A DNA stretch of 64,000 nt from Halobellus limi. GTDB taxonomy: Archaea; Halobacteriota; Halobacteria; Halobacteriales; Haloferacaceae. Positions 1 to 64,000 of this stretch are shown piece by piece; position 1 is the first letter of the stretch, and each line of letters starts with the position of its first letter. The stretch covers positions 1,674,001 to 1,738,000 of the forward strand of contig NZ_CP031311.1 in the NCBI RefSeq assembly GCF_004799685.1. Reading direction: 5' to 3'. The position numbers and the translations under genes are program-made. The notes under the pieces were generated by a model. It had not been told where the DNA came from, searched no databases, and was given only the letters and a program-made list of their open reading frames with translations.

Positions 1-822
1 TGCCGTATCTTCCGTGTCAGGGTTGCCTTCAAATTGATCTAAATCGGTTTGTTCAGCTGGCTCTTTGAGAATGTCGTTCAGGTTACACTCTACTGCCTCG
101 GTCCGTCGCTGTCCCGGAAAGCGGTATGCTGAGACGAGTCTTCCCACACGCGTCCCTTCGCTCGGCAGATCCACAAGCCGCAAAGCTACATCACCTTCCC
201 GATGACAGTAGTCAAGGAGTCGGTGGGTGAGGGACCATCCATCTGAGCAGAGGTCGACGATATCCTTTGGATTATCGAAGAGTAGCCAGTTCGCCAGCAG
301 GTCAACCATGCCCTCCTCGACATCCGGCGGCCATGCAACCGGTAGTCCTCTTAGAGTTCTGCCCGATCCCTTGATTGGCGTCCCTTCGTGATAGCCCTCA
401 TCAGAGATTATATTCGAGAAAAAGAGCGGTAGCTCGTCCGTTGTCAACTCGGGATAATCATCGAACCCGTCAACCAACAACTTGGAGACCATCTCCCCGA
501 GATCCTCGATAAAGGCCTCGGTCGAGTCAGACGACAGGCGTTCGGCCCCACCGCAGTGGTAATCCGAAATCCCCAATACGTGTACCATAGGAGCGGTGGC
601 GAACACTACTCCGGAGTCATCTGGATCCAGAAGCTCTGAACCTTCTGTCAACCCCCCAGAGTGAGCGAGAGCCTCAGCTCCTAAGCACAAGAGCAGGGAT
701 CGGGAGTCCCCAGTCACATATATCCAGTTGTCTCCGTATGAGATGATCTCCTCCACAGCCGAAGAATTCTGTAGAACGCCCTCCACATCGGCCCTGTTCG
801 GAGGAGACAGGGTATCGGTCAT
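1..822 (-). CDS. Partial orphan protein, C-terminus cut by window edge
   Basis: An open frame runs from an ATG at 822 (complement) to the first base of the window without a stop, giving at least 274 residues, so the C-terminus lies outside. The protein starts MTDTLSPPNRADVEGV, is acidic, and has no signal peptide or membrane segment. I recognise no catalytic motif; there is a lone DYHCGG stretch near residue 90. It is followed in the opposite direction of reading by two further leftward genes, with 50 bp to the next one at 873, so the three could be co-transcribed from the right. Function unknown; presence as a gene is supported by the long uninterrupted frame and haloarchaeal acidic composition. 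Confidence 0.75.
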   Translation of the reverse strand, partial: MTDTLSPPNRADVEGVLQNSSAVEEIISYGDNWIYVTGDSRSLLLCLGAEALAHSGGLTEGSELLDPDDSGVVFATAPMVHVLGISDYHCGGAERLSSDSTEAFIEDLGEMVSKLLVDGFDDYPELTTDELPLFFSNIISDEGYHEGTPIKGSGRTLRGLPVAWPPDVEEGMVDLLANWLLFDNPKDIVDLCSDGWSLTHRLLDYCHREGDVALRLVDLPSEGTRVGRLVSAYRFPGQRRTEAVECNLNDILKEPAEQTDLDQFEGNPDTEDTA

Positions 823-872
823 CAATCAGGCATCGAACGACGAGGATATAGTTTTGATTGTGAGTTTCCGGT

Positions 873-1640
873 CTATGAATCGTCTGTCTCGTCGAACAGG
901 AACACCAACTCAGCCCCCAGTTTCTTGAAGAAATCCTGCTCTGCTCGAATCCAATCGGAGGGAGACTGATCTATGGCGGGACGTTCGATTTCCGCATCAA
1001 CTTCAGCCAGCAGGGCCTCTGTCAATTCAGCAAACGACTCCCGTATCTCACCGAACCCTGTGAAGCTCTCGTCAGCTTCGAGTATCTCCGAGAGCAGATA
1101 TTCCAGTCCGACTACTGAATCGAGCTCCATCGGCTCTGAGAAGAACTTGGTCTGGTTCTCCGTGAAACCGATTGTATGTCGATCAGTGCTGTCTCCCTCG
1201 TCCATTTCCGGGAGACCATAGCAGGTTGCGAAAACCGTATTCTCTAGAATCGTCTCGTTCCTATGGTGGGAGGCGTATTCTGACATCTCGGAGAAGATGG
1301 GGGCCACGTAGTAGGTATGGGGATAGTAGTCTGCGGTCTCGATGAGCGTGTTATGCTGCTTCGCGTTCTTGATTTTGAATCTGTAGTAGTCGCTTGGGAA
1401 CTCCTTCCAGTGCCGAGCTTGTGCCCCGACCATGTGTTCCGACCGCTTGTATTGGAGGAATAGTGGTTCCATGCCGGCCCCGTTCGATATCAGCGCATCC
1501 ACGTCGTATCCGATGTCTCCCTCGATATTCTGTGTCGGAAATCGCGGTGGCTGCACCAGCGGGTAGCGCCAATTGCCCTCTTCCAATTCGCTCGTCGCAC
1601 CGTACACGAACTGCGTCTCACTGATTTCTGGCTTGACCAT
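873..1640 (-). CDS. Orphan protein, possible nuclease-like fold
   Basis: A 255-residue acidic soluble protein starting MVKPEISETQF. Around residues 40-66 it reads GDIGYDVDALI, then a strand ending FLQYKR. An acidic residue in one strand followed by (Q/E)xK in the next resembles the core of PD-(D/E)xK nucleases, but with Q in place of the usual E/D, so this is only a hint. No membrane segments. It lies in a leftward trio with the genes at 1 and 1732, 91 bp downstream of the latter, and has its own TATA-like sequence at about 1704-1715. I cannot assign a function; a role in the island's defence repertoire is inference from location. Confidence 0.7.
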   Translation of the reverse strand: MVKPEISETQFVYGATSELEEGNWRYPLVQPPRFPTQNIEGDIGYDVDALISNGAGMEPLFLQYKRSEHMVGAQARHWKEFPSDYYRFKIKNAKQHNTLIETADYYPHTYYVAPIFSEMSEYASHHRNETILENTVFATCYGLPEMDEGDSTDRHTIGFTENQTKFFSEPMELDSVVGLEYLLSEILEADESFTGFGEIRESFAELTEALLAEVDAEIERPAIDQSPSDWIRAEQDFFKKLGAELVFLFDETDDS

Positions 1641-1703
1641 CTTCCTCTTAATCGAACCAGCCGCGGAATGTGACCCAATCCACGATTATGACAAATGTTC
1701 GAT

Positions 1704-1715
1704 GGTATAAGTATT
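1704..1715 (-). promoter_or_regulatory. Possible TATA box for the gene at 873-1640
   Basis: The complement of this stretch reads AATACTTATACC, an archaeal TATA-like element. It lies 64-75 bp upstream of the ATG at 1640, in the 91-bp gap after the gene at 1732-3354, so it could drive the downstream gene separately. Confidence 0.35.
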
Positions 1716-1731
1716 CCTCGGGGTATATCTC

Positions 1732-3354
1732 CTATTCAGGAGTCTCGATTTGACTGATGTACGCGGTACTTCTGAATATCTCCACCAGAATCGAGGCAGA
1801 GATATCGAAGTGGGCTTCCTTGTATCGGAGATCGCCGTGGGCAGTCCGGTTGCGTAGAGCTTCTCCCACGAGGTCGTGGTACCGGAACCGGAGGTACGTC
1901 ACATACTCGTCGTCTACCAACCCATCCAGTCGATTCACGATTCCCCCGAGGGATTTGGGCAAGTCCTCACCGCGCTTGCTCCCGGTGACTGCAGTCTCTG
2001 CCGCCTCCAATTGGTGCTTCATCAGCCCCTCTAGGCGAGCCATCCCGAGATGGATGGCCTCCGGGTGGCGGTCCTCGAAGAATGCGATGATAAAGTGGGT
2101 GAGGAATGCTTTATCATCGACCGTTGCGCCCTCGATAGATTCGAGCAAGGTGTAGAAATGATGTTCACGAATCAGTTCTTGATTGATGAGCTTGTAGACG
2201 ACCCGAGCAGTCAACGCGGTCGATAAGCGAGCATCGATATTGTAACTGTGTGGGATATCTATGTCCGAGACCTCATCGGAGACTGAGTCACCCTCGTGAG
2301 TCATCAGTCTGCGGGGGAATATCTCGTGGATCGAGGCAGTCGCGAATTCGTCTGAATCTTCCTCTGGACGTTGACTCGGTTCCTCCCTTTCGAGCTGCGG
2401 TAGCAGCACTGGGGCCTTGACTAAGCCGATAAATGCGGCTTCTGGTGAGTGCTGAGTAGCTATATCCTCGAAGGCCCCAATCAGGGTAGAGACAATCGTC
2501 TCGAAGTTCTCTGCCTCTTCGTCAGATACCTCCCAACCGACCGACTTCATTTCCTCCTCGATTCCTTCTTTGTTTGCCTCCCGCTTTTCCAATCGCCACC
2601 GGTTGAGGGTTTCCTCGTCCGCGAAGGGCTCACATTCCGTAATTGCTCCTTCAATCGTCGCCGCAGTTACGAGGTATCCCCGTGTCCTCTGAAACTCGAT
2701 TTCGTCTTCGTAGGACTCGATGAGAGCTTCTTCAACGTCCTCGATTGATTTCTCGCGCTGATTCTGGATTCGTCGGAGCCTCCGGAGGTACTTTCGTTGA
2801 GAGTGATGGTTTTGTTTCTTGTTCGTATACTCTGCCCGGGTCCAACAGATTTCGACGAGACGGTCGAGCGTTTGATTATCGATCGACTGTAGGTTAGCCT
2901 CAGAGATTGCATCTAAAATACGCCCTGCGGCACCTTCGTTTGTATCGAGGCCTGAGTAGTTTTCTTCGAGTAGCTCCACTGCTTGCTCGGCCCCTCTTTG
3001 CATTCGATTCTCGTGATTCAGGGAGTCTGCAAGCTCGATAAGCGAGGTGAGTGCCCAACTCGCCACATTCAGCCATCCCTCGCCGAGAGCCTCCTCAAAA
3101 CCTTCCTCGTACTTCTCTAGGGCACGCTCCGCTCCGTTCTCGTAATCTTGGTCACTTACCCACAGCTGGTACCCGTGAAGCGCGTCGAGGAGAGGGTGTT
3201 CAGCGCTAGTTGAATCAAGCAGGGCGATATTGTAGTGGAGCTCATTCTGGATTTCTCCGTCAATTTGTCTCTTGAGCGTGTGTAGTGCTAATTTGAACGC
3301 ATAATCGTCGGAGGACGTTCTAGCGTCCTCAAGTGCCTTCTCCACGGCGTCCAT
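1732..3354 (-). CDS. DUF4209-like protein with HEPN-type RNxxxH motif
   Basis: A 540-residue acidic protein. The N-terminal three quarters look all-helical and repeat-like, with many E/L-rich helices. The C-terminal region (about residues 400-540) contains LRFRYHDLVGEALRNRTAHG, i.e. RNxxxH inside a helical domain, as in HEPN RNases and the DUF4209 family. In HEPN proteins this motif forms the RNase active site; some members are only binding domains. No membrane segments. An island palindrome (3426-3446) sits 72-92 bp upstream of its start. The location in a defence island fits an abortive-infection RNase, but that is inference; the DUF4209 assignment rests on the C-terminal motif and layout only. 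Confidence 0.7.
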   Translation of the reverse strand: MDAVEKALEDARTSSDDYAFKLALHTLKRQIDGEIQNELHYNIALLDSTSAEHPLLDALHGYQLWVSDQDYENGAERALEKYEEGFEEALGEGWLNVASWALTSLIELADSLNHENRMQRGAEQAVELLEENYSGLDTNEGAAGRILDAISEANLQSIDNQTLDRLVEICWTRAEYTNKKQNHHSQRKYLRRLRRIQNQREKSIEDVEEALIESYEDEIEFQRTRGYLVTAATIEGAITECEPFADEETLNRWRLEKREANKEGIEEEMKSVGWEVSDEEAENFETIVSTLIGAFEDIATQHSPEAAFIGLVKAPVLLPQLEREEPSQRPEEDSDEFATASIHEIFPRRLMTHEGDSVSDEVSDIDIPHSYNIDARLSTALTARVVYKLINQELIREHHFYTLLESIEGATVDDKAFLTHFIIAFFEDRHPEAIHLGMARLEGLMKHQLEAAETAVTGSKRGEDLPKSLGGIVNRLDGLVDDEYVTYLRFRYHDLVGEALRNRTAHGDLRYKEAHFDISASILVEIFRSTAYISQIETPE

Positions 3355-3425
3355 ACTCTATTCCGGGTGTTTGTCGGATTAGTATTAATTGGGGAGCTCT
3401 CTGCGGCTTCGCAACGTGTGACTGA

Positions 3426-3446
3426 ACTAATGGAATCTCCATAAGA
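3426..3446. repeat. Island palindrome copy 1
   Basis: Half-sites ACTAATGGA and TCCATAAGA separated by 3 bases. The first six inner bases of the right half match the consensus TCCATTAGT. It lies in the gap upstream of the leftward HEPN-like gene (start 3354). Confidence 0.6.
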
Positions 3447-3574
3447 TGTCGCCAGATACGGTGAACTACTCACGAACTAAGTTGGAGCTCTCCTATCTCG
3501 GCCCCATCAATTATTCTGAAGTATATGTCCACGTTATCACTTATCGAGGCCGCGCCGACCCTATCCGATGGAAT

Positions 3575-4429
3575 CTAAGTGATAATTTGAATTGCTACTC
3601 TCCGAGTTAGTAACACACCTAACATAAGAAGGAAACCTCCGATAAGTCCGATAAGATGGCCATAGACGTTCGTACCCGCGTCCACACCTACGAACAGAGT
3701 AACCGGTACCGCTGCGAATAGAATGAGTGCATACACTACCAAATGAACTTCATATTCCCGGCCGATCTTCGCGACAACCTGCCGGTCGTACCCGGCAAAT
3801 CCGAGTCCAACTACACTAAGCACGGCTAGAAGGACTACCGACCATCTACGGAGTCCAGCAAGCCACAGTACCGCCCCTAACTCCAGTCCCATGAGGCTAG
3901 TGCCAGCAATCTCAACACCGATGTCAGCTACTTTCTCGTTCACGTGATAAGCGATAAAGAACGGGAGGGCCCCAGCGTAACCAGCAATCACCCCAGAGAA
4001 TCCGACGACTGTCTCCGCACCCATGTCGCCAAGTGTTGCTATTGAGTACACCGACACGAGGAGAGGGAGTATGGTCAGAAACAGAATCGATACGATACGG
4101 AGGATCCGTTGCTTACCCGCACTCACTGCTAATGGGAAAATGAACAGCATAAGCAGAAGGTAGCTGAGAATGTTGTTTGCGAGGTGGGGGATATCTCCGT
4201 GAACGAAGTTGGAGAGGTACAGCTGTACCACCGTTGGGTCATTTAGATTCAGAACCCACTGTTGCTGCTGATGAAGCGGAAGTGCCCCGACAAACAGGAG
4301 AATAGTCGGGATGAAGCCGAATGCGAGTGCACGCTGCGCGGGTGTACTACCCGTGATGGTTGCTGTAACGATACTCCGAAACACGCGACCCGGATTTGAG
4401 TCCGGTGTCGGAGGTGTTTGGTGTGCCAT
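3575..4429 (-). CDS. Rhomboid-family intramembrane protease
   Basis: A 284-residue membrane protein with about six to seven hydrophobic segments. It carries the rhomboid hallmarks in order: HLANNILSYLL (the conserved H and N before the active site), GFSGVIAGYAGA (GxSG with the catalytic serine, about residue 145), and YGHLIGLIGGF near the end (catalytic histidine, GHxxGxxxG). Rhomboids cleave transmembrane substrates inside the lipid bilayer; the substrate is unknown here. The gene is divergent from a winged-helix membrane protein (start about 4546), with a strong palindrome between them, so the pair may be co-regulated. The start at 4429 gives a short soluble N-terminus (MAHQTPPTPDSN) before the first segment. 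Confidence 0.85.
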   Translation of the reverse strand: MAHQTPPTPDSNPGRVFRSIVTATITGSTPAQRALAFGFIPTILLFVGALPLHQQQQWVLNLNDPTVVQLYLSNFVHGDIPHLANNILSYLLLMLFIFPLAVSAGKQRILRIVSILFLTILPLLVSVYSIATLGDMGAETVVGFSGVIAGYAGALPFFIAYHVNEKVADIGVEIAGTSLMGLELGAVLWLAGLRRWSVVLLAVLSVVGLGFAGYDRQVVAKIGREYEVHLVVYALILFAAVPVTLFVGVDAGTNVYGHLIGLIGGFLLMLGVLLTRRVAIQIIT

Positions 4430-4475
4430 CCGCTTCTACGTAAGGGGAGCAGGTATCTTGATGGGGAATCAGAAT

Positions 4476-4496
4476 TTGGGTGTTGGTAACACCCAA
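4476..4496. promoter_or_regulatory. Perfect 9-3-9 palindrome, likely operator
   Basis: Half-sites TTGGGTGTT and AACACCCAA separated by GGT, all nine pairs matching. It lies between the divergent rhomboid and winged-helix genes, about 50 bp upstream of the latter's start. The 21-bp size suits a dimeric helix-turn-helix repressor; the neighbouring winged-helix protein is an obvious candidate binder (inference). Confidence 0.55.
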
Positions 4497-4545
4497 TTGG
4501 CGGTCACCAACTGCCGCTGAGGAGGGCTGGGGATTAACAACTTCA

Positions 4546-5109
4546 ATGATGACAGCAGAAATTCCACCGTCGATCAAGGAGGATTTGGAATTTGATGCCA
4601 GCAAAGAGGTGCAGGACAGCCATCTCGTCGCAGTCTTCGTTGAGAGTGACCGACCGTTTCTGTCGCGCCGGCGAGTTCAGAACGAGATCGGGCTCTCTAG
4701 TCAGGGAACGCGGGACAGGCTGAGTGATCTCGAAGAACGTGAGATTCTGGATTCTGCGGCTGCTGGAGGTGGTCGTATCTACTGGATACGCAACAGCAAG
4801 TCTCAGTGGCCAATACCCACGGATGTTGAAGTAGAACCCGTTTCCAATGACCTCACTGTCTCGGAATTGCTCCAAAGACAGCCAGTACAATTCATTGGTG
4901 TGGGGCTGATTCTGATGATCGCAGGTGCGCTCTTTACGACTCTATTCACGATGGCACTGGCTTACGACGTTTCCCTTCCTGTCGTTGGAACGCAACAGTT
5001 GCTGCTGTGGGCTATTGGGTCGGTCTTCGTCGGTATTGCCTTCTGTGTAGGCGCAGCTGTAGTTTGGGTAATAGACCGCGCTCGAATAGGTGGAGAGCGC
5101 CCTTGGTGA
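4546..5109 (+). CDS. Winged-helix protein with two C-terminal membrane segments
   Basis: I start at the paired ATGs (4546/4549; MMTAEIPPSIKE), because the upstream extension is poor in acidic residues and overlaps the palindromic operator region. The product is about 187 residues. An N-terminal winged helix (about residues 25-75; FLSRRRVQNEIGLSSQGTRD is the helix-turn-helix) is followed by a wing ending RIYWIR. Two hydrophobic segments follow (IGVGLILMIAGALFTTLFTM, and WAIGSVFVGIAFCVGAAVVW). Such membrane-tethered winged-helix proteins are common in haloarchaea and probably act as one-component regulators. It is divergent from the rhomboid gene; cleavage of this protein by the rhomboid is conceivable but untested. 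Confidence 0.8.
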   Translation: MMTAEIPPSIKEDLEFDASKEVQDSHLVAVFVESDRPFLSRRRVQNEIGLSSQGTRDRLSDLEEREILDSAAAGGGRIYWIRNSKSQWPIPTDVEVEPVSNDLTVSELLQRQPVQFIGVGLILMIAGALFTTLFTMALAYDVSLPVVGTQQLLLWAIGSVFVGIAFCVGAAVVWVIDRARIGGERPW

Positions 5110-5230
5110 CCTTCCAGAGTACGACGCAGACGATTCGCCACCCGGCGGCTACTACATCCGAGATGTTGAGACTGGCCGAGTCGTCGTGGTCATCTTTGGT
5201 ATCCCTGAAGACGACTTCCCTACGAGTTAA
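5090..5230 (+). CDS. Small overlapping ORF or frameshifted tail
   Basis: A GTG directly after an in-frame TAG opens a 46-codon frame overlapping the last 20 bases of the winged-helix gene. Its translation is strikingly protein-like: LPEYDADDSPPGG, then YYIRDVETGRVVVVIFGIPE, ending DDFPTS. Either this is a small translationally coupled gene, or a C-terminal tail lost from the upstream protein by a frameshift. Composition (acidic, alternating hydrophobic strand) favours real or recently real coding. I cannot decide between the two. Confidence 0.4.
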   Translation: MESALGDLPEYDADDSPPGGYYIRDVETGRVVVVIFGIPEDDFPTS

Positions 5231-5290
5231 TATCTGGAGACTCGAATTTCCCAGACTAACGTAGTATACCTACGATTGAATCTTCGAGAT

Positions 5291-5854
5291 ATGGTATCTG
5301 AAACGCAACTCGGCGAGCATATCGTTGGAGCGTATCACAAGCTCGTAACCGACTGCGAGGTCGTCAGCTACAACCAACGATCGAAAACAGAAGGCGAGCA
5401 GATGGAGATTGATGTCATCGGTATCGACTCCACCGACGGGGAACAAGTCATCTACACCTGTGAGGTCATCACTCACCTCCACGGAACAATCTACCCGGGG
5501 GAGCCATCCACCAGTCGCTGGGACGAATTTGGAAACACCGACTACCAATACACGCTCGAAAAACTGTGGAAGAAGTTCACCGCGGACCACGAATACGTCA
5601 CGGAGGTCTTTGACGACGCTGACCAATATGTATTCCAGCTCTGGTCGCCGGTCCTCCCGCGTGGGTACCTGACAGATGGCCTTGATCAACTCGCGGCAGA
5701 ATTTGAGGCAGAATACAACCACGATATTGAGATGATAATCAACGGTGAGTACACCGACCGTGTTGAGGACCTACGAGAACTCGCCGCCGATGACAAGAAG
5801 GATTACGGCGAACCGGCGTTCCGCTTCCTCCAGATTTTAGAGCATCTTCGTTGA
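5291..5854 (+). CDS. Orphan protein, possible PD-(D/E)xK nuclease fold
   Basis: ATG at 5291 (MVSETQLGEHIVGAYHKLV) is preferred over a TTG 15 bases upstream; 187 residues. An N-terminal helix is followed by GEQMEIDVIGIDSTD and then VIYTCEVITHLHG. This gives the helix, ExxD strand, ExV strand order seen in restriction-endonuclease-like folds (E...D...E), although the final K is replaced by V-I-T. The second half is helical with aromatic-rich stretches and no membrane segments. It is flanked by small orphans; no partner methylase is adjacent. Nuclease activity is speculation from the motif spacing; the gene itself looks sound. Confidence 0.7.
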   Translation: MVSETQLGEHIVGAYHKLVTDCEVVSYNQRSKTEGEQMEIDVIGIDSTDGEQVIYTCEVITHLHGTIYPGEPSTSRWDEFGNTDYQYTLEKLWKKFTADHEYVTEVFDDADQYVFQLWSPVLPRGYLTDGLDQLAAEFEAEYNHDIEMIINGEYTDRVEDLRELAADDKKDYGEPAFRFLQILEHLR

Positions 5855-5918
5855 TCCGCAGCAACATACAGTCAACAGTCTATTATACTGCTGCTTGGCT
5901 CTCATCGCTGTGGTCTTG

Positions 5919-6154
5919 CTACGGACAATATCCTCGCTCTCGAAGGAATTCCCAGTCGTTTCGCCGATCTCTGACCACTCCCCGGATCCCATTTTCTATA
6001 CCCTGATTGTAGTAGCGACCGAGTAGCACTTCATCAGTAAGGAAAACACTCCCAGATACGAGCCGAACCCCATTGTTGTGATGCCGACGATCTGTCCGTC
6101 TATGGTGTCTATTTTAGTCGAGGGCTCCCACTCTACTTCTTCGGCAATTATCCG
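5919..6154 (-). pseudogene. Frameshifted remnant of an orphan gene
   Basis: Two overlapping frames on the complement look like parts of one protein broken by a frameshift. The upstream piece reads RIIAEEVEWEP then IDTIDGQIVGI. The downstream piece, in another frame, reads GVRLVSGSVFLTDEVLLG, then RYYNQGIENGIRGVV, ending WEFLRERGYCP before TAG at 5919-5921. Neither piece has a suitable start codon upstream. This otherwise empty 360-bp gap (5855-6215) is best explained as a decaying gene; no family recognised. Confidence 0.4.
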
Positions 6155-6215
6155 TCATAGATATGTATGAATTGAACTCTCTCTATTAAGCCGACCTAGC
6201 TGTTTTGAGAGGGTG

Positions 6216-6371
6216 ATGGACGCACAGTGCTTGTTACAAAACGGCGAAATCACGGTTCTTGTAATCGGGAGTTTCGACGATGAGCTATCAACTGTAGTTA
6301 GTGCAGCCCATGCAGAACACAAGTGGCTACAAGAGAGGTCCCACGCGAAAGTTTTCGCGGATTATCGATGA
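6216..6371 (+). CDS. 51-residue small protein upstream of a zinc-ribbon gene
   Basis: A complete short frame, ATG at 6216, encodes a protein starting MDAQCLLQNGEITVLVIG and ending AKVFADYR. Its stop overlaps the next start as ATGA at 6368-6371, the coupling typical of real operon partners. No domain recognised; the N-terminal half could form a small beta sheet. The overlap with the following CxxC gene is the main support. Confidence 0.5.
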   Translation: MDAQCLLQNGEITVLVIGSFDDELSTVVSAAHAEHKWLQERSHAKVFADYR

Positions 6372-6658
6372 ACGAGGACAGGGAGGAGGATGACCTTACG
6401 ACATTAGATTGGGAGGAGTGGTTGGAGCGTACTGACGTAGACATCGACGAAGATCGTCCTGCGAGTGAGATCTTGAGACAGTGGCGACGACAACGTAGAC
6501 TGGCCCCTACAAACTGTTCGGATTGTGGGATGACGATTGATTCTGATGACCAGTGTATACAAGCTAGCTGGGAAGTCTTCGACGGCGAGGAACGACTTGG
6601 CACAGGTACCGTGTTATACTGTACTGACTGCGTCCCTCCCGGGATGCGAATCGAGTAA
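6368..6658 (+). CDS. Small acidic zinc-ribbon protein
   Basis: Start at ATG 6368 (MNEDREEDDLTTLDW) is chosen for the 4-base overlap with the 51-codon gene before it; a longer in-frame version from 6323 would run through that gene. The product is 96 residues: an acidic N-terminal half, then NCSDCGMTIDSDDQCIQ, and LYCTDCVPPG near the end. The two CxxC pairs are about 36 residues apart and probably bind one zinc. Such small zinc-ribbon proteins are abundant in haloarchaeal mobile regions and mostly uncharacterised; nucleic-acid or protein binding is a family-level guess. Confidence 0.65.
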   Translation: MNEDREEDDLTTLDWEEWLERTDVDIDEDRPASEILRQWRRQRRLAPTNCSDCGMTIDSDDQCIQASWEVFDGEERLGTGTVLYCTDCVPPGMRIE

Positions 6659-6676
6659 CGGCTATCTGGAGACGAG

Positions 6677-6832
6677 TTATCTCTCCAAGGCACTGCATCG
6701 GTGGTAGTGGAGTAGTTCTGATATTTCACGGGCCGAGACTACGGTTTTGCAGAGAGTACATCGATACCACTGCCCAGATATCCTCGTGTATTCGAGATGG
6801 CCGTCTGTTAGACGTGGGTCTCTGTCGGTCAT
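6677..6832 (-). CDS. 51-residue small zinc-finger-like protein
   Basis: From the ATG at 6832 the frame encodes MTDRDPRLTDGHLEYTR, then WYRCTLCKTVVSAR, and ends near HYHRC followed by SALER. The CxxC plus HxxC arrangement suits one zinc site. It converges on the zinc-ribbon gene at 6368-6658, leaving 18 bp between stops. The layout resembles the small CxxC protein at 23589-23744. Short length keeps confidence moderate. Confidence 0.45.
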   Translation of the reverse strand: MTDRDPRLTDGHLEYTRISGQWYRCTLCKTVVSAREISELLHYHRCSALER

Positions 6833-6931
6833 ATTTGAGCCCACGACGACCGACTGCAATGGTTTAATCCAGATGCGAATGTCCTGTATAAACTGGCTCA
6901 GCTATAATCAATCCGGTCCTATTCGCTAGCA

Positions 6932-7165
6932 ATGTTGACTGACAAAGCGTGGGAAACGGTACTAGAGACTCTGAAGCACGAGGGTTCGTTTCGGCTTGAA
7001 GAACTACCGTTCGAAGGTGGTGAGCTTGTCTCAGTTGCGATAATGCTACGCCGATTTGAGCAGAAAAACTGGGTTCGGAAAGAAGGCGAATTGTGGCTCC
7101 CCGATGAGAAAGCTCGGCGACTTCTGGACCTCGATGACTCGATACCAGCAAGGAAGGGCGACTGA
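6932..7165 (+). CDS. Small winged-helix DNA-binding protein
   Basis: A 77-residue protein that is essentially one winged-helix domain: helix 1 (MLTDKAWETVLETLKHEG), a recognition-helix region (LVSVAIMLRRFEQKNWVRK), and a wing ending in LWLPDEKARRLLDL. No effector domain is present, so it is probably a simple transcriptional regulator or an accessory specificity factor. Its stop at 7165 is followed 10 bp later by a possible GTG start of the next gene, suggesting an operon pair. Target unknown; the island palindromes are candidate sites but nothing in the sequence links them to this protein. Confidence 0.65.
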   Translation: MLTDKAWETVLETLKHEGSFRLEELPFEGGELVSVAIMLRRFEQKNWVRKEGELWLPDEKARRLLDLDDSIPARKGD

Positions 7166-7175
7166 GTCCATTTCC

Positions 7176-7883
7176 GTGACTGAACTACCTCCTCGGGTTC
7201 GGGCGATAATTGGGGCTACTAACGTACGCTGTATCGAGGACACGGAGATCCCACAGGTCCTCAGTCTTCGCCAATTCGATTCAGAGGTGGGGTGGAGCTA
7301 TCTCCGAAACACGAATGAAGAGTGGAAGTCGGTCCATGCTTCGACTAAAGGAAAGCTGACCCCCTCTCTTGGCGACGCGCTGGTCGAGACGACTACCCAT
7401 AGTTCAGTACGTCCCAAGGAGGCAACTCCAGACTGGCACGCAGCGTTTCGCACCGCTCTCGATGATTTCGGTCGAGTCCGCTGTCAGGCAGAGGTTGAAC
7501 CGTACGCTCAGCGATACCTCCAGCATCACGCGTTTGTAGCCGAGCGACGTGCCGACTCTAGTAACAAAGGCCATAGAGAGGCAACCCTGCAGGAACTCTC
7601 CCTGACTCCTGATCCGACACGAATCGGGGTCGTAATAGTCGGAGACGACGAACCACGCGAGTTCAGGGGGCACCCTCTGCGTTTACTGAAGGCTATTACC
7701 CAGATAAGTGAGGATCAGGGCCTCCACCGTCAGTATCTGGCTGCGGTGGACGGGGAGGAAATCTGTTCTGCCTCATTCGTTCGTGCTCTCGGCGTTCCGT
7801 GTATCGTACTGGCCGACCGATTGGGTAAGGAGTACGAACTATTTATTGAGCGAGTCGTCGATTACCACGAGCGGATGACGTAG
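7176..7883 (+). CDS. Orphan protein paired with a winged-helix gene
   Basis: The open frame extends upstream to 7056, but that part overlaps the winged-helix gene and is basic and unlike haloarchaeal protein. I therefore prefer the GTG at 7176 (VTELPPRVRAIIGATNV), 10 bp after the previous stop; ATG 7134 is the alternative. About 235 residues. The C-terminal half (RIGVVIVGDDEPREFRGHPL, then LGVPCIVLADRLGKEYE) looks like an alpha/beta domain. No catalytic motif recognised. Likely co-transcribed with the regulator before it. Function unknown. Confidence 0.6.
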   Translation: MTELPPRVRAIIGATNVRCIEDTEIPQVLSLRQFDSEVGWSYLRNTNEEWKSVHASTKGKLTPSLGDALVETTTHSSVRPKEATPDWHAAFRTALDDFGRVRCQAEVEPYAQRYLQHHAFVAERRADSSNKGHREATLQELSLTPDPTRIGVVIVGDDEPREFRGHPLRLLKAITQISEDQGLHRQYLAAVDGEEICSASFVRALGVPCIVLADRLGKEYELFIERVVDYHERMT

Positions 7884-7954
7884 AAGGAGTTTGAGGCGTC
7901 AAATCAGATTTTCATCTGGAGTTGTCCCGCAGGTGTACGGGGCTCTGGAGGCGC

Positions 7955-8263
7955 TTAGGCTTCGGGCAGGTTCAGTTCCCGGAAGGTCGGGTCTTCGTGA
8001 ATCTCCCAGAGTAGTTTGGTGGCGTACTCGACCCGGGGACTGTCATCTTGACCGGCAAACCGGTTCTCAAACGACTCTACAGTTGACTCTGTTAGTAACC
8101 GAAGAATCGAAACCAAGCCTTGTTGGTCGGGGTACAGCTCTCCTCCACCAGAGAACATCAGATTCGGAATCTCGGATAGTTGGACCTGTACCTGTTCGAG
8201 GTTCTCGATTGCCTTCTGTATCCGTTCCTCGTCCGTCATTTCGTCTATGTCTTTCTTAGACAT
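7955..8263 (-). CDS. Small acidic orphan protein
   Basis: A 102-residue acidic protein starting MSKKDIDEMTDEERIQKAI. The N-terminal half is a probable long helix (EERIQKAIENLEQVQVQLSE); the rest has no recognised motif. It lies just downstream (156 bp) of the HerA start-to-stop unit's end at 8419, read in the same direction, so it could be the last gene of that leftward cluster, though the 155-bp AT-rich gap argues for its own promoter. Function unknown. Confidence 0.55.
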   Translation of the reverse strand: MSKKDIDEMTDEERIQKAIENLEQVQVQLSEIPNLMFSGGGELYPDQQGLVSILRLLTESTVESFENRFAGQDDSPRVEYATKLLWEIHEDPTFRELNLPEA

Positions 8264-8418
8264 ATCTCAGAGTAGTGTGCATTCGGTGATATAGTTTCTC
8301 TAAATTTTCTAATATTCTATGGAATGTTGGGACTATTGGTCGGTTATAGTGGTTCCACAATACAGTATTTTGTAAATTTGAGTATTGGATATCGTACTGG
8401 GAAGTGTTCGGGAGCAGG

Positions 8419-10146
8419 CTACAACAGATCTTCTTCCCCTGTTGATTCACCACCACCCATATCAGCCGCTTCTGCTCGGCTCGGCTGCTGTCGTCGCTCT
8501 TTATGTGCTTGCTGCCACTGTGAAGTCGCTGGGATGCTGTCAGCCCCGTGGCGGGTATGGCGCTCTCTCACCTGAATCAGCACTGGCGTGTTCATCGAAT
8601 CACCCGAGACAACTGCTTGTCCCGGTGTGAGTCCGGGAAGTTCTCGGAGTACCTCTTCACCAGCAGCCTCAACGCTGTTCTTGATTGCATCTTGGTCAGT
8701 GGGGTTCTGGATCTGCATCGTCACTTGCGTCCCACACTGTGACAGTACGTCTTGGTCGATTTTTGACGGACGCTGACTGATGATTCCCAGTCCGAATCCG
8801 AACTTCCGACCTTCGGATGTAATAGTTCGCATAATCCCAAGTGACGGGGCCTCACCAGTCGCGGGGGCGAACCTGTGGCCTTCCTCGAAGAGGGCGAACA
8901 GCGGATGTCTGATAATCTCGCCATCAAACTCGTTGTCCTCTCCACGGTTCCGAACCGCTGCTAGCCGTGCCTGATACAGGCGACGCAGGAGAACGGTCGC
9001 AATCATCTGCTGGTCGCGGCGGCTCAGAGTGTCCATCTGGAGGACCGTACATCGCCCGGGAGCCACTAAGTCGTCAAGGGGGACGTTCGCGTCTGTGGTG
9101 AAGAGGTCGTTTCGCTGGATCGACCGTCGGAGTCGCCACTCTAGCGCACCTACACTGGAGTCGTCCTCCCCGTACTGCTGACGCATCTCGTCAAGCAGGT
9201 CATTCACCCCCCACGTTCGCGACTCTCGCCGTTGCATTGCGCGCCATCCACCGTCCAACCGCTCCTGCATCCGATCGCTTGGATTATCGAGAATAGACAT
9301 CACGTCCCCAACGTTCAACTCCGAGATGCGGATACGCAGGTTTTCTGGGTCGAAATACTCCACTTCCGGTTGGTACCCCTCGCCGGAGAACGTCTCGTCA
9401 CCACGCATCTCAGAGAGCGTCCCGTACTCGCCGTGCGGGTCGAAGACGAGTAGCGATGCCCGCGAGTCGGGCATCATCATCTCTTCCATCAGAACGCCCG
9501 CTGTATACGACTTCCCGGAGCCTGTAGAGGCGAGGATAGCGAGGTGGGTAGCCGCGAACTCGTCGATTGGGACATGAATATCGACCGCATTCGCCTCTCG
9601 GTTGAGAAGCCAACCCATGTGTGCGAGGCCTTCACGATCTTCCACGTCGACGCGACTGAGGTCAATCGACCCACTTGTATCAGTTGCTGCCTCCTCGTCA
9701 ACCCCGAGGTTCGGGAGTATCGCCTCCAACATTTCGTTGGGGGCAGTCCACAGACGAGTTCCCGGACTCGGGAGCTGGCGTGGATTCGAGAACGTCTGCA
9801 TCCCTGTATCGTAAAATCCGATGACTGTCGCCTCAAGTCGATAGAGATCGATTTCATCTGTCGGGACGCCCAGTGTCGATGCGACAGTCTCCGGGGCGAC
9901 GTTCGGGTCCGCCATGAACGTCTCAGGTAGCCCTCTGGCCTGTTCGCGATTGGTCACCCGTGCGATGACATCTCTGTCGGTTCCTTCGACGGGGACGGAG
10001 TACGTGATGAACTCACCAGTCTTGACAGCCTGCTCGTCTGGCGTGACGACGATGAATTCGTTCGGACCTTCACCGGGTCCCGCGACCGTCCCGATGAGTT
10101 CCTTTCCACCTCCCCCTGTGGAGGGCGTTGAATCGATGGAACTCAT
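8419..10146 (-). CDS. herA: HerA-family DNA translocase
   Basis: A 575-residue HerA/FtsK-class ATPase. An N-terminal HAS-barrel-like region (about residues 15-120) precedes the motor domain with Walker A ASTGSGKSYTAG (about 206-217) followed by LLVFDPHGEYG, and a Walker B-like stretch PLFALFEEGHRFAP (about 415). The late motif ISQRPSKIDQDVLSQCGTQ is typical of HerA. HerA forms hexamers that pump DNA and work with NurA in end resection; bacterial relatives pair with nucleases or Sir2 in phage defence. Its start overlaps the stop of the preceding gene (ATGA at 10143-10146). Together with NurA, Rad50 and Mre11 upstream, it forms an accessory copy of the archaeal resection machine. Confidence 0.92.
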   Translation of the reverse strand: MSSIDSTPSTGGGGKELIGTVAGPGEGPNEFIVVTPDEQAVKTGEFITYSVPVEGTDRDVIARVTNREQARGLPETFMADPNVAPETVASTLGVPTDEIDLYRLEATVIGFYDTGMQTFSNPRQLPSPGTRLWTAPNEMLEAILPNLGVDEEAATDTSGSIDLSRVDVEDREGLAHMGWLLNREANAVDIHVPIDEFAATHLAILASTGSGKSYTAGVLMEEMMMPDSRASLLVFDPHGEYGTLSEMRGDETFSGEGYQPEVEYFDPENLRIRISELNVGDVMSILDNPSDRMQERLDGGWRAMQRRESRTWGVNDLLDEMRQQYGEDDSSVGALEWRLRRSIQRNDLFTTDANVPLDDLVAPGRCTVLQMDTLSRRDQQMIATVLLRRLYQARLAAVRNRGEDNEFDGEIIRHPLFALFEEGHRFAPATGEAPSLGIMRTITSEGRKFGFGLGIISQRPSKIDQDVLSQCGTQVTMQIQNPTDQDAIKNSVEAAGEEVLRELPGLTPGQAVVSGDSMNTPVLIQVRERHTRHGADSIPATSQWQQAHKERRQQPSRAEAADMGGGESTGEEDLL

Positions 10147-10823
10147 TGCATCACCCCCCGGTCAACGGAGGATTGCCAGCGTACGTCCTTCTCGACCACG
10201 TCCAATACTCGTTGATGTGCATCTTCGGAGAACAAATCCCGGAGCCGCTCTACGATGGCGAGCGTGACTTCTGCCCCGAGTGGCCCGGCCACGTCTAATA
10301 GCCGCTCGATGTAGGCTATCTGGAGGCCTCCATCCGTGCCGGTGTGGAAGATTCGCGTGACTTCATCCGGACACTGCTCGACTACATCGTCAACTGCGAG
10401 CGTCCATCGAGGCATCTCGTGGCTCGGGGATTCGACCGTCCCGCTCTCGGTTACCTCGGCTGTACCGAGGAGGGCAACTCCCGCGAGTGTTGTCCGCTCC
10501 TCAACGTAGCCCGGGGTGAATTGGGGTTGATCGCCCTGTGCAAGCCGTGGCCCCGACCGTCCCTGATCTGGGTCGACAAGCTGGGTGTCGTAAATGACCC
10601 CCATGATGATGTACTCGGTTCCATCGATGGTCTTGTGGATGAAGACTGGCTGGCCAAAGCCGCACTCGTGAGGCTCAGGTGGGCGGTCACGGTCGGTCTC
10701 GTTGAATATCTCGACCGTGTAGTCCATGTGGCTGTTCGAATTGACGATGCTCCCGATGGCAAGACAGTCGTCAATATGGCTACTCTCCTCGCTTCCGGTG
10801 TCGTCTGTAGGTTGGGAACTCAT
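10143..10823 (-). CDS. HerA-linked protein, possible HAS-barrel domain
   Basis: A 226-residue acidic protein translationally coupled to herA by a 4-base overlap. Its N-terminal half (IGSIVNSNSHMDYTVEIF, then FGQPVFIHKT, YIIMGVIYDTQLVD) reads like the HAS-barrel found at the N-terminus of HerA ATPases, with a G-x-IxxSN-type opening. The C-terminal half (LLDVAGPLGAEVTLAIVERL) is helical and followed by a charged tail. I infer a separately encoded partner that may help assemble HerA or dock it to the nuclease. The 166-bp gap upstream holds palindrome copy 2, so this gene and herA may have their own promoter. No catalytic residues seen. Confidence 0.75.
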   Translation of the reverse strand: MSSQPTDDTGSEESSHIDDCLAIGSIVNSNSHMDYTVEIFNETDRDRPPEPHECGFGQPVFIHKTIDGTEYIIMGVIYDTQLVDPDQGRSGPRLAQGDQPQFTPGYVEERTTLAGVALLGTAEVTESGTVESPSHEMPRWTLAVDDVVEQCPDEVTRIFHTGTDGGLQIAYIERLLDVAGPLGAEVTLAIVERLRDLFSEDAHQRVLDVVEKDVRWQSSVDRGVMQ

Positions 10824-10903
10824 AGGTGGTGTACACTGGGTGTGGAGGTGACGGCTCCACTACCGAGATCGTGCGATATGGGGCGGTTCCCCGGCGATGC
10901 GGC

Positions 10904-10924
10904 ACTAATGGAAACTCCATTAGT
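10904..10924. repeat. Island palindrome copy 2 (perfect)
   Basis: The best copy: half-sites ACTAATGGA and TCCATTAGT with spacer AAC, all nine pairs matching. It sits 81-101 bp upstream of the ATG at 10823, in the 166-bp gap between the NurA-like gene and the herA pair. Confidence 0.7.
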
Positions 10925-10989
10925 TCTCGATTTTGCGGGGCCCTTCTCAGCCGTAGTCTTTGGGCTCAGTTGGCCGGCTTGTGCAGGGG

Positions 10990-12264
10990 TCATCGTCGTC
11001 GAAGCTCCTTGCTGAGGGCCTTCGCATCCCATTCGATTGGCACGTCGTTCTCCTCTCCCCACTTCTGGAGGAGGCGGAGGAACTGCTGTCGGTCGCGGTG
11101 GTCGAGGACTGCGTCGGTATCGGCCTGCTGCAGGACTTCCGGATACCCCCGCCCAACCCCTGCTTCTGCACGAACCATCGCGAGCGTATACTCGTACAGA
11201 TTCTCGTGGTGAGCTGGCCCATCTGCCTTTAGCATCCACCCCGGGAACTCCAGCCTATCCAGACCTGCCCCCGGTGGAACCTTGAGGTAGCTAAAGTAGA
11301 TCTCATTCCCGAAGGTGTACTCTCGCCCCTTGTACGAAGTCTCTAGCCCGTCTACACTGCCGTCACGGCGGCACATAAACGGAATCGTCGAATCACCCCA
11401 CGGACTCATCATGCCCGCGAGTATGCGTGCGTCTGGAACCGTCCGGTCGCTACCGAACTCCTCCTGTAGGAGAAGCCGCGTCATCTTCGAGAGCTCGACA
11501 GCATTCGTGCCAGCAACGTATCCAACGACGGGGATTTCGTGATGTTGACTCGCCGCGAGGATTCGACTGACTGCTTCGAGATATCGTGTTCGGACCGCCG
11601 GGCGCTTCGGGTTGGCAAACGAGACGACTAACGGCCCGTCGTAGAGGACAATCGGTGGCTGGTCTGAGCTACCGGCTTCATAGGTCGCTGCGAGTTCCTC
11701 GATTTGGTCTATGAGCACCTCCGCCTCGTGCTCGTATCGGTGTAACCCGACCAACGAGCTATCGACGAATCTGTACTCCTCACCACCTTTCTCGCCTCCA
11801 GTACGGGTCACGTCCATTGGACCCAGCAGCTTACCTTCGCGCGCTCGCTCCAGTTCCCCTTCCGGGCTATGGTGATTGAGACACCACGCTGCTTGAACGT
11901 ACGCGAGAGGGACATTGAACTGCGTCGTCGGTGGGATTTCTGACCCGTCAGCCGCCAGCATCGGAACGTCCATCAGAAGGTCACGAGCCCAGTCGTTTAC
12001 TGCCTCATGGCTTTCCCATTCATCCGATGGCGCGTGGTGATTGATGAGCGAGTCGCACTTGTCGAACGCTTCGACGGGAACCGCCCCCGGGTACGAGAAT
12101 CGTGACAGCTCCGACCGGAGCTCTTCCGCGGTTCCCCTCGCCGGAAGATCCCGAAACGCCTCCTGATACCGTTCGATAAGATCGCCGTCATCCTCGACGT
12201 AGGTGCGAATCGTTTCGATATTCGCATCGAGAGCAGCTGCCACCCCTTCCTTATCGAGGGGCAT
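10990..12264 (-). CDS. nurA: NurA-like nuclease
   Basis: A 424-residue protein with features of NurA 5'-3' nucleases. AADGSEIPPTTQFNVPLAYV (about residues 105-125) gives the conserved DGS near the first active-site strand; LYDGPLVVSF (about 215) gives a second acidic site; and IPVVGYVAGTNAVELSKM follows as in the RNase H-like core. The C-terminal region has YLKVPPGAGLDRLEFPGWM, matching the usual NurA ending. NurA digests the 5' strand in complex with HerA after Mre11-Rad50 opens an end. The start abuts the Rad50 stop (1-base overlap at 12264), so rad50 and nurA are coupled. Active-site acids appear present, but only an alignment can confirm them all. Confidence 0.8.
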   Translation of the reverse strand: MPLDKEGVAAALDANIETIRTYVEDDGDLIERYQEAFRDLPARGTAEELRSELSRFSYPGAVPVEAFDKCDSLINHHAPSDEWESHEAVNDWARDLLMDVPMLAADGSEIPPTTQFNVPLAYVQAAWCLNHHSPEGELERAREGKLLGPMDVTRTGGEKGGEEYRFVDSSLVGLHRYEHEAEVLIDQIEELAATYEAGSSDQPPIVLYDGPLVVSFANPKRPAVRTRYLEAVSRILAASQHHEIPVVGYVAGTNAVELSKMTRLLLQEEFGSDRTVPDARILAGMMSPWGDSTIPFMCRRDGSVDGLETSYKGREYTFGNEIYFSYLKVPPGAGLDRLEFPGWMLKADGPAHHENLYEYTLAMVRAEAGVGRGYPEVLQQADTDAVLDHRDRQQFLRLLQKWGEENDVPIEWDAKALSKELRRR

Positions 12265-14978
12265 CAGTCACTCACCACCTCCGAAGTCTGCTCTGGCTTC
12301 TCGACAATGATGCTGTGGTCGGTCATTGTTTCGAAGGTTGAGTCGTGGCTGATGACGGTGAGCTGTTCGAAGGCATCGAGTCCGTTTAGCTGCTCCACGA
12401 GGTTGGCCTTCTTCTGCTGGTCCAGATTCGCCGTCGGTTCGTCGAGGAACGCGATTCCCAGTCCCGACATCTGTTCGAGGATTGCCAGCCGCACTGCAAG
12501 CGCTGCTGCCATCTTCTCACCGCCCGACAGTGTCGAGAACGATTTCCGGACATCAGCATCGACGACGACGATGTCGTAGTCCGATGTCCATTCCAGTTGC
12601 TCTGTATTTCGTCCCCGAATCGACCGGAAGATCGAGTTCGCACGTGTGCCGATCCTGCTGGTGATTACTTCCCGCATCTTCGGACCAGCCTTTCGGACGT
12701 TCTTCCGAACCCACGTGGCGAAATTATGGTCGGCAGTGAGGTCTCGCAGTGTTTCGACCTTCTCAGATCGTTCCTCCAGTTTACCTTCCAGACGCTCGAC
12801 TTCAGCGTTGACCTCCTCAAGCTGTTCTTTCCGTTCGCTCCTCTGGACGCCCAGTTTCGTTATCTCGTCGTCGAGCGCGTCAGCCCGCTTTTCAAGCCGC
12901 TGGTGTTCCTCAGCGTCGAACTCTTGCTGCCGCTCGGAGAGATTGTCTTCCAGCTCTCCCTTCTCGCCCTCCAGCCCCTCGATTTCGTCTTCCAGAGTTT
13001 TGACGGCTTGTTCTCGCTCTTCGAGCTGTTCTGCCGCTTGCTTGTTCCGCTCGTACTTCTTGTAGTCCGCCTCGTGCTTTCCGAGTGTGGTCCTGACTTG
13101 CTCTAGCTCGTCTTCGACACCGGCGTACTCGGTCAGTTCTTCCTCAGTCTGCTCGATCTCCTCAGCAGTCTCTTCGATCTTCCTCTTGGCTTCCTCTAAC
13201 TCCTCAGGAGCGTCGGAGTATTCCTCTACACGGGCCTGTGCTTGGTAGTACGCATCTTTCGCATCCTCAAGCGAGGTGTGTTCCTCCCGAAGTGACGGCA
13301 GGGTCTCAACTTCCTCTTCGAGCTGGGTGATCTTCTCCTCCTTCTCCTTTCGCTCACTCCGGATGTCGGCCAGCTCGTTTTCTAGTTGAGTAACCGATTC
13401 ACGGTGGATGTCTAACTTCGATACGCGATCCTCAACTTGCTCAGCTTCTGCGAGGTCCTCTTGGAGCTGGTCGATTTTCTCTTTCAGCCGGGCGCGGTCC
13501 GATTCAATCTCCCCCAGACGGGCCTCCTGCTCCTCAATTCTCTCCTCACGATCCTCCGGATCCAACGATTTCCCACACGTTGGACAGGGGGCATCGGAGT
13601 CGGCGTCTCGAAGAATCGAGAGATGTTCTTCGATGTCCTTCTTCTCTGTTGCAAGCGACTTGCGCTCCGCTCGCTTATCCCCTATCTCGTCCCGGAGTTC
13701 GCCGGCATCCGGGGCATCCTTTGCCTCTGCCTCGATCTCCGCGATGAGTTCTTCTTTCTCTTGAAGTTCCAATAGTGCCTCGTGTGCCTCATCGTCGAGG
13801 TCATCTATCTCGCCCTCCAGTCGGTCGATCGTCTTCTCATCGCTTTCGAGGTCAGATATCTTCTCTCCTAACTTCTCGTAACGTTCCTTCTCTTGTTCGT
13901 GCTGTTCGAGGCTCTCCTTGGCCTCTCGATGTTTCTCGGTCTGCTCCTGTAGCGTCTCCTTCTTATCCTTCAGACGCTGGAGTCTGGCTTCCTGCTCAGA
14001 GAGTTGATCTTCGAGCGCGTCGAGCTCTTTCTTCTGCTCGCTGAGCTCCTCTTCCCGCTCCTTTGCTTCCTCGTATTTCTCGTGCCCTTCCGCCGCCTCC
14101 TCGCATTTCTGGGCGGCTTCACGTGCCTTCGTGAGTTCCGACTTTGCGGTCTCCAGAGCGTCCTTCTTCGCGCTGATCTCCTGTTCCAGTTGGGCAATCT
14201 CCGTATCCAACTCCTCGATCCGGTTCTTGACGCTGTCCAGTTCGTCGAACTTTTCTTTGACCTCGCTGAGTTCGGCTTTCGTCTCCTCGATCTCCGTAGA
14301 GATAGACTGAATCTGATTTTCCAGCTCCGTTTTCTTCGAGCGTTTAGCCGGGAGATCCTGTACCTCTCCCGTCAGTTGCTGAATCTCGCCTCGTACATCT
14401 TCTTGCTCTGCCTCAATTGTATCTGGAACTTGCTTCAGAGCGCCTTTGAACGACTCCTCGTATGCATCGACGCCGAGTAGTTCGTCGAAGGTGGACTTCC
14501 GATTGCGTGGTGTCTGTGCGAAGTCGGCGAGGAATCGGGTCTGGGGGACTCCGACACACGACTTCCAGAGACTCTGTAAGTCGTCCTTGCTGTCCAGATC
14601 GAACCGAGCACAGAGCCAATCGATCAAGCCGCTCTTCGAGTCGATATCCTGACTCACCCACTCGTCGTTCGGCTCGTCATAGCGGGCGACGCCGTAGTTC
14701 GATCGACCGGCAGAACGAGTCACTCTGTACACCTCCACGTCGTCTCCCTGATCGAATTCGATGACGACCTCGACTGTCCCAGAGGACGCCCCCTCACGAA
14801 CGAACTCGTTGTTGTTGAACGGTAGTGAGTCGAAGAGAGCGAAACCGATTGCTTCCTGTATCGTCGACTTCCCGGAACCGTTCTCACCGAGGATGGCCGT
14901 GACACCCCCCTGTAGGTCGATTCTTGTCTTCTCTTCGTAGGACTTGACGTTCTCCAGAGTGACTTCCTTGATCCTCAT
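12264..14978 (-). CDS. rad50: Rad50/SbcC-type SMC ATPase
   Basis: A 904-residue ABC-class SMC protein. Walker A GENGSGKSTIQEA (about residues 31-43); two long coiled-coil arms rich in E, L, K and R; a zinc-hook CPTCGKS near residue 463; the ABC signature TLSGGEKMAAALAVRLAI (about 815-835); and Walker B IAFLDEPTANLD after it, with the switch histidine in VISHDSTFE. Length and layout match complete archaeal Rad50. It forms the DNA-tethering and ATP-driven half of the Mre11-Rad50 complex. Its start overlaps the Mre11 stop (ATGA at 14975-14978). Position in a defence island, next to a PLD-ATPase gene, suggests an accessory paralogue and not the housekeeping copy (inference). Confidence 0.92.
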   Translation of the reverse strand: MRIKEVTLENVKSYEEKTRIDLQGGVTAILGENGSGKSTIQEAIGFALFDSLPFNNNEFVREGASSGTVEVVIEFDQGDDVEVYRVTRSAGRSNYGVARYDEPNDEWVSQDIDSKSGLIDWLCARFDLDSKDDLQSLWKSCVGVPQTRFLADFAQTPRNRKSTFDELLGVDAYEESFKGALKQVPDTIEAEQEDVRGEIQQLTGEVQDLPAKRSKKTELENQIQSISTEIEETKAELSEVKEKFDELDSVKNRIEELDTEIAQLEQEISAKKDALETAKSELTKAREAAQKCEEAAEGHEKYEEAKEREEELSEQKKELDALEDQLSEQEARLQRLKDKKETLQEQTEKHREAKESLEQHEQEKERYEKLGEKISDLESDEKTIDRLEGEIDDLDDEAHEALLELQEKEELIAEIEAEAKDAPDAGELRDEIGDKRAERKSLATEKKDIEEHLSILRDADSDAPCPTCGKSLDPEDREERIEEQEARLGEIESDRARLKEKIDQLQEDLAEAEQVEDRVSKLDIHRESVTQLENELADIRSERKEKEEKITQLEEEVETLPSLREEHTSLEDAKDAYYQAQARVEEYSDAPEELEEAKRKIEETAEEIEQTEEELTEYAGVEDELEQVRTTLGKHEADYKKYERNKQAAEQLEEREQAVKTLEDEIEGLEGEKGELEDNLSERQQEFDAEEHQRLEKRADALDDEITKLGVQRSERKEQLEEVNAEVERLEGKLEERSEKVETLRDLTADHNFATWVRKNVRKAGPKMREVITSRIGTRANSIFRSIRGRNTEQLEWTSDYDIVVVDADVRKSFSTLSGGEKMAAALAVRLAILEQMSGLGIAFLDEPTANLDQQKKANLVEQLNGLDAFEQLTVISHDSTFETMTDHSIIVEKPEQTSEVVSD

Positions 14979-16522
14979 TGGCGGTCACCTCCGTCGGTAC
15001 TGGGAACTTCCCCAGACTCGCTCGTGCTCTCCTCCGTGGAACTACGCTCGTCTAGTGTCTCTCCGGAGGCACTCTCGGCAGGCTCCCGTTGGTCGTCGCT
15101 AGCGAGAGGGTCCTCTGGAACATCTATGGACACACTCTCCGTGGCGTCCGGAAACAACTCGCGTCGACGCTCTGTTACGATGTCCGCGATGTCCTCGGCA
15201 GCCTCTCCACTCTTCGCCATTCGATGAGCATCACCGAGCAACGAGGCGACCTCCTCCGCGTAGTCGCTGTACTGGGACTCTGATGCAATGGTCTCGAAGA
15301 CACGCTTTTCGAGGGCTTCCGTTCGTAGCCGCCCGTCAACGAACACCTCGTCATCGTCTATCTCAGAGAGGAGTTCTTCGATCTCGGCGGAGGTGATCCG
15401 GCTGGTGTTTGTCTGGACGTAGAGCGCGTCGTATGCTTCCTCCGTCCACTCGGCAAGTTCCTCGATCGTAAGGTCCCCCCGGTCGAACTGGAGCGTCCCC
15501 TCGAACTGAAGGTCGACCATCGGCTCGCGCAGGTCACCTCCCTTGGTGAACTCCTCCTCGTGAAGCTCGGCCTCAAGCGAGCCACGTTGCGCATCGATGT
15601 GGTCGTGGAAAGCCTCCCGCAGTTCGCCGAACGAATCGTACGGGGTGACATCGAACGCCGGGGGGCTGAAATACGGGCGTCGACGAGCGTGGTGGTGCTC
15701 GACGCTATGTTCGAGCGCTCCCGGTCCATCGTACCCGTCTCCCGCGGTATCGAGTTCGATCGAGTAGTAGCCGTGGTCCCAGTCGTCTCGTGCCTCGCGC
15801 GTCGAATGTGCTTCCGGAGAGCCGGGATTGTAGATCCAACCACCCGAATCGTACCGCTTGTGGATGTGACCCAGCGCGAGATAGTCGACGACTTCTCTCA
15901 CATCGCGGAGTTCCGCGTGCGTGATGTTCCCTCCGAGCGACGGGACTTCGTCTTCGAGTCCGAAGTGACCGAGGAGTATCGTATAGTCCGGCTCGCCGTA
16001 CTCCTCATTCGTTGACTCGATTCCGCCAGCCACCTTCTCAAGAGCGGCATCTGTTCGAGCACCACGCCACTGCAGACCGAATACCCGAGCAGTGCCTGAC
16101 TCGGTCTCGATATCGTAGAACCCCGCACTGCCCGTTTCGGACTGGTCTCCGTACGGTGTGAACTCAGCAGCCTCCGGAGTAGCATCGAGATCCGCTTCGA
16201 GGAGGACGATATGTTCCCGCCGATGGAGGTAGTTAAGCCACGTCACCTCCCGTGGCGTGAGATTCTCGTCGTGATTACCCCGCGAAACGACGACTGGTAC
16301 CTCGTCGGGAACCAGTTCAAGCCCTCGCTCCGCCTCTTCCAGAATTTTCGGGCGCAAGTCCCGCGAGTGGAACAGGTCTCCGGGAAGCAGGATGGCATCT
16401 GGGTCCTGCTTGAGGATGAGCTGGAGCGTTGCTCTGAACGAGTTGGACATGTCGTCCTCTCGCTGTTTAAGGCCGTATTGTCGGTGGCCGAGATGGATAT
16501 CAGCCAGATGTGCGATGTTCAT
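14975..16522 (-). CDS. mre11: Mre11/SbcD-type nuclease
   Basis: I start at ATG 16522 (MNIAHLADIHLGH), because the in-frame extension to 16606 is not conserved-looking and places 28 residues before the first metal motif. The product is 515 residues. All metallophosphoesterase motifs are visible: DIHLGH (about 8-13), LLPGDLFHS (about 43-51), SRGNHDE (about 77), LLGHFG, and ALGHIHKRY (about 200-210). The C-terminal cap and a long acidic, serine-rich tail follow. It is the manganese-dependent nuclease partner of Rad50. The gap of 219 bp to the PLD-ATPase gene holds nothing I can identify and could contain a promoter for the mre11-rad50-nurA unit. Confidence 0.92.
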   Translation of the reverse strand: MNIAHLADIHLGHRQYGLKQREDDMSNSFRATLQLILKQDPDAILLPGDLFHSRDLRPKILEEAERGLELVPDEVPVVVSRGNHDENLTPREVTWLNYLHRREHIVLLEADLDATPEAAEFTPYGDQSETGSAGFYDIETESGTARVFGLQWRGARTDAALEKVAGGIESTNEEYGEPDYTILLGHFGLEDEVPSLGGNITHAELRDVREVVDYLALGHIHKRYDSGGWIYNPGSPEAHSTREARDDWDHGYYSIELDTAGDGYDGPGALEHSVEHHHARRRPYFSPPAFDVTPYDSFGELREAFHDHIDAQRGSLEAELHEEEFTKGGDLREPMVDLQFEGTLQFDRGDLTIEELAEWTEEAYDALYVQTNTSRITSAEIEELLSEIDDDEVFVDGRLRTEALEKRVFETIASESQYSDYAEEVASLLGDAHRMAKSGEAAEDIADIVTERRRELFPDATESVSIDVPEDPLASDDQREPAESASGETLDERSSTEESTSESGEVPSTDGGDRQ

Positions 16523-16741
16523 AGATTTGGATTCGATTGAGTGCCTTCCGATGGTACTCCCCCCAACGAGGCCGATATTGCAAACCTTTGCGTAGGCTTG
16601 CCCCACACACTGAATTCGGAGTGGCCCCGAAAGTTGGGCTGATTACGGATTTCAGAGTGATGCCACTTAACGCCACGCCGACCGAGGTGGAAGTAGTCGC
16701 TCGCTGAGGCTACTGGATTCCGTGAGATCATATTTGACCAC

Positions 16742-18802
16742 CTATTTCCATATTCTACCCCACCACCCAGTCGACTTTGGCTCGATTCCAGTCCACTCGT
16801 AGAATCGCTCCGGCTGGTCGAACTGGATTCGAGTCTTCTGTACTTCGGTGCGGATCGTCGAGGGAACGACCTTGTCGTACTTGAAGACCGCATAGCCGTC
16901 GAGATTTTCAGAGAAATCCGCCAGCAGGATGTCGTTCTTTTCCTCGATAGTAAAGAGTCCCGTTTGGTAGGCCTGTCGCCACTTCCGACGCCCGTGGTCG
17001 TAGATACGCTCCGCGGGCCCGTCATTCGGGAAGTAAACCGGTGGCTCCCGGTTTGCGTACTCGTAGAGTTCCCGGAATACCTCACGAGCGACCGCGAGCT
17101 TGTCGTCCTGATCGGGGAGGGTGATTTGCTTCTGGAAGAGCAGATGAGCGAACCACGGAAAGAGCTGATTCCGCTCCTTGATGAGTCGGGCAGTCTCTTC
17201 TCGCTCGTGCCCCTCCACGTCGAACACGACATCGAACTCAAGCATCTTCATCCGGGTCCTGTACTCCGACTTCGGGTTCCCGTCATTCGACGTGAACACA
17301 AACGTCGGGAAGGCGACCGATCCATCCCACGCGCCCGTCCAGTAGGTTTTGATGATGTCTCGCTCGACCCTGTCTTTGTCAACGTCGTCGACGAGGAAGG
17401 GGAACACCGTGTTCGACGAGCGACAGCGCTCGATGGCGTCCTTAGTGAACTGTTGCCCCTCGACTGGTTCGGCGACGACACCGCTCGAGATGAGATTCGC
17501 TGCGAACCGGAGGAACATCCCCTTCCCCGAATCGTTCTGTCCGTGGATGTAGAGGAAAGGAAGGTCCTTGTCCAACTCAGCACCATCGCGGTTGGCGTAC
17601 TCCTGCGCGAAGTAGTTCGCAAACGGAGCCCAGAAGACGTAGATGACGGCCTCGTAGAAGTGGGCCATCGTCTCCTCTGACCGTTTCGCGTCACCGAATC
17701 GGTCGACCGTTTCGATGTACTCCTCGATGTGTGCCAGCGCCTCTGAGACCTCTTCCGGTTCGTCTGGTAGCGGAGCAGTCATCTCGAGGGTCGTGTTGTC
17801 GAGCTGCATCCGGACCAGCTCTTTCTCTCGGTTCACCCACATCGTCGGGAAGTCGTCGTTGAACCGGCGAAGATATCGGTCGAAACCAGCTGCAGATCCC
17901 CGTAGCTCGGTGGGTTTGACCGAGACATTGTGCCGCGAGAGCGTCGACTCAGCCTGCTTCACTGGCTCCTCAAGCCCCTGTGGCGAAAGCCGCATCTGCC
18001 GGTCTGGCTGGACATCTGTCGCCTCGACATCTCCGCTCCCATCTGCTTGGAGAGCAACGACCTCTTCGGCCTCTTCGGCCTCCGAAACCACGTTGACCCG
18101 CCGAACTCGCTCGTCGTCCTCGTCGAACATCTCCACGATGCGACGGTGGAGGTCGCCGGTCGGATTGTCGGACGGGACGGTTCCGTCTACCCAGAGGTCG
18201 TAGACCCGGTCACGCTCCTCTGGATCGTCAGTTTCTGCGAGCTGCTCCGTGAGGTCCTTCATGAACAGTTCACACTCCTCTCGATGTGCCTCGTAGAGCC
18301 GGTCGGCGTACTCGTCGATAATGGAATTTCCATTAGTGCGGAAGACCACGACGAGGTTGGTCTGGTTCCCTGACCACGCTTGCTTCGAGAGGTTCGGAGA
18401 GCCGAACACCACCGTTCGAGACCCATCGCGGTTCTCCGCGAGGTAGAGTTTGCTGTGGAGCGTGACCCGCTTGTCCAGCGTGTAGAGATTCAGCTGGTCT
18501 TCCTCCAGCAGGTGGGTGAGGTGCTTCGCGAGGTCGAGATCTCCTTGTAGGTCTTTACGGTACTCCGCCTGTCGGTAGTCCCCGACCACGACCTCCAGCT
18601 GTTCAAGGTTAAGGTCACTACTCGCGAACAGCTGGTGGATGATCTGAGGCGACTGGGAGTAAGTAACTGCGCGGAGCAGGCGAGCGTCACCGAAGTAGTC
18701 AACGAACGTTGGCCACGATTTGACCATCGCGAGTTCGAGGTCGATTGCCACCTCATCTCCACCGTCTCGCGTCGGGACTGTGATTGGAATCGTGTATTCC
18801 AT
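16742..18802 (-). CDS. Phospholipase-D nuclease fused to a P-loop ATPase
   Basis: Start ATG 18802 (MEYTIPITVPTRDG) is preferred to 18865: GGAGGA lies just upstream of it. The product is 686 residues. The N-terminal third has one PLD half-site: HSKLYLAENRDG (H and K of HxK, about 116-118) followed by FGSPNLSKQAW. A helical linker leads to an ATPase with Walker A HGQNDSGKGMF (about 420-430), Walker B FPFLVDDVDKD (about 465) and sensor-like FVFTSNDGNP, reminiscent of SF3/D5-type helicases. A single HKD motif implies that dimers form the active site. This is the first gene of the leftward cluster with Mre11, Rad50, NurA and HerA, and divergent from a CARF regulator. I know of no described system with exactly this set. 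Confidence 0.8.
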   Translation of the reverse strand: MEYTIPITVPTRDGGDEVAIDLELAMVKSWPTFVDYFGDARLLRAVTYSQSPQIIHQLFASSDLNLEQLEVVVGDYRQAEYRKDLQGDLDLAKHLTHLLEEDQLNLYTLDKRVTLHSKLYLAENRDGSRTVVFGSPNLSKQAWSGNQTNLVVVFRTNGNSIIDEYADRLYEAHREECELFMKDLTEQLAETDDPEERDRVYDLWVDGTVPSDNPTGDLHRRIVEMFDEDDERVRRVNVVSEAEEAEEVVALQADGSGDVEATDVQPDRQMRLSPQGLEEPVKQAESTLSRHNVSVKPTELRGSAAGFDRYLRRFNDDFPTMWVNREKELVRMQLDNTTLEMTAPLPDEPEEVSEALAHIEEYIETVDRFGDAKRSEETMAHFYEAVIYVFWAPFANYFAQEYANRDGAELDKDLPFLYIHGQNDSGKGMFLRFAANLISSGVVAEPVEGQQFTKDAIERCRSSNTVFPFLVDDVDKDRVERDIIKTYWTGAWDGSVAFPTFVFTSNDGNPKSEYRTRMKMLEFDVVFDVEGHEREETARLIKERNQLFPWFAHLLFQKQITLPDQDDKLAVAREVFRELYEYANREPPVYFPNDGPAERIYDHGRRKWRQAYQTGLFTIEEKNDILLADFSENLDGYAVFKYDKVVPSTIRTEVQKTRIQFDQPERFYEWTGIEPKSTGWWGRIWK
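18317..18337. repeat. Island palindrome copy 3 (inside a gene)
   Basis: Half-sites GATAATGGA and TCCATTAGT with spacer ATT; seven central pairs match. Unlike the others it lies within a coding region (the PLD-ATPase, where it encodes NGNSI), so it may be chance or a site inside the gene. Confidence 0.4.
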
Positions 18803-19008
18803 GGTTTCCTCCGGCCACTCAGGACGGCTACAGGCTGTTTGCGAGCCGGCCACCCCATCCTCCAAACAGGGCGGGAAGTCTCTGCTCCCCTGACGCGGCC
18901 ATATTCAGAGGGTGGACGGTTGAAATATTAACAATTATGCTGACATTATCGACGCTGACGACTGTATCGTCACAATTGGTATTAATGACATGACCGTGAA
19001 TGTAGCAT

Positions 19009-19776
19009 ATGAAGGACGGTCGAAACCACGAGATGGATGTCGTTGAGCGCGTCCATGTCGCACCGTTGGGGTACGAATATGAGCGGATTGTCCTCCCGAC
19101 GCTGAATCAGAAGGCAGACCGAGCGGTGCTGATTGATTATCGTGACGACGAAGAACGTCCTCCGTACCACGACCAAGTGCGAGAAGATCTCCGGGAAGCA
19201 GGCGTGACCGTCGAGAGTTGTGAAGCCGACATCTTCTCACTCTACGATTCAATCGGAACGGTGGCCCGGCTCATCCGACAAAACGCGGAGCATCAGGTAT
19301 ACGTCAATCTCGCCTCTGGGTCGAAGGTGATGGCCATCGGTGGGATGATTGCCTGTATGGCTGAAGGGGCTACGCCATACTACGTGCGGGCGGAGGAGTA
19401 CAAGTTCGACGGGCAGGAACCCCTGTCGAAAGGGATCAAGGAAACCTTCGCCCTTCCTGCGTACCCGGTAGAGCAACCGACAACCGAACACATCAGAATT
19501 CTTCGGGCCCTACGAGATGACGGATCCCTCTCGAAGAGCGAGTTGATTGACCTTGGTCAGCGAGAGTCACTCCCCTTCATCGAGAAATCAGAGACGGAGA
19601 GTCGGCGTGGGAAGTACCGAACGCTTGAGGCTCGGGTCACCAATCCACTCCAAGAGAAGGGGTACATCACGCTCGAAAGCGTTGGACGACGAACGCTGGT
19701 CGAAATCACGGATAGCGGCCGCAGTCACCTCCAAGCCTTCGAGTACATGGTTGAGGTCTCCAGCGAGACCGGCTGA
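19009..19776 (+). CDS. CARF-domain winged-helix regulator (HFX_2341/DUF6293-like)
   Basis: A 255-residue protein; ATG 19033 (MDVVERVHVAPLG) is an alternative start. The N-terminal 140 residues form a Rossmann-like CARF fold: VHVAPLGYEYERIVLPTLNQ, then RAVLIDYRDDEE, and VNLASGSKVMAIGGMIACMA, the glycine/serine-rich loop that contacts cyclic oligonucleotides in CARF proteins. The C-terminal part (from about 165, EHIRILRALRDDGSLSKSEL) is a winged helix. Such proteins are known in haloarchaea as DUF6293 or HFX_2341-like regulators. It is divergent from the PLD-ATPase gene, with 206 bp between, and may control that cluster in response to a nucleotide signal (inference; no cyclase is in the window). 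Confidence 0.85.
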   Translation: MKDGRNHEMDVVERVHVAPLGYEYERIVLPTLNQKADRAVLIDYRDDEERPPYHDQVREDLREAGVTVESCEADIFSLYDSIGTVARLIRQNAEHQVYVNLASGSKVMAIGGMIACMAEGATPYYVRAEEYKFDGQEPLSKGIKETFALPAYPVEQPTTEHIRILRALRDDGSLSKSELIDLGQRESLPFIEKSETESRRGKYRTLEARVTNPLQEKGYITLESVGRRTLVEITDSGRSHLQAFEYMVEVSSETG

Positions 19777-20404
19777 GCACTCGTGCATCTTCGTCCGGAG
19801 AATTTCCAAACTTGCGGGGGCGGTTGAGTCACCCCTTGATCCCACTGACCGTGATACCTTTATACGCATGAAGCGAAGCTAAACGTACAGTAGAGACGCT
19901 GAAGCGGGGGCCGAGGCCCCTTCAGCAGCGGTGAATTACCACCAACCTGCCAACCTACCAATGTTGGCAGGACAGATTGGCGGGAATTTGGTAGCAACTC
20001 ACCGGTTCAGCCCTCCGAAGTAAGAAATAAAGTCAAAACCTAGCTGACCTCTCTCTGTAACACCTTACTAGACTCCCTCGGTTAGCCCGGGGTCTACCAC
20101 CCATAGGGGTTCCCCCCGGGGTGCTACAACCATCTCACCCTCGACCCCGCCTACCAACACTGGTAGGTTGGATTGCTACCAACACCTACCGCTACTGTTG
20201 GTACCGCCTCGGCTACAACCGGTGTTATGACCCCGCTTGAATTGCTTTGGAGACTGGGACAAGAGAGGGCCTCCCGCTCTGTAGAGTACCCAATCGCACT
20301 CGCCCGCTCCTTGAGGTCGGAGGCACTCTCCCGACTTCTGCTGAATACTGCTCATAGGGCCTTGAGATAAGTGCTTAGTCGGACGCACCTTCTTGACTGG
20401 TGTA
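19777..20404. other. Noncoding stretch rich in stem-loops
   Basis: No convincing gene in 628 bp. A TATA-like ccTTTATAC lies near 19856-19865. A hairpin at 19898-19926 has a perfect 7-bp stem (GCTGAAG with CTTCAGC) enclosing a G- then C-rich inner part. A second hairpin at 19946-19971 pairs CCTGCCAAC with GTTGGCAGG. A third at 20150-20167 pairs CCTACCA with TGGTAGG. Further TACCAAC or GTTGGTA words occur near 20177 and 20197, and a CCCGGGG-containing inverted repeat near 20086-20125. Candidates are an untranslated RNA, a regulatory region or a former mobile-element end. Confidence 0.45.
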
Positions 20405-20767
20405 ATGCCAGAAGAAGACAAGCCTGAATCAGACGAGCTCGACAAGGCAATTCTTGATGCACTCCTGCGGGCGCGAGAGGAAATTGAAACGGCGCGAGAA
20501 CTCAGTTACAGCGAATTCCCTGTTCGGTATCCCCGCGAGATGTACGCATTACTCTCCGTCGATGAGTATCTTGAGACCGTGATTCAATCGATTGAATTGG
20601 ACTCACCTCCACTGCATCCATCGCTGACGCGTGAGACGTACGTTCGCCGGAAGCAGCTCGAGCATCTCATCCAGTTCGCGCGATGCCACCAGTGGAACGG
20701 CTCGGTGCACAGTCGCCGCGACCCCCCCGGGTGGGAGCGGAGGAAGCGCTCCGTGGGGGAGGTGTGA
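20405..20767 (+). CDS. Small orphan protein
   Basis: ATG 20405 (MPEEDKPESDELDKAILDAL) follows the last hairpin region and gives 120 residues. The N-terminal half is a long acidic helix (ILDALLRAREEIETARELSY); the middle reads VRYPREMYALLSVDEYLETV, and the tail is basic (RRDPPGWERRKRSVGEV). No known domain. The change from an acidic body to a strongly basic tail is unusual for a haloarchaeal protein and could reflect nucleic-acid binding or a frameshifted end. No coupled neighbour. Confidence 0.5.
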   Translation: MPEEDKPESDELDKAILDALLRAREEIETARELSYSEFPVRYPREMYALLSVDEYLETVIQSIELDSPPLHPSLTRETYVRRKQLEHLIQFARCHQWNGSVHSRRDPPGWERRKRSVGEV

Positions 20768-20822
20768 TTGCTTAAAACGACAGAATCTTTCTACAGCAAT
20801 ACGGTCGGTGTGTGACACACCG

Positions 20823-21269
20823 CTATTCGTCGAAGACCATCGATACCGCTTTTTCGACTGGTCTAGCATCGACGTTTTCCGGAATCAAAACAATCAGCCC
20901 GGAATCCCGGCCAAAGCTTCTCGGTTGCATCTTTTGATTCCTGCGAAGACCAACTGACCGGGCGGGTCGTGTCACGGTGATTTGCATCCCATTATCGCCA
21001 GAGGAACGGACTTTCGTAGTCACGGACTCCCCCACACCTCTCCCATCCGATGCAGAGAGAATCGACATGAGTTCCAATAGCTGACCATCGTCAACCTGTT
21101 TCGAAGCCAGTACGAGAACTCCACCAACTCCGACCACTTTCACATCGGTACCGACGCTGTAGCCCGCATTACGATATAACCGTGTATTCTGAAAGGCGAG
21201 TCCTGTGTTGTTCTCCGAATTTTTACTCTCGATATGCAGTCGCTTGATTCGATTAGGAGGGCTGAATGC
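20823..21269 (-). CDS. Orphan protein with beta-rich repeats
   Basis: I start at ATG 21269 (MAFSPPNRIKRLHIES), since the longer version reads through palindrome copy 4. The product is 148 residues. The body is beta-rich: YSVGTDVKVVGVGGVLVLAS, then MQITVTRPARSVGLRRNQK and GLIVLIPENVDARPVEKAV. The last part faintly resembles AbrB/SpoVT-like strands, but the match is too weak to name. The palindrome lies 5 bp upstream of the start, suggesting direct regulation. No membrane segments; function unknown. Confidence 0.5.
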   Translation of the reverse strand, partial: AFSPPNRIKRLHIESKNSENNTGLAFQNTRLYRNAGYSVGTDVKVVGVGGVLVLASKQVDDGQLLELMSILSASDGRGVGESVTTKVRSSGDNGMQITVTRPARSVGLRRNQKMQPRSFGRDSGLIVLIPENVDARPVEKAVSMVFDE

Positions 21270-21273
21270 CATC

Positions 21274-21294
21274 ACTAATAGAGATTCCATTACC
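21274..21294. repeat. Island palindrome copy 4
   Basis: Half-sites ACTAATAGA and TCCATTACC with spacer GAT. It is immediately upstream of the ATG at 21269 of the leftward orphan gene. Confidence 0.45.
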
Positions 21295-21353
21295 GACTTT
21301 ATACATAGCGCACGACCCACTCGATCGCTCTTACTCCGGTTGTTCCAATCTCC

Positions 21354-21926
21354 TCACTTAGTTACGTGGTCGACTTCAAAGTCCTTGACACGTTGCTTGA
21401 GTGCTGATATTCGCTCGCTGGGGTCAAATGAACCCAACGGCCGATCATCCGTTTCGACCGCGATTTCGAGACGAGCAATGGACCACCGTAACATACTGAT
21501 ATTCCGATACACGGTCTCGGTAATGTATCTCTGTAGCTGCTCGATCTGCTCTTCTTGGGCCCTGACACGCTCTTTGAGCGTGTCCACTTGTGCTGCTAAC
21601 TCGTCAACGTCACGTGTGGCCTTTTCTGGTTGGTAGTGTCCACCCTGAAGCAGCCCTTTGTTTTCAATCTCCTCGCACGCAAAGTCTGTGAGAATAGCAA
21701 TCTTCTGAGCGGACTCGTTGGGTCCTGCAACGTTCTCATCATCATATTCGATTGAGATTAACCCCTTCTGCTCAAGCGACTCATACCGGTATTTTATATC
21801 TGAACGACTCAACCCGGATCGTTGTCGTATCTCACTCGTTCGGGCTTTCCCACCTCCGTCGTATACTGCTTGGAGGAATCTCCTCGACTTCTCTCTGGAT
21901 TCTTTAGAACGACCAATGACTACCAT
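21354..21926 (-). CDS. Winged-helix regulator with C-terminal coiled coil
   Basis: Start ATG 21926 (MVVIGRSKESREKSRRFLQA) is preferred; earlier in-frame ATGs at 21995 and 21965 would add a hydrophobic, poorly conserved-looking stretch. 190 residues. Residues 10-75 are a winged helix (TSEIRQRSGLSRSDIKYRYE is the recognition part, ISIEYDDE the wing). From about 100 a coiled coil follows (DELAAQVDTLKERVRAQEEQ), then a helical tail, suiting dimerisation. Fold and size suit a repressor that could bind a 21-bp palindrome; palindrome copy 4 lies 60 bp downstream of its stop, but this link is a guess. Confidence 0.65.
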   Translation of the reverse strand: MVVIGRSKESREKSRRFLQAVYDGGGKARTSEIRQRSGLSRSDIKYRYESLEQKGLISIEYDDENVAGPNESAQKIAILTDFACEEIENKGLLQGGHYQPEKATRDVDELAAQVDTLKERVRAQEEQIEQLQRYITETVYRNISMLRWSIARLEIAVETDDRPLGSFDPSERISALKQRVKDFEVDHVTK

Positions 21927-22412
21927 AGCCGTGATGACGTAGCTGAACTGCTTTGGTCTACCCATGAGACAACTGGGGTGAACACCGTGTTGCACCCTAC
22001 ATTATGAACGGTGTGTCTGATGGGCGGACATGGGGCAATTCGTTTTCCGACTACTCTCTATGAGAGTAAACGTCGAAAGAATGGGTTATGACGACTACTC
22101 GTAGCATCTTTTCGTACCCCTCCCCCCACTTGCTCGGTGCTCAACTCATCCCCCACTCGCTGTAGTGCTGTTATGTCATGTTCCTGCTTCCCATCTGCTA
22201 TCCAACTAACAAATATTCCATTAGTTAATTGAGGGACTTCCCGCAGTCATAGCCAATTAGCGTATTCAGAACAGGCAGGGAATACCCGAGTGAGTAAAGC
22301 GAGCTCGACAGTCAGTACGAGCCCATAGACTGACACTAATTGGATTCAACACAGTCTCAAGAATCCCTGTCTCGATACGGAACTCATCCGAGGTGAGCGT
22401 TAGAGCTCTCAG
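21927..22412. other. Gap with no convincing gene; holds palindrome copy 5
   Basis: Nearly 0.5 kb without a supported gene. It is AT-richer than its surroundings and contains palindrome copy 5 and short frames (24 codons at most from 22031) that I do not believe. Confidence 0.5.
22205..22225. repeat. Island palindrome copy 5
   Basis: Half-sites ACTAACAAA and TCCATTAGT with spacer TAT. The right half matches the consensus exactly; the left is degenerate. Confidence 0.45.
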
Positions 22413-22856
22413 TTATTCGATCCGCTCACAGATGTCTCGCACACGCTCAAGTGCATCCGTCAGTGTCGGCTCTGGGGTTTTGCATGCTTCCGCGATATCA
22501 GCGCCACCAACAACAACCATCCACGACGTGCTCACCTTCTCCACCTTACCCGTTGACTCGTTGGGCGTGATTGACGCAGAAGTTGGCTGAAGTTGACATG
22601 GTAACGCAATGAACTCGGATTCTGAAACGGGCAAAATGCAGACTTGAGTCGGGGTCGAAACTGTGAAGATGGAATCGGCTTCACCGACATTATCAAGCCC
22701 GATTAGAGGAACTGATAGCGGCGATGGTGCAACCGAAACCCTCCACCCATCAAGGCTCTTCGCTAGTTCAGTTAATCGACGGTGTATCTCACCGTAATCG
22801 ACGTTCAAATCCGGTACATGTGCTGAATCGAAATTGTCCTGTGGTATGTGACTCAT
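22413..22856 (-). CDS. Orphan protein
   Basis: A 147-residue soluble acidic protein starting MSHIPQDNFDSAHVPDLNVD. Helix (IHRRLTELAKSLDGWRVSV), several strands (DSIFTVSTPTQVCILPVSES, SWMVVVGGADIAEAC) and a final helix (LTDALERVRDICERI) suggest a compact alpha/beta domain. No motif recognised. It is 74 bp downstream of the next leftward gene and may be co-transcribed with it as a two-gene unit; short paired orphans in such islands are sometimes toxin-antitoxin or immunity pairs, but nothing here proves that. Confidence 0.55.
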   Translation of the reverse strand: MSHIPQDNFDSAHVPDLNVDYGEIHRRLTELAKSLDGWRVSVAPSPLSVPLIGLDNVGEADSIFTVSTPTQVCILPVSESEFIALPCQLQPTSASITPNESTGKVEKVSTSWMVVVGGADIAEACKTPEPTLTDALERVRDICERIE

Positions 22857-22930
22857 GATAGTATGGCCGATTTGTTTGGCGGAGGCCTGACCACCTTTCT
22901 CTGTTGTAGGGCCAGAATGGTATTCGGGCG

Positions 22931-23284
22931 CTATCCGACCACGTGGCTACGGAAACGCTCCATTCCCTCGTCGCGAGTAATGGGGGTCGCTTCTTCAACG
23001 AAGTTCCATCCGTTCTTGGAGTACAGGAATTTCGTTCCGTAAGCTGATGGTGCATACTCGTCGAATTCGATGATGCACTGCTTCTCTTCGCTCTCGAACA
23101 CGACAGATTCAATTTCTCCGTATCTCGCCGTCAGCTCCTCAAAGTTCTCGAGTGAGGTCCCGAATGCGCTGATTGTGACGATGCCAGACGTGGACCAATC
23201 ATCAGAGATGGTCACTGCCACCGCTCCATCTTCAATCAGGTTGCTCAACAGCGAGTCCAATTCTATGCTAGTCGTATCTTTCAT
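22931..23284 (-). CDS. Small orphan protein
   Basis: A 117-residue acidic protein (MKDTTSIELDSLLSNLIED). The pattern of a helix, a beta hairpin (AVAVTISDDWSTSGIVTISA), a helix (ENFEELTARYGEI) and further strands (VVFESEEKQCIIEFDEY) resembles small alpha/beta immunity-type folds. A TATA-like element (complement of ctataaatta, 23317-23326) lies 33-42 bp upstream of the start and fits a short leader. The gene at 22413 follows 74 bp downstream in the same direction. No known family. Confidence 0.55.
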   Translation of the reverse strand: MKDTTSIELDSLLSNLIEDGAVAVTISDDWSTSGIVTISAFGTSLENFEELTARYGEIESVVFESEEKQCIIEFDEYAPSAYGTKFLYSKNGWNFVEEATPITRDEGMERFRSHVVG

Positions 23285-23316
23285 GGGATACAGCCTTACA
23301 GAATTCGTGCCCGGCT

Positions 23317-23326
23317 ATAAATTAGC
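23317..23326 (-). promoter_or_regulatory. TATA box for the gene at 22931-23284
   Basis: The complement reads TAATTTATAG, a good archaeal TATA element, 33-42 bp upstream of the ATG at 23284, in an otherwise AT-rich gap. Confidence 0.4.
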
Positions 23327-23588
23327 GTATTGAAATTGATATTTATATATTGGTCGAAGGGGCTACTCTGTCTATCGTTTTTCTAATTCATACTGTATTG
23401 TGTGACTACTAAGAGACATACAGAATGGTCGCTCGATGTCCTACCGGCCGGTAACTCTCGGACCCTATGCAGCCAAGCCACGAGTTCCAAAAATACGTGT
23501 TCAGTTAACGGATCAGATGCAGTTCTCCTCATCCAATACGTCCTCCTATTGACGACAAACCATTGCAGTCGGGCAGCGTGGGAAGAAT

Positions 23589-23744
23589 ATGACTCGGTAT
23601 TGTCCTGAACAGGTCGGCGAGAGGGCTGAACTTCGTCAGGAGCCTACTGGATTCTGGGTTTGCCTCGGGTGTGGCAGTATATTCGGTCGAAGCTATGGCC
23701 GAGCTATCGAACGATGGAGGAGCCACCTTGTGGATGGTTCGTAA
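23589..23744 (+). CDS. 51-residue CxxC protein
   Basis: A complete short frame from ATG 23589 encodes MTRYCPEQVGERAEL, then GFWVCLGCGSIFGRSYG, and ends in a helix (AIERWRSHLVDGS). Cysteine 5 with the later CxxC and a downstream histidine could hold a zinc. The layout parallels the protein at 6677-6832. No operon partner; support is modest because of the length. Confidence 0.4.
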   Translation: MTRYCPEQVGERAELRQEPTGFWVCLGCGSIFGRSYGRAIERWRSHLVDGS

Positions 23745-23781
23745 CTCCTCAGTCCACGGTGAAGTCCGAGTCTGGTGAGCA

Positions 23782-23802
23782 ACTAACGGAAACTCTGTTA
23801 GT
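23782..23802. repeat. Island palindrome copy 6
   Basis: Half-sites ACTAACGGA and TCTGTTAGT with spacer AAC. Relative to copy 2, both halves changed near the same place (T to C left, A to G right), keeping most of the symmetry, which hints at selection on the palindrome. It lies upstream of the DUF262 gene. Confidence 0.55.
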
Positions 23803-24025
23803 TCCAGAGCCGCGGTCCGCCTTCTGACAAGAGATCTGCCCAACCGGACTCAACACCAGATATAGATCGGGAGATACTGTACCTGAACCACCATCTGCTG
23901 GATGTTTCATATTGAAACCGGAATACAGCATCGCTGTGAGGTTCTGTGATTCCAGATTTCGATGTCCGAGTTGGGTTGACTCTCCTACCCGCAGGAATTT
24001 TCTGTCCACTGGCTACACCCGATGT

Positions 24026-26164
24026 ATGGAATCGGGGAAGAAGTCTCTCGAGGAACTCGTGACTGCAGGGGTGTTCCACGTCCCTGAGTACCAGCGTTAT
24101 TACTCATGGACTGAGCTGGAGTGGGATGATCTCTGGACCGATCTTTACACGCTCCCGAAAGGCAAACAGCACTACTTTGGGACGTTCATCATTCAGGAGA
24201 CGAAGGACAGGAAGACTGGCGGTACTGATGGAAGCTACGGTGGGTCCTCTGAGAAGCGAATCAATCTACTGATTGACGGTCAGCAGCGGCTCACCTCTCT
24301 CGCACTTCTGGTAAAGTCTATGACCGAGCAACTGGAAGTCCTCGCTCCACAGACGGACCACGAAGAGGAAATCCTCGATGACGTAGAAGAGATGCGAGAG
24401 ACCCTCCACGTTGAGGATAATATCTACCAGCTCGAACTTCTCGACGAGGAGGACAACGACTACCTTGAGCGGGTCATCGATGGACGCAACGTCCCCGACC
24501 CGGAGCGGCCGTCGCAGCGGAAGATGATCGATGCGAAGGAGTTCTTCGACGAACGCATCTCGGAGCTAACAGAGTCTCCAGAAGCTGTCCCTATCGAGGT
24601 TGCAAACGAACTCAAACAGCTCTGGGAGACCATCTTGAAACTCGAATTGATGGTGTATGTCGTCGATGCTGGCAGCCCAGAGAAAGCGACACTCATCTTC
24701 GACAGCGTCAACGACCGGGGGAGATCTCTCTCCACGTTCGATAAGACGAAGTCGTTCTTGATGCGTATGGCCTATCTCGCGGCAGAGGAAGAGAGCGAAG
24801 CATACAGTGCTATCCGACGGATTCGGCAGGAGTTCGGGGAGATGTATAATTACCACCAGACGATGCTGGAGTCCCCGTATGTCGGCGATATCAGCGATGA
24901 CGCAGTCCAGCGATACCACTTCATCTCCTTCTTCGACTGGTCAACTTCGGAAGAGCATAGCGACCCGACCTTCCTCGACGAATTGAAATCGAACGTGCGG
25001 ACGCTCCGGATGGAAGACCCGGAGGAATGCTTAGAGTACATCACCAACTACACCAGCAGCCTTGAGCGCGGGTTCAAAGCGCTGGCAGACATCCTCGACC
25101 GGACTGGCGATGGCGGACCCGATGACTTGATTGACCGCATTCACAAGCTCCGACACGCAACAAAGTTCTATCCCATCTTACTCAAAGCGTGGCCCAACTT
25201 TGACGACGAAGAGCGGTACGAGCTGTTGAAAGCAATTGAGACCTACATCTTCAGGGTATATTCGATTGGGAATCACCGGAGCCATACGGGTGAGTCGAGC
25301 CTCTACATCCGGGCAAGGGATCTTGACGAGGAGAGTCCTCTCGACGTTTGGGTCAGTGAGATTGCGAATATCATGAAGAGATACGAGGATGATTCTCAGT
25401 TCAGACGTTCGCTGAGGTCATCGAACCTGTACTCGAAAGTAACCTCACAAGACCTCCGCTACCTCTTCTACTTCTACAACCAACACCGGGCAGCCAAGGA
25501 GAAAGAGAAGGGGAGTATCTCGCTAGCAGAAGCGATGGGGAGTGACTATACTGTCGAACACATCTGGCCTCAGACTCCCGATGAACTACCACTCGAAGAC
25601 GCAGGGGAATATCCGAGCCCAGAAGCCCGATACGAGGCGTACGTCGATCGGCTGGGGAACCTGACGTTGGCGAGCGGGTCGTGGAACTCGAGCTGGGGTA
25701 ACGCTCCGTTCGAAACGAAGCGTGATGAAGGATATCCGAACTCGAAACTCTGGGTACAGTCGGATGTCGGCGAGAACTATGAGGAGTGGTCAGTCGAGAA
25801 TATCGAGGACCGCGAGGAGACCCTTATGGACTTCGTGTTCGAACACTGGCCTACCCCCGAGACGCGACTCGGCGGAATCGAAAATCCGACTGATGCAATT
25901 GAGGTTCTCACCCACGAGGAGCGGTACGTCCTCCGGGCACTATGCGAGAACGAGAGCGGCGCAGTGAGGCGCGTCATCCACCGACAAGTGAGTTCATTAC
26001 CTGATTCTCCATTCGAGAACCCTGAATCGGCCGGGAAAGAACGGGGCAATGTCGGCTCGATCCTTGGCCGCCTTCGCAGCGTTGGGTTGGCTGAACGGAA
26101 TAAACATACATGGTACCCCAGCGAGGAAGCGATTTCAGCGAATGTGTCCCTCCCGGCGGCCTAA
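24026..26164 (+). CDS. GmrSD-like DUF262-DUF1524 endonuclease
   Basis: Start ATG 24026 (MESGKKSLEELVTAGVFHVP) is preferred to an unlikely upstream extension from 23912. 712 residues. The DUF262 (ParB-like) part has VPEYQRYYSW (about 18-27) and LLIDGQQRLTSLALL (about 83-97), the nucleotide-binding DGQQR signature. The DUF1524 HNH nuclease part has VEHIWPQTP (about 511) and RLGNLTLASGSWN (about 540), including the HxxP and N-containing motifs. A short helical C-terminal domain follows. Fused GmrS-GmrD proteins are type IV restriction enzymes that use NTP to cut modified phage DNA; BrxU is a BREX-linked relative. Here it stands directly upstream of a BREX locus, in the same direction, 254 bp away, which fits a complementary role. 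Confidence 0.9.
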   Translation: MESGKKSLEELVTAGVFHVPEYQRYYSWTELEWDDLWTDLYTLPKGKQHYFGTFIIQETKDRKTGGTDGSYGGSSEKRINLLIDGQQRLTSLALLVKSMTEQLEVLAPQTDHEEEILDDVEEMRETLHVEDNIYQLELLDEEDNDYLERVIDGRNVPDPERPSQRKMIDAKEFFDERISELTESPEAVPIEVANELKQLWETILKLELMVYVVDAGSPEKATLIFDSVNDRGRSLSTFDKTKSFLMRMAYLAAEEESEAYSAIRRIRQEFGEMYNYHQTMLESPYVGDISDDAVQRYHFISFFDWSTSEEHSDPTFLDELKSNVRTLRMEDPEECLEYITNYTSSLERGFKALADILDRTGDGGPDDLIDRIHKLRHATKFYPILLKAWPNFDDEERYELLKAIETYIFRVYSIGNHRSHTGESSLYIRARDLDEESPLDVWVSEIANIMKRYEDDSQFRRSLRSSNLYSKVTSQDLRYLFYFYNQHRAAKEKEKGSISLAEAMGSDYTVEHIWPQTPDELPLEDAGEYPSPEARYEAYVDRLGNLTLASGSWNSSWGNAPFETKRDEGYPNSKLWVQSDVGENYEEWSVENIEDREETLMDFVFEHWPTPETRLGGIENPTDAIEVLTHEERYVLRALCENESGAVRRVIHRQVSSLPDSPFENPESAGKERGNVGSILGRLRSVGLAERNKHTWYPSEEAISANVSLPAA

Positions 26165-26195
26165 TCCATTCCTAAAAGGCTGTTTCAGATGGTGA

Positions 26196-26216
26196 ACTTA
26201 CAGAACTTCCATTAGT
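26196..26216. repeat. Island palindrome copy 7
   Basis: Half-sites ACTTACAGA and TCCATTAGT with spacer ACT. It lies in the 254-bp gap between the DUF262 gene and brxA, about 200 bp upstream of the BREX operon start. The same gap has a CCCCCGGGGTGCTA word (about 26248-26261) also present near 20114. Confidence 0.5.
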
Positions 26217-26418
26217 TCGAGATTCGGCCCGCTGCAGGCAAACCCACTCCCCCGGGGTGCTAGGTATCAAAGTTTCAAGCGACGACTGACACCGCACGCA
26301 AGTACCATCATCGGCAACGATTGCTTGGAAGTTGGGGCGTGGCATCGTCGGAAGACTCCGCCATTCCGGCTCAGATACTCCCTATCAAATAAGTGCCACC
26401 GCTGGGTGGAGTCCTATA

Positions 26419-27261
26419 ATGACTCTTCGTGCTGACGGGGAGGGAGATACTCTTCCATCACTTGACGCGAGGTTTTCTCGAAAAGAGGTATCGATGGCAC
26501 TTACGATGTGTGGCCTGCTGGTAGATAAGGCTGAGCAGATTTCTCAGCTCTATACGCGTCACCGCGACTGGACGGTCGTCGAAGAGAGATGGGAGACTGA
26601 ACGATATGACGACCGGAGTACCCGAGACAGTTCGAAGAAGATCTATCGGGTTCTCAGCTCGCGATTTAAAACCGCTCGCTCGAACCTGCCCGCTATCACC
26701 AAACTCCCCTCCGTCTTTGACCAGTGTACGAACCACCGGGACAAAGCGCAGGTACTCTACTTTTATCTGCTTGAGGACGACCCGCTCGTCAAGTACACCA
26801 TCCACCGATACGCGAATCGAATGAGACAGATGGGTGTGGGTGGACTCGATTTCGAGCAACAAACGGTCGAGCGCTTATTGAACGAATTCCACTACGACGA
26901 CGGTAGTGAGTTCGATTACGCGGACTCGACCACACGTCGCTGGGGCGAAGGGTTCCGGTCAGTGATGCGGGAGATCGATGTTCTGGAATCCCAACAGGAG
27001 TTGCACGGACAGGTTCCAAACGTGGGAACTGTCCCGCTACTGGTAGCATCGGGCTATTCGTGGGAGACTGGCGAGAAGGATTGGTTGACGCTACCTGTCG
27101 GTTGGCTCTATCTCTTCCAGCCCGAGCAGTATTGGGGTTCGCTGGCTGAGCGCCTTGGGAACCATCCGAGCTGGGAGGCGAGTGGAATTCACGGTGAGTT
27201 ACGACTACAACCGGTTGACCAGACATATGGGTGGGCAGAGTCTGGGGAGGCAGTAGAATGA
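26419..27261 (+). CDS. brxA: BrxA-like first gene of the BREX operon
   Basis: ATG 26419 (MTLRADGEGDTLPSLDARFS) is preferred to the longer frame from 26332; 280 residues. The protein is helical, with FSRKEVSMALTMCGLLVDKA near the start, and DKAQVLYFYLLEDDPLVKYT in the middle, compatible with the DUF1819 (BrxA) pattern of a small helical DNA-binding protein. It is longer than the usual BrxA of about 200 residues. Its identity rests mainly on position: first gene, 4-base overlap (ATGA at 27258) with a BrxC-type ATPase. In other BREX systems BrxA is needed for protection and binds DNA. Sequence similarity alone would not have convinced me. Confidence 0.65.
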   Translation: MTLRADGEGDTLPSLDARFSRKEVSMALTMCGLLVDKAEQISQLYTRHRDWTVVEERWETERYDDRSTRDSSKKIYRVLSSRFKTARSNLPAITKLPSVFDQCTNHRDKAQVLYFYLLEDDPLVKYTIHRYANRMRQMGVGGLDFEQQTVERLLNEFHYDDGSEFDYADSTTRRWGEGFRSVMREIDVLESQQELHGQVPNVGTVPLLVASGYSWETGEKDWLTLPVGWLYLFQPEQYWGSLAERLGNHPSWEASGIHGELRLQPVDQTYGWAESGEAVE

Positions 27262-30200
27262 CTGGTGAGGACTGGTTCTCGGCCGATGTCGGCAGCGATT
27301 TCGAGGAATCGGTCCGAATCGATCGCGAGGATGATGAACGCGACCACCGGTTGGAATCGATTGATACGTACCACGTAACAGGGGAAGCTGAGGACTTCCT
27401 GACCGACTTCTTCGCTCGACTCCTCGGCCGGTCGGAGGATATGCGGTCCGGTGCCAACTACTGGCTCTACGGCTACTACGGCAGCGGCAAGAGCCATCTT
27501 CTCAGTGTACTCCGTGGGCTGATGGATACGGAGTGGCTCCAGCAGCAGGATGCCGTCTGGAGCGAGTTGGCCGATGGTCGTGATCTGGGAGGCCTCGAAG
27601 CCACGTGGACCGCGATTCACGACGAGTACGAGGTCATTCCGGTTTCGGTGAACCTGCTGAAGTACCAAGGCCAGAAGGAACGTAGCTTCAGCGAGATCGT
27701 CCTCCGGGCGGCGCACACCTCCGAACGACTCACCGGCGTCGAGGGAGGCCTCTCACCACAACAGGACGTTGCCTACTTCGAGGATTGGTACCGGACGACC
27801 GATGCGTGGCCGGAACGGACCGAGCACGCCCGGACGGCCTTAGAAGGCACCATAGATAGCCCCGAGAGGTACGAGTGGCTGGATATTCAGCAGTACCGAG
27901 CCCTTGCAGATGCCGTTCTTCCGACGCTCATCGAGAAAGAGACCGGGACTGCAGACGGGTTGGACGACCTGACACCCTCGGACCTCGACCCTGAAGCGAT
28001 GGTTGGTCGGCTAGAAGAGCTCCGGAGCGAGCGTGAAGCAGAATCAGATCGGCCTGTGAAGCTCGTCCTGCTGCTGGACGAGGTGAGTCTCTTCATCGGG
28101 ACAGACTTCGACCGGCTGACAGAGCTTCAGACCCTCGCGGAGAACATCGACGAGATCGGCGACGGCGATATTCAGATGGTTGCGACTGCGCAGGCCAAAA
28201 TCGAGGATGTACAGCCGATGTTCGCGGCCCGGGGCGCAGATTTCAGTATCGTAAAGGACCGGTTCCCACATCGGTTCGGTCTACCCAGTCGACACGTTGG
28301 GGAAATCGCAACCCAGCGCTTGCTGAAAAAGACCGAAGCCGGCCGAGGTGAAACCGAACGCATCCTTCGGGAGACGAGCAACGAGCCGGAGGCACTCCTC
28401 GTATTCACCGGGATTGAACAGAATACCGAACCTCCATTGGACGATATCGACCGTGAGTTACTCATCGACTTCTATCCGTTCCTCCCGTACCAGCCAGCGC
28501 TGTTCCTCGAGATTCTCTCCAACCTCCGTCAGGAGGCGAACGACCCTGCGAAATCTATCTTCTCTGGAACCGCCCGCGCGATTCTAGCCCTCGTCCACGG
28601 ACTCCTGCAGGAGTGGATGGAAGAGGATGTACACGAAGAGACTCACGTCGTCTCGCTGGTCGACTTCTACGATCTAATCGAACCGGAGCTCGATGACATC
28701 ACACCTCGAGACGTAGAGGTGGTCGAGGAGATTGAGGAGCAGTTCAACGAGGGTAAGCTGGAGGCAACGGATGTGGACGTTGCCAAGGCGGTTCTACTGC
28801 TTCAACACGTCCCTGATACGATTCCAATGACTGAGCGGAATCTCGGTGTCGCCGTGCTGAGCGATCTCGACGGTCCGACGCAGTTCCAGATGGAGAATCG
28901 TGTCGAGGAGTCACTCCAGCGCCTCCGGAAGTTCATCCGACCGTCCCACGACGAAGTGGGTCCCAGATACACCTTCGCGAATCAGGAGGAACGGGAAATC
29001 TACGAGGAGACGGAGACGAACCTCGAGACGCCAGAGTGGGACGCGATTCTCGAAGCTGTCGACCAGTACCTCTGGGAGGATATCGCCCGCGACCTTTCCC
29101 TCCCGACATCTGCCGAATACGGTGATACGGGAGAGCAGTATCCGGTCCGGTATGAGTTCAGTATCGACGGTGTCGAGCTTGAGTCGACCATCGATGCCGA
29201 TGACGCACTTGATGTCACCATCGCGGTCGAGGGACTGTCTCCGGACGGAGCCCCTTCGAGCCCCGCTGACGATCCGCTGGAGTGGACAATCGGAGGAGAG
29301 GGCCTCAACGATCTCCGAGACAGCCTCATCGAGTGGTGGTCGCTCCGAGCGGCGGTCGGCGACCATACGCTCCCCCAATCCGTAGAACGCGACCTCTCAG
29401 AACGTGCTTCTCGAGCCCGGAGCAAAATCGTCGAGGCACTTAAGAGCGGAACATTCGCGGTGAAGGACCGGACAGATATTCACGGTGTCACTACTGCCGT
29501 CGGGAAGTACGTCGGGGTCCGCTATCCGGATGACTTCCATCCGGTGATGCTCCAAATAGGGAAGGAACACCTACAGGAACTCCGCGGGCTGTCGGCACAA
29601 GACCCGCTTCCTAATTGGGCTCGGCAAATTGAGGTTGCAACGGAGGTTCCGGAGACGCATGGTGGATCGATTCAGAACAACGTCCGTGCCTTCACCGGCC
29701 AACAACTGAAGCAGAGCGGGGGGACCCTCGCGATGGCCACGATTCTCGACGGAATCGTCGATCGGAAAGCCATCTACGAAGGAGCGCGGCCAGCCCTCTG
29801 CGCAATCATCTGGGGGCTCTGTAGAAAGGGCGATTTCCTCCCCGTCGACGAGACCGGCGACTCCGTCGAACTTGATGCCGTAATCGACCTTGACGAACTG
29901 ACCACTACCCGGCTCAAAATCGCTTCAGGAGATGGAGTTCGTTCGGCCCTCGAGAAGGGAGGCTACATCGATACCACCGAAACCGTCCCCGATGGTATCG
30001 TCAGGCTTCAGGGGGCAAATGAAGCGCTGGAGAGTCGTCTCAGCAGCCTCAAAGAGGACGTGGAGCTGGTTGCCGACAGTGACGTACAGACCCAGCCCGT
30101 TCGTGGACTGCTGGAATCCTTTGCCGAGACACTCGAACGGGAGCGCCGAGAGGCGAGCGAGCGGCGAGAGGCGGTGAAGTCCGGCGACACGGACTGGGCG

Positions 30201-30941
30201 GAGACGGTCGAGAACACCAGTGCAGCACAGGAGTGGTACGAGGACGCCAAGGAGGTGTGGGACCTCCGATTGCCCGCACTGGCGAAGTTAGACACACTGC
30301 TCGTTCTCGCCGAGCAGCCCTTCGGATGGCTCACTGACGACTGCGAGACGGCCAGTCAGGCCCTTCGGGACGGTATCGAAGCGTTCGATGGTGAGTGGTG
30401 GACCCACGACGGTTGGGACAGATTCAACGACGCCAGAACCGTCTCACCCTCGCTTGAGGATACTATCGAGGATTCGTGGGAAACGTTCGAGAACTCGGGT
30501 ATCGCTACACTCGTAGATGAGCTCCGAGCACATCCTTGGCTGCGCCCGGCCACAGAGTTTGAATCGAATGTTCGGCCTGCGTTCGAGAACGAGTACCTCA
30601 CGCCACTCCGTCGTGTCACGAGGTGGTACGATGGCCTCTCGGAAGCAGTAGCACTGGTGACGGGAGGAACGACCGACTCCGAGGCGGATGACTTCGTCCG
30701 GGCGACGAACACACTCGTCGACAGGGAACCGCTCGATGCCATAGCGACCGACGACGTGACAGCGTTGCAAGCAACGTTCGAGGACCTCTGTAGTATCGTC
30801 GGAGATCGAGAACCCTCCGGTGTCACGGCTATCGGTCTGCTTCCAGCCGATCGAGACTCTGTCGAATCCGAACTCGAACGACTAGCCGAGCGACACGAGT
30901 TGAGTATCGAACGGACGGAGGCGGGGGTGATCATTCGATGA
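27258..30941 (+). CDS. brxC: BrxC/PglY-type large ATPase
   Basis: Start 27258 by the ATGA overlap with brxA; 1227 residues. Walker A YGYYGSGKSHLLSVL (about 71-85) and Walker B KLVLLLDEVSLFIG (about 266-279) mark the P-loop domain; FPFLPYQPALFLEI-like sequence (about 412) and a long helical C-terminal body follow. This arrangement is that of BrxC/PglY, the big AAA+ ATPases of BREX that assemble on DNA and are required for both methylation and phage blocking. The following brxB starts inside its stop codon (30938). A second BrxC-type gene lies one gene downstream; two such ATPases are a hallmark of the type 5 BREX described in haloarchaea. Confidence 0.9.
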   Translation: MTGEDWFSADVGSDFEESVRIDREDDERDHRLESIDTYHVTGEAEDFLTDFFARLLGRSEDMRSGANYWLYGYYGSGKSHLLSVLRGLMDTEWLQQQDAVWSELADGRDLGGLEATWTAIHDEYEVIPVSVNLLKYQGQKERSFSEIVLRAAHTSERLTGVEGGLSPQQDVAYFEDWYRTTDAWPERTEHARTALEGTIDSPERYEWLDIQQYRALADAVLPTLIEKETGTADGLDDLTPSDLDPEAMVGRLEELRSEREAESDRPVKLVLLLDEVSLFIGTDFDRLTELQTLAENIDEIGDGDIQMVATAQAKIEDVQPMFAARGADFSIVKDRFPHRFGLPSRHVGEIATQRLLKKTEAGRGETERILRETSNEPEALLVFTGIEQNTEPPLDDIDRELLIDFYPFLPYQPALFLEILSNLRQEANDPAKSIFSGTARAILALVHGLLQEWMEEDVHEETHVVSLVDFYDLIEPELDDITPRDVEVVEEIEEQFNEGKLEATDVDVAKAVLLLQHVPDTIPMTERNLGVAVLSDLDGPTQFQMENRVEESLQRLRKFIRPSHDEVGPRYTFANQEEREIYEETETNLETPEWDAILEAVDQYLWEDIARDLSLPTSAEYGDTGEQYPVRYEFSIDGVELESTIDADDALDVTIAVEGLSPDGAPSSPADDPLEWTIGGEGLNDLRDSLIEWWSLRAAVGDHTLPQSVERDLSERASRARSKIVEALKSGTFAVKDRTDIHGVTTAVGKYVGVRYPDDFHPVMLQIGKEHLQELRGLSAQDPLPNWARQIEVATEVPETHGGSIQNNVRAFTGQQLKQSGGTLAMATILDGIVDRKAIYEGARPALCAIIWGLCRKGDFLPVDETGDSVELDAVIDLDELTTTRLKIASGDGVRSALEKGGYIDTTETVPDGIVRLQGANEALESRLSSLKEDVELVADSDVQTQPVRGLLESFAETLERERREASERREAVKSGDTDWAETVENTSAAQEWYEDAKEVWDLRLPALAKLDTLLVLAEQPFGWLTDDCETASQALRDGIEAFDGEWWTHDGWDRFNDARTVSPSLEDTIEDSWETFENSGIATLVDELRAHPWLRPATEFESNVRPAFENEYLTPLRRVTRWYDGLSEAVALVTGGTTDSEADDFVRATNTLVDREPLDAIATDDVTALQATFEDLCSIVGDREPSGVTAIGLLPADRDSVESELERLAERHELSIERTEAGVIIR

Positions 30942-31519
30942 CGAGCAAGCGTCCCCTCCACGACTTCACCGAACGTCTCGCACAGTTCGCAGATGGTCGA
31001 CGAGGGATTCGAAACCCGTTCGTGATCGTCCCGGTCAAGCCGAAATTCGAGCGGCGTGTTGCGGACCGACTCGCAATCTGGGCAGAGAATCCACACGAGA
31101 CCGACAGCTTCCCCGAGAACGGGACGGTGCAAATCCTTCGACTCGACGAACTACTCGTTGAAACCGACGTGTTCGAACTCGCTGTTGACCTCGGTGAGCA
31201 AGCGGACCCCGAGAGCATCGAGGATACACTCCAAGATACGCTCGCCTCGGAACTCGTTGAGGAGATGGTCGCGCGAATCGACGCTCCCGGTGAGCAACGA
31301 CACGTCGTGCTCCTGACTCACCTCGGGAGTCTGTATCCGTTTACGCGGGCGTCTGAACTTCTTGATGAGCTTGACCGGCGGAACGTCCACTCGACGATCG
31401 GCATCCCGTTCCCCGGTGATATCGTCGGCGGGAAATTGAGCTTCTTCGGCGAGGAATCGCGGAACTACTACCCGGCCCACCAGATCGATGGTCGGATTGA
31501 GGGGGTGCATCTCCAATGA
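30938..31519 (+). CDS. brxB: BrxB (DUF1788-like)
   Basis: A 193-residue protein (MTSKRPLHDFTERLAQFADG) coupled to both neighbours by 4-base overlaps at 30938-30941 and 31516-31519. NPFVIVPVKPKFERRVADRL (about 28-47) and later HVVLLTHLGSLYPFTRASEL and GIPFPGDIVGGKLSFFGEE match the DUF1788 layout: an alpha/beta fold with a lid reading LYPFxRxSxLL and a final GxxxFFG. BrxB is a small core BREX component without known enzymatic activity, thought to scaffold PglZ and PglX. Length is normal for the family. Confidence 0.9.
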   Translation: MTSKRPLHDFTERLAQFADGRRGIRNPFVIVPVKPKFERRVADRLAIWAENPHETDSFPENGTVQILRLDELLVETDVFELAVDLGEQADPESIEDTLQDTLASELVEEMVARIDAPGEQRHVVLLTHLGSLYPFTRASELLDELDRRNVHSTIGIPFPGDIVGGKLSFFGEESRNYYPAHQIDGRIEGVHLQ

Positions 31520-34500
31520 GCGATACACGAATCCACGACATCTTCCAGCAGTCTCCGACACGGGAACTCGAAGAGGTACAGAAGGTCAACGCACGTGAGC
31601 GAGCACAGAACGACGTTCGCGAGTTCTACGAAACCGAGAGTGCTCGGCATGTGCTCACGACGCTCGGGGCATTGGTGGACAAATATCCCCACGAGGACCC
31701 TCGATTCCTCTATATCTCGGCCACTTTCGGGTCCGGGAAGACCCACCTCCTGAAACTCATCGGATTCGCTGCCGATTCGGAGTCCGAGTTCGCTGACTTC
31801 GGTGAAGAACTGGCGAATCGGTGGCCGGGATTCCAGTCGCTTCGACAGAGCATCGCGGACTCGCATGTCGACCGCCTGAAGCCGGTCTTCCTCAACCTCC
31901 TCAACCGGGATGCATCTCAGGAGCCACCGCTTCCCTATCTCATCTACGAGTCGATCGGCCGTGAACTCGGCTACCCTACAGATCCGAACTGGCTACTCGA
32001 GTGGGCGTGGCAACTCGACATGAATCACGGGGACTGTTGGGAGCAGTTGCAGGAGCTCGAATACGCCGAAGAAACGTTCGACGAAGTCTACGACGAGCGG
32101 GCGATGCTTCGGAGTTGGCTCTACGAAGCCGTGCCGACCCTCGACGACTCTCCCTACACGTCACCCGACGAAGTGAAAGCGTCAATCGACGAGGCCGAAG
32201 TAGAAGTCGATCCGGACGAGTTCGACCCATCGGAACTCGTCGAGCGAATCGAGGAGGCACAGGACGCCCTGAGCACCCCGGACACGGAGACCGAACTGCT
32301 ACTGGGTCTCGACGAGGTCGCCCTATTCATCGGTGATGGGCGACACCGCTACCGTGAATTCCAAGAGACGATGGAAGCGCTGACGAAGCTCGGCGTCGGT
32401 CCGAATCCTCCCATCATCGGCACGGGACAGTATCCGATCGAACGTATCCACGGTGAGTTCGAGGACAGCGACGTTACCCAACAGCCGTGGTACGGGGCGC
32501 AGGAGCCACTCGAAGGTGCCGACACGGAAATCATCGTCAGGAAGCGGTGGCTCCAGAAGGACTCGGCGGGATCGACGGCCGTCGAGTCGGCGCTCGCCAA
32601 ACTTCCCGACCTCTCACTGGAGTCGTACTCGGACATCGTCGGAGCCGATCCGAACTCGGTCGAATCCTACCCCTTCCGCGAGTACGACCTCGCGCTCCTT
32701 CGGAGGGTCATCCAGCAACTGATGCCCAGAGGACGCGTGACCGAGGAAGAATACGTACAGGGCCGGGCTCTACTCATTCTCGTCCGGTCGCTGTTCACAC
32801 GGTTCGAGTGGGGTGAGAAATCCGTCGGTGCTGTGGTCACGTGGGACGAACTCTTCGATCTGCTCGTCGATGAAACGACCTACGTCCCGCTGTGGGTGCA
32901 GGAGATGGTCGACAACAAGCTCGTCCCCTCGGCGGACGGTGACGAGGACGCCTTCTCGGTCCGTGTCGCGAAGGCCCTCTATCTCCTGAATCAGGTCCGG
33001 TCCGACGTTCCATCGACTCCAGCGAACCTCGCCCGCCTGATGGTTGATGCGACCGATGCCTCGTTGGAGACGGTCCACGAGGAGGTCGAGACGGCACTCA
33101 CGGAACTCGTCGAGGATCGAAAGGTGTTGACCGAGACGAACGACCGCGGCGACGAGGAGTACCTGCTCGTCTCCGAGGAGCAGGAGGACATCCTGACTCG
33201 AGCGAAGCGACGTGCTGGGGAGTTGCCGTCCCACCGGATCGGGGCGAAGTTGGCGACGTACCTGCAGGACGGGAGTGAGCTTCTCCTCGCAGACAGCAGC
33301 CGACACGACGTGAACTTCGAAGGGGAGCGACAGGTCCCGCTACGATTCGCGTATTCGATTCTCGACCCGATCGAACGCGCACCGACCCCGGAGTTCGACG
33401 CGATTCGTGTTCGATTGGTCGCAGACCGGCCCGACACGGTGGCGGAACAGGTCGAGGAATGGCAGTCGACGAACGAAGGGCGGGATGGAGGTGAACACGT
33501 CCTCGTGGCGGTCGACGTTCCGGAGTCGACGGTCGAACGGTTGCGGGACGTGATGGGGATGCAGGAGGTACTCACGAAGGAGAACGAGACACATCCCGAC
33601 TTGGAGGCCGACCACCGCGACGAGCAACGAGCGCTCGAATCCACGGTGCGAGAACACCTCAGCGACGCCGACGTGTACACGCCCACGGGCAGCACGAAGG
33701 GACGCTACGAGGACGTGTTCGAACAGATCGTGGTGGAGCAGGTGCAGGCCGTATTCGGCCAGTCCCGGTACGTCCTGACGAACGGAATCCGGCAGGTCGA
33801 GGCCGCGAAGCAGATGGCACAGTTCTTCCGCGGCGTCGACGAGTGGCCGCTCTCCGGTGAGGACGCTATCACACTCGGTGTCGATACCGAGCGCAGAGAA
33901 CTCGTCGATGGATGGTGTCGCGACTTCCTCGACGAGTACGAGAACCAGAAGTCACTGCGAGGCGAGGACCTCCTCGCTCAAACCACCCAACGGGGTGGGA
34001 CGTATCGAGGTACACCGCACGAGTCGATCTCGGCGCTCCTCATCACACTCGCGACTGCAGACGAAATCGCCCTCCGTCGAGACGACGATTACGTCACCGA
34101 CCCCGAGGCGATTGGTCGAGCGGTCCGCAACAAGACCGACATCACTGACGTGCAGATCCGTTTCGAGTCTCTCGGGGGAACCGACCCCGACCAGATCCGA
34201 CGGGTCGTCGAGACAGTAACGGGAGAGTCGCCCTCCGGGACCGACCCCGACGAGTGGCTCGCAGAGCTGTCGGACTGGGTGACCGGGAACAGCGTCCTCG
34301 TGAAGCTGGTCTTCCGAGGAGTCGGACGAGAGTTCGGGAACGGCGCTTCGCTGACCGAACTCGAGAACGCGATCGAGCCTGCACTCGGGGGAGACGAACT
34401 CGATACAGAGGACTTCTCGACGGAGGAGATCGAGACGCAAGCCGACCGGTTTGCGCGAGCGAAAGCCCTGTTCCAACAGGACGACGAGGGCCAGACGCTC

Positions 34501-35370
34501 TGGGAACGATTCTCCGGACGAACCACTGAGATGCAACGCCTCTACCCCGGGGCGGATGTCACGGCCCGGATGCAATCAACGGTCGGTGGCAGCGAGGTTC
34601 CCGATGAGTCCGAAATCCGGGGGTTGCTGGACGACGCCCAGAGCCACCGACAACGAGTTGTCGAAGCACAGTACGAGCGCATCACGGGCGAGACGCCGTC
34701 GAAGGACACCCCCGAGGAGATCGTCTCGAGTCTCGTGACGTGGCTCTACGCTCACGATGGGAGCAACAAGGAGACTGCTGACCGTGTCTCCGTCGAGTTT
34801 AGCGCCGTGACCATCGACGACCTCTACGAACTCTTCGAGACTGCATGGGACGGTGGAGATTTCTCGGAGGGTGATCTCGTAGACCCGGCCGTAATTCAGG
34901 AGACGAAGCGCTATGCCGATGCGCGTCGACTCCTCGAGAGCACCGACCACGGGAAGAGTCTGTGGTCGCAACTGCGTGGGGCATCGCGACGGCTTGAGGA
35001 GGGGTATTCCAACCATCCGACGACTCAGCAGATTGAGGAGACGCTCGCTGAGTCAAAGCCACCGAGCGTTAACAAGGTAGAGAGACTCCTTGACGAAGCC
35101 CAGAACCCATTCGAGATTGAGGAGCGATTAGCAGATCTCGCTGAGGAACTTCAAGCGGAATACCCCGAGCACGAGACTACTGCTGCGGTCAAGGCTGTAG
35201 TCGAAGGTGGTGAACTTCCCGATGAAGAACAGGCGGGCGATCTGATTGAAGAGGCAGAAGAATTGCTTAGAGGCGGTGATGACCAGCTTCACCGCGTCCG
35301 TGAAATGATTGATGAACTTGAGGAAGGAGATATAGTCTTAGTAGAATCTGCGGGCGATAATACGAATTAA
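31516..35370 (+). CDS. Second BrxC/PglY-type ATPase
   Basis: A 1284-residue AAA+ protein. Walker A SATFGSGKTHLLKLI (about 68-82) and Walker B LLLGLDEVALFIGDG (about 258-272) are clear; IGTGQYPIERIHGEF follows as sensor region. The C-terminal third has several related helical units with ARxLLEST or AKALFQQDDEG-type openings, each followed by LW(S/E)(Q/R)L/F-type sequence (near residues 985 and 1140), which look like internal duplications. It is coupled to brxB by overlap. Two BrxC/PglY ATPases are expected in type 5 BREX. The last 100 codons are visibly more AT-rich than the rest, next to the antisense insertion downstream. Confidence 0.88.
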   Translation: MSDTRIHDIFQQSPTRELEEVQKVNARERAQNDVREFYETESARHVLTTLGALVDKYPHEDPRFLYISATFGSGKTHLLKLIGFAADSESEFADFGEELANRWPGFQSLRQSIADSHVDRLKPVFLNLLNRDASQEPPLPYLIYESIGRELGYPTDPNWLLEWAWQLDMNHGDCWEQLQELEYAEETFDEVYDERAMLRSWLYEAVPTLDDSPYTSPDEVKASIDEAEVEVDPDEFDPSELVERIEEAQDALSTPDTETELLLGLDEVALFIGDGRHRYREFQETMEALTKLGVGPNPPIIGTGQYPIERIHGEFEDSDVTQQPWYGAQEPLEGADTEIIVRKRWLQKDSAGSTAVESALAKLPDLSLESYSDIVGADPNSVESYPFREYDLALLRRVIQQLMPRGRVTEEEYVQGRALLILVRSLFTRFEWGEKSVGAVVTWDELFDLLVDETTYVPLWVQEMVDNKLVPSADGDEDAFSVRVAKALYLLNQVRSDVPSTPANLARLMVDATDASLETVHEEVETALTELVEDRKVLTETNDRGDEEYLLVSEEQEDILTRAKRRAGELPSHRIGAKLATYLQDGSELLLADSSRHDVNFEGERQVPLRFAYSILDPIERAPTPEFDAIRVRLVADRPDTVAEQVEEWQSTNEGRDGGEHVLVAVDVPESTVERLRDVMGMQEVLTKENETHPDLEADHRDEQRALESTVREHLSDADVYTPTGSTKGRYEDVFEQIVVEQVQAVFGQSRYVLTNGIRQVEAAKQMAQFFRGVDEWPLSGEDAITLGVDTERRELVDGWCRDFLDEYENQKSLRGEDLLAQTTQRGGTYRGTPHESISALLITLATADEIALRRDDDYVTDPEAIGRAVRNKTDITDVQIRFESLGGTDPDQIRRVVETVTGESPSGTDPDEWLAELSDWVTGNSVLVKLVFRGVGREFGNGASLTELENAIEPALGGDELDTEDFSTEEIETQADRFARAKALFQQDDEGQTLWERFSGRTTEMQRLYPGADVTARMQSTVGGSEVPDESEIRGLLDDAQSHRQRVVEAQYERITGETPSKDTPEEIVSSLVTWLYAHDGSNKETADRVSVEFSAVTIDDLYELFETAWDGGDFSEGDLVDPAVIQETKRYADARRLLESTDHGKSLWSQLRGASRRLEEGYSNHPTTQQIEETLAESKPPSVNKVERLLDEAQNPFEIEERLADLAEELQAEYPEHETTAAVKAVVEGGELPDEEQAGDLIEEAEELLRGGDDQLHRVREMIDELEEGDIVLVESAGDNTN

Positions 35371-35399
35371 TCGCGGTTCGACCTACAAACTACGTCCGT

Positions 35400-37001
35400 T
35401 TACACCTCCTCGAATATGTCCTCTATTGTAATCTTGAGGTCAGAAAATTCGTCATCCAGACCTTCTTCATACATGCATTCAGCTATCTCTCGCGCATTCT
35501 GTACCTTCCCGTCGCCATAATTACATTCCTGTTTTAACATCGCCTCCGCGTCATCATAGTGTCCAATATCGATGGTGTCATCGACCGACAAGACCTCCTG
35601 AATCGCATCTGGGTGGAAATAATTCTCAATCTCTCGTCTGTCGAGTAGCCAGCAATCTAAATCGATTCGCTCGGATTCGTCTTTCAGTATTCGAGATTGT
35701 TCTCCCAGCTCACCCCCTTCGGTCTCTCTATCACTGTCAATGAGGATGCCTGAGTTCCGATTGATCTGTTTCATGTTTTCCAATTGGTGTTGGAGGTTTC
35801 CACCGCCGGCAGGCTGGATTGTCACGTTGAGGCTACGCCAATCCTCGAATTCGTTGTGGCAAATCACTTCAACTACGGTGGCATCAGAGGCTCCCTCCGT
35901 ATACAGCACGTAATCGCTCTGGAGAATGTCGCTGTTCTTTGCCCCGATGGCCTCTATGGCCTCAAATCCGTCGTCGTTGACGACTTTGAACTCCGCTTCC
36001 CCACCATCATTCGAGGCGACGATGAGGCTTCCATTTTGGTGGCTGTTTATGAGTGACTGTGAGTGAGTCGTGATGATGACTTGGTTCCCTTGCTCTGAAA
36101 TGTCGCGGAGTGTCTTCCCCATCTCCCTGACTGCACTAGGGTGGAGCGAATTTTCTGGCTCTTCGTACAGAACAGAATATCCATCACCGTATTGAGAGTC
36201 AGCGTACGATTTCATCATCGAGAGGATGAACTGATTGCCGACCCCTGACCCGCGCTCAGATAACGACATCCACTCCCCGAGATTATCGTCCTTGACTTTG
36301 ATGTCGGGCGAAATTGATTTCGAGAGATCGACTTCACCGATATCTATTTTCACGTTGTTGATATGGGGATGTTGGCTAGAAATCACCGTGTTGAGAGCGA
36401 TCTTGATGTCCTCAGACTGTTCTTCTAACTCCTCACGGATTTCTCGCTTCTTCTCATCGAGCGTGTCGCTACTAAACACAGGAGACATGAGTCTCGTTAG
36501 CCATGAATCGCGGGTCAGCGAAGTCTCACTGTTATAATCGCGCTCCGCAAGAACGGTAACCGTCTCGGGAAGTTGGTCTTGAATGTACTCTCGCGAGTCT
36601 GATTTACTCAACTCCTCACCGTCAACCTCCACAGCACCGGCATCAAGCTCCTCACTATTGATGTACACCGCGCTAGGAGTCCTTCCCCCCGCGGACTCGT
36701 GCCGAACCGTTATCGCGAATTCATCATCCTCGAGGTACTCTTCTGTCAAATCCTCTTTCAGAGTCTCAGAAATTCCATCGAATTCGCAGTGAAGAGTTAT
36801 CGTGTTACTCACATCGTGTTTATGAAACCCTGATTCGGATGGTGTATCGAAATTCAGTAGTAGGTCGATAGCCTCCAGCAAAGACGACTTACCTACGTCA
36901 TTCTTTCCGATAACGACGTTGTAGGCCCCGAAATCGATCTGGGCTTGCTTAATCGCCTTGTAGTTCCTGATTGTGAACGAGGCGATGTTCATATCAGTCA
37001 T
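35400..37001 (-). CDS. OLD-like ABC ATPase with TOPRIM domain, antisense in BREX
   Basis: Start ATG 37001 (MTDMNIASFTIRNYKAIKQA) by fit to the family's first strand; 533 residues. Walker A VIGKNDVGKSSLLEA (about 31-45), signature SERGSGVGNQFILSMM (about 255), Walker B YSVLYEEPENSLHP (about 280) and TTHSQSLI form an ABC-type ATPase. The C-terminal TOPRIM has LYTEGASDATVVEV (about 365), ILIDSDRE (about 418) and RREIENYF. OLD-family nucleases cut DNA and act in phage defence (retron-associated, Gabija GajA, P2 OLD). It sits on the opposite strand between brxC2 and pglX, 29 bp from the former and 124 bp from the latter, so it breaks the operon and probably has its own regulation. Confidence 0.88.
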   Translation of the reverse strand: MTDMNIASFTIRNYKAIKQAQIDFGAYNVVIGKNDVGKSSLLEAIDLLLNFDTPSESGFHKHDVSNTITLHCEFDGISETLKEDLTEEYLEDDEFAITVRHESAGGRTPSAVYINSEELDAGAVEVDGEELSKSDSREYIQDQLPETVTVLAERDYNSETSLTRDSWLTRLMSPVFSSDTLDEKKREIREELEEQSEDIKIALNTVISSQHPHINNVKIDIGEVDLSKSISPDIKVKDDNLGEWMSLSERGSGVGNQFILSMMKSYADSQYGDGYSVLYEEPENSLHPSAVREMGKTLRDISEQGNQVIITTHSQSLINSHQNGSLIVASNDGGEAEFKVVNDDGFEAIEAIGAKNSDILQSDYVLYTEGASDATVVEVICHNEFEDWRSLNVTIQPAGGGNLQHQLENMKQINRNSGILIDSDRETEGGELGEQSRILKDESERIDLDCWLLDRREIENYFHPDAIQEVLSVDDTIDIGHYDDAEAMLKQECNYGDGKVQNAREIAECMYEEGLDDEFSDLKITIEDIFEEV

Positions 37002-37125
37002 ATCTCTGAATCTAACCCGACTCTTATGTAAATGTCCGGAGAGACGGCCAAGCAATCTCACCACTAGGATATGGACAATCTTCAAGACACATCCACGGTT
37101 CTGAAGAAATATCGCTGACACTCAT

Positions 37126-40100
37126 ATGGACGGGAATTCTGCTGCACCTCGGAAGGCACAACTCGACAAGGAAGAGCGTGAGCATCTCGAGGACATCGTC
37201 ACCGAGATGCGTGACCGGGTGGAGGCAAACGTCCGCTATCAACTCGAAGAGTGCGATCTCGAAGTTCGCCCGGACGACGACGCGTCTCTAAGCGACGAAG
37301 AGGAAGATCTCGTTGAGGCGATCGAACTCGAAGCGGTCGACGGCAACGAGTGGGCGGACGGCTACGAGCAGTACATCACGGGCGTCGGGTACACCATCGT
37401 CAACCGGCTGGCCGCACTCCGGTGCATGGAGGTGCGGGACTTCGTCGACGAGGAGGTCACCGTGTTCCGCGAGGACGGACTCACGCCAGCCGCCGACCGG
37501 CTGGTCAACGAGGAGTTTATGCTCGAGGAAGAGGCTGTCCTCGAAGCCTACCGGAACGCGTGCGAGGACCTCGCCGAGGAAATCGAGATTCTCTTCGACC
37601 GCTCGACGGCCTACAGTCTGATCGATCCCGACGACGACACCTACGAGGACCTCTGTGAGATGCTCGACGAGGTGCCCGACGAGGTCTGGCGAGCCGACGA
37701 CGTGCTGGGCTGGGTCTACGAATACTACAACGTCAAGCTCCTCGACGATCTCCGGCGGAAGGGCGACCGCGAGGGGCTGGAGCCTGAGGACGTGCCAGCG
37801 GCGAACCAGTTCTACACGCCTCACTGGGTCGTCCGGATGCTCACCGACAACTCGCTCGGGAAGCTCTATCTCGAAGACACGGGCGAGTTGAGTGAGACCG
37901 TCGAGGCACAGGAGTCGCTCACGCCCGACGAGCGCAAGAACCGGCCGCTCTCCCCTGACGAGTCACCCGACATCGCGGACTTCTGTACCTACCTCGTACC
38001 CTCGGAGGAGGAGGGCGAGCCGCCGGCGTTCGACGGCCCCCGGGACATCCGCGTCATCGACCCGGCCTGTGGGAGCGGCCACTTCCTGCTGTACGCGTTC
38101 GACGTGCTGGAGCGCATCTACCGGGCCGAGACCGACCTCGACCACGCCGAGATTCCCCGGAAGATCCTGCGGAACAACCTCTACGGCGTCGACCTCGACA
38201 TGCGAGCCTGCCAGCTCGCCGCGTTCAACCTCTATCTGAAGGGCCGAACGCGTGCCGAGGCAGAGGGGGCCAGCGGCTTCGACATGCCGGAGGTCGGCAT
38301 CGTCTGTGCCGACGCGAAGGTGGCTGACATCGAGGGCGTCGAGGAGGTGTTCGACGAGGTGGCCGACGGGAAGTCCGACGTGGAGGATGCCCTCCGGCGT
38401 ATCCTCGACGCGTTCGAAGAAGTTCACGGGCTCGGGAGTCTGCTCGACGTGCGCGGGACGCTCGGTGATCTGTTCGAGGACGACAGCGAGCAGTCCGGGG
38501 TTCAGATCACGCTCGGTGACGACCCGCGCGAGGATCACACGCTCGGGCAGATTCTACACAGTCTGCGTGATGCAGTCGACCAGCACCGGGAGGAGGACTC
38601 GTTCTTGGCGCAGGACTTGCGGAGCTTCGTCCGCCTGTTGGACGTGCTGGCGCAGGACTACGATGTGGCGCTGATGAACCCGCCATATGGATCGAAGAAC
38701 CGAATGCCAGACATCGTTCAAAAATATGTGAAAAATCACTATGAATATTACCAAGAATATTATATAAATTTCTTCGAAGTCTGCGATCGAGTCACTAAGA
38801 ATGAAGGTAGAATCGGAATGTTAGTTCCTCGCTCTTTTATGTTCAAGGGTAGCTATCAAGATTTCCGGTCGGATTTTGTCGGTAATCGTGGAAGTTTTGA
38901 CTTCTTGGCAGAGTTCGGGATTGGTGTACTTGATAATGCCACCGTCCGGACGGTGGGTACAGTCGTGCGGTCAGGTGTTGATCAGGATGCTTCTGGAACA
39001 TTTCTGCGGCTACATGACCTCTCCAGTGCGGAAAAAGAAGCTGCTTTTATCAATATAATATCTTCTGAAAAATCTGAAATAAATCGACTCTTTGAGATAG
39101 AGTTAGAAGAGTTTGCGAAGATACCCCGGACACCGATTTGTTACTATACGCCATCTCCCGTACGGAGTCTATATAATACTGACAATTATCTCGATGCAGA
39201 ACACGCTGGTGCCGATGGCAGTTCCGAATTTAACGCGGTTCCGGGCCTTCAAACATCAGACGATGACCGGTTCACAAGGAAGCACTGGGAAACTTCAGAT
39301 TCAGATGCATTCTCTCCGATCGCAAAGGGTGGCGAAAATGCGTGGATAATGCCACAAATCACAGACACTGTAGAGTGGGAGAATAATGGAAGGCAATTAA
39401 GAAGATCTAGTAAATCAATTCGGACTCGGAATGAGGAATTCTACGGGAAAGAGGGGCTGACATGGACATTTATTAAGGAGACAGGTAGGAGATTCGGGTA
39501 TTTCCCCGGTGGCCTATTTAGTCACACCGGCTTCATGCTGTTTCCATGGGGAGATAATTCCCTATGGCAAACGATGTCCATCCTGAATTCCGATCTATAT
39601 CACAACTTGTTCCTCTCTCAGACAACCGAACGTCACTGGAATTCTGGAGAGATTGGAGCCGTTCCTTGGATAGATGAACTTGAAGAGCTGGATATATTAG
39701 AGGAACTTGCCAAAAGACAATATGAGGTTAAGTTAGAAGAGCGGATTCATAAGCCAGTCAGCCCTTACTATATAGCGCCTTCTCTCTATCCAGATGGCTC
39801 AATCGGACAATTTCGATATAATCATCCTCATCCGGAAATCATCCAAGAGGAACTCGATATTGAACCAGAGCTACCAGATCAAACCAACTCGATCAGACGC
39901 GCTGCGAGAGAAAGCGAAAAACGGCGGTTAGAAAGGAAGAAACAACTTGAGAAAATACATCTCGATATAAATAGAGAAATTTACACTGATATTGATTTAT
40001 CCGAGGCCACACAGGAAGCACTGGAACAGGAAATTTTCCTCCGAACATCAGAAAATCCCGAAGACCGCGAAGTCCCCGACCCCGAGTCCGTTCCCGAAGT

Positions 40101-41445
40101 CCCCGACAACCTCGACGAGCAGGTCAAAGACCTCGTCCACCACTTCGCGATGGAGGCCGTCCGCGAGGAGTCGGACGGCATCATCCCGCTCGAAGGCACG
40201 GAAGAACAGGCCGATATGCTCGACCGCATCGTCGAGCGGTTCGAGGACGCGTACGGCGAGCACGCCGAAGACCGCCTCGTCGAGGTCGACGATATTCTCG
40301 GGGCCGAGTCCGCCGCCGACGAGGCGTACCCCAACCTCCGGTCGTTCATCGAGGACGAACTCTTCGCCTACCACGTCGACACGATGGAGAATACGCCCAT
40401 CGTCTGGAAGATCAGCACAGCGCGGCTCCTCGCCGATGCGAAGGGCGAGGGCTTCGCGTGCTTCGTCGACTACCACTCGCTCGACGCCAGCCTCTTCGAC
40501 CGCCTGAGTAACCAGTACCTCGAACCGCGGAAGGCCGAACTCCGCGAGCGCCGGTCGGCGGCGAACCAGCGCCGGAACGACGAGTCACTGTCCTCCACGG
40601 AGCGAGCCGACGCCACGGACGAGTTCGAGTTCTGCGGTAGTGCGCTCGAACAGATCGCCGAATTCGAGGAAGTGATGCAGGAACTCGGGAGCACGACCGA
40701 GCGGGACTTCGACGATGACGACCGCGAACGCGTCGACGCACTCGCTCCGAAGGTGGCCGCCTTCCGTGAGGAGACTGCGAAGCGCATCGAGACGATGGCG
40801 GCACTCCGGGAGCAGAAGGGCGAGGAGTGGTTCGAAGACACGTTCTCCCCCAGCTTCTGGGAGAAGGTCGAGGAGTGGCGCGACGAGTGGCTGGACGCGC
40901 TCGACGAGCTGGAACACGCCTGCGGGGAGTACGCCAAGCCGACGGACGAGCCCGTGGAGGCGCACCTCGCTGACCTCTTCGACTACTTCAACTGGCGGCT
41001 CAAGGGCTCGGATCACTACTCCAGCACGGGCATCCTCTTCATGACCTACTACTTCGACAGTGCGGGTGCCGAACTTCTCGACGAGGACGGCGAGCCGTTC
41101 GACACGCTGACCGAGGACGAGCGGATGCTCGCCTCGCTGGCGACCGGGCTGGAGGACGCGTCCATCGTCGACGAGGAGTACCTCGAAGAGATTGCGGACG
41201 ATGAGGATGTCGACGGCGTTGGCGACCTCCCACCGCTAGCGGAGTTCAAGGCACTGGCCGAAGAGATCGACGACGGCTGCCAGACCGTCTACAAGCGCAT
41301 CCCCTCGGACTGGAGCGACCGGGCACTCTCGGAGGTGACGACCGCTGGCTACCAGCCGAATCACAAGCACGGAGTCGCAATCAACATCACGCCGCTGGCG
41401 GAGCAGAGTGTCGTCCCCGAAATCGTCGAGGACAAAGTCCTATAG
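37126..41445 (+). CDS. pglX: PglX adenine-specific DNA methyltransferase
   Basis: A 1439-residue BREX methyltransferase. Motif I VIDPACGSGHFLLYAF (about 311-326) binds S-adenosylmethionine; motif IV ALMNPPYGSKN (about 514-524) is the N6-adenine active site. An N-terminal helical domain (1-220), a linker with NQFYTPHWVVRMLT, the catalytic domain, then the target-recognition region (about 525-980) and a C-terminal helical domain complete the usual plan. PglX marks host DNA at non-palindromic sites. The TRD segment is strongly AT-rich compared with both ends (see 38690-40060). The promoter must lie in the 124-bp gap shared with the divergent OLD-like gene, or transcription reads through it. Confidence 0.92.
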   Translation: MDGNSAAPRKAQLDKEEREHLEDIVTEMRDRVEANVRYQLEECDLEVRPDDDASLSDEEEDLVEAIELEAVDGNEWADGYEQYITGVGYTIVNRLAALRCMEVRDFVDEEVTVFREDGLTPAADRLVNEEFMLEEEAVLEAYRNACEDLAEEIEILFDRSTAYSLIDPDDDTYEDLCEMLDEVPDEVWRADDVLGWVYEYYNVKLLDDLRRKGDREGLEPEDVPAANQFYTPHWVVRMLTDNSLGKLYLEDTGELSETVEAQESLTPDERKNRPLSPDESPDIADFCTYLVPSEEEGEPPAFDGPRDIRVIDPACGSGHFLLYAFDVLERIYRAETDLDHAEIPRKILRNNLYGVDLDMRACQLAAFNLYLKGRTRAEAEGASGFDMPEVGIVCADAKVADIEGVEEVFDEVADGKSDVEDALRRILDAFEEVHGLGSLLDVRGTLGDLFEDDSEQSGVQITLGDDPREDHTLGQILHSLRDAVDQHREEDSFLAQDLRSFVRLLDVLAQDYDVALMNPPYGSKNRMPDIVQKYVKNHYEYYQEYYINFFEVCDRVTKNEGRIGMLVPRSFMFKGSYQDFRSDFVGNRGSFDFLAEFGIGVLDNATVRTVGTVVRSGVDQDASGTFLRLHDLSSAEKEAAFINIISSEKSEINRLFEIELEEFAKIPRTPICYYTPSPVRSLYNTDNYLDAEHAGADGSSEFNAVPGLQTSDDDRFTRKHWETSDSDAFSPIAKGGENAWIMPQITDTVEWENNGRQLRRSSKSIRTRNEEFYGKEGLTWTFIKETGRRFGYFPGGLFSHTGFMLFPWGDNSLWQTMSILNSDLYHNLFLSQTTERHWNSGEIGAVPWIDELEELDILEELAKRQYEVKLEERIHKPVSPYYIAPSLYPDGSIGQFRYNHPHPEIIQEELDIEPELPDQTNSIRRAARESEKRRLERKKQLEKIHLDINREIYTDIDLSEATQEALEQEIFLRTSENPEDREVPDPESVPEVPDNLDEQVKDLVHHFAMEAVREESDGIIPLEGTEEQADMLDRIVERFEDAYGEHAEDRLVEVDDILGAESAADEAYPNLRSFIEDELFAYHVDTMENTPIVWKISTARLLADAKGEGFACFVDYHSLDASLFDRLSNQYLEPRKAELRERRSAANQRRNDESLSSTERADATDEFEFCGSALEQIAEFEEVMQELGSTTERDFDDDDRERVDALAPKVAAFREETAKRIETMAALREQKGEEWFEDTFSPSFWEKVEEWRDEWLDALDELEHACGEYAKPTDEPVEAHLADLFDYFNWRLKGSDHYSSTGILFMTYYFDSAGAELLDEDGEPFDTLTEDERMLASLATGLEDASIVDEEYLEEIADDEDVDGVGDLPPLAEFKALAEEIDDGCQTVYKRIPSDWSDRALSEVTTAGYQPNHKHGVAINITPLAEQSVVPEIVEDKVL
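38690..40060 (+). other. AT-rich central segment of pglX (exchanged TRD)
   Basis: Base composition changes abruptly within the gene. By hand count the 60 bases 38641-38700 contain 35 G/C, 38701-38760 only 18, and 40081-40140 38. Codon use changes at the same points (ATA, AAA, TTA and AAT become common). The segment begins just after the catalytic NPPYG and covers the region that reads the target sequence, so it looks imported by recombination from a different source. Edges are approximate. Confidence 0.75.
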
Positions 41446-41524
41446 ATTCGTATTCCGCTAATCACTCTGGAGACGGGGGTAGTTTGGGGTGTTCGTTCAC
41501 CTTCTCTGGCTGGTTATCCACCGG

Positions 41525-42439
41525 TCAACCGACAACGTTCAGCATCTCGTCGATCATTCTCTTTCCAGACTCGTTGAGATTGACCGTCTCGAAGACGGTT
41601 TCCACCGGGAGATACGTGATATCCTCTGGGACATCATCGGGCTTGGAGTCTTCCGGTGCAAACATCAGTACCTCAGAACTCTCGCCGGTGTATTCGGCGA
41701 GACTATCCAGCTTCCCTGTAACGTCGTCCTCGCTCCCCATCGTCACTTCACCCCAGATTCTGCGGTTCTCGACCAAACCGGATATGTCGACATCGGCAGT
41801 TTGGCCCCCCACCGTCCGAATCGTCCGATAGTCCCCATTCACGACGCGAAGGTACTCCTCACACAAGACCTCGACCTCGTCGGATCGTAGCGAGTAGACC
41901 GACCGCTTCTTTTTCTCTCCGTTGACGATTCTTCGCAGGTGTTCTTCGACGTTCCACCAGTTGATAATGGAGGCCGAAGGGGGTCTCACCGAGTTGTCAA
42001 AGAGAATGGGGTAGTCCTCTCTCGGAACAATCTTGACATCGTCAAGCTGGAGGGCTTTGAAGATTTTAAAGTCCTCCTCGGCCGGCTCATCGATGCTCTG
42101 ACCGGGGCTTACCTCCTTCTCTTCAACGAATTCACCTTCATCGAAATACAGCAGTTTGATATTGGAATCAGCGGGGACAACGCCTACCAGCATCTCGGAC
42201 GTGATGATTCTCCGGTATGAGGATCCTACGATTCGCCCCTCACTCGCGAATTCGTTTAGATACTGAATCTCGTTCGAACCGGAATCGTAGTCATCCGGGT
42301 CTGCACTCGCGTTATCCCCCCAGTGGAGCGCGATAAGATGGTTGTCCCAGAGATATTCTGCGACCGGCTCGTTGATTCCACCCTTGTGGCGCGCGAACCC
42401 TGTCCCGTATTCCTCGTACATGCATTCACAGATCATCAT
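41525..42439 (-). CDS. Orphan nuclease-like protein, antisense in BREX
   Basis: I start at ATG 42439 (MMICECMYEEYGTGFARHKG); the in-frame extension to 42574 reads through the probable promoter region of pglZ. About 304 residues. The C-terminal 110 residues suggest a restriction-endonuclease-like fold: SDEVEVLCEEYLRVVNGDYR, then TVGGQTADVDISGLVENRR and IWGEVTMGSEDDVTGKLDSL, i.e. D-x-D in one strand and E-x-T in the next instead of ExK. The N-terminal part is unknown. It is on the opposite strand between pglX (79 bp) and pglZ, and is probably a cargo gene of the BREX locus. Activity is uncertain because the lysine is missing. Confidence 0.65.
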   Translation of the reverse strand: MMICECMYEEYGTGFARHKGGINEPVAEYLWDNHLIALHWGDNASADPDDYDSGSNEIQYLNEFASEGRIVGSSYRRIITSEMLVGVVPADSNIKLLYFDEGEFVEEKEVSPGQSIDEPAEEDFKIFKALQLDDVKIVPREDYPILFDNSVRPPSASIINWWNVEEHLRRIVNGEKKKRSVYSLRSDEVEVLCEEYLRVVNGDYRTIRTVGGQTADVDISGLVENRRIWGEVTMGSEDDVTGKLDSLAEYTGESSEVLMFAPEDSKPDDVPEDITYLPVETVFETVNLNESGKRMIDEMLNVVG

Positions 42440-42671
42440 ATCACATGATAAATGCAAGTGCGAAATTGAGAGAAAATCTATCCGATAGCTCCGATCGAAA
42501 TCGATCGACGGTTCCTTGGGTACAAACACGGGAACCGTTCGAGAAACCTGCCCGACCGGCTCAGTGGAGCCCAATATTTAGTGTGCCAGACACAGAACCT
42601 TGGCTCAGATTCCCCTGATTTCTCCATCACACGTATGACGGTTGAATCAGTAACTTAGCAAAACTCTCAGC

Positions 42672-44864
42672 ATGCAAGCGACACAATCTCTCCCTGACGC
42701 CGCGAAGGACACCATTCGTCGTCAGTTCGACCGTGCCGAGTCGGATGCCCCGATCGTACTTTGGTGGGACGACGGGAACTATCTCGAGGATATCATCGAG
42801 CAAGCCTGTAGCGACCTCGGCGTCCACCTCAAGGTCGCAGAGGAGACGCCGCTGGAACTCCGGGCAAATCCCGTCGACGACGAACAGGTCTGGTACGTCC
42901 CACACGTCAAGGACCCCGAGGACAAGGAGGGCGATTACGACTGGTTCCGCGACGTGGAGCACACGGGCAGCGAGGTCGAACTAAGCATTGAGGACCTCAC
43001 CGTCCGTGTTTTCGGGAGTGAGCAACTTCAAGCGTGGGAGCTGAAGAACGCGACTCAGACCGAAGATCCCGTGAAGCGGCGAGAGGTCGCACGGATTCTG
43101 CACGACAAACTCACCGGAGTACAGCTACCGACGCTCGAACAACTCCGAACCCAAATCGTCACCGGAGGCTACACCGACCCCGTGGCGTTCGTACTTGAGA
43201 ACGGGTGGGGGGATATCGATGATGAGCCCGGAACCGTCGACCAGATGAAGGATCTGCTGACGGGTGAGGGAGTCGATGCGGTCGCAAACGAGGCAGATCC
43301 AGCGGGAATCGTTATTGCGACGCGTCGATGGGCTGTCGCCGAGTGGCTGATTCACGCTGGAGCCGATGCAGATGCGTTCCCGCCTGAGTTCCGTGCGGAG
43401 ACCGCTGGCGCTCACGACCTTCCGGAGCTCAAGTCCGTGCTGAACAACACGGCCTCTCCCGGTATCATCGCTGACCGCTATCTCGGCGAGACGGTATGGA
43501 CCGAGGTCGTCGGTGACGTGGAAGATCCATGGGAACTCTCGGATTGTATCGTCGACGCCGCACTCGAACATCGACTCTGGGACGAGTGGCACGCGTCCTT
43601 CGAGGCGGGTGACTACGAGACGTGCCTCGCCCGTGCGACCGACCGCTACGAGGCCCTCCGAGGGAGTGAGGGCTTCCACGGCGAATACCGAGGCGCGTAC
43701 GGGCCGGACAGCCCGTGGACGAAGACGTGGGAACAAGCAGCGGAGGTGGCTCGATTGGCACACCGGCTGGATACGTGGGACGACCAGACTACCGACGATG
43801 TCGTCGCCCTCTACGCCGACGAGGACGAGGGGACATGGCAGATTGACAACGCGGTACTCAAGCTCGTGGTCTCGGGTGAACCCGAGACGAAACTCTCTGG
43901 CGACCACCCAGCGACCGAGACGCTCGCCGACCTGCGGATGCAGCTACAGTCGGAGTACGTCGACTATCTCGAAGATCTCGGCGACCTCGTCACTGAGAAC
44001 GTAGAAGCGGGGGCACCGTTCGTCGACGAGAATCACGCCTACCAGTTCTTCACGAAGGAGTCCACTGGGCTCGAGAGTGGTCAGAGTGTTGCCCTGTTCG
44101 TCATCGACGCTCTCCGCCTCGACCTCGCCCGCCAGCTCGCGGACGAGTTGCGCGAGTACGTTGCCACTCTCCCTGCCGATGCCCCCGAGTTCGCTGTCGA
44201 CGAGAGCGTCTGGCTCGGAACGCTTCCCTCGGAGACCGAGTTCGGCAAGGCCGCGCTCACTCCGGGAGAGGTCAGTATGTTCGATATCTCGCTTGTCGAC
44301 GGCGACCTACAGCCACTCCGGAATAACCGGCACGTCACGACCAACCGCCGCAATTCGCTACTGAAGAGCGACGGCTGGACGGTGACCCGCGAAGAGGATG
44401 ATGGGTGGCAGTCGACGCGCGTCGCCTACTTCAAGAACGACCTCGACAACATCGGCGAGAAGGAACTCAGCGACCTCGAAGAGATGCTCTCTCGCCGTGT
44501 CGAAACTCTCGCTGAGTTCATCGGCGAGAAACTTCAGCAGGGTGAGTGGGATCAGGCATACATCTTGACCGACCACGGATTCGTTCTCCTCCCACACCAC
44601 GTGACACCAGAGAAGATCTCGCGACCCGACGCGTCTACAGACTCTGGGCGACGCTGGGTCGCTGGGGAGGATGTGGACGAGGATACGCCCGGCGTGCTGC
44701 TCGATTCCAGCGCGCGACTGGGCTATCTGGACGCAAACGTGAGCGTTCTCACGAGCCCTCTCAAGCGGTTCAGTAAGCAAGGAATGGGTGACGCTCGATT
44801 CTACCACGGCGGGCTGCTACCGCAGGAATTCGTCCTCGACTTCATCAGTATCACGCAGGGCTGA
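42672..44864 (+). CDS. pglZ: PglZ, alkaline-phosphatase-superfamily BREX protein
   Basis: A 730-residue protein. The PglZ domain starts near residue 465: VALFVIDALRLDLARQLADE holds the first metal-binding aspartate and the following R, DESVWLGTLPSETEFGKAAL matches the conserved strand with P-S-x-T-x-F, and YILTDHGFVLLPHH (about 626) gives the DHG metal site. The N-terminal 450 residues are helical, as in other PglZ proteins. PglZ is the signature protein of BREX; its phosphodiesterase-like site is needed for defence. Start ATG 42672 lies 97 bp after the region of the antisense gene's upstream end. The nuclease gene follows 24 bp downstream, in an operon. Confidence 0.92.
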   Translation: MQATQSLPDAAKDTIRRQFDRAESDAPIVLWWDDGNYLEDIIEQACSDLGVHLKVAEETPLELRANPVDDEQVWYVPHVKDPEDKEGDYDWFRDVEHTGSEVELSIEDLTVRVFGSEQLQAWELKNATQTEDPVKRREVARILHDKLTGVQLPTLEQLRTQIVTGGYTDPVAFVLENGWGDIDDEPGTVDQMKDLLTGEGVDAVANEADPAGIVIATRRWAVAEWLIHAGADADAFPPEFRAETAGAHDLPELKSVLNNTASPGIIADRYLGETVWTEVVGDVEDPWELSDCIVDAALEHRLWDEWHASFEAGDYETCLARATDRYEALRGSEGFHGEYRGAYGPDSPWTKTWEQAAEVARLAHRLDTWDDQTTDDVVALYADEDEGTWQIDNAVLKLVVSGEPETKLSGDHPATETLADLRMQLQSEYVDYLEDLGDLVTENVEAGAPFVDENHAYQFFTKESTGLESGQSVALFVIDALRLDLARQLADELREYVATLPADAPEFAVDESVWLGTLPSETEFGKAALTPGEVSMFDISLVDGDLQPLRNNRHVTTNRRNSLLKSDGWTVTREEDDGWQSTRVAYFKNDLDNIGEKELSDLEEMLSRRVETLAEFIGEKLQQGEWDQAYILTDHGFVLLPHHVTPEKISRPDASTDSGRRWVAGEDVDEDTPGVLLDSSARLGYLDANVSVLTSPLKRFSKQGMGDARFYHGGLLPQEFVLDFISITQG

Positions 44865-44888
44865 ACACTAAAATAAAGATTACATAGA

Positions 44889-46154
44889 ATGTCATCGCAG
44901 GAGATAGAGGCGGCAACAGCGGAGATTCGAGACCATATTGAGGGCTTCCTCGACACGTTGGAGGTCCGGATGGAGGAACCTCGGTTCGATGAGGTCATCG
45001 AGGAGAGCGAATCACTTGACAGCAAGAACCTGAGTCAACGACGGGAGCGATGTGTCGAAGATGCCCTCATCTGGCCGATATTGGAGACACTCGGCTTCGA
45101 CCATACTCCGCGGCCATACTATCCCTCGGGGGACGAGAACGAATGCCCTGACTTTCGGGTGGAGAATCTCGCCGACCGGGTCATCGGGGAGAACAAGTCG
45201 ATAAACCAGTTCGGCGAGGCGAAAAACGATCTCCGGACATATCTCGATTCTCAGCGGTACGAGTATGGCATCGCGACCGATGGGTTCCGGTGGGCTGTCT
45301 ACGAGGTTGAGGCCGATGAGAGAGGCCGCGCCACTACTGTAGATGTGGTCGCAGAGCAGAACATCAAGCCCGTAGTGCGACGACTTGCGCGGGAACGCGG
45401 GTTGGTCAGCTACACCGAGGAACTACAGTCTGAGAGCACGGTCGAAGGCGTGTTGGGACGCTTCTATCAGGCGTTCAATCACTACGGTGTCCGACGTGCA
45501 ATCGGTGGACTCGACGAATTCTATGATCTGTATGTAGAGGTCCTCGCCGGAGATGGGGAGTACCAGACCATCGAGTCCGACATCATGTCGATGTTGGAAG
45601 CACCAGATGATGCCACACAGAGTGAGGAGTTAGCGTTCGGAGCACTCTTCCTCGATCGGATGGCGTTCCTCAAACTGCTCGATGACCGTGGCGTCATCGA
45701 AGGTGTCTCATTGCGGAAGGAGTGGGAAGAGCACAATCGAGGCCTCAACCGATTCCGAGGGAGCTTCTACTCGACGTTCCTGCAACCACTGTTCTACGAT
45801 GCATTGTCTGCCCATCCTAAGCAACGCGATGGCGAACTCCAGCGATCGCTGCAAGTGGTGCCATTCCTCTCCGGCGGATTGTTCGAACGACTTCTCCCGA
45901 ACGAACTGGCGTACGACCTCCCAGACGAGACAGTGAAGACGGTGCTCTCCCGGTTCGTCGAGGGCGAGGGACGGACGCTAATCAACGAGGCAGCGAATGG
46001 GTCATTGCTTGAAACCTACACCGAAGAGTACGAGAACAGAGAGCTAGCTGGAGAGTTCCCACAGCACTATACAGCTATCGTAGGCGCTTACCACGGCGAG
46101 ATCGAATTCGTCGAGTCACAGATCGAGAGAACCCTCCGATCCTTCGAGGGATGA
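44889..46154 (+). CDS. PD-(D/E)xK nuclease-like protein in the BREX operon
   Basis: A 421-residue protein whose N-terminal third resembles the HsdR_N/type I restriction nuclease fold: RRERCVEDALIWPILETLGF (about 51-70), then ECPDFRVENLADRVIGENKS (85-104) giving PD...ExK with D88, E101 and K103, then a strand with GIATDGFRWAVYEV. The rest is helical (LEAPDDATQSEELAFGALFL, FRGSFYSTFLQPLFYDALSA) and resembles the part of type IIL or Eco57I-like enzymes that joins nuclease to methylase, but no methylase motif is present. It lies between pglZ (24 bp) and brxHII (58 bp). A nuclease here would give the BREX system a cutting partner; that is inference. Confidence 0.78.
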   Translation: MSSQEIEAATAEIRDHIEGFLDTLEVRMEEPRFDEVIEESESLDSKNLSQRRERCVEDALIWPILETLGFDHTPRPYYPSGDENECPDFRVENLADRVIGENKSINQFGEAKNDLRTYLDSQRYEYGIATDGFRWAVYEVEADERGRATTVDVVAEQNIKPVVRRLARERGLVSYTEELQSESTVEGVLGRFYQAFNHYGVRRAIGGLDEFYDLYVEVLAGDGEYQTIESDIMSMLEAPDDATQSEELAFGALFLDRMAFLKLLDDRGVIEGVSLRKEWEEHNRGLNRFRGSFYSTFLQPLFYDALSAHPKQRDGELQRSLQVVPFLSGGLFERLLPNELAYDLPDETVKTVLSRFVEGEGRTLINEAANGSLLETYTEEYENRELAGEFPQHYTAIVGAYHGEIEFVESQIERTLRSFEG

Positions 46155-46212
46155 ATCAGAACCTTCCGATAACATTCAAGATGCCGTGCTCCATTGACAC
46201 CTTCATCAGCGG

Positions 46213-49128
46213 ATGACGGACTCTACGTTCTCTCCCGGACAGCAAGTGATTCTGAACGGTGCATCTGCCGAGGTGATACAGACCCGGACAGTCGGCGACC
46301 TGCAGTATCTCCGCGCCTATATCGACGGTGAAGGCGTCAAGACGGTCTGTCTGGACGACGTTGAAATTCAACCTCGACAAGACCCGATTGACACGGTCAG
46401 CGACCAGCAACTCGAATCCCTCCACCCGGATCACGATGCGGTATCGGCTCAGTGGTTCGACCTCCACACGCAGGCGACGAAGCTCAAACTCGCCCATGAA
46501 CAGGGCCAGTTGCTGAGTATCTCGAACTCGCTCGTCCGGTTGGAGCCCTACCAACTGGCGTGTGTGAACTGGGTGATGCAGAAGCTTCGCCAGCGAGCGC
46601 TCATCGGCGATGACGTGGGGCTCGGGAAGACGATCGAAGCCGGGCTCATCCTCAAGGAATTGTCCGCTCGGAACCGTGCTGACCGTGTCCTGTTCGTCGT
46701 GCCAGCTCACCTGCAGAAAAAGTGGGTCAGGGACATGGATCGCTTCTTCGACGTGAATCTGACCGTCGCCGACCGGGCATGGGTAGAGGGCGAGCGGCGA
46801 CGGCTCGGCGAGGAGGCGAACATCTGGAATCAGGACCAGCAGCAGTTGGTCACGAGTATGGCCTTCGTCCGGCAAGATGAATTCCGCCCGGCACTCGAAG
46901 ACGTGTTCTGGGATGTCGTAGTGGTCGACGAGGCGCACAAAGCAGCCAAGCGAGGAGATTCTCCCAGTAAGACCTCCAATGCTGTCGATACGATAACGGG
47001 GAATTCGGACTCACTGCTCCTCCTGAGTGCGACTCCCCACGACGGTAAGGGCGAGGCGTTCCGCTCACTCGTTGAGTACGTCGACCCGTTCCTCGTCGCT
47101 GAAGATAGGGAACTCACGCAGGAAGCCGTCGACCGCGTGATGATTCGTCGGGGGAAGGAGGGTCTCTACGACGACAACGGTGAGCGGATCTTTCCGGACC
47201 GAGAGGTCAGTTCGGTTTCCGTCCAGATGACGCACGACGAGCGGCAGTTCTACCGGGGCGTCACCGACTACGTGAAGCACGTCTACAATCGCTCGGAGAA
47301 ACTCAACGAGCCCGCAGTTGGCTTCGCGATGGCGTTGATGCAGAAACGGCTGGTGAGCAGTGTCGGTGCCATTCACTCGACGCTCCGCCGCCGACTCAAT
47401 AACCTCCTCGACGAGGAAACCGCGACGGACGATCTCTCCGAGGAGACCGAAGCCTATCTCGACGGGGAGGATCTCGACGAGGACGGGAAGCAGCAGGCTG
47501 AAGACGAGATTGCCGGGGTTACAGTGGCGACTAACGACGAGCAACTCCAAGAGGAGATTGACACGCTTCGCGACCTCGTCGCACTTGCGGAGGGTCTTCC
47601 GGTCGACTCGAAGGCACAGAAGGTCCGACGGTTCATCAGCCAGCTACTCGAAGAGCAACCGAACGAGAAGCTCCTCCTGTTCACGGAGTATCGGGACACC
47701 CTCGACTATCTTCTGGAGTTCGTGCAGGACGAACCGTGGGCTGACGAGATTCTGGTCATCCATGGAGACGTGGACAAGGAAGATCGAGCTCGTATCGAGG
47801 AGGAATTCAACCACGGTCAATCACGACTGTTGTTCGCGACGGACGCGGCGAGCGAGGGCATCGATTTGCAACACAGCTGCCATATTATGGCCAACTACGA
47901 GCTGCCATGGAATCCAAATCGCTTGGAGCAACGTATCGGTCGCATCCACCGCTATGGTCAGGAGAAGGAGGTCAAGGTCTGGAACTTCCTCTTCGAAGAT
48001 ACCCGCGAGAGCGAGATCTTCGAGATGCTCCAGCACAAGGTCGACGAGATCCGGTCGAAGCTCGGCAATACTGCCGACGTGCTCGGGATGCTCGACGACA
48101 TCGACGTGGATTCGCTCATCATGAAGTCCATCCAGAACGACGAGCCAGCGAGTGCAACCAAGGAAGAACTCGAGGAGATGATCGAGGAGCGTCAGCGTAC
48201 GCTCGAGGAGTGGTACGAGCGGAGCCTTGTCGAGACAAGTACCTTCGACGCGGAGAGCCGACGGCAGATTCAGGAGGTGGTGGACGACTCCGAGGATGTC
48301 TACGGGAGCGAGGGTGATATCCGGGAATTCTTCGAGCAAGCTGTGACGGCCTTCGGTGGCGAGTTCGAGAAGCAGGGTACCAATCTATATCGGGCTGAGC
48401 TACCCGAGGGTCTTCGACCGTCGAACGGCGACGAGTCGTACGGCCCCTTCACGTTCGACCGGGACTTCGCGATGGAACATGAGGGAATCACGTATCTTGC
48501 GCCCGATACGGATGTGTTGCAGCGGTTGATGGCACGGGTGCTCGACGACGAACGTGGTGAAGTCGGACTCAAGTTACTCCCTTTCGTCGACAGTCCGGGT
48601 ATCACCTACAACTATCGCGTAGCGTTCGAGGATGGTACGGGGGAGGTGATTCGAGAGGAGACGATTCCTGTCTTCGTCGATGCCGAGCAACAAGATGCGC
48701 AACGGGCGCTCGGAGAACGAGTTGTCGAGGGGGAGACGGTCTCTGCGAAACCGGAAGTGGCCCATCTTCAGCAAACCTTGGCCGTAAGAGACGAGCTTCG
48801 CACAGCTGCTGATCGGTACGTGAGTATCCGGGTCAACGAAATCAAGGCTGAGTTGGGTGCCAGCCGGCACGAAGAAACGGCCCGTGAATTAGAGAATCTA
48901 AATGAGTATGCACAGGCCGAGCGAGAGCGGATCGAGGCCTTCATCGAGGAGTACCAGCGCAAAGCAGAGGGAGGATCAGACATGAACATCGCTATCCGCG
49001 GCCAGCAGGAGCGTCTCGAGAAACTCGAATCTCGCATTGAGCGGAGGCGAAAGGAACTACGCCAGCGCGAGCGAGTGATCTCGTTGGCTCCAGAAGTCGA
49101 GAATTACTGTCTCACACTTCCTCTTTGA
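46213..49128 (+). CDS. brxHII: BrxHII SNF2/RapA-type helicase
   Basis: A 971-residue superfamily 2 translocase. Motif I DDVGLGKTIEAGLILKEL (about 134-151), motif II VVVDEAHKAAKRG (about 236-248), motif III LLLSATPHDG, motif V FATDAASEGIDLQHSC and motif VI EQRIGRIHRYGQEKEV (about 571-586) are all intact. A long C-terminal domain with coiled-coil helices follows. The protein is related to RapA/HepA and to DrmD of DISARM, but its place after pglX and pglZ fits BrxHII of type 5 BREX. The start ATG 46213 is 58 bp after the nuclease gene stop. It is the last gene of the operon. Confidence 0.9.
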   Translation: MTDSTFSPGQQVILNGASAEVIQTRTVGDLQYLRAYIDGEGVKTVCLDDVEIQPRQDPIDTVSDQQLESLHPDHDAVSAQWFDLHTQATKLKLAHEQGQLLSISNSLVRLEPYQLACVNWVMQKLRQRALIGDDVGLGKTIEAGLILKELSARNRADRVLFVVPAHLQKKWVRDMDRFFDVNLTVADRAWVEGERRRLGEEANIWNQDQQQLVTSMAFVRQDEFRPALEDVFWDVVVVDEAHKAAKRGDSPSKTSNAVDTITGNSDSLLLLSATPHDGKGEAFRSLVEYVDPFLVAEDRELTQEAVDRVMIRRGKEGLYDDNGERIFPDREVSSVSVQMTHDERQFYRGVTDYVKHVYNRSEKLNEPAVGFAMALMQKRLVSSVGAIHSTLRRRLNNLLDEETATDDLSEETEAYLDGEDLDEDGKQQAEDEIAGVTVATNDEQLQEEIDTLRDLVALAEGLPVDSKAQKVRRFISQLLEEQPNEKLLLFTEYRDTLDYLLEFVQDEPWADEILVIHGDVDKEDRARIEEEFNHGQSRLLFATDAASEGIDLQHSCHIMANYELPWNPNRLEQRIGRIHRYGQEKEVKVWNFLFEDTRESEIFEMLQHKVDEIRSKLGNTADVLGMLDDIDVDSLIMKSIQNDEPASATKEELEEMIEERQRTLEEWYERSLVETSTFDAESRRQIQEVVDDSEDVYGSEGDIREFFEQAVTAFGGEFEKQGTNLYRAELPEGLRPSNGDESYGPFTFDRDFAMEHEGITYLAPDTDVLQRLMARVLDDERGEVGLKLLPFVDSPGITYNYRVAFEDGTGEVIREETIPVFVDAEQQDAQRALGERVVEGETVSAKPEVAHLQQTLAVRDELRTAADRYVSIRVNEIKAELGASRHEETARELENLNEYAQAERERIEAFIEEYQRKAEGGSDMNIAIRGQQERLEKLESRIERRRKELRQRERVISLAPEVENYCLTLPL

Positions 49129-49204
49129 GGTGGGGGAACGCCACTGAATATATTCTTCCACTGATTGTTCAGGTTCGGTTCTCTCAAGCAATCGAACCGG
49201 AGTC

Positions 49205-49858
49205 TCAGAAGAACACTTTCGGGTCAGCTACCCACTGTTCGATTGCGTCAAGCATCGTTCCCTCGTCGTCGAACGAGAGGCTGGCTCGATTGAGTGTCTC
49301 GTAATCGACGATAGAACCTTTCTCTACCATCGGCTCGGACTCTGTCACGGTTAGATTCCAACTTCCCCGGAAGTATCCGAGACTGGCTTCAATAGAGCCG
49401 TTTCGCATAGACACCTCGCAAACTGTTCGCCATCGTGTCGGCCCCCGTTCCTTCCGGAACTGTCCCTGAGTTAGTCGATCAACCTCGTCAAGCAAGCTCG
49501 ACCGGAAAGGGCCAAGTAGTGACTCAGGGTCAGATAGTGCCGCCTTGAGTTCAGAAACGGCGAAAGCCTTCGAGTAGAACTCGGCACTCACTCGGTCATC
49601 TCCCCGTGTAATGGAGACGATTGTGAACCAGTCGTCAGGAGACTCGACCTCCCATCCACTGATAGAAGCCGTTACCGAGATATCGTCCCGGCTCCACTTG
49701 ATTTTGGCTTCCCTGTATTCCTTGGCATCACCAGACAGGAAACCACCATCGTAGAGCGACTGGGTTGTTTTGATCTGAGTGTCCACCTCCCACAGCCAAG
49801 TGTCATCATCTCCAGCGATTTCCTCTGCGTACCGTTCAAATTCTTGTATAGGGCTCAT
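49205..49858 (-). CDS. Orphan protein at the right end of the island
   Basis: A 217-residue acidic, soluble protein (MSPIQEFERYAEEIAGDDDT). Beta-rich middle (REAKIKWSRDDISVTASISG, DDWFTIVSITRGDDRVSAEF) and two helices (AVSELKAALSDPESLLGPF) suggest a compact domain. No motif recognised. It converges on brxHII (76 bp between stops) and is read towards it. Function unknown; it may be the last gene of the island before the tRNA. Confidence 0.6.
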   Translation of the reverse strand: MSPIQEFERYAEEIAGDDDTWLWEVDTQIKTTQSLYDGGFLSGDAKEYREAKIKWSRDDISVTASISGWEVESPDDWFTIVSITRGDDRVSAEFYSKAFAVSELKAALSDPESLLGPFRSSLLDEVDRLTQGQFRKERGPTRWRTVCEVSMRNGSIEASLGYFRGSWNLTVTESEPMVEKGSIVDYETLNRASLSFDDEGTMLDAIEQWVADPKVFF

Positions 49859-50500
49859 CGTTTGTTCTCCGGAAGCAGTATCCTCGGACGTGCCGCGGGA
49901 ATTCGTCCCGTCTATTACAACGGTGTGTCGGAATATGTACTATTCGGTCTGAGTGTAGGGAGAAGATAGCCACAGAAACCATTCTAGTGGTCACACAATA
50001 CAGTAGAGGATATCCGTGGAAGTAACAGATAATAGGTAATTTCTGATTAGCCAGTTCCGATTAGAGGTCGGAAGGAGTTGGGAAACCTGCTGATTTCACC
50101 ACTTGACGCTCACGGTGTTGTGGCGAGTGTCAGGGTTTGGTGAGCGTACCCGAGCGTCGTCTCGACACTGCATTGGCGAAATTGCCCGCGCGAGGTGGAC
50201 ATGGGAACGTGAGACGTACCAACTTTTTTGACTCACAGCTTTTCGCGCCCGAGATGACACTGGCAATCGGAGGACTCCTCAAACACGCCAACAAGAAGTG
50301 GCGCGTGGTTGTTCCCGTGCGCAGGTCGCGGGGCTGAAAGTAACGCGTAGAGTTAAACCGCCCTCCATTTGATATCTTAGCGAATGGCAGACAGCAGAGA
50401 CCCCCAACTCAAAACGGGATGGAATCCAGACCATGAGTCGGGGGTGGGTTTAAATAGAACCCGCCGCTGTCGGGTGAATCTGAAGTGTAGTGAGGAAGGA
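49859..50500. other. Island-chromosome junction, no clear gene
   Basis: About 640 bp with no gene I can support; a 66-codon frame at 50137-50337 has basic, non-haloarchaeal composition and may be a decayed remnant. A GGGTTTAAAT promoter-like element at 50446-50455 and GTAGTGAGG at 50487-50495 mirror the sequences on the other side of the tRNA. Confidence 0.5.
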
Positions 50501-50575
50501 TGGGCGCTGCAGGATTTGAACCCGCGACAACTTGGTCCGAAGCCAAGCACTCTGTCCAAACTGAGCTAAGCGCCC
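50501..50575 (-). tRNA. tRNA-Arg (anticodon UCG)
   Basis: The complement folds as a tRNA. The acceptor stem pairs GGGCGCT with AGCGCCC, with discriminator A at 50501. The anticodon arm pairs CTTGG with CCAAG around loop CTTCGGA, so anticodon TCG reads CGA (arginine). The T arm pairs GCGGG with CCTGC around TTCAAAT. The D arm is GCTC/GAGT. No CCA is encoded and there is no intron. The 3' end faces the island at the left and the tRNA marks the GC change between island and core, so it is the probable integration site. Confidence 0.92.
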
Positions 50576-50601
50576 TCACTACCTGGTACCGCCGTGGGCC
50601 A

Positions 50602-50611
50602 ATTTAAACCC
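50602..50611 (-). promoter_or_regulatory. TATA box of the tRNA-Arg gene
   Basis: The complement reads GGGTTTAAAT, an archaeal TATA-like element with its core about 28-33 bp upstream of the tRNA 5' end at 50575, the expected distance. Confidence 0.6.
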
Positions 50612-50761
50612 ACGGATTCGCTCTCGATCTCGACGACGTCTGAGCCACCTCTCACCAAAGCGGTTGAATTCTGCGTGAACTTCGTTGGCGCACCGGAGAA
50701 CGATCGCGCGGCTATCCGAAGAGGCTCGTCGGCGCCGTACGTTCGAGAAGCTCGATTTCGA

Positions 50762-51067
50762 CTACCGATTCTCCCGCTGCTCGACCTTGTTCAGCTCGAT
50801 GAGCAGTCGAAACACGGCCTTCACGAGGTTCGAGTCCACGTCGAACTGTTCGGCGTTTCGCCCCGCACGCTCCATCACGCGCTCTTCTTGGCCCTCGTCG
50901 GTCGTCGGCAGGTCCTTTTCGGCTTTCACCTGTGCGACCGAGTCGGCGACGTAGGTTCGCCGGGCGATCAGTTCGACGATCTCCCGGTCGATGTCTTCGA
51001 TCTCCTCGCGTAGTTCGTCCAGCGACGGGTCCTCGTCGTCGGATGCGGTGTATTCGTTTCGGGTCAT
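50762..51067 (-). CDS. Chorismate mutase (AroQ type)
   Basis: Start ATG 51067 (MTRNEYTASDDEDPSLDELR) by the 4-base overlap with the upstream shikimate kinase; 101 residues. The helical AroQ pattern is clear: LDELREEIEDIDREIVELIA with the active-site R (about 20), RRTYVADSVAQVKAEKDLPT with R and K (about 36-48), and the C-terminal VFRLLIELNKVEQ. The enzyme converts chorismate to prephenate for phenylalanine and tyrosine. The same operon makes the shikimate phosphate used to build chorismate. Confidence 0.92.
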   Translation of the reverse strand: MTRNEYTASDDEDPSLDELREEIEDIDREIVELIARRTYVADSVAQVKAEKDLPTTDEGQEERVMERAGRNAEQFDVDSNLVKAVFRLLIELNKVEQRENR

Positions 51068-51918
51068 TGGATGCGTGCTCCGTCGTTTCGGGTGGTCGTT
51101 CGCCACGTTCGTCCGCTTCGTTCGTCCCACAGTTCCTGGACGCGATCGAGCCCCGAATCGTCGCCCACGGCGACGACGCTCGGGCCGGTCCCAGAGAGCG
51201 ACACGCCGGCGACGTGCGGCATCGCCTCGACGGCCGGTCGAGGCGAGAAGCCGAGCGCGGCCGAGAACGCCAGCCCGTTCACGGTCATCGCCTCGGCGTA
51301 CCGGTCGTCGAGTGCGAGATCGGCGACTAACTCGGCCATCGGGGCGACGTTCGCACACTGCTCGACGTCGGCGTCGGCGCTGTAGGCGCGTTCGTCGGGC
51401 GTCCAGACGAGGACGTCCCAGGTCACCTCGTCGCGGGCGAGCACCTCGTCGGTGTCGTTGTCGGTGACCGTGACCCCACCGAGCATCGACGCCGAGGCGT
51501 CGTCGAACGCGCCGGTCACGGTGACGCCGACGTCGCGGGCCGCCCGGACCCCGAGCCGACACGCGTCGAGTCGGTCCGGATCGGCTCCGAGCGCGTCGGC
51601 GGCGGCGAGGACCGTCGCGTTGGCCGCGGCGCTCGAACTTTTCAACCCCGCGGCCATCGGGACGTCGCTCTCGGTCCGGACGGATCCGCCGAACGGCGCG
51701 CCGTCGTCGCCGTACCTCTCGACCGCGAGTTCGACGCAGCGCTCGATGAGACGGGTGTCGGCGTCGACGTCTTCGGCGACCTCACCGGTGACCGTCCCGG
51801 AGTCGTCGAGTTCGACGGTGGCGGCCGTCTCGGCGTCGATGGCGAAGGCCGATCCGGTCCCCGTCGAGAGGGCGTTCAGCACCGTTCCCGCCCCCAACGC
51901 GACTGCGTGGCCGTGCAT
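51064..51918 (-). CDS. Archaeal shikimate kinase (GHMP family)
   Basis: A 284-residue GHMP kinase: MHGHAVALGAGTVLNALSTG at the start, the ATP-binding motif PMAAGLKSSSAAANATVLAA (about 90-109) and a late GVSLSGTGPSVVAVGDD glycine motif. This is the archaeal replacement for bacterial AroK; it phosphorylates shikimate. The adjacent chorismate mutase, overlapping at 51064-51067, supports the aromatic-pathway assignment over homoserine kinase. Normal length for haloarchaea. Confidence 0.92.
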   Translation of the reverse strand: MHGHAVALGAGTVLNALSTGTGSAFAIDAETAATVELDDSGTVTGEVAEDVDADTRLIERCVELAVERYGDDGAPFGGSVRTESDVPMAAGLKSSSAAANATVLAAADALGADPDRLDACRLGVRAARDVGVTVTGAFDDASASMLGGVTVTDNDTDEVLARDEVTWDVLVWTPDERAYSADADVEQCANVAPMAELVADLALDDRYAEAMTVNGLAFSAALGFSPRPAVEAMPHVAGVSLSGTGPSVVAVGDDSGLDRVQELWDERSGRTWRTTTRNDGARIQ

Positions 51919-51981
51919 ACCTGTATGCTGTCGACCGACCTAAAAGGAGTAGCGGTTGACACTCGCTGCCGGAGGAAGAGT

Positions 51982-52479
51982 TCACGCCTCCGACGTTCCC
52001 GGACCGCTCCGTCGGATCATCCCCAGCACGCGCCAGGTGACGGCGGGATCGCCATCGGGCGTCCGGCCGGTCACGTCCACGTCGACGTAGCCCCGGCGGG
52101 GGTCGGACTCCGAAGGGCGCTTTTCGACGACCTCGACGCCGACCGTCAGCGCGTCTCCCGGCTCTACCGGTCGGTGCCACCGGAGGTCGTCGACGCCGCG
52201 ACCGCCGAGGAACGCGACGTGGCCGAAGAACGCCTCCGTCGCGAGCCGGTTGCAGGCGCAGTAGCTGTGAAGGCCGCTGGCGACGAGGCCGTCGAACGGC
52301 GACGCGCCGTCGACGTCGTCGCCGAGGTGGAACGGCTGGGGGTCGTAGTCGGCGGCGAAGTCGACGATGTCCTCGCGGGAGAACGCGACCGTCCGGTCGG
52401 CCTCGAACCGGTCGCCGACCGAGAGGTCCTCGTAGGTCAGCACGTCGGAACCGGGGGGTTCAGAGCCGTGATCGTTCAT
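51982..52479 (-). CDS. MaoC-like hotdog-fold dehydratase
   Basis: Start ATG 52479 (MNDHGSEPPGSDVLTYEDLS); the longer frame runs into the divergent gene's promoter. 165 residues. FSREDIVDFAADYDPQPFHL (about 32-51) with D and H matches the hydratase motif of MaoC/R-hydratases, followed by GLVASGLHSYCACNRLATEA. It probably hydrates or dehydrates an acyl-CoA; substrate unknown. It lies 63 bp upstream of the shikimate kinase in the same direction, but need not be in its operon. Confidence 0.88.
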   Translation of the reverse strand: MNDHGSEPPGSDVLTYEDLSVGDRFEADRTVAFSREDIVDFAADYDPQPFHLGDDVDGASPFDGLVASGLHSYCACNRLATEAFFGHVAFLGGRGVDDLRWHRPVEPGDALTVGVEVVEKRPSESDPRRGYVDVDVTGRTPDGDPAVTWRVLGMIRRSGPGTSEA

Positions 52480-52597
52480 AGCCGAGCGCTCGCTCGCCGC
52501 CGTTAAAACGGCTGTGTCTGCGTCGCCGTCACGTTCGCGATCCGGCGGAGGCCGCGTCATCGCGTTCCTTTTGGGCGGGCCGCCCGAACCCGGTGGT

Positions 52598-53113
52598 ATG
52601 AGCGCCCGCAACGACGTCCCGCCGAGCACCGTCGGCGTCGAACTCCTCGATCACGGCGTCGAGGTGGAGTACACCGACGGCCGGAAGACGCTGTACCGGG
52701 GCGTCCCGGAACCCGTCACCGACACGCTCACCACGCCGCCGAAGAAGGAGACGCACGTCCTCGTCACCGACCCCACCGAGACCGAGGGCGTGATGCTGTA
52801 CGTCAACGACCTCAAGACCCACGACGACATCCTCGAAGCGACCGGCGTCGGTCGCGTCGTCCTCGAAGACGGCGAGGAAGAGGAGATCTTCCCCGGCGTC
52901 ACCGTCCGCCGACCCGGCGGGATGCGCACGGAGGTCGAGGCCGACCCCGAGATCGCCCGGGGACGCGTGTTCGTCTTCGTCGAGGACGACTGGAGCGAGC
53001 AGTCCTACGAGTTCGTGGCCGAAGACCGTGCTCCCGGTGATGAGGAGGTCGACACCGACGACACCCGAAGCGGCGACGACGCTGAACCCACCGAGGACGG
53101 TCGAGAGTCCTAA
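52598..53113 (+). CDS. Conserved haloarchaeal protein (DUF5796-like)
   Basis: ATG 52598 (MSARNDVPPSTVGVELLDHG) begins 171 very acidic residues. The body has VEYTDGRKTLYRGVPEPV and later VLVTDPTETEGVMLYVNDL and EEEIFPGVTVRRPGGM. I believe this is the DUF5796 family, which is specific to haloarchaea and has no known function; the family name is from memory. The stop shares a base with the start of the next gene (TAATG), so the two are coupled. Confidence 0.8.
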   Translation: MSARNDVPPSTVGVELLDHGVEVEYTDGRKTLYRGVPEPVTDTLTTPPKKETHVLVTDPTETEGVMLYVNDLKTHDDILEATGVGRVVLEDGEEEEIFPGVTVRRPGGMRTEVEADPEIARGRVFVFVEDDWSEQSYEFVAEDRAPGDEEVDTDDTRSGDDAEPTEDGRES

Positions 53114-53343
53114 TGGCACTCAGAAAGCGCTGGAAGTCACTGACCCGCAGGACCGTCGGATCAGCGCCCGACGCGTACGCGCTGATCGAGTTCGGCGACG
53201 GCGACGGTAACGTCCTCCGCGCGACGGCGGGGCTGTTGCCGGAGGAACTCCGCGAGGAGATCGCATACGGCGACGCCGAACAGGTCCGCTGGAAACGGGC
53301 ACAGTCCGCCGAACACGCCGAACGACTGCTCGACGAGCGATAG
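53113..53343 (+). CDS. Small conserved haloarchaeal protein
   Basis: A 76-residue protein (MALRKRWKSLTRRTVGSAPD) with a basic N-terminus, then YALIEFGDGDGNVLRATAGL and LPEELREEIAYGDAEQVRW. The start overlaps the previous stop by one base, so the pair is translated together. No known function. Confidence 0.7.
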   Translation: MALRKRWKSLTRRTVGSAPDAYALIEFGDGDGNVLRATAGLLPEELREEIAYGDAEQVRWKRAQSAEHAERLLDER

Positions 53344-53366
53344 GCGTCGAGGCGCGCTCTGCGTCG

Positions 53367-53434
53367 ACGGTCGAAAGCGATCTACGGTCGAAAACGGTCG
53401 ACGATCGAAAACAGTCTACGGCCGAAAGCGGTCG
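53367..53434. repeat. Four tandem 17-bp repeats
   Basis: Units at 53367, 53384, 53401 and 53418 follow ACGGTCGAAAGCGGTCG with one to three changes each (the first and third end in TCT). A partial fifth follows. They fill the gap between two convergent genes. Confidence 0.75.
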
Positions 53435-53467
53435 ACGTCCGACGACTCAATGGCCGTCGCCGTCGTG

Positions 53468-54718
53468 TCAGTGGCCGTCGTCGTGTCCGCCGCCGTCTTC
53501 GGCGTGCTCGTCGGGATGCGTCGGCGTCCCCGAGAGGTTCCCGTCCTCGTCGAAGCGCTTCGCGCGGAGGAACCGCGCCCGGTAGCGGTTCGCGCCCTCG
53601 TAGACGTCGGCCTCGCGGATGTCCTCGGTGCGACCGTCGGCGACGGCGTCGACGATGGCCTCGACCTGCTCCTTCTCCGACGGCGTGAGGTCGAACTCGT
53701 AGGTGTGCGTCTCCTCTTCCTCCAGCTTCGTCCACTTGCGCGCGGCGGCGACGACGAGCGAGCAGGGCTCCCGACAGGGGAACGTCCCCGCGCCGCCGTC
53801 GGCGTCGAGTTCGCGCTCTTCGTCGTACTCCCACTCGCGGCGCTTCAGACACTGCGAGTCGACGCAGCAGGCCTCGGCGACCCACTCGACGGCGTCGGGG
53901 TCGAGGTCCTCGATGATGTCGTAGATCCCCGTCTGGCGCTCGGCGGTCTCCCGCCAGTGGGTCACGTCGAGGTCGCCCTCGCGTTCGAGGTTCCAGTTGG
54001 CGATCGAAGCCGGGTAGAGGACGTCGAGCGTCTCGACGGCGTCGCGGCCGTCGAGGTCCGGAAAGACCCACCCCGACACGAGCGACGGCGCGGTCTTCAG
54101 CGGCCGGTACCGCCCGCGGTCGTCGTACGTCGCGATCTCGCGGGCGTCGAGCGGGTCGTCGTAGGCGTCCAGTTCGTCGGCGTCGGCCCCGGTATCGTCG
54201 GCGTGGCGGATCTCGTAGCGACGGTGACCGCCCGAGGCGAGCGTCGCGGTCACGACGACTTCTCCCCACTCGGTCTCCATCCCCGATTCGAGCGCGTCGT
54301 AGCGCTCGGGGACCGCGTGATCGTGGGCGCCCTCTGCGTGATTGTGGGAGGTCTCCACGTGATCGTGAGCGCCCTCTGCGTGATTGTGGGAGGTCTCCAC
54401 GTGATCGTGAGCGCCCTCGGCGTGTCTGAGGAACGCCCACCGGTGTCGGCCGCGGTGGCCGACGACCTCCTCCCAGTAGTACCAGTTGGTCACGTACGGC
54501 GCGACGTCGTCGTCGGTCGCGACCGCGCGGAGTTCCGACTCGGAGAGGTCCCCGTGACGAACTGCCGGCGTCTCGACCGCGAACGCCTCGCCGTCGTCGT
54601 CCGCGGCCGCGTGGAGGCCGTCGAACTCGACCGGATCGGGGTCCGTTTTCAGGCGGTCACACAGCGCGTCGAGTTGCTCGTCGCGTACGTCGAACCGTTC
54701 GGACCCCACGTCAGTCAC
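53468..54718 (-). CDS. DR2241-like iron-sulfur protein with His-rich repeat
   Basis: The start is probably GTG 54718 (VTDVGSERFDVRDEQ), overlapping the CbiX stop by 8 bases; 416 residues. The C-terminal half has CCVDSQCLKRREWEYDEE and FPCREPCSLVV, four cysteines suited to an iron-sulfur cluster, as in DR2241 proteins, which are found next to CbiX in haloarchaea. Inserted near residues 100-140 is a histidine-rich tandem repeat (unit HAEGAHDHVETSHN), and the C-terminus also ends in GGHDDGH. These could store or deliver metal to the chelatase (inference). Confidence 0.85.
   Translation of the reverse strand: MTDVGSERFDVRDEQLDALCDRLKTDPDPVEFDGLHAAADDDGEAFAVETPAVRHGDLSESELRAVATDDDVAPYVTNWYYWEEVVGHRGRHRWAFLRHAEGAHDHVETSHNHAEGAHDHVETSHNHAEGAHDHAVPERYDALESGMETEWGEVVVTATLASGGHRRYEIRHADDTGADADELDAYDDPLDAREIATYDDRGRYRPLKTAPSLVSGWVFPDLDGRDAVETLDVLYPASIANWNLEREGDLDVTHWRETAERQTGIYDIIEDLDPDAVEWVAEACCVDSQCLKRREWEYDEERELDADGGAGTFPCREPCSLVVAAARKWTKLEEEETHTYEFDLTPSEKEQVEAIVDAVADGRTEDIREADVYEGANRYRARFLRAKRFDEDGNLSGTPTHPDEHAEDGGGHDDGH
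54317..54423 (-). repeat. 42-bp tandem repeat encoding a His-rich segment
   Basis: Two units (54317-54358 and 54359-54400) differ by one base and a partial third follows. Each encodes 14 residues, read as HAEGAHDHVETSHN. Confidence 0.85.
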
Positions 54719-55604
54719 CCGCCGCCGGCGTCTCACCGTCCGCGTCGGTCTCGCGGGTCTCCTCTCTGACCGTCGCGATGGCGGACTCGATGTCCGCGCC
54801 GGCCTCGGCGGCGCGTTCCAGCACCACGTCGGCCATCAGCCCCTCGGTGCCGACGGCTCCGGCGTACCAGATGCGGTGGCCGTCGACCTCGGCGGGGACG
54901 TCGTAACCCGTCCGGTAGTCGTCGGTCAGGCCCATGTCCTCCGGGATGTCCTCCTGGGTGTGGAAGCCGTCGGCGATGAAGAGCGGCACGACGACGACGT
55001 CCTCGCTCTCGAAGTAGTCGGTGACGTCGTCGACCTCGGGTTCCTCGTCCATGTAAAGCGCCTGGACCTCCTCGAAGCGGCCCGTCTCCCGGATCCGGTC
55101 GGCGTGGTACTCGATGGCCTTCGCGGAGTTCTCGTTGCGCTCGGTGCCGTGGCCGACGACCGCGAGGCCGAACCCCTCGCCGACGTCGGGGTCGCCCGTC
55201 ACCGTCTCGGCGCGGCGGACGAGCACGTCGGTCATCGCCTCGTGAGTCCCCACCGGCCCGCAGTAGTGGACCGTCTGGCCGGTGTCCTCGGCGGTGAACG
55301 TCGCCGTGTCCGCGCTCAGCCCGTCGGAGTCCCAGGCGGAGACGTCCCAGCCCGACAGCCGGAGCTCCCGCGGGATCACCTGCTCGGTGAAGTACCCCTC
55401 GCTGATGAACAGCGGGACGACGTAGACCTCCTCCGACTCGACGGTGCGGAGGACCTCTCTCAGGGAGGGTTCCTCCTTCCAGAAGCCCGTCTTCACCTCG
55501 TCGAACGCGCCCGTCGCGCGGATCGTGTCCGCGTGGGCGTGCGTCGGTGCCGACGAGTCGGGGTTGAGGTGCGACCCGTGCGCCACGATGACCAGCGCTT
55601 GCAT
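54711..55604 (-). CDS. cbiX: CbiX-type sirohydrochlorin chelatase, two domains
   Basis: Start ATG 55604 (MQALVIVAHGSHLNPDSSAP); the extension to 55685 is basic and unlikely. 297 residues with two CbiX repeats: AHGSHLNPDSSAP with VVPLFISEGYFTEQVIPREL, and VVGHGTERNENSAKAI with VVVPLFIADGFHTQEDIPED. The histidines in the HGS/HGT strands and before the E/I are metal ligands. It inserts cobalt or another metal into sirohydrochlorin for cobalamin, sirohaem or related tetrapyrroles. Its stop overlaps the DR2241-like gene, its usual partner. Confidence 0.9.
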   Translation of the reverse strand: MQALVIVAHGSHLNPDSSAPTHAHADTIRATGAFDEVKTGFWKEEPSLREVLRTVESEEVYVVPLFISEGYFTEQVIPRELRLSGWDVSAWDSDGLSADTATFTAEDTGQTVHYCGPVGTHEAMTDVLVRRAETVTGDPDVGEGFGLAVVGHGTERNENSAKAIEYHADRIRETGRFEEVQALYMDEEPEVDDVTDYFESEDVVVVPLFIADGFHTQEDIPEDMGLTDDYRTGYDVPAEVDGHRIWYAGAVGTEGLMADVVLERAAEAGADIESAIATVREETRETDADGETPAAGD

Positions 55605-55769
55605 ACGTGATTCAGAGGACGGAACGCCCTTAGGGACTTCGGGTTCCGCGAACGAATTTTCGCGATTCGACAGCCGAATTTTCACGGCCGGTCGCCGGCG
55701 GCGTCGGACCCGCCGCGTCCGATCCCCGCGACCCGCGGGTTTTTTGCCCTCTCGTTCGTCTGCGGGGGT

Positions 55770-56291
55770 ATGTCACTCGCCGCCGAGACGCGGGCTGCAG
55801 TCCGGGCCCGTCCGTGGCTCCTGCGGGCGCTCCGTGCGGGCGTCGTGAACTACACCGCCGCCGCGGAGTCGCTGGACGTGGAGGGCGACACCGACTCGAT
55901 CGCGACCGCACTCCGTCGGTTCGCCGACGACCTCTCGGCCGCTGAGTCCGCCGACCGCGACGTCACCGTGCGGATGAGAAGCGGCGTGGGCCTCGCGGGC
56001 GTCGACGTCGAAGACGGCGGACCGGAGTCGGCGGCGAACGACACCGAAACGCTACTCTGCGTCGGCGATTCGGCCATCGTCACCACGGACGGCAGCCTGA
56101 CCGCCGTCGTCGTCGGGGGCGAGGTGGACTCGGCGGCGCTCGCGGCCGTCGTCGAACGCCTCGCCGCGGAGAACGTCGTCGTCGACGCCGCCGGCGTCGC
56201 GGGCGACGAACTCGTCGTGGTCGTGCCCCGCCGCGACGGCGCGAACGCGCTCCGTCTCGTCGAGTCGGCGCTGGAGTCGGTGCCGGGCTGA
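55770..56291 (+). CDS. Conserved haloarchaeal protein, ACT-like
   Basis: A 173-residue protein (MSLAAETRAAVRARPWLLRA). The N-terminal 60 residues are helical (RAGVVNYTAAAESLDV, TALRRFADDLSAA) and resemble the DNA-binding or regulatory helix bundle seen in a group of haloarchaeal proteins. The C-terminal 80 residues form two beta-alpha-beta units (SLTAVVVGGEVDSAALAAVV, ELVVVVPRRDGANALRLVES) like an ACT domain. Role unknown; a ligand-binding regulator is possible. Confidence 0.75.
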   Translation: MSLAAETRAAVRARPWLLRALRAGVVNYTAAAESLDVEGDTDSIATALRRFADDLSAAESADRDVTVRMRSGVGLAGVDVEDGGPESAANDTETLLCVGDSAIVTTDGSLTAVVVGGEVDSAALAAVVERLAAENVVVDAAGVAGDELVVVVPRRDGANALRLVESALESVPG

Positions 56292-56332
56292 GCGGACCGC
56301 TGGGCCGGTCGACGGACCCGTCTCTCGATCCG

Positions 56333-57310
56333 TCAGTCTGCGGCGAGTTCGTCGAAGTCGAGCCTGTCGATCGATTCTCGAATCACCGCAGCGGACTCCT
56401 CAAGCTCCCTCTGTTCCGCCTCCGAGAGATCGAACTCCAGCACGTCTCGGACGCCGCCGCGGTTGACGGTACAGGGGAGACTCAGGTAGACGCCCTCGAT
56501 CCCGTGCTGTCCGTCGGCGAGCGTCGAGACGGTGAGGATCGAGTCGTCGTCGCCGAGGACCCGCTCGACGGTCGCCGTCACCGAGCGGGCGACGCCGTAG
56601 TTCGTCCGCCCCTTGCGCTCGATGATCTCGTAGGCGGCGTTGCGGACGTCGTCGCCGATGCGCTCTCTGAGGGCGTCGACGTCGTCGACGCCGCGGTGTG
56701 CACAGTACCGGTCGAACGGGACGCCGCCGAGGTTCGCCGACCCCCAGACGAGCACCTCGCTGTCGCCGTGCTCGCCGATCACGTAGGCGTGGACGTTCGC
56801 CGGATCGAGGTCGAACTCGCGGCTCAGCGCGTGACGGAACCGCGAGGTGTCGAGCACGGTCCCCGATCCGATCACCCGCTCGGCCGGGAGGTCCGACACC
56901 GCCCAGGTGACGTGCGCGAGGACGTCGACCGGGTTGGTGACGACGAGCACCACGGCGTCGTCGTTCAGCCCCGTCGTGATCTCCGGGACCATCTCGGCGA
57001 AGATCTCGGCGTTCCGTTCCATCAGTTCCAGTCTGGTCTCGCCGGGGTTCTGGCTGGCGCCGGCGGTGATGACCACGACATCGGCGTCCCAGCAGTCCTC
57101 GTAGTCGCCCGTCCTGACCCGGACCGAGGAGGTGAAGTACGCGCCGTGATCGAGGTCCATCGCCTCGCCCTCGGCGCGCTCGTCGTCGATATCGACGAGG
57201 ACGATCTCGCCCACCAGACCGCTGTCCATCAGGGCGAAGGCGGTGCTCGAACCGACAGCCCCCGCCCCGCCGACGATCGCGACCGTTCCCTTCCCGCGTG
57301 CAGCGCTCAT
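56333..57310 (-). CDS. Lactate/malate dehydrogenase family, likely L-lactate type
   Basis: A 325-residue NAD-dependent dehydrogenase. VAIVGGAGAVGSSTAF (about 10-25) and VLVDID give the NAD site. GASQNPGETRLELMERN is the substrate loop: Q at the position of residue 102 in lactate dehydrogenases, where malate enzymes have R, followed by the catalytic-loop R. DTSRFR supplies the substrate-binding R and GEHGDSEVLV the catalytic H. On that residue I favour lactate dehydrogenase over malate dehydrogenase, though archaeal enzymes can deviate. Single gene, convergent with the ACT-like protein. Confidence 0.88.
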   Translation of the reverse strand: MSAARGKGTVAIVGGAGAVGSSTAFALMDSGLVGEIVLVDIDDERAEGEAMDLDHGAYFTSSVRVRTGDYEDCWDADVVVITAGASQNPGETRLELMERNAEIFAEMVPEITTGLNDDAVVLVVTNPVDVLAHVTWAVSDLPAERVIGSGTVLDTSRFRHALSREFDLDPANVHAYVIGEHGDSEVLVWGSANLGGVPFDRYCAHRGVDDVDALRERIGDDVRNAAYEIIERKGRTNYGVARSVTATVERVLGDDDSILTVSTLADGQHGIEGVYLSLPCTVNRGGVRDVLEFDLSEAEQRELEESAAVIRESIDRLDFDELAAD

Positions 57311-57490
57311 ATCGGAACGTTATTTCGACGTAGAGTAAACGTTGGGGCGTTTCCCGACCGCCTGGAACGTGCCCCTCGGCGCGCCGCTCCGCGCGGAACC
57401 GGAACCTGCGGTTTCGACCGAGGACGTGCGAGCGGATCCCCACCGACCGTTCCGACGGGTTGAAAAACGCGTCCGGAGAAGGAGACGGTG

Positions 57491-58978
57491 ATGACGCTGT
57501 CCGTGACCAACACCCTGACGGGCGAACGCGAGGCGTTCGAGCCGCGGAACGACGACGAAGTCCTGCTGTACGTCTGCGGGCTCACGGTCTCGGACGACGC
57601 CCACCTCGGACACGCCCGCCTGTGGGCGCAGGCGGACGTGATGCACCGCTGGCTGGAACACGAGGGCTACGACGTGCGCCACGTCGAGAACTTCACCGAC
57701 GTCAACGAGAAGATCGTCGCCCGGATCGGCGAGGACGACCTCGGCGAGAGCGAACCGGAGGTCGCCGAGTACTTCACCTCCCACGTGATCCGGGATATGC
57801 GCGGGCTCAACCTGAAGCGCGCGGAGGTGTACCCCCGCGTCTCCGAGCACGTCCCCGAAATCGTAGACCTCGTCGAGACGCTCCTCGACCGGGGCTACGC
57901 CTACGAATCGAACGGGTCGGTGTACTTCGACGTCACCGCCTTCGACGACTACGGGAAGCTCTCGAACCAGCGGCTCGACGAGATCGAGTCCCAGGGCGCC
58001 GACGAGGAGCGCTCGGAGAAGCGCAACCCCGCGGACTTCGCGCTCTGGAAGGCCGGCGCGGTCGACCCCGAGGACATCGCCGAACACCGCCACTCGGACC
58101 CCCCCGAGGTCGACGAGTCCTGCGGGCAGACCTGGGAGTCGCCGTGGGGGGAGGGCCGACCCGGCTGGCACGTCGAGTGCTCGGCGATGTCGATGACGCA
58201 CCTGGACGACACCATCGACATCCACGTCGGCGGCCGCGACCTCGTGTTCCCGCATCACGAGAACGAGATCGCCCAGAGCGAGGCCGCCACGGGACAGCAG
58301 TTCGCCCGTTACTGGCTCCACGTCGGTCTCCTGCAGACCGCCGGCGACAAGATGTCCTCCAGCCTGGGGAACTTCCTCACCGTCGACGACGCCCTCGCGG
58401 AGTACGGCGTCGACGTCGTCCGCACGTTCTACTGCTCGACCGGCTACCGCAGCGAACAGACGTTCGGCGAGGACGAGATGCGCGAGGCCGAAGAGCGCTG
58501 GGAACGGCTCGAACGGGCCTACGAGGCCGCCGTCGACGCCTGCGACAGCACCGACGCGTACGCGAAGGTCGATGACGGAGCGTTCCGCGAGACGCTCTCG
58601 GAGACGCGCGAGTCCTTCCGCGAGGCGATGAACGACGACTTCAACGTCCGCGAGGCGATGGCCGCGCTGCTCGAACTCGCGACGGCGGTGAACCGCCACG
58701 TCGACAGGGAGGAGAAGTACGACTTCTGGGCGCTCCGAGAGGCCGTCGAGGCCTTCGAGGAACTCGGCGGCGACGTCTTCGGGCTCTCCTTCGGCGAGAG
58801 CGAGGGCGAGGGGACGGTCACGCTCGCCGAGGAGCTCGTCGAACTCGTCTTAGAGGTCAGAGAAGCCGAGCGAGAGGCCGGCAACTACGAGCGCGCGGAC
58901 GACCTCCGCGACGACCTCGCCGCGCTCGGCGTCGAGGTGCAGGACAGCGACGACGGGCCGTCGTTCCGCTTCGAGTAG
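57491..58978 (+). CDS. cysS: Cysteinyl-tRNA synthetase
   Basis: ATG 57491 (MTLSVTNTLTGEREAF) with GGAGA upstream; 495 residues. The class I signature HLGHARLW (HIGH-like, about 38-45) and KMSSSLGN (KMSKS, about 284-291) are present. Zinc ligands appear in LLYVCGLTVSDDAH (C), WHVECSAM (C) and VFPHHENEIAQSE (H and E). The C-terminal helical anticodon-binding region is complete. It charges tRNA-Cys. Confidence 0.97.
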   Translation: MTLSVTNTLTGEREAFEPRNDDEVLLYVCGLTVSDDAHLGHARLWAQADVMHRWLEHEGYDVRHVENFTDVNEKIVARIGEDDLGESEPEVAEYFTSHVIRDMRGLNLKRAEVYPRVSEHVPEIVDLVETLLDRGYAYESNGSVYFDVTAFDDYGKLSNQRLDEIESQGADEERSEKRNPADFALWKAGAVDPEDIAEHRHSDPPEVDESCGQTWESPWGEGRPGWHVECSAMSMTHLDDTIDIHVGGRDLVFPHHENEIAQSEAATGQQFARYWLHVGLLQTAGDKMSSSLGNFLTVDDALAEYGVDVVRTFYCSTGYRSEQTFGEDEMREAEERWERLERAYEAAVDACDSTDAYAKVDDGAFRETLSETRESFREAMNDDFNVREAMAALLELATAVNRHVDREEKYDFWALREAVEAFEELGGDVFGLSFGESEGEGTVTLAEELVELVLEVREAEREAGNYERADDLRDDLAALGVEVQDSDDGPSFRFE

Positions 58979-59004
58979 TCGTCCCGTCACGTCCCCACGC
59001 ATCG

Positions 59005-59067
59005 GACACCGCCTACACGCACCAGACACCGCCTACACGCGCCGGACACCGCTCTCCACACGCGCCG
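59005..59067. repeat. Three 20-bp-type tandem repeats
   Basis: GACACCGCCTACACGC starts at 59005 and 59025; a third, degenerate unit begins at 59045. They lie in the gap between cysS and the convergent DUF357 gene. Confidence 0.65.
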
Positions 59068-59109
59068 AACGCCGCGTCCCGCTCACCCACCGGCGGCTCC
59101 CAAGGGCCG

Positions 59110-59397
59110 CTACTCCGTCGTGAACAGGTGCGTCTCGTCGGGAATCTCGAACAGTCCCATCCGTACGCCGGCGTCGAGCCATCCGTAGCCGTAGGAGAAC
59201 GCCGCCAGCGCGTTGACGGGGTCGTCGTTCTCGCGGAAGTGCCGGCCGTCCTCCAGGTACGACAGCGCCATCTCTCTGATGTCCGCGGCGGCCTCGCCGA
59301 GCGGCGTCGACGTCGGGACGGCGATTTCGGCCTCCGCGAGCGCGTCGGCGAACATCCCCTCGTAGCGGTCGGTCTTTTCGATCAGATCCGCTGGCAT
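59110..59397 (-). CDS. DUF357 protein
   Basis: ATG 59397 (MPADLIEKTDRYEGMFADAL); the much longer frame to 60774 only shadows trxB on the other strand. 95 residues: a helical hairpin with AAADIREMALSYLEDGRHFR and PVNALAAFSYGYGWLDAGVR, which matches DUF357, a small archaeal family of unknown function. It converges on cysS. Confidence 0.88.
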   Translation of the reverse strand: MPADLIEKTDRYEGMFADALAEAEIAVPTSTPLGEAAADIREMALSYLEDGRHFRENDDPVNALAAFSYGYGWLDAGVRMGLFEIPDETHLFTTE

Positions 59398-59550
59398 GTC
59401 CTCGACTCGTCGCCCCGGCGGTAAGAAGACCACCGACCGAGAGCGGGGCGTCGACTGCGAAACAGTATTGATCGTTATGCACAATACAGTCTGACGGGCG
59501 GCGCGCACGACAGCGGAATCTAAAAGGGCGGGTCCGACATAGGAGAAGAT

Positions 59551-60621
59551 ATGACAGCAGACGCCGACGACGTCGTCGAACACCGACCGCTCATCGTCGC
59601 GGGCTCCGGCATCGCCGGGCTCTCCGCGGCGATCTACGCCGGACGTTCGAACAACGAGCCGCTCGTCTTCGAGGGCGACGAACCGGGCGGGCAGCTCACG
59701 CTGACGACCGAAGTCGACAACTACCCGGGCTTCCCCGAGGGCATCTCCGGGCCCGAACTGGTCCAGAATATGAAGGAGCAGGCCCAGCGCTTCGGGGCCG
59801 AAATCGAGAACGGCATCATCGAATCCGTCGATTCCGACGAGCGCCCGTTCACCGTGCGTCTCAAGAACGGCGACGTCTACACGGCCGACGCGATCATCGC
59901 GGCCTCGGGGGCCTCCGCCCGCACGCTCGGAATCCCGGGCGAGGACGACCTGATGGGCTACGGTCTCTCGACGTGTGCCACCTGCGACGGCGCGTTCTTC
60001 CGCGACGAGAAGATCATAGTCGTCGGCGGCGGCGACGCCGCGATGGAGGAGGCGAACTTCCTCACCAAGTTCGCGTCGACGGTCTACATCGTCCACCGCC
60101 GCGAGGAGTTCCGCGCGGAGGACTACTGGATCGACCGCGTGATGGAGAAGGTCGAGGAGGGCGAGATCGAGATTATGCGCAACACCGAGGTCACGGAGCT
60201 CCACGGGAGCCGCGAGGAGGGCGTCGACCACGTCACCCTCGTCGAGCACCCGGAGGGCCACCCGACCGAGAAACTCGACGACCCCGACACCGAGGAGTTC
60301 GACTTCGACGTCGGCGCGGTGTTCTACGCCATCGGCCACACGCCGAACACCGGCTACCTCGAAGGGACGGGCGTCGAACTCGACGACGACGGCTACCTGA
60401 AGGCGAAGGGCGGCGAGGGCGGCGGGCAGACCGCGACGGACGTGCCCGGCATCTTCGGCGCGGGCGACGTCGTCGACTACCACTACCAGCAGGCCGCCAC
60501 CGCCGGCGGGATGGGCGTGAAGGCCGCCCTCGACGCCGACGACTACCTCGAAGAACTCGAACGCGGCGAGGCGGCCGCCGAGGCCGGAGAGGTCGCGGCC
60601 GTCGAGAGCGACGACGACTGA
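59551..60621 (+). CDS. trxB: Thioredoxin reductase
   Basis: ATG 59551 (MTADADDVVEHRPLIVAGSG) with AGGAGA upstream; 356 residues. FAD-binding SGIAGLSAAIYAGRS (about 19-33), redox CATCDGAFF (about 145) and NAD(P)-binding VVGGGDAAMEEANFL (about 162) and the late GIFGAGDVVDY are all present. The C-terminal acidic tail is typical of haloarchaea. It reduces thioredoxin-like proteins. Confidence 0.95.
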   Translation: MTADADDVVEHRPLIVAGSGIAGLSAAIYAGRSNNEPLVFEGDEPGGQLTLTTEVDNYPGFPEGISGPELVQNMKEQAQRFGAEIENGIIESVDSDERPFTVRLKNGDVYTADAIIAASGASARTLGIPGEDDLMGYGLSTCATCDGAFFRDEKIIVVGGGDAAMEEANFLTKFASTVYIVHRREEFRAEDYWIDRVMEKVEEGEIEIMRNTEVTELHGSREEGVDHVTLVEHPEGHPTEKLDDPDTEEFDFDVGAVFYAIGHTPNTGYLEGTGVELDDDGYLKAKGGEGGGQTATDVPGIFGAGDVVDYHYQQAATAGGMGVKAALDADDYLEELERGEAAAEAGEVAAVESDDD

Positions 60622-60627
60622 ACATCT

Positions 60628-60747
60628 ACCTTTTTGTCGCGGTGGGTTTCCTCGCTCACTGCGTTCGCTGCGGGAACCTACCGTGCAAAAACCTAGAGGG
60701 AAAAACCCGCTCGCTTCGCTCGCGGTGAACGCCGCGCTCCGCGCGGC
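60628..60747 (+). terminator. Probable trxB terminator and stem-loops
   Basis: A T5 run at 60631-60635 follows the trxB stop closely, as in archaeal terminators. It is followed by an imperfect long inverted repeat (CGGTGGGTT with AACCTACCG, about 60640-60683) and a perfect hairpin GCCGCGC-TCC-GCGCGGC at 60731-60747. Confidence 0.45.
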
Positions 60748-60835
60748 GATGCTTGCGACAACGACGGCTTGCACCGAGGCCGACAGCCCGTCCGCGAACG
60801 GAACGCCTTAGCCGCGTCGGCGACTTCGCCTTACC

Positions 60836-62260
60836 GTGTCTCGGCTCCGACGAACCGGGTCGAAAATCGCCCGAGCGCTGGCCAGCGTGGGTATCATCGA
60901 CGAGCGCCGACTGGAGGCGACCGTCGACCTGGCCTGGCCGCGGGTCGTCACCGGGTTCGCCATCATGTCGAAGCGGACCGTGGACCTGGCGCTCGTCGGA
61001 CTCGTTATCGGCCCGACCGCCGTGGCCGGGCTGACGCTCGCGAACGCCTTTTGGATGGTCGCGAAGTTCCTCGCGATCGGCCTCGCGGGCGGGACCGTCT
61101 CGCTCGTCTCACAGAACTACGGCGGCGGCGACGACGAGCGCGCGGCGTCGGTCGTCCGACTGAGCGTCGTCCTCTCGATCCTGCTCGGGCTCCCGATCGT
61201 CGCGTTCTTCGGAATCGCGGCCGAGCCGCTGGTCGGCCTCGTCGGCGACGACCCGACGAGCATCGGCTACGGCGCGACGTACCTCGCGGTCGTCGCCCCC
61301 GGCCTCGTCTTCGAGTTCCTGAACCTGATCGCCAGCCGGACGTACGCCGGCGTCGGCGACACGGTCACGCCGATGGCAGCCCGCGCGGGCGGCGCCGTCG
61401 CCAACATCGCGCTCTCGGCGACGTTCGTCCTCGGACTCGATATGGGAGTCGCGGGCGCGGCGCTCGGGACCGCGCTCGCGACGGCGCTCGTGACTGTCGC
61501 GTTCTCGTGGGGGATGACCGGCCGGAACTACCTCCGGGGGCGCGGGGCGAGTCCGGTCCCGCTCACGCTCACGCGGCCGATATTCGACGCGGAACTGCTC
61601 CGACAGATCGCCCGCGTTTCGACCCCGCTCGTGGCCCGACGGGCCGCGCAGGGGCTGGTCGTCTTCCCCCTGCTCGCCATCGCGGCGACGTTCGGGCCGG
61701 TGGCCGTCGCGGCCATCGGGATCGGTCGCCAGGTCCGCGCGCTGCTCGCGAGTTTCTCCTGGGGGTTCTCCATCGCGGCGTCGACGCTCGTGGGACAGGA
61801 GCTCGGCGCGGGCGAGGAAGGCGAGGCCGAAGCCTACGGCTGGGGCATCGTCCGGCTCTCGGCGGTGGTGTACGTGCTCGCCGCCGCCCTCGTGGTCGTC
61901 TTCGCCGACCCCATCGCCGGCGTCTTCGTGACCGAGGCCGAGAACCGGGCGCTCTCGGCGCGGTTCGTCCGCGTCGCCGCGATAAGCGTCGTCGCGATGG
62001 GGATCGACGGCTCGATCACGGGCGCGTTGCGGGGTGCGGGCGACACGCGGATTCCGTTCCTCTCGGCGCTCGCGGGGCTGTATCTCGTGGCCGTCCCCGT
62101 CGCGTGGCTCGGAACCGTCGTTCCGGTGCTCGGGATCACCGGCCTCCTGCTCGCGCTCCTCGCGGAGACGGCCGTCCCGATGGTGGTGAACCTCTGGCGG
62201 TTCCGATCGAACCGCTGGAAGGCGATCAGCCGGGAGTACCGCCCGACGGTCGGCGACTGA
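60836..62260 (+). CDS. MATE-family efflux transporter
   Basis: GTG 60836 (VSRLRRTGSKIARALASV) starts 474 residues with about 12 hydrophobic segments in two related halves, for example LVGLVIGPTAVAGLTLANAF in the first and FGPVAVAAIGIGRQVRALLA in the second. The repeated (A/G)xGxG(R/T)-like openings and central loop fit the MATE fold. It exports drugs or organic cations using an ion gradient; substrate unknown. The start is close to a G-rich region with no clear ribosome site, so translation may be leaderless. Confidence 0.9.
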   Translation: MSRLRRTGSKIARALASVGIIDERRLEATVDLAWPRVVTGFAIMSKRTVDLALVGLVIGPTAVAGLTLANAFWMVAKFLAIGLAGGTVSLVSQNYGGGDDERAASVVRLSVVLSILLGLPIVAFFGIAAEPLVGLVGDDPTSIGYGATYLAVVAPGLVFEFLNLIASRTYAGVGDTVTPMAARAGGAVANIALSATFVLGLDMGVAGAALGTALATALVTVAFSWGMTGRNYLRGRGASPVPLTLTRPIFDAELLRQIARVSTPLVARRAAQGLVVFPLLAIAATFGPVAVAAIGIGRQVRALLASFSWGFSIAASTLVGQELGAGEEGEAEAYGWGIVRLSAVVYVLAAALVVVFADPIAGVFVTEAENRALSARFVRVAAISVVAMGIDGSITGALRGAGDTRIPFLSALAGLYLVAVPVAWLGTVVPVLGITGLLLALLAETAVPMVVNLWRFRSNRWKAISREYRPTVGD

Positions 62261-62357
62261 TCGCGACCGTGGGAGCGACTCGCGCGAACCGGTGCACTTC
62301 AACGGGTTATCTATGTAGTCTCAGGTTTGACAACGTATCACTTGGAGACGGAACTGT

Positions 62358-63965
62358 ATGCACTCGGTGCGTGCGAGTCTGAGACAGTTCGTGGACGAAC
62401 TCGACTCCGTGGTGTTCGGCGTCGGGTTCTCGGTATCGCTGATCGCAATACTGGTCTTCTTCCTGAACCCGGAGGCGTCGGCGGCCAGGATGGGACAGAT
62501 AAACGAGTACCTCTGGACCGAATTCATGTGGGTCTACGTCGGGACGATGTTCCTGATGGTGACGTTCAGCCTCTGGCTGATGTTCGGTCGCTGGGGCGAC
62601 ATCAAACTCGGGAAGCCCGACGACGATCCGGAGTTCAGCCTGCTGTCGTTCTTCTCGATGATGTTCTCGGCGGGTATCGCTGCCGGCATCGTCTTCTGGG
62701 GGCCGGCGGAGGCGCTGGCGCACTACGAGAGCGTCCCGCCGCTGATCGGCGCGGAGGCCGGGACGCCCGCGGCGGCCGTCGGCGCGATCCAGTACACGCT
62801 CTTTCACTGGGGCATCTCCTACTGGGTCCCGTACCTGATCGTCGCGCTGCCGATCGCCTACTACGCGTTCCGGAAGGACGCGCCGATGCGCGTCTCGACG
62901 CTCATCGCGCCGTTCGTCGGCGTCGACAACCTCGACGGGTTCTGGGCGAAGACCATCGACGTGCTCGCGGTGTTCGCGACCATCGGCGGCATCGCGACGA
63001 CGCTGGGCTTCGTCGGCAGGCAGTTCCTCACCGGCCTGGAGTACACCGCCGGCGTCTCGCTCGGCGACGCCGGAACGGTGCTCGTGATCACCGGCCTGAC
63101 GGTCGCCTTCACCGTCTCGGTGACGCTCGGCGTGAAGCGGGGAATCGCGCGCGTGTCGCTGTTCAACATGGCCGTCTTCGCCGCGCTGGCGGTCGCGACG
63201 TTCCTCCTGGGGCCGACGAACTACATCATGAACACCGGCCTCCAGGCCGTCGGCGGCTACTTCGGGGAGTTCCTCACGATGAGCCTCTACACCAACGCGG
63301 CCGGCACCGGCGAGTGGGTCGGCAACTGGACGGTGTTCTACTGGGCGTGGGTGTTCTCGTGGGCGCCCTTCGGCGGGCTGTTCGTCGCCCGCATCTCGAA
63401 GGGCCGGACGATCCGGCAGGTCGTCGCGACGGCGCTCATCGGCGCCACGGCGTCGACGATCCCGTGGTTCCTCACGATGGGCGGCAGCGCCATCTTCTTC
63501 GAGCGCAACGACATCGCGCCGATGCTCCAGATGGTCGACCAGTACGGCGTCTCCGTCTCGGGGTTCCCCCTGTTCGGGGCGCTCCCCTTCGGCGACGCGC
63601 TGGCGGCGGTGTTCATGCTCCTGGTCGTGACGTTCTTCGTCACGTCGGCGGACTCCTCGACGCTGGCGCTCGGGATGCTCACCACCGGCGGCAAGCAGCA
63701 CCCCTCGACGATCAACCGGATCATCTGGGGCGGACTGATGGGCGGCCTCGCGTCGCTTCTCATCGTCGGCGGCGGCATCGACGCGCTCCGTTCCTCGGCC
63801 ATCATCACCGGGTTCCCCTTCGCGCTCATCTCGGTCGTCGCCATCGCGGGGATGATCTGGGAGTACCAGTCGGTCTCGCCGCTGCTCTCCGCTGACCCGG
63901 ACGAGACCGTCGCGGCGTCGAACGACTCGGCGAGGGTGTCCTCGCCGACCACCGACGACGACTGA
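62358..63965 (+). CDS. BCCT-family compatible-solute transporter
   Basis: ATG 62358 (MHSVRASLRQFVDELDSVVF); 535 residues, 12 membrane segments. The family motif FSAGIAAGIVFWGPAEAL (about 100-117) and WTVFYWAWVFSWAPFGGLFV followed by ARISKGRTIRQ (about 317-350) are clear; the tryptophans form the substrate cage for trimethylammonium compounds. It imports glycine betaine, choline or carnitine with Na+ or H+. The short acidic tail is cytoplasmic. The gene ends 35 bases before the window edge. Confidence 0.95.
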   Translation: MHSVRASLRQFVDELDSVVFGVGFSVSLIAILVFFLNPEASAARMGQINEYLWTEFMWVYVGTMFLMVTFSLWLMFGRWGDIKLGKPDDDPEFSLLSFFSMMFSAGIAAGIVFWGPAEALAHYESVPPLIGAEAGTPAAAVGAIQYTLFHWGISYWVPYLIVALPIAYYAFRKDAPMRVSTLIAPFVGVDNLDGFWAKTIDVLAVFATIGGIATTLGFVGRQFLTGLEYTAGVSLGDAGTVLVITGLTVAFTVSVTLGVKRGIARVSLFNMAVFAALAVATFLLGPTNYIMNTGLQAVGGYFGEFLTMSLYTNAAGTGEWVGNWTVFYWAWVFSWAPFGGLFVARISKGRTIRQVVATALIGATASTIPWFLTMGGSAIFFERNDIAPMLQMVDQYGVSVSGFPLFGALPFGDALAAVFMLLVVTFFVTSADSSTLALGMLTTGGKQHPSTINRIIWGGLMGGLASLLIVGGGIDALRSSAIITGFPFALISVVAIAGMIWEYQSVSPLLSADPDETVAASNDSARVSSPTTDDD

Positions 63966-64000
63966 TACCGATCACGAGGCGGACTGCGGTCCCCCCTCGG

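Follow-up and report, generated by a model that had tools for sequence, protein, structure and literature searches.

An accessory Mre11-Rad50-NurA-HerA gene cluster of haloarchaea, its AgaP-like PLD-ATPase neighbour and a candidate role in defence

Genes of the cluster

The window, a 64,000-nucleotide stretch of the Halobellus limi genome (contig NZ_CP031311.1, positions 1,674,001 to 1,738,000), contains at 8419-18802 on the minus strand genes for an AgaP-like PLD-ATPase, Mre11, Rad50, NurA, a HAS-barrel protein and HerA, in that order, with a CARF-HTH gene placed divergently. All seven open reading frames that an earlier note, made from the sequence alone, had claimed for 8419-19776 are present:

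16742..18802, minus strand: AgaP-like PLD-ATPase gene (PLDc_2 and RE_NgoFVII matches, motifs, homology to AgaP)
14975..16522, minus strand: Mre11-like nuclease, accessory copy (Metallophos 3e-16, invariant phosphoesterase motifs)
12264..14978, minus strand: Rad50-like SMC ATPase with zinc hook CPTC, accessory copy (motifs)
10990..12264, minus strand: NurA nuclease (Pfam NurA 3e-24, DGS motif D106)
10143..10823, minus strand: stand-alone HAS-barrel protein with helical C-terminus, the marker gene of the cassette (predicted structure)
8419..10146, minus strand: HerA translocase (DUF87), hexameric-motor family (DUF87 2e-36)
18803..19008, no strand: putative divergent promoter/operator region of the agaP-like and CARF genes (block of ~70 nt, imperfect dyad)
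19009..19776, plus strand: CARF-wHTH regulator (HFX_2341/DUF6293, Csa3-like), adjoining (HFX_2341_N 7e-41)

The most likely start of mre11 is ATG 16522, not GTG 16606, and that of the PLD gene is ATG 18802. The genes had been described as mostly overlapping, which is true of herA/barrel and rad50/mre11 (4 nt each) and of nurA/rad50 (1 nt) but not of barrel-nurA and PLD-mre11, which are separated by 166 and 219 nt; given the latter gap, the PLD gene may lie off the transcript of the core genes.

The catalytic motifs reported as intact in Mre11, Rad50 and HerA are indeed invariant across five divergent copies, and the same is true of NurA. They comprise D8/H10, D49, N83-H84, H186, H219 and H221 in Mre11; Walker A, LSGGE, DEPTANLD and the hook CPTC in Rad50; DGS with D106 in NurA; and GSGKS and FEE.HRF in HerA. 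The best PDB sequence match of HerA is the Thermococcus kodakarensis protein in the HerA-NurA complex 9x1l (4e-50). The T. kodakarensis enzymes degrade both strands of double-stranded DNA from any end, and their authors suggested an antiviral role (PMC12977600). Cyanobacterial HerA homologues (40% identity, L147-L153) were rejected as relatives of the system, as they stand alone, L147 among ordinary housekeeping-type genes.

The small protein encoded next to herA, earlier guessed to be beta-barrel-like, matches the HAS barrel of HerA in its predicted structure. Its AlphaFold2 model (pLDDT 81.5) gave 21 Foldseek matches at E<=0.001, all of them HerA proteins, and aligned with the HerA N-terminus at a VIA Z of up to 11.3 over 117 residues. 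The identification comes from fold comparison only, as the sequence searches gave nothing: no Pfam family matched, hhalign found no match to the HerA profile, and a PDB sequence search returned nothing significant. The small protein in the equivalent position in Geoglobus has no sequence similarity to it.

The N-terminal PLD domain of the AgaP-like protein is a weak profile match (PLDc_2 1.5e-6; also RE_NgoFVII), and its nuclease residues, H116-x-K118 and G134-S135-x-N137, are invariant in 55 aligned homologues, except for one G-to-T change. The C-terminal half is a P-loop ATPase (GxxxxGK-G, D473, N506, R517; motifs conserved in the 55 homologues) in which G or D follows GxxxxGK and the usual S/T is absent. 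This half has no clear match in Pfam or the PDB, and with a mean pLDDT of 51 its model is too poor for the ATPase fold to be named; our impression is that its motifs resemble those of SF3 helicases. Over 99% of its length (35% identity, E 2e-103) the protein is similar to a PLD protein of Natrinema pellirubrum plasmid NC_019963.1, in which H105 and G157 agree with the tested AgaP of the APAP system, a PLD nuclease associated with Argonaute (PMC11442185). The spacing between HxK and GSxN is 16 residues in the window clade and 48-62 (about 50) in the tested AgaP clade; we therefore regard the former as a sister branch and call it AgaP-like. In the tested system AgaP works with Argonaute, is toxic alone, and needs its catalytic residues for plasmid restriction (PMC11442185).

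The divergent gene encodes a CARF domain and a winged HTH (HFX_2341_N 7e-41, DUF6293_C). In a scan of each single protein against the PADLOC models it matched CARF3 with 296 bits; it falls under the NCBIfam Csa3 cut-off. The intervening region 18803..19008 contains a block of ~70 nt with an imperfect dyad that is conserved in three genomes. The CARF gene is present, as the earlier note described, but was rejected as a conserved component, since it occurs at 2 of 49 core loci (in a third, L051, it is truncated to 24 aa) and its family is found in 203 of 392 genomes.

Accessory status, distribution and interchange

The cluster was proposed to be a second, accessory set, and this is borne out: elsewhere in the same genome lie a gene for canonical Rad50 (1331 bits), accompanied by mre11, and a canonical nurA-herA. 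The accessory Rad50 is 25% identical to the genome's own, and the best alignment of the two Mre11 proteins is 31% over 98 aa. Likewise, 18 of the 20 other core-bearing genomes tested keep the canonical haloarchaeal Rad50. The core (mre11-rad50-nurA-barrel-herA) is patchy, being found in 37 of 392 genomes, and is complete and collinear at 45 of 49 distinct haloarchaeal loci, a recurrence beyond chance. Copies occur on plasmids in Halobaculum marinum, Natrinema zhouii, DL31 and Halorussus salilacus, and many others on contigs of chromosome size. The core bears the closest resemblance to the housekeeping operons found in Geoglobus and Methanoperedens, and in haloarchaea it is a horizontally scattered extra set. 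The window HerA is 39% identical to that of Geoglobus. Of five non-haloarchaeal genomes tested, four have an operon of this gene order as their sole NurA locus, so that a repair role is biochemically possible; this holds for Geoglobus, for one Methanoperedens genome out of two and for one uncultured archaeon.

The PLD-ATPase was claimed to belong with the other five genes. It does co-occur with them, in 24 of the 37 core genomes as against 57 of the 355 without the core (one-sided Fisher p 7e-10), and lies within about 12 kb of the core in 16 of the 24 genomes that carry both. It is an optional neighbour, adjoining the core at 20 of 49 loci and at either end. The in-line order AgaP-core recurs in five genomes with AgaP identities down to about 33%. 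In G054 the genes read, in line, pAgo-AgaP-mre11-rad50-nurA-barrel-herA. Argonaute is found at 8 of 49 core loci, and in the related locus L063 it is directly upstream of the AgaP homologue.

In the window the cluster sits in a low-GC defence island that also holds GmrSD and all genes of a BREX set. Across loci the core is found time and again together with AgaP, Argonaute, an Eco57I-type methylase and further defence genes; core loci without AgaP adjoin TmtA, DrmMI/type IIG, SngC, BrxHII and OLD proteins.

Beside nearly identical AgaP genes, the core is swapped with other end-processing machines. L127 and L085 are 97.4% identical over 6.26 kb, from AgaP to the methylase, yet this core is present in only one of them, its place in the other being taken by a different Mre11-Rad50-NurA-HerA set; L127 retains a 296-nt, 96.3%-identical scar of the 3' end of the displaced herA, which recurs in L128 and L120. 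Similarly, L211 and L212 (97.4% over 4.7 kb) differ in that one carries Mre11-Rad50-NurA and the other an AddA-like machine. AgaP is also found with AddAB-like machines, DEAD helicases, or neither. The swap with its scar is a natural experiment, making interchangeable machines comparable in one genetic background. A literature search outside bioRxiv and most subscription journals returned no description of the core in defence, of the core as an accessory module, or of its interchange. The cluster had been called a candidate undescribed system; within the literature covered this holds for the accessory core and its interchange, and not for the PLD-ATPase, a homologue of the tested AgaP.

Proposed function and alternatives

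The genomic context suggests a role in defence. We consider it probable that the cluster is an accessory antivirus or antiplasmid module of haloarchaea, in which a xenologous end-processing operon is reused as the DNA-degrading arm of an AgaP/Argonaute-type defence. AgaP, with its PLD nuclease and ATPase, would cut or nick invading DNA, or respond to it; Mre11-Rad50 would capture and open the resulting ends or those of viral DNA; and the HerA ring, to which the barrel protein would add a further HAS-barrel adaptor, would thread the duplex into NurA, which would degrade both strands. The divergent CARF-HTH protein may restrain the toxic AgaP-like gene. Counting against this reading, AgaP and Argonaute are both absent from the part read of 26 of 49 core loci, the AgaP-like gene lies 219 nt away from mre11, and the Argonaute partner of the tested AgaP is missing here: no Piwi match was found anywhere in the 3.75-Mb genome, and an Argonaute acting in trans was accordingly rejected for it. 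In such a genome, end recognition by Mre11-Rad50 could take the place of guide-based recognition.

More tentatively, AgaP/Argonaute loci could be a "socket" for an end-degrading machine, be it Mre11-Rad50-NurA-barrel-HerA, the second, distantly related Mre11-Rad50-NurA-HerA set, or an AddAB-like helicase-nuclease. The window version, free of Argonaute and directed by DNA ends instead of guides, might then be a new kind of defence system.

The 219-nt gap before mre11, the variable position and incomplete occurrence of AgaP at core loci, and its association with other machines or with none would also suit two separate defence units that became neighbours by chance in the island, one made up of the AgaP-like gene and its CARF regulator, the other a Mre11-Rad50-NurA-barrel-HerA system acting independently. 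We think this unlikely, as the in-line order persists among AgaP proteins so divergent and AgaP recurs beside three machine types of one common function. Less likely still, the operon was acquired horizontally as extra DNA-repair capacity with no part in defence. The resemblance to the Geoglobus, Methanoperedens and uncultured-archaeon operons, and catalytic motifs like those of repair enzymes, agree with such a role; it is opposed by the canonical Rad50 already present in the hosts, by the strong linkage to AgaP, Argonaute, BREX, TmtA, type IIG RM and OLD genes, and by the other machines that have taken the position of the core next to AgaP and a methylase. A function in DNA transfer or maintenance of the island or plasmid, for which the plasmid copies speak and the HerA-family TdtA of Thermus (DNA donation) offers a comparison, is very improbable, as the scan of neighbouring genes brought no relaxase or secretion genes to notice, many copies are on contigs of chromosome size, and export would not call for a full nuclease set.

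If the module does act in defence, a complete repair machine would have become a mobile weapon. This would answer which helicase and nuclease partners serve Argonaute-AgaP, a question left open in PMC11442185, and it bears on a dispute in which archaeal HerA-NurA is seen either as a resection enzyme or as an antiviral shredder of double-stranded DNA.

Comparison with known systems

The cluster shares with the canonical archaeal herA-mre11-rad50-nurA operon four enzymes with intact motifs in one operon, ordered as in Geoglobus and Methanoperedens. It is not the housekeeping copy, and differs in being a patchy, defence-linked extra set with an added HAS-barrel protein. The HerA-nuclease antiphage systems Sir2-HerA and DUF4297-HerA likewise combine a HerA translocase with a nuclease in defence islands; in the present cluster the nuclease is NurA, and there are further components: Mre11, Rad50, AgaP and a separate barrel protein. 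The window HerA scores 101 and 100 bits against the antiphage HerA families NF042943 and NF042944, whose cut-offs are 800 and 850, and so belongs to neither. Lamassu has a Rad50/SMC-like ATPase, and the PADLOC LmuB profile matches the window Rad50 (138 bits); unlike Lamassu, the cluster has a true Mre11 partner and a zinc hook, and the effector LmuA matched none of the seven proteins of 8419-19776, placing the cluster outside that system.

As cited in PMC12977600, Pyrobaculum has a nurA-csm6-herA cluster close to CRISPR (PMC3396285), and in Sulfolobus nurA/herA are controlled by Csa3a. In the form cited there, these cases also tie HerA-NurA to antivirus genes and, in Sulfolobus, to a CARF-HTH regulator acting on nurA/herA; the window differs from the Pyrobaculum cluster in lacking Csm6 and including Mre11-Rad50 and AgaP. 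The window departs from APAP (long-A Argonaute with AgaP; PMC11442185) in the absent Argonaute, the shorter HxK-GSxN spacing and the Mre11-Rad50-NurA-HerA core following its AgaP-like gene, an arrangement that PMC11442185 does not mention; what it shares with APAP is a full-length AgaP homologue that keeps HxK and GSxN, and the Argonaute of the related locus L063.

An accessory Mre11-Rad50-NurA-HerA set

The leftward gene set described in the earlier note was borne out by the analysis: six genes occupy positions 8419-18802 of the window, with a CARF-HTH gene diverging from them.

Genes of the cluster (coordinates, strand, product)
8419-10146, leftward, HerA
10143-10823, leftward, 226-aa protein
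10990-12264, leftward, NurA
12264-14978, leftward, Rad50-like protein
14975-16522, leftward, Mre11-like protein (ATG start, as in homologues)
16742-18802, leftward, PLD plus P-loop protein (PLD-ATPase)
19009-19776, divergent from the leftward genes, CARF-HTH protein

The core genes (mre11-rad50-nurA-barrel-herA) are tightly coupled, save for a 166-nt gap ahead of the barrel gene, and 219 nt separate mre11 from the PLD gene. Active-site residues do not vary among the five core copies compared: the window's own and four that share 37-88% identity with it. As to whether the genome (3.75 Mb, four contigs) holds another, canonical mre11-rad50 pair, a question raised in the earlier note, we found a canonical haloarchaeal Rad50 (1331 bits) at C1:2372191-2374881, with mre11 adjoining; a further NurA and HerA pair lies at C1:1.278-1.281 Mb. 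The cassette proteins are distant from the genome's own copies (Rad50, 25% identity; Mre11, 31% over 98 aa), and 18 of 20 further core-bearing genomes likewise have, besides the cassette copy, a Rad50 above the haloarchaeal cut-off. The Mre11-Rad50-NurA-HerA set of the window is therefore accessory.

The barrel protein is present in 37 of the 392 genomes of the order. Pooling its loci with those found through HerA in the GTDB collection, and removing duplicates, left 49 distinct loci, 45 of which carry the five core genes in the same order; most of the remaining four are decayed or cut by contig ends. In L179 / L125, on the Halospeciosus flavus plasmid unnamed2, the core rad50, nurA, and herA are each split over two or three frames, reflecting either a decayed copy or sequencing errors. 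An operon of mre11, rad50, nurA, a small gene, and herA also occurs in Geoglobus, Methanoperedens, and one uncultured archaeon; of the five genomes tested in this comparison, four have a single NurA gene. The window HerA is 39% identical to that of Geoglobus, compared with 23-26%, in partial alignments, to the HerA-like proteins found elsewhere in the genome. We infer that the cassette is a xenologous operon of housekeeping type that became mobile in the haloarchaea.

The 226-aa barrel protein and a proposed mechanism

The 226-aa protein matched no Pfam family. AlphaFold2 models it (pLDDT 81.5) as a beta barrel followed by a helical tail. At E <= 0.001, Foldseek matched the model to 21 proteins, every one of them a HerA, and VIA-align superposes it on the HAS barrel at the N-terminus of HerA with Z 9-11.3 across some 110-130 residues. 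Since this is the domain that contacts NurA in the T. kodakarensis HerA-NurA complex (PMC12977600), the stand-alone barrel could fairly be expected to act as an adaptor or ring cap. HerA-NurA degrades both DNA strands from ends (PMC12977600). By the proposed mechanism, invader DNA that is cut, or that arrives with ends of its own, would have these captured by Mre11-Rad50, and HerA with the barrel protein would feed the DNA to NurA.

The divergent CARF gene and the surrounding island

The CARF family is found in 203 of 392 genomes, and the earlier note's divergent CARF regulator is indeed encoded in the window; the gene stands at the core only there and in G260, with 24 codons left in G358, and any CARF control is not a system-wide trait. 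About 70 of the 206 intergenic nt, including an imperfect dyad, are kept in all three genomes, consistent with a common divergent control region. Regulation by the window's CARF protein is plausible because Csa3a, also a CARF-HTH protein, has been reported to bind the promoters of nurA and herA in Sulfolobus (as cited in PMC12977600).

GC content is low (50-62%) as far as about 50.5 kb and 67-70% thereafter; this sharp step at about 50500, from about 55% to 68-70%, is likely the right edge of a large island whose left edge lies beyond the window. The island includes a Rhomboid-like protease gene (3575-4429), a GmrSD-type type IV restriction enzyme (23912-26164; PADLOC HEC-06/Orf5), and, directly after it, a complete BREX set (26332-49125; BrxA, two BrxC, BrxB, PglX, PglZ, BrxHII; PADLOC). 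The opposite strand inside the latter encodes an OLD-like ATPase at 35403-37121 and, at 41528-42574, a 349-aa ORF with no match. A stretch 74% identical to the GmrSD region occurs near core loci L180 and L182.

AgaP, Argonaute, and exchange of end-processing machines

The earlier note had counted the PLD-ATPase among the parts of a candidate undescribed system; by sequence, it is an AgaP-like protein. In the APAP system, agaP, encoding an N-terminal PLD protein, often adjoins a haloarchaeal long-A Argonaute gene; the pair restricts plasmids, for which the AgaP catalytic residues are required, as well as an ssDNA virus, and AgaP by itself is toxic (Cheng et al. 2024, PMC11442185). The tested agaP came from Natrinema pellirubrum DSM 15624 (PMC11442185), a plasmid protein of which (L072) is 35% identical to the window's over 99% of its length (2e-103), has HxK at 105 and GSxN at 157 in agreement with that paper, and is encoded beside an Argonaute gene. 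The HxK-GSxN spacing is 16 residues in the window branch versus about 50 in the tested AgaP. Among 55 homologues, HxK, GxxxxGK, D473, N506, and R517 are invariant and GSxN is found in 54; ATP hydrolysis is not certain, as G or D follows the P-loop GK.

The proposed association of PLD-ATPase and core holds across genomes: an AgaP-like gene is present in 24 of 37 core genomes versus 57 of 355 without the core (p 7e-10, kinship ignored), and in 16 genomes no more than about 12 kb separates them. AgaP is in line upstream of the core in the window, G260, G358, G054, and, split, in G087; elsewhere it lies downstream of herA, in both orientations. Of the 49 loci, 8 have Argonaute close to the core, and in G054 (L063) Argonaute, AgaP, and core make up a single collinear block. 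Core loci in which both AgaP and Argonaute are absent adjoin TmtA, DrmMI/type IIG, SngC, BrxHII, and OLD-like or McrB-like AAA proteins. On the AgaP tree, whose deep order is unsure because many branches are long, the core was gained or lost several times, supported branches forcing at least six changes; the nearest neighbour of the window AgaP beyond its own clade (L052, 67% identical) adjoins Argonaute.

An AAA_14/DUF4143 ATPase gene adjoins the Argonaute-AgaP pair at L063:1-1141 and L052:6136-7734; in L063, as in most of L053-L062, it runs divergently from Argonaute. At L184:2723-5428, Argonaute and, upstream of it, DUF2797, an uncharacterised protein of 239 aa, and a MarR-like regulator are all divergent from the core, an arrangement seen again in L178, L181, and L187.

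Other machines also stand beside AgaP. One is a second Mre11-Rad50-NurA-HerA set, distantly related and lacking the barrel protein, in L064, L066, L070, L081, L085, and L211. The Halovenus salina core locus L127 is 97.4% identical to L085 over 6,260 bp, from AgaP to an Eco57I-type methylase, with similarity breaking off exactly at the AgaP end. Just upstream of its mre11, 296 bp (L127:3331-3626) are 96.3% identical to L085 herA and encode, in frame through the stop, the C-terminal ~97 residues of HerA from the second set; this remnant is also present in L128 and L120. The shared block and the remnant together indicate that the core replaced the second set in place. L211 and L212 are likewise 97.4% identical over 4.7 kb, one flanked by the second set and the other by an AddA-like gene and methylase. 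These pairs are direct sequence evidence for one slot with different end-processing machines as occupants, and the slot beside AgaP may be functional. In L053-L062 and L080, the Argonaute-AgaP operon is followed by an AddAB-like set (UvrD-like, Cas4-like PD-(D/E)XK nuclease, UvrD+PD-(D/E)XK), often with an Eco57I-type methylase; this set probably corresponds to the helicase neighbours left unnamed in the APAP paper.
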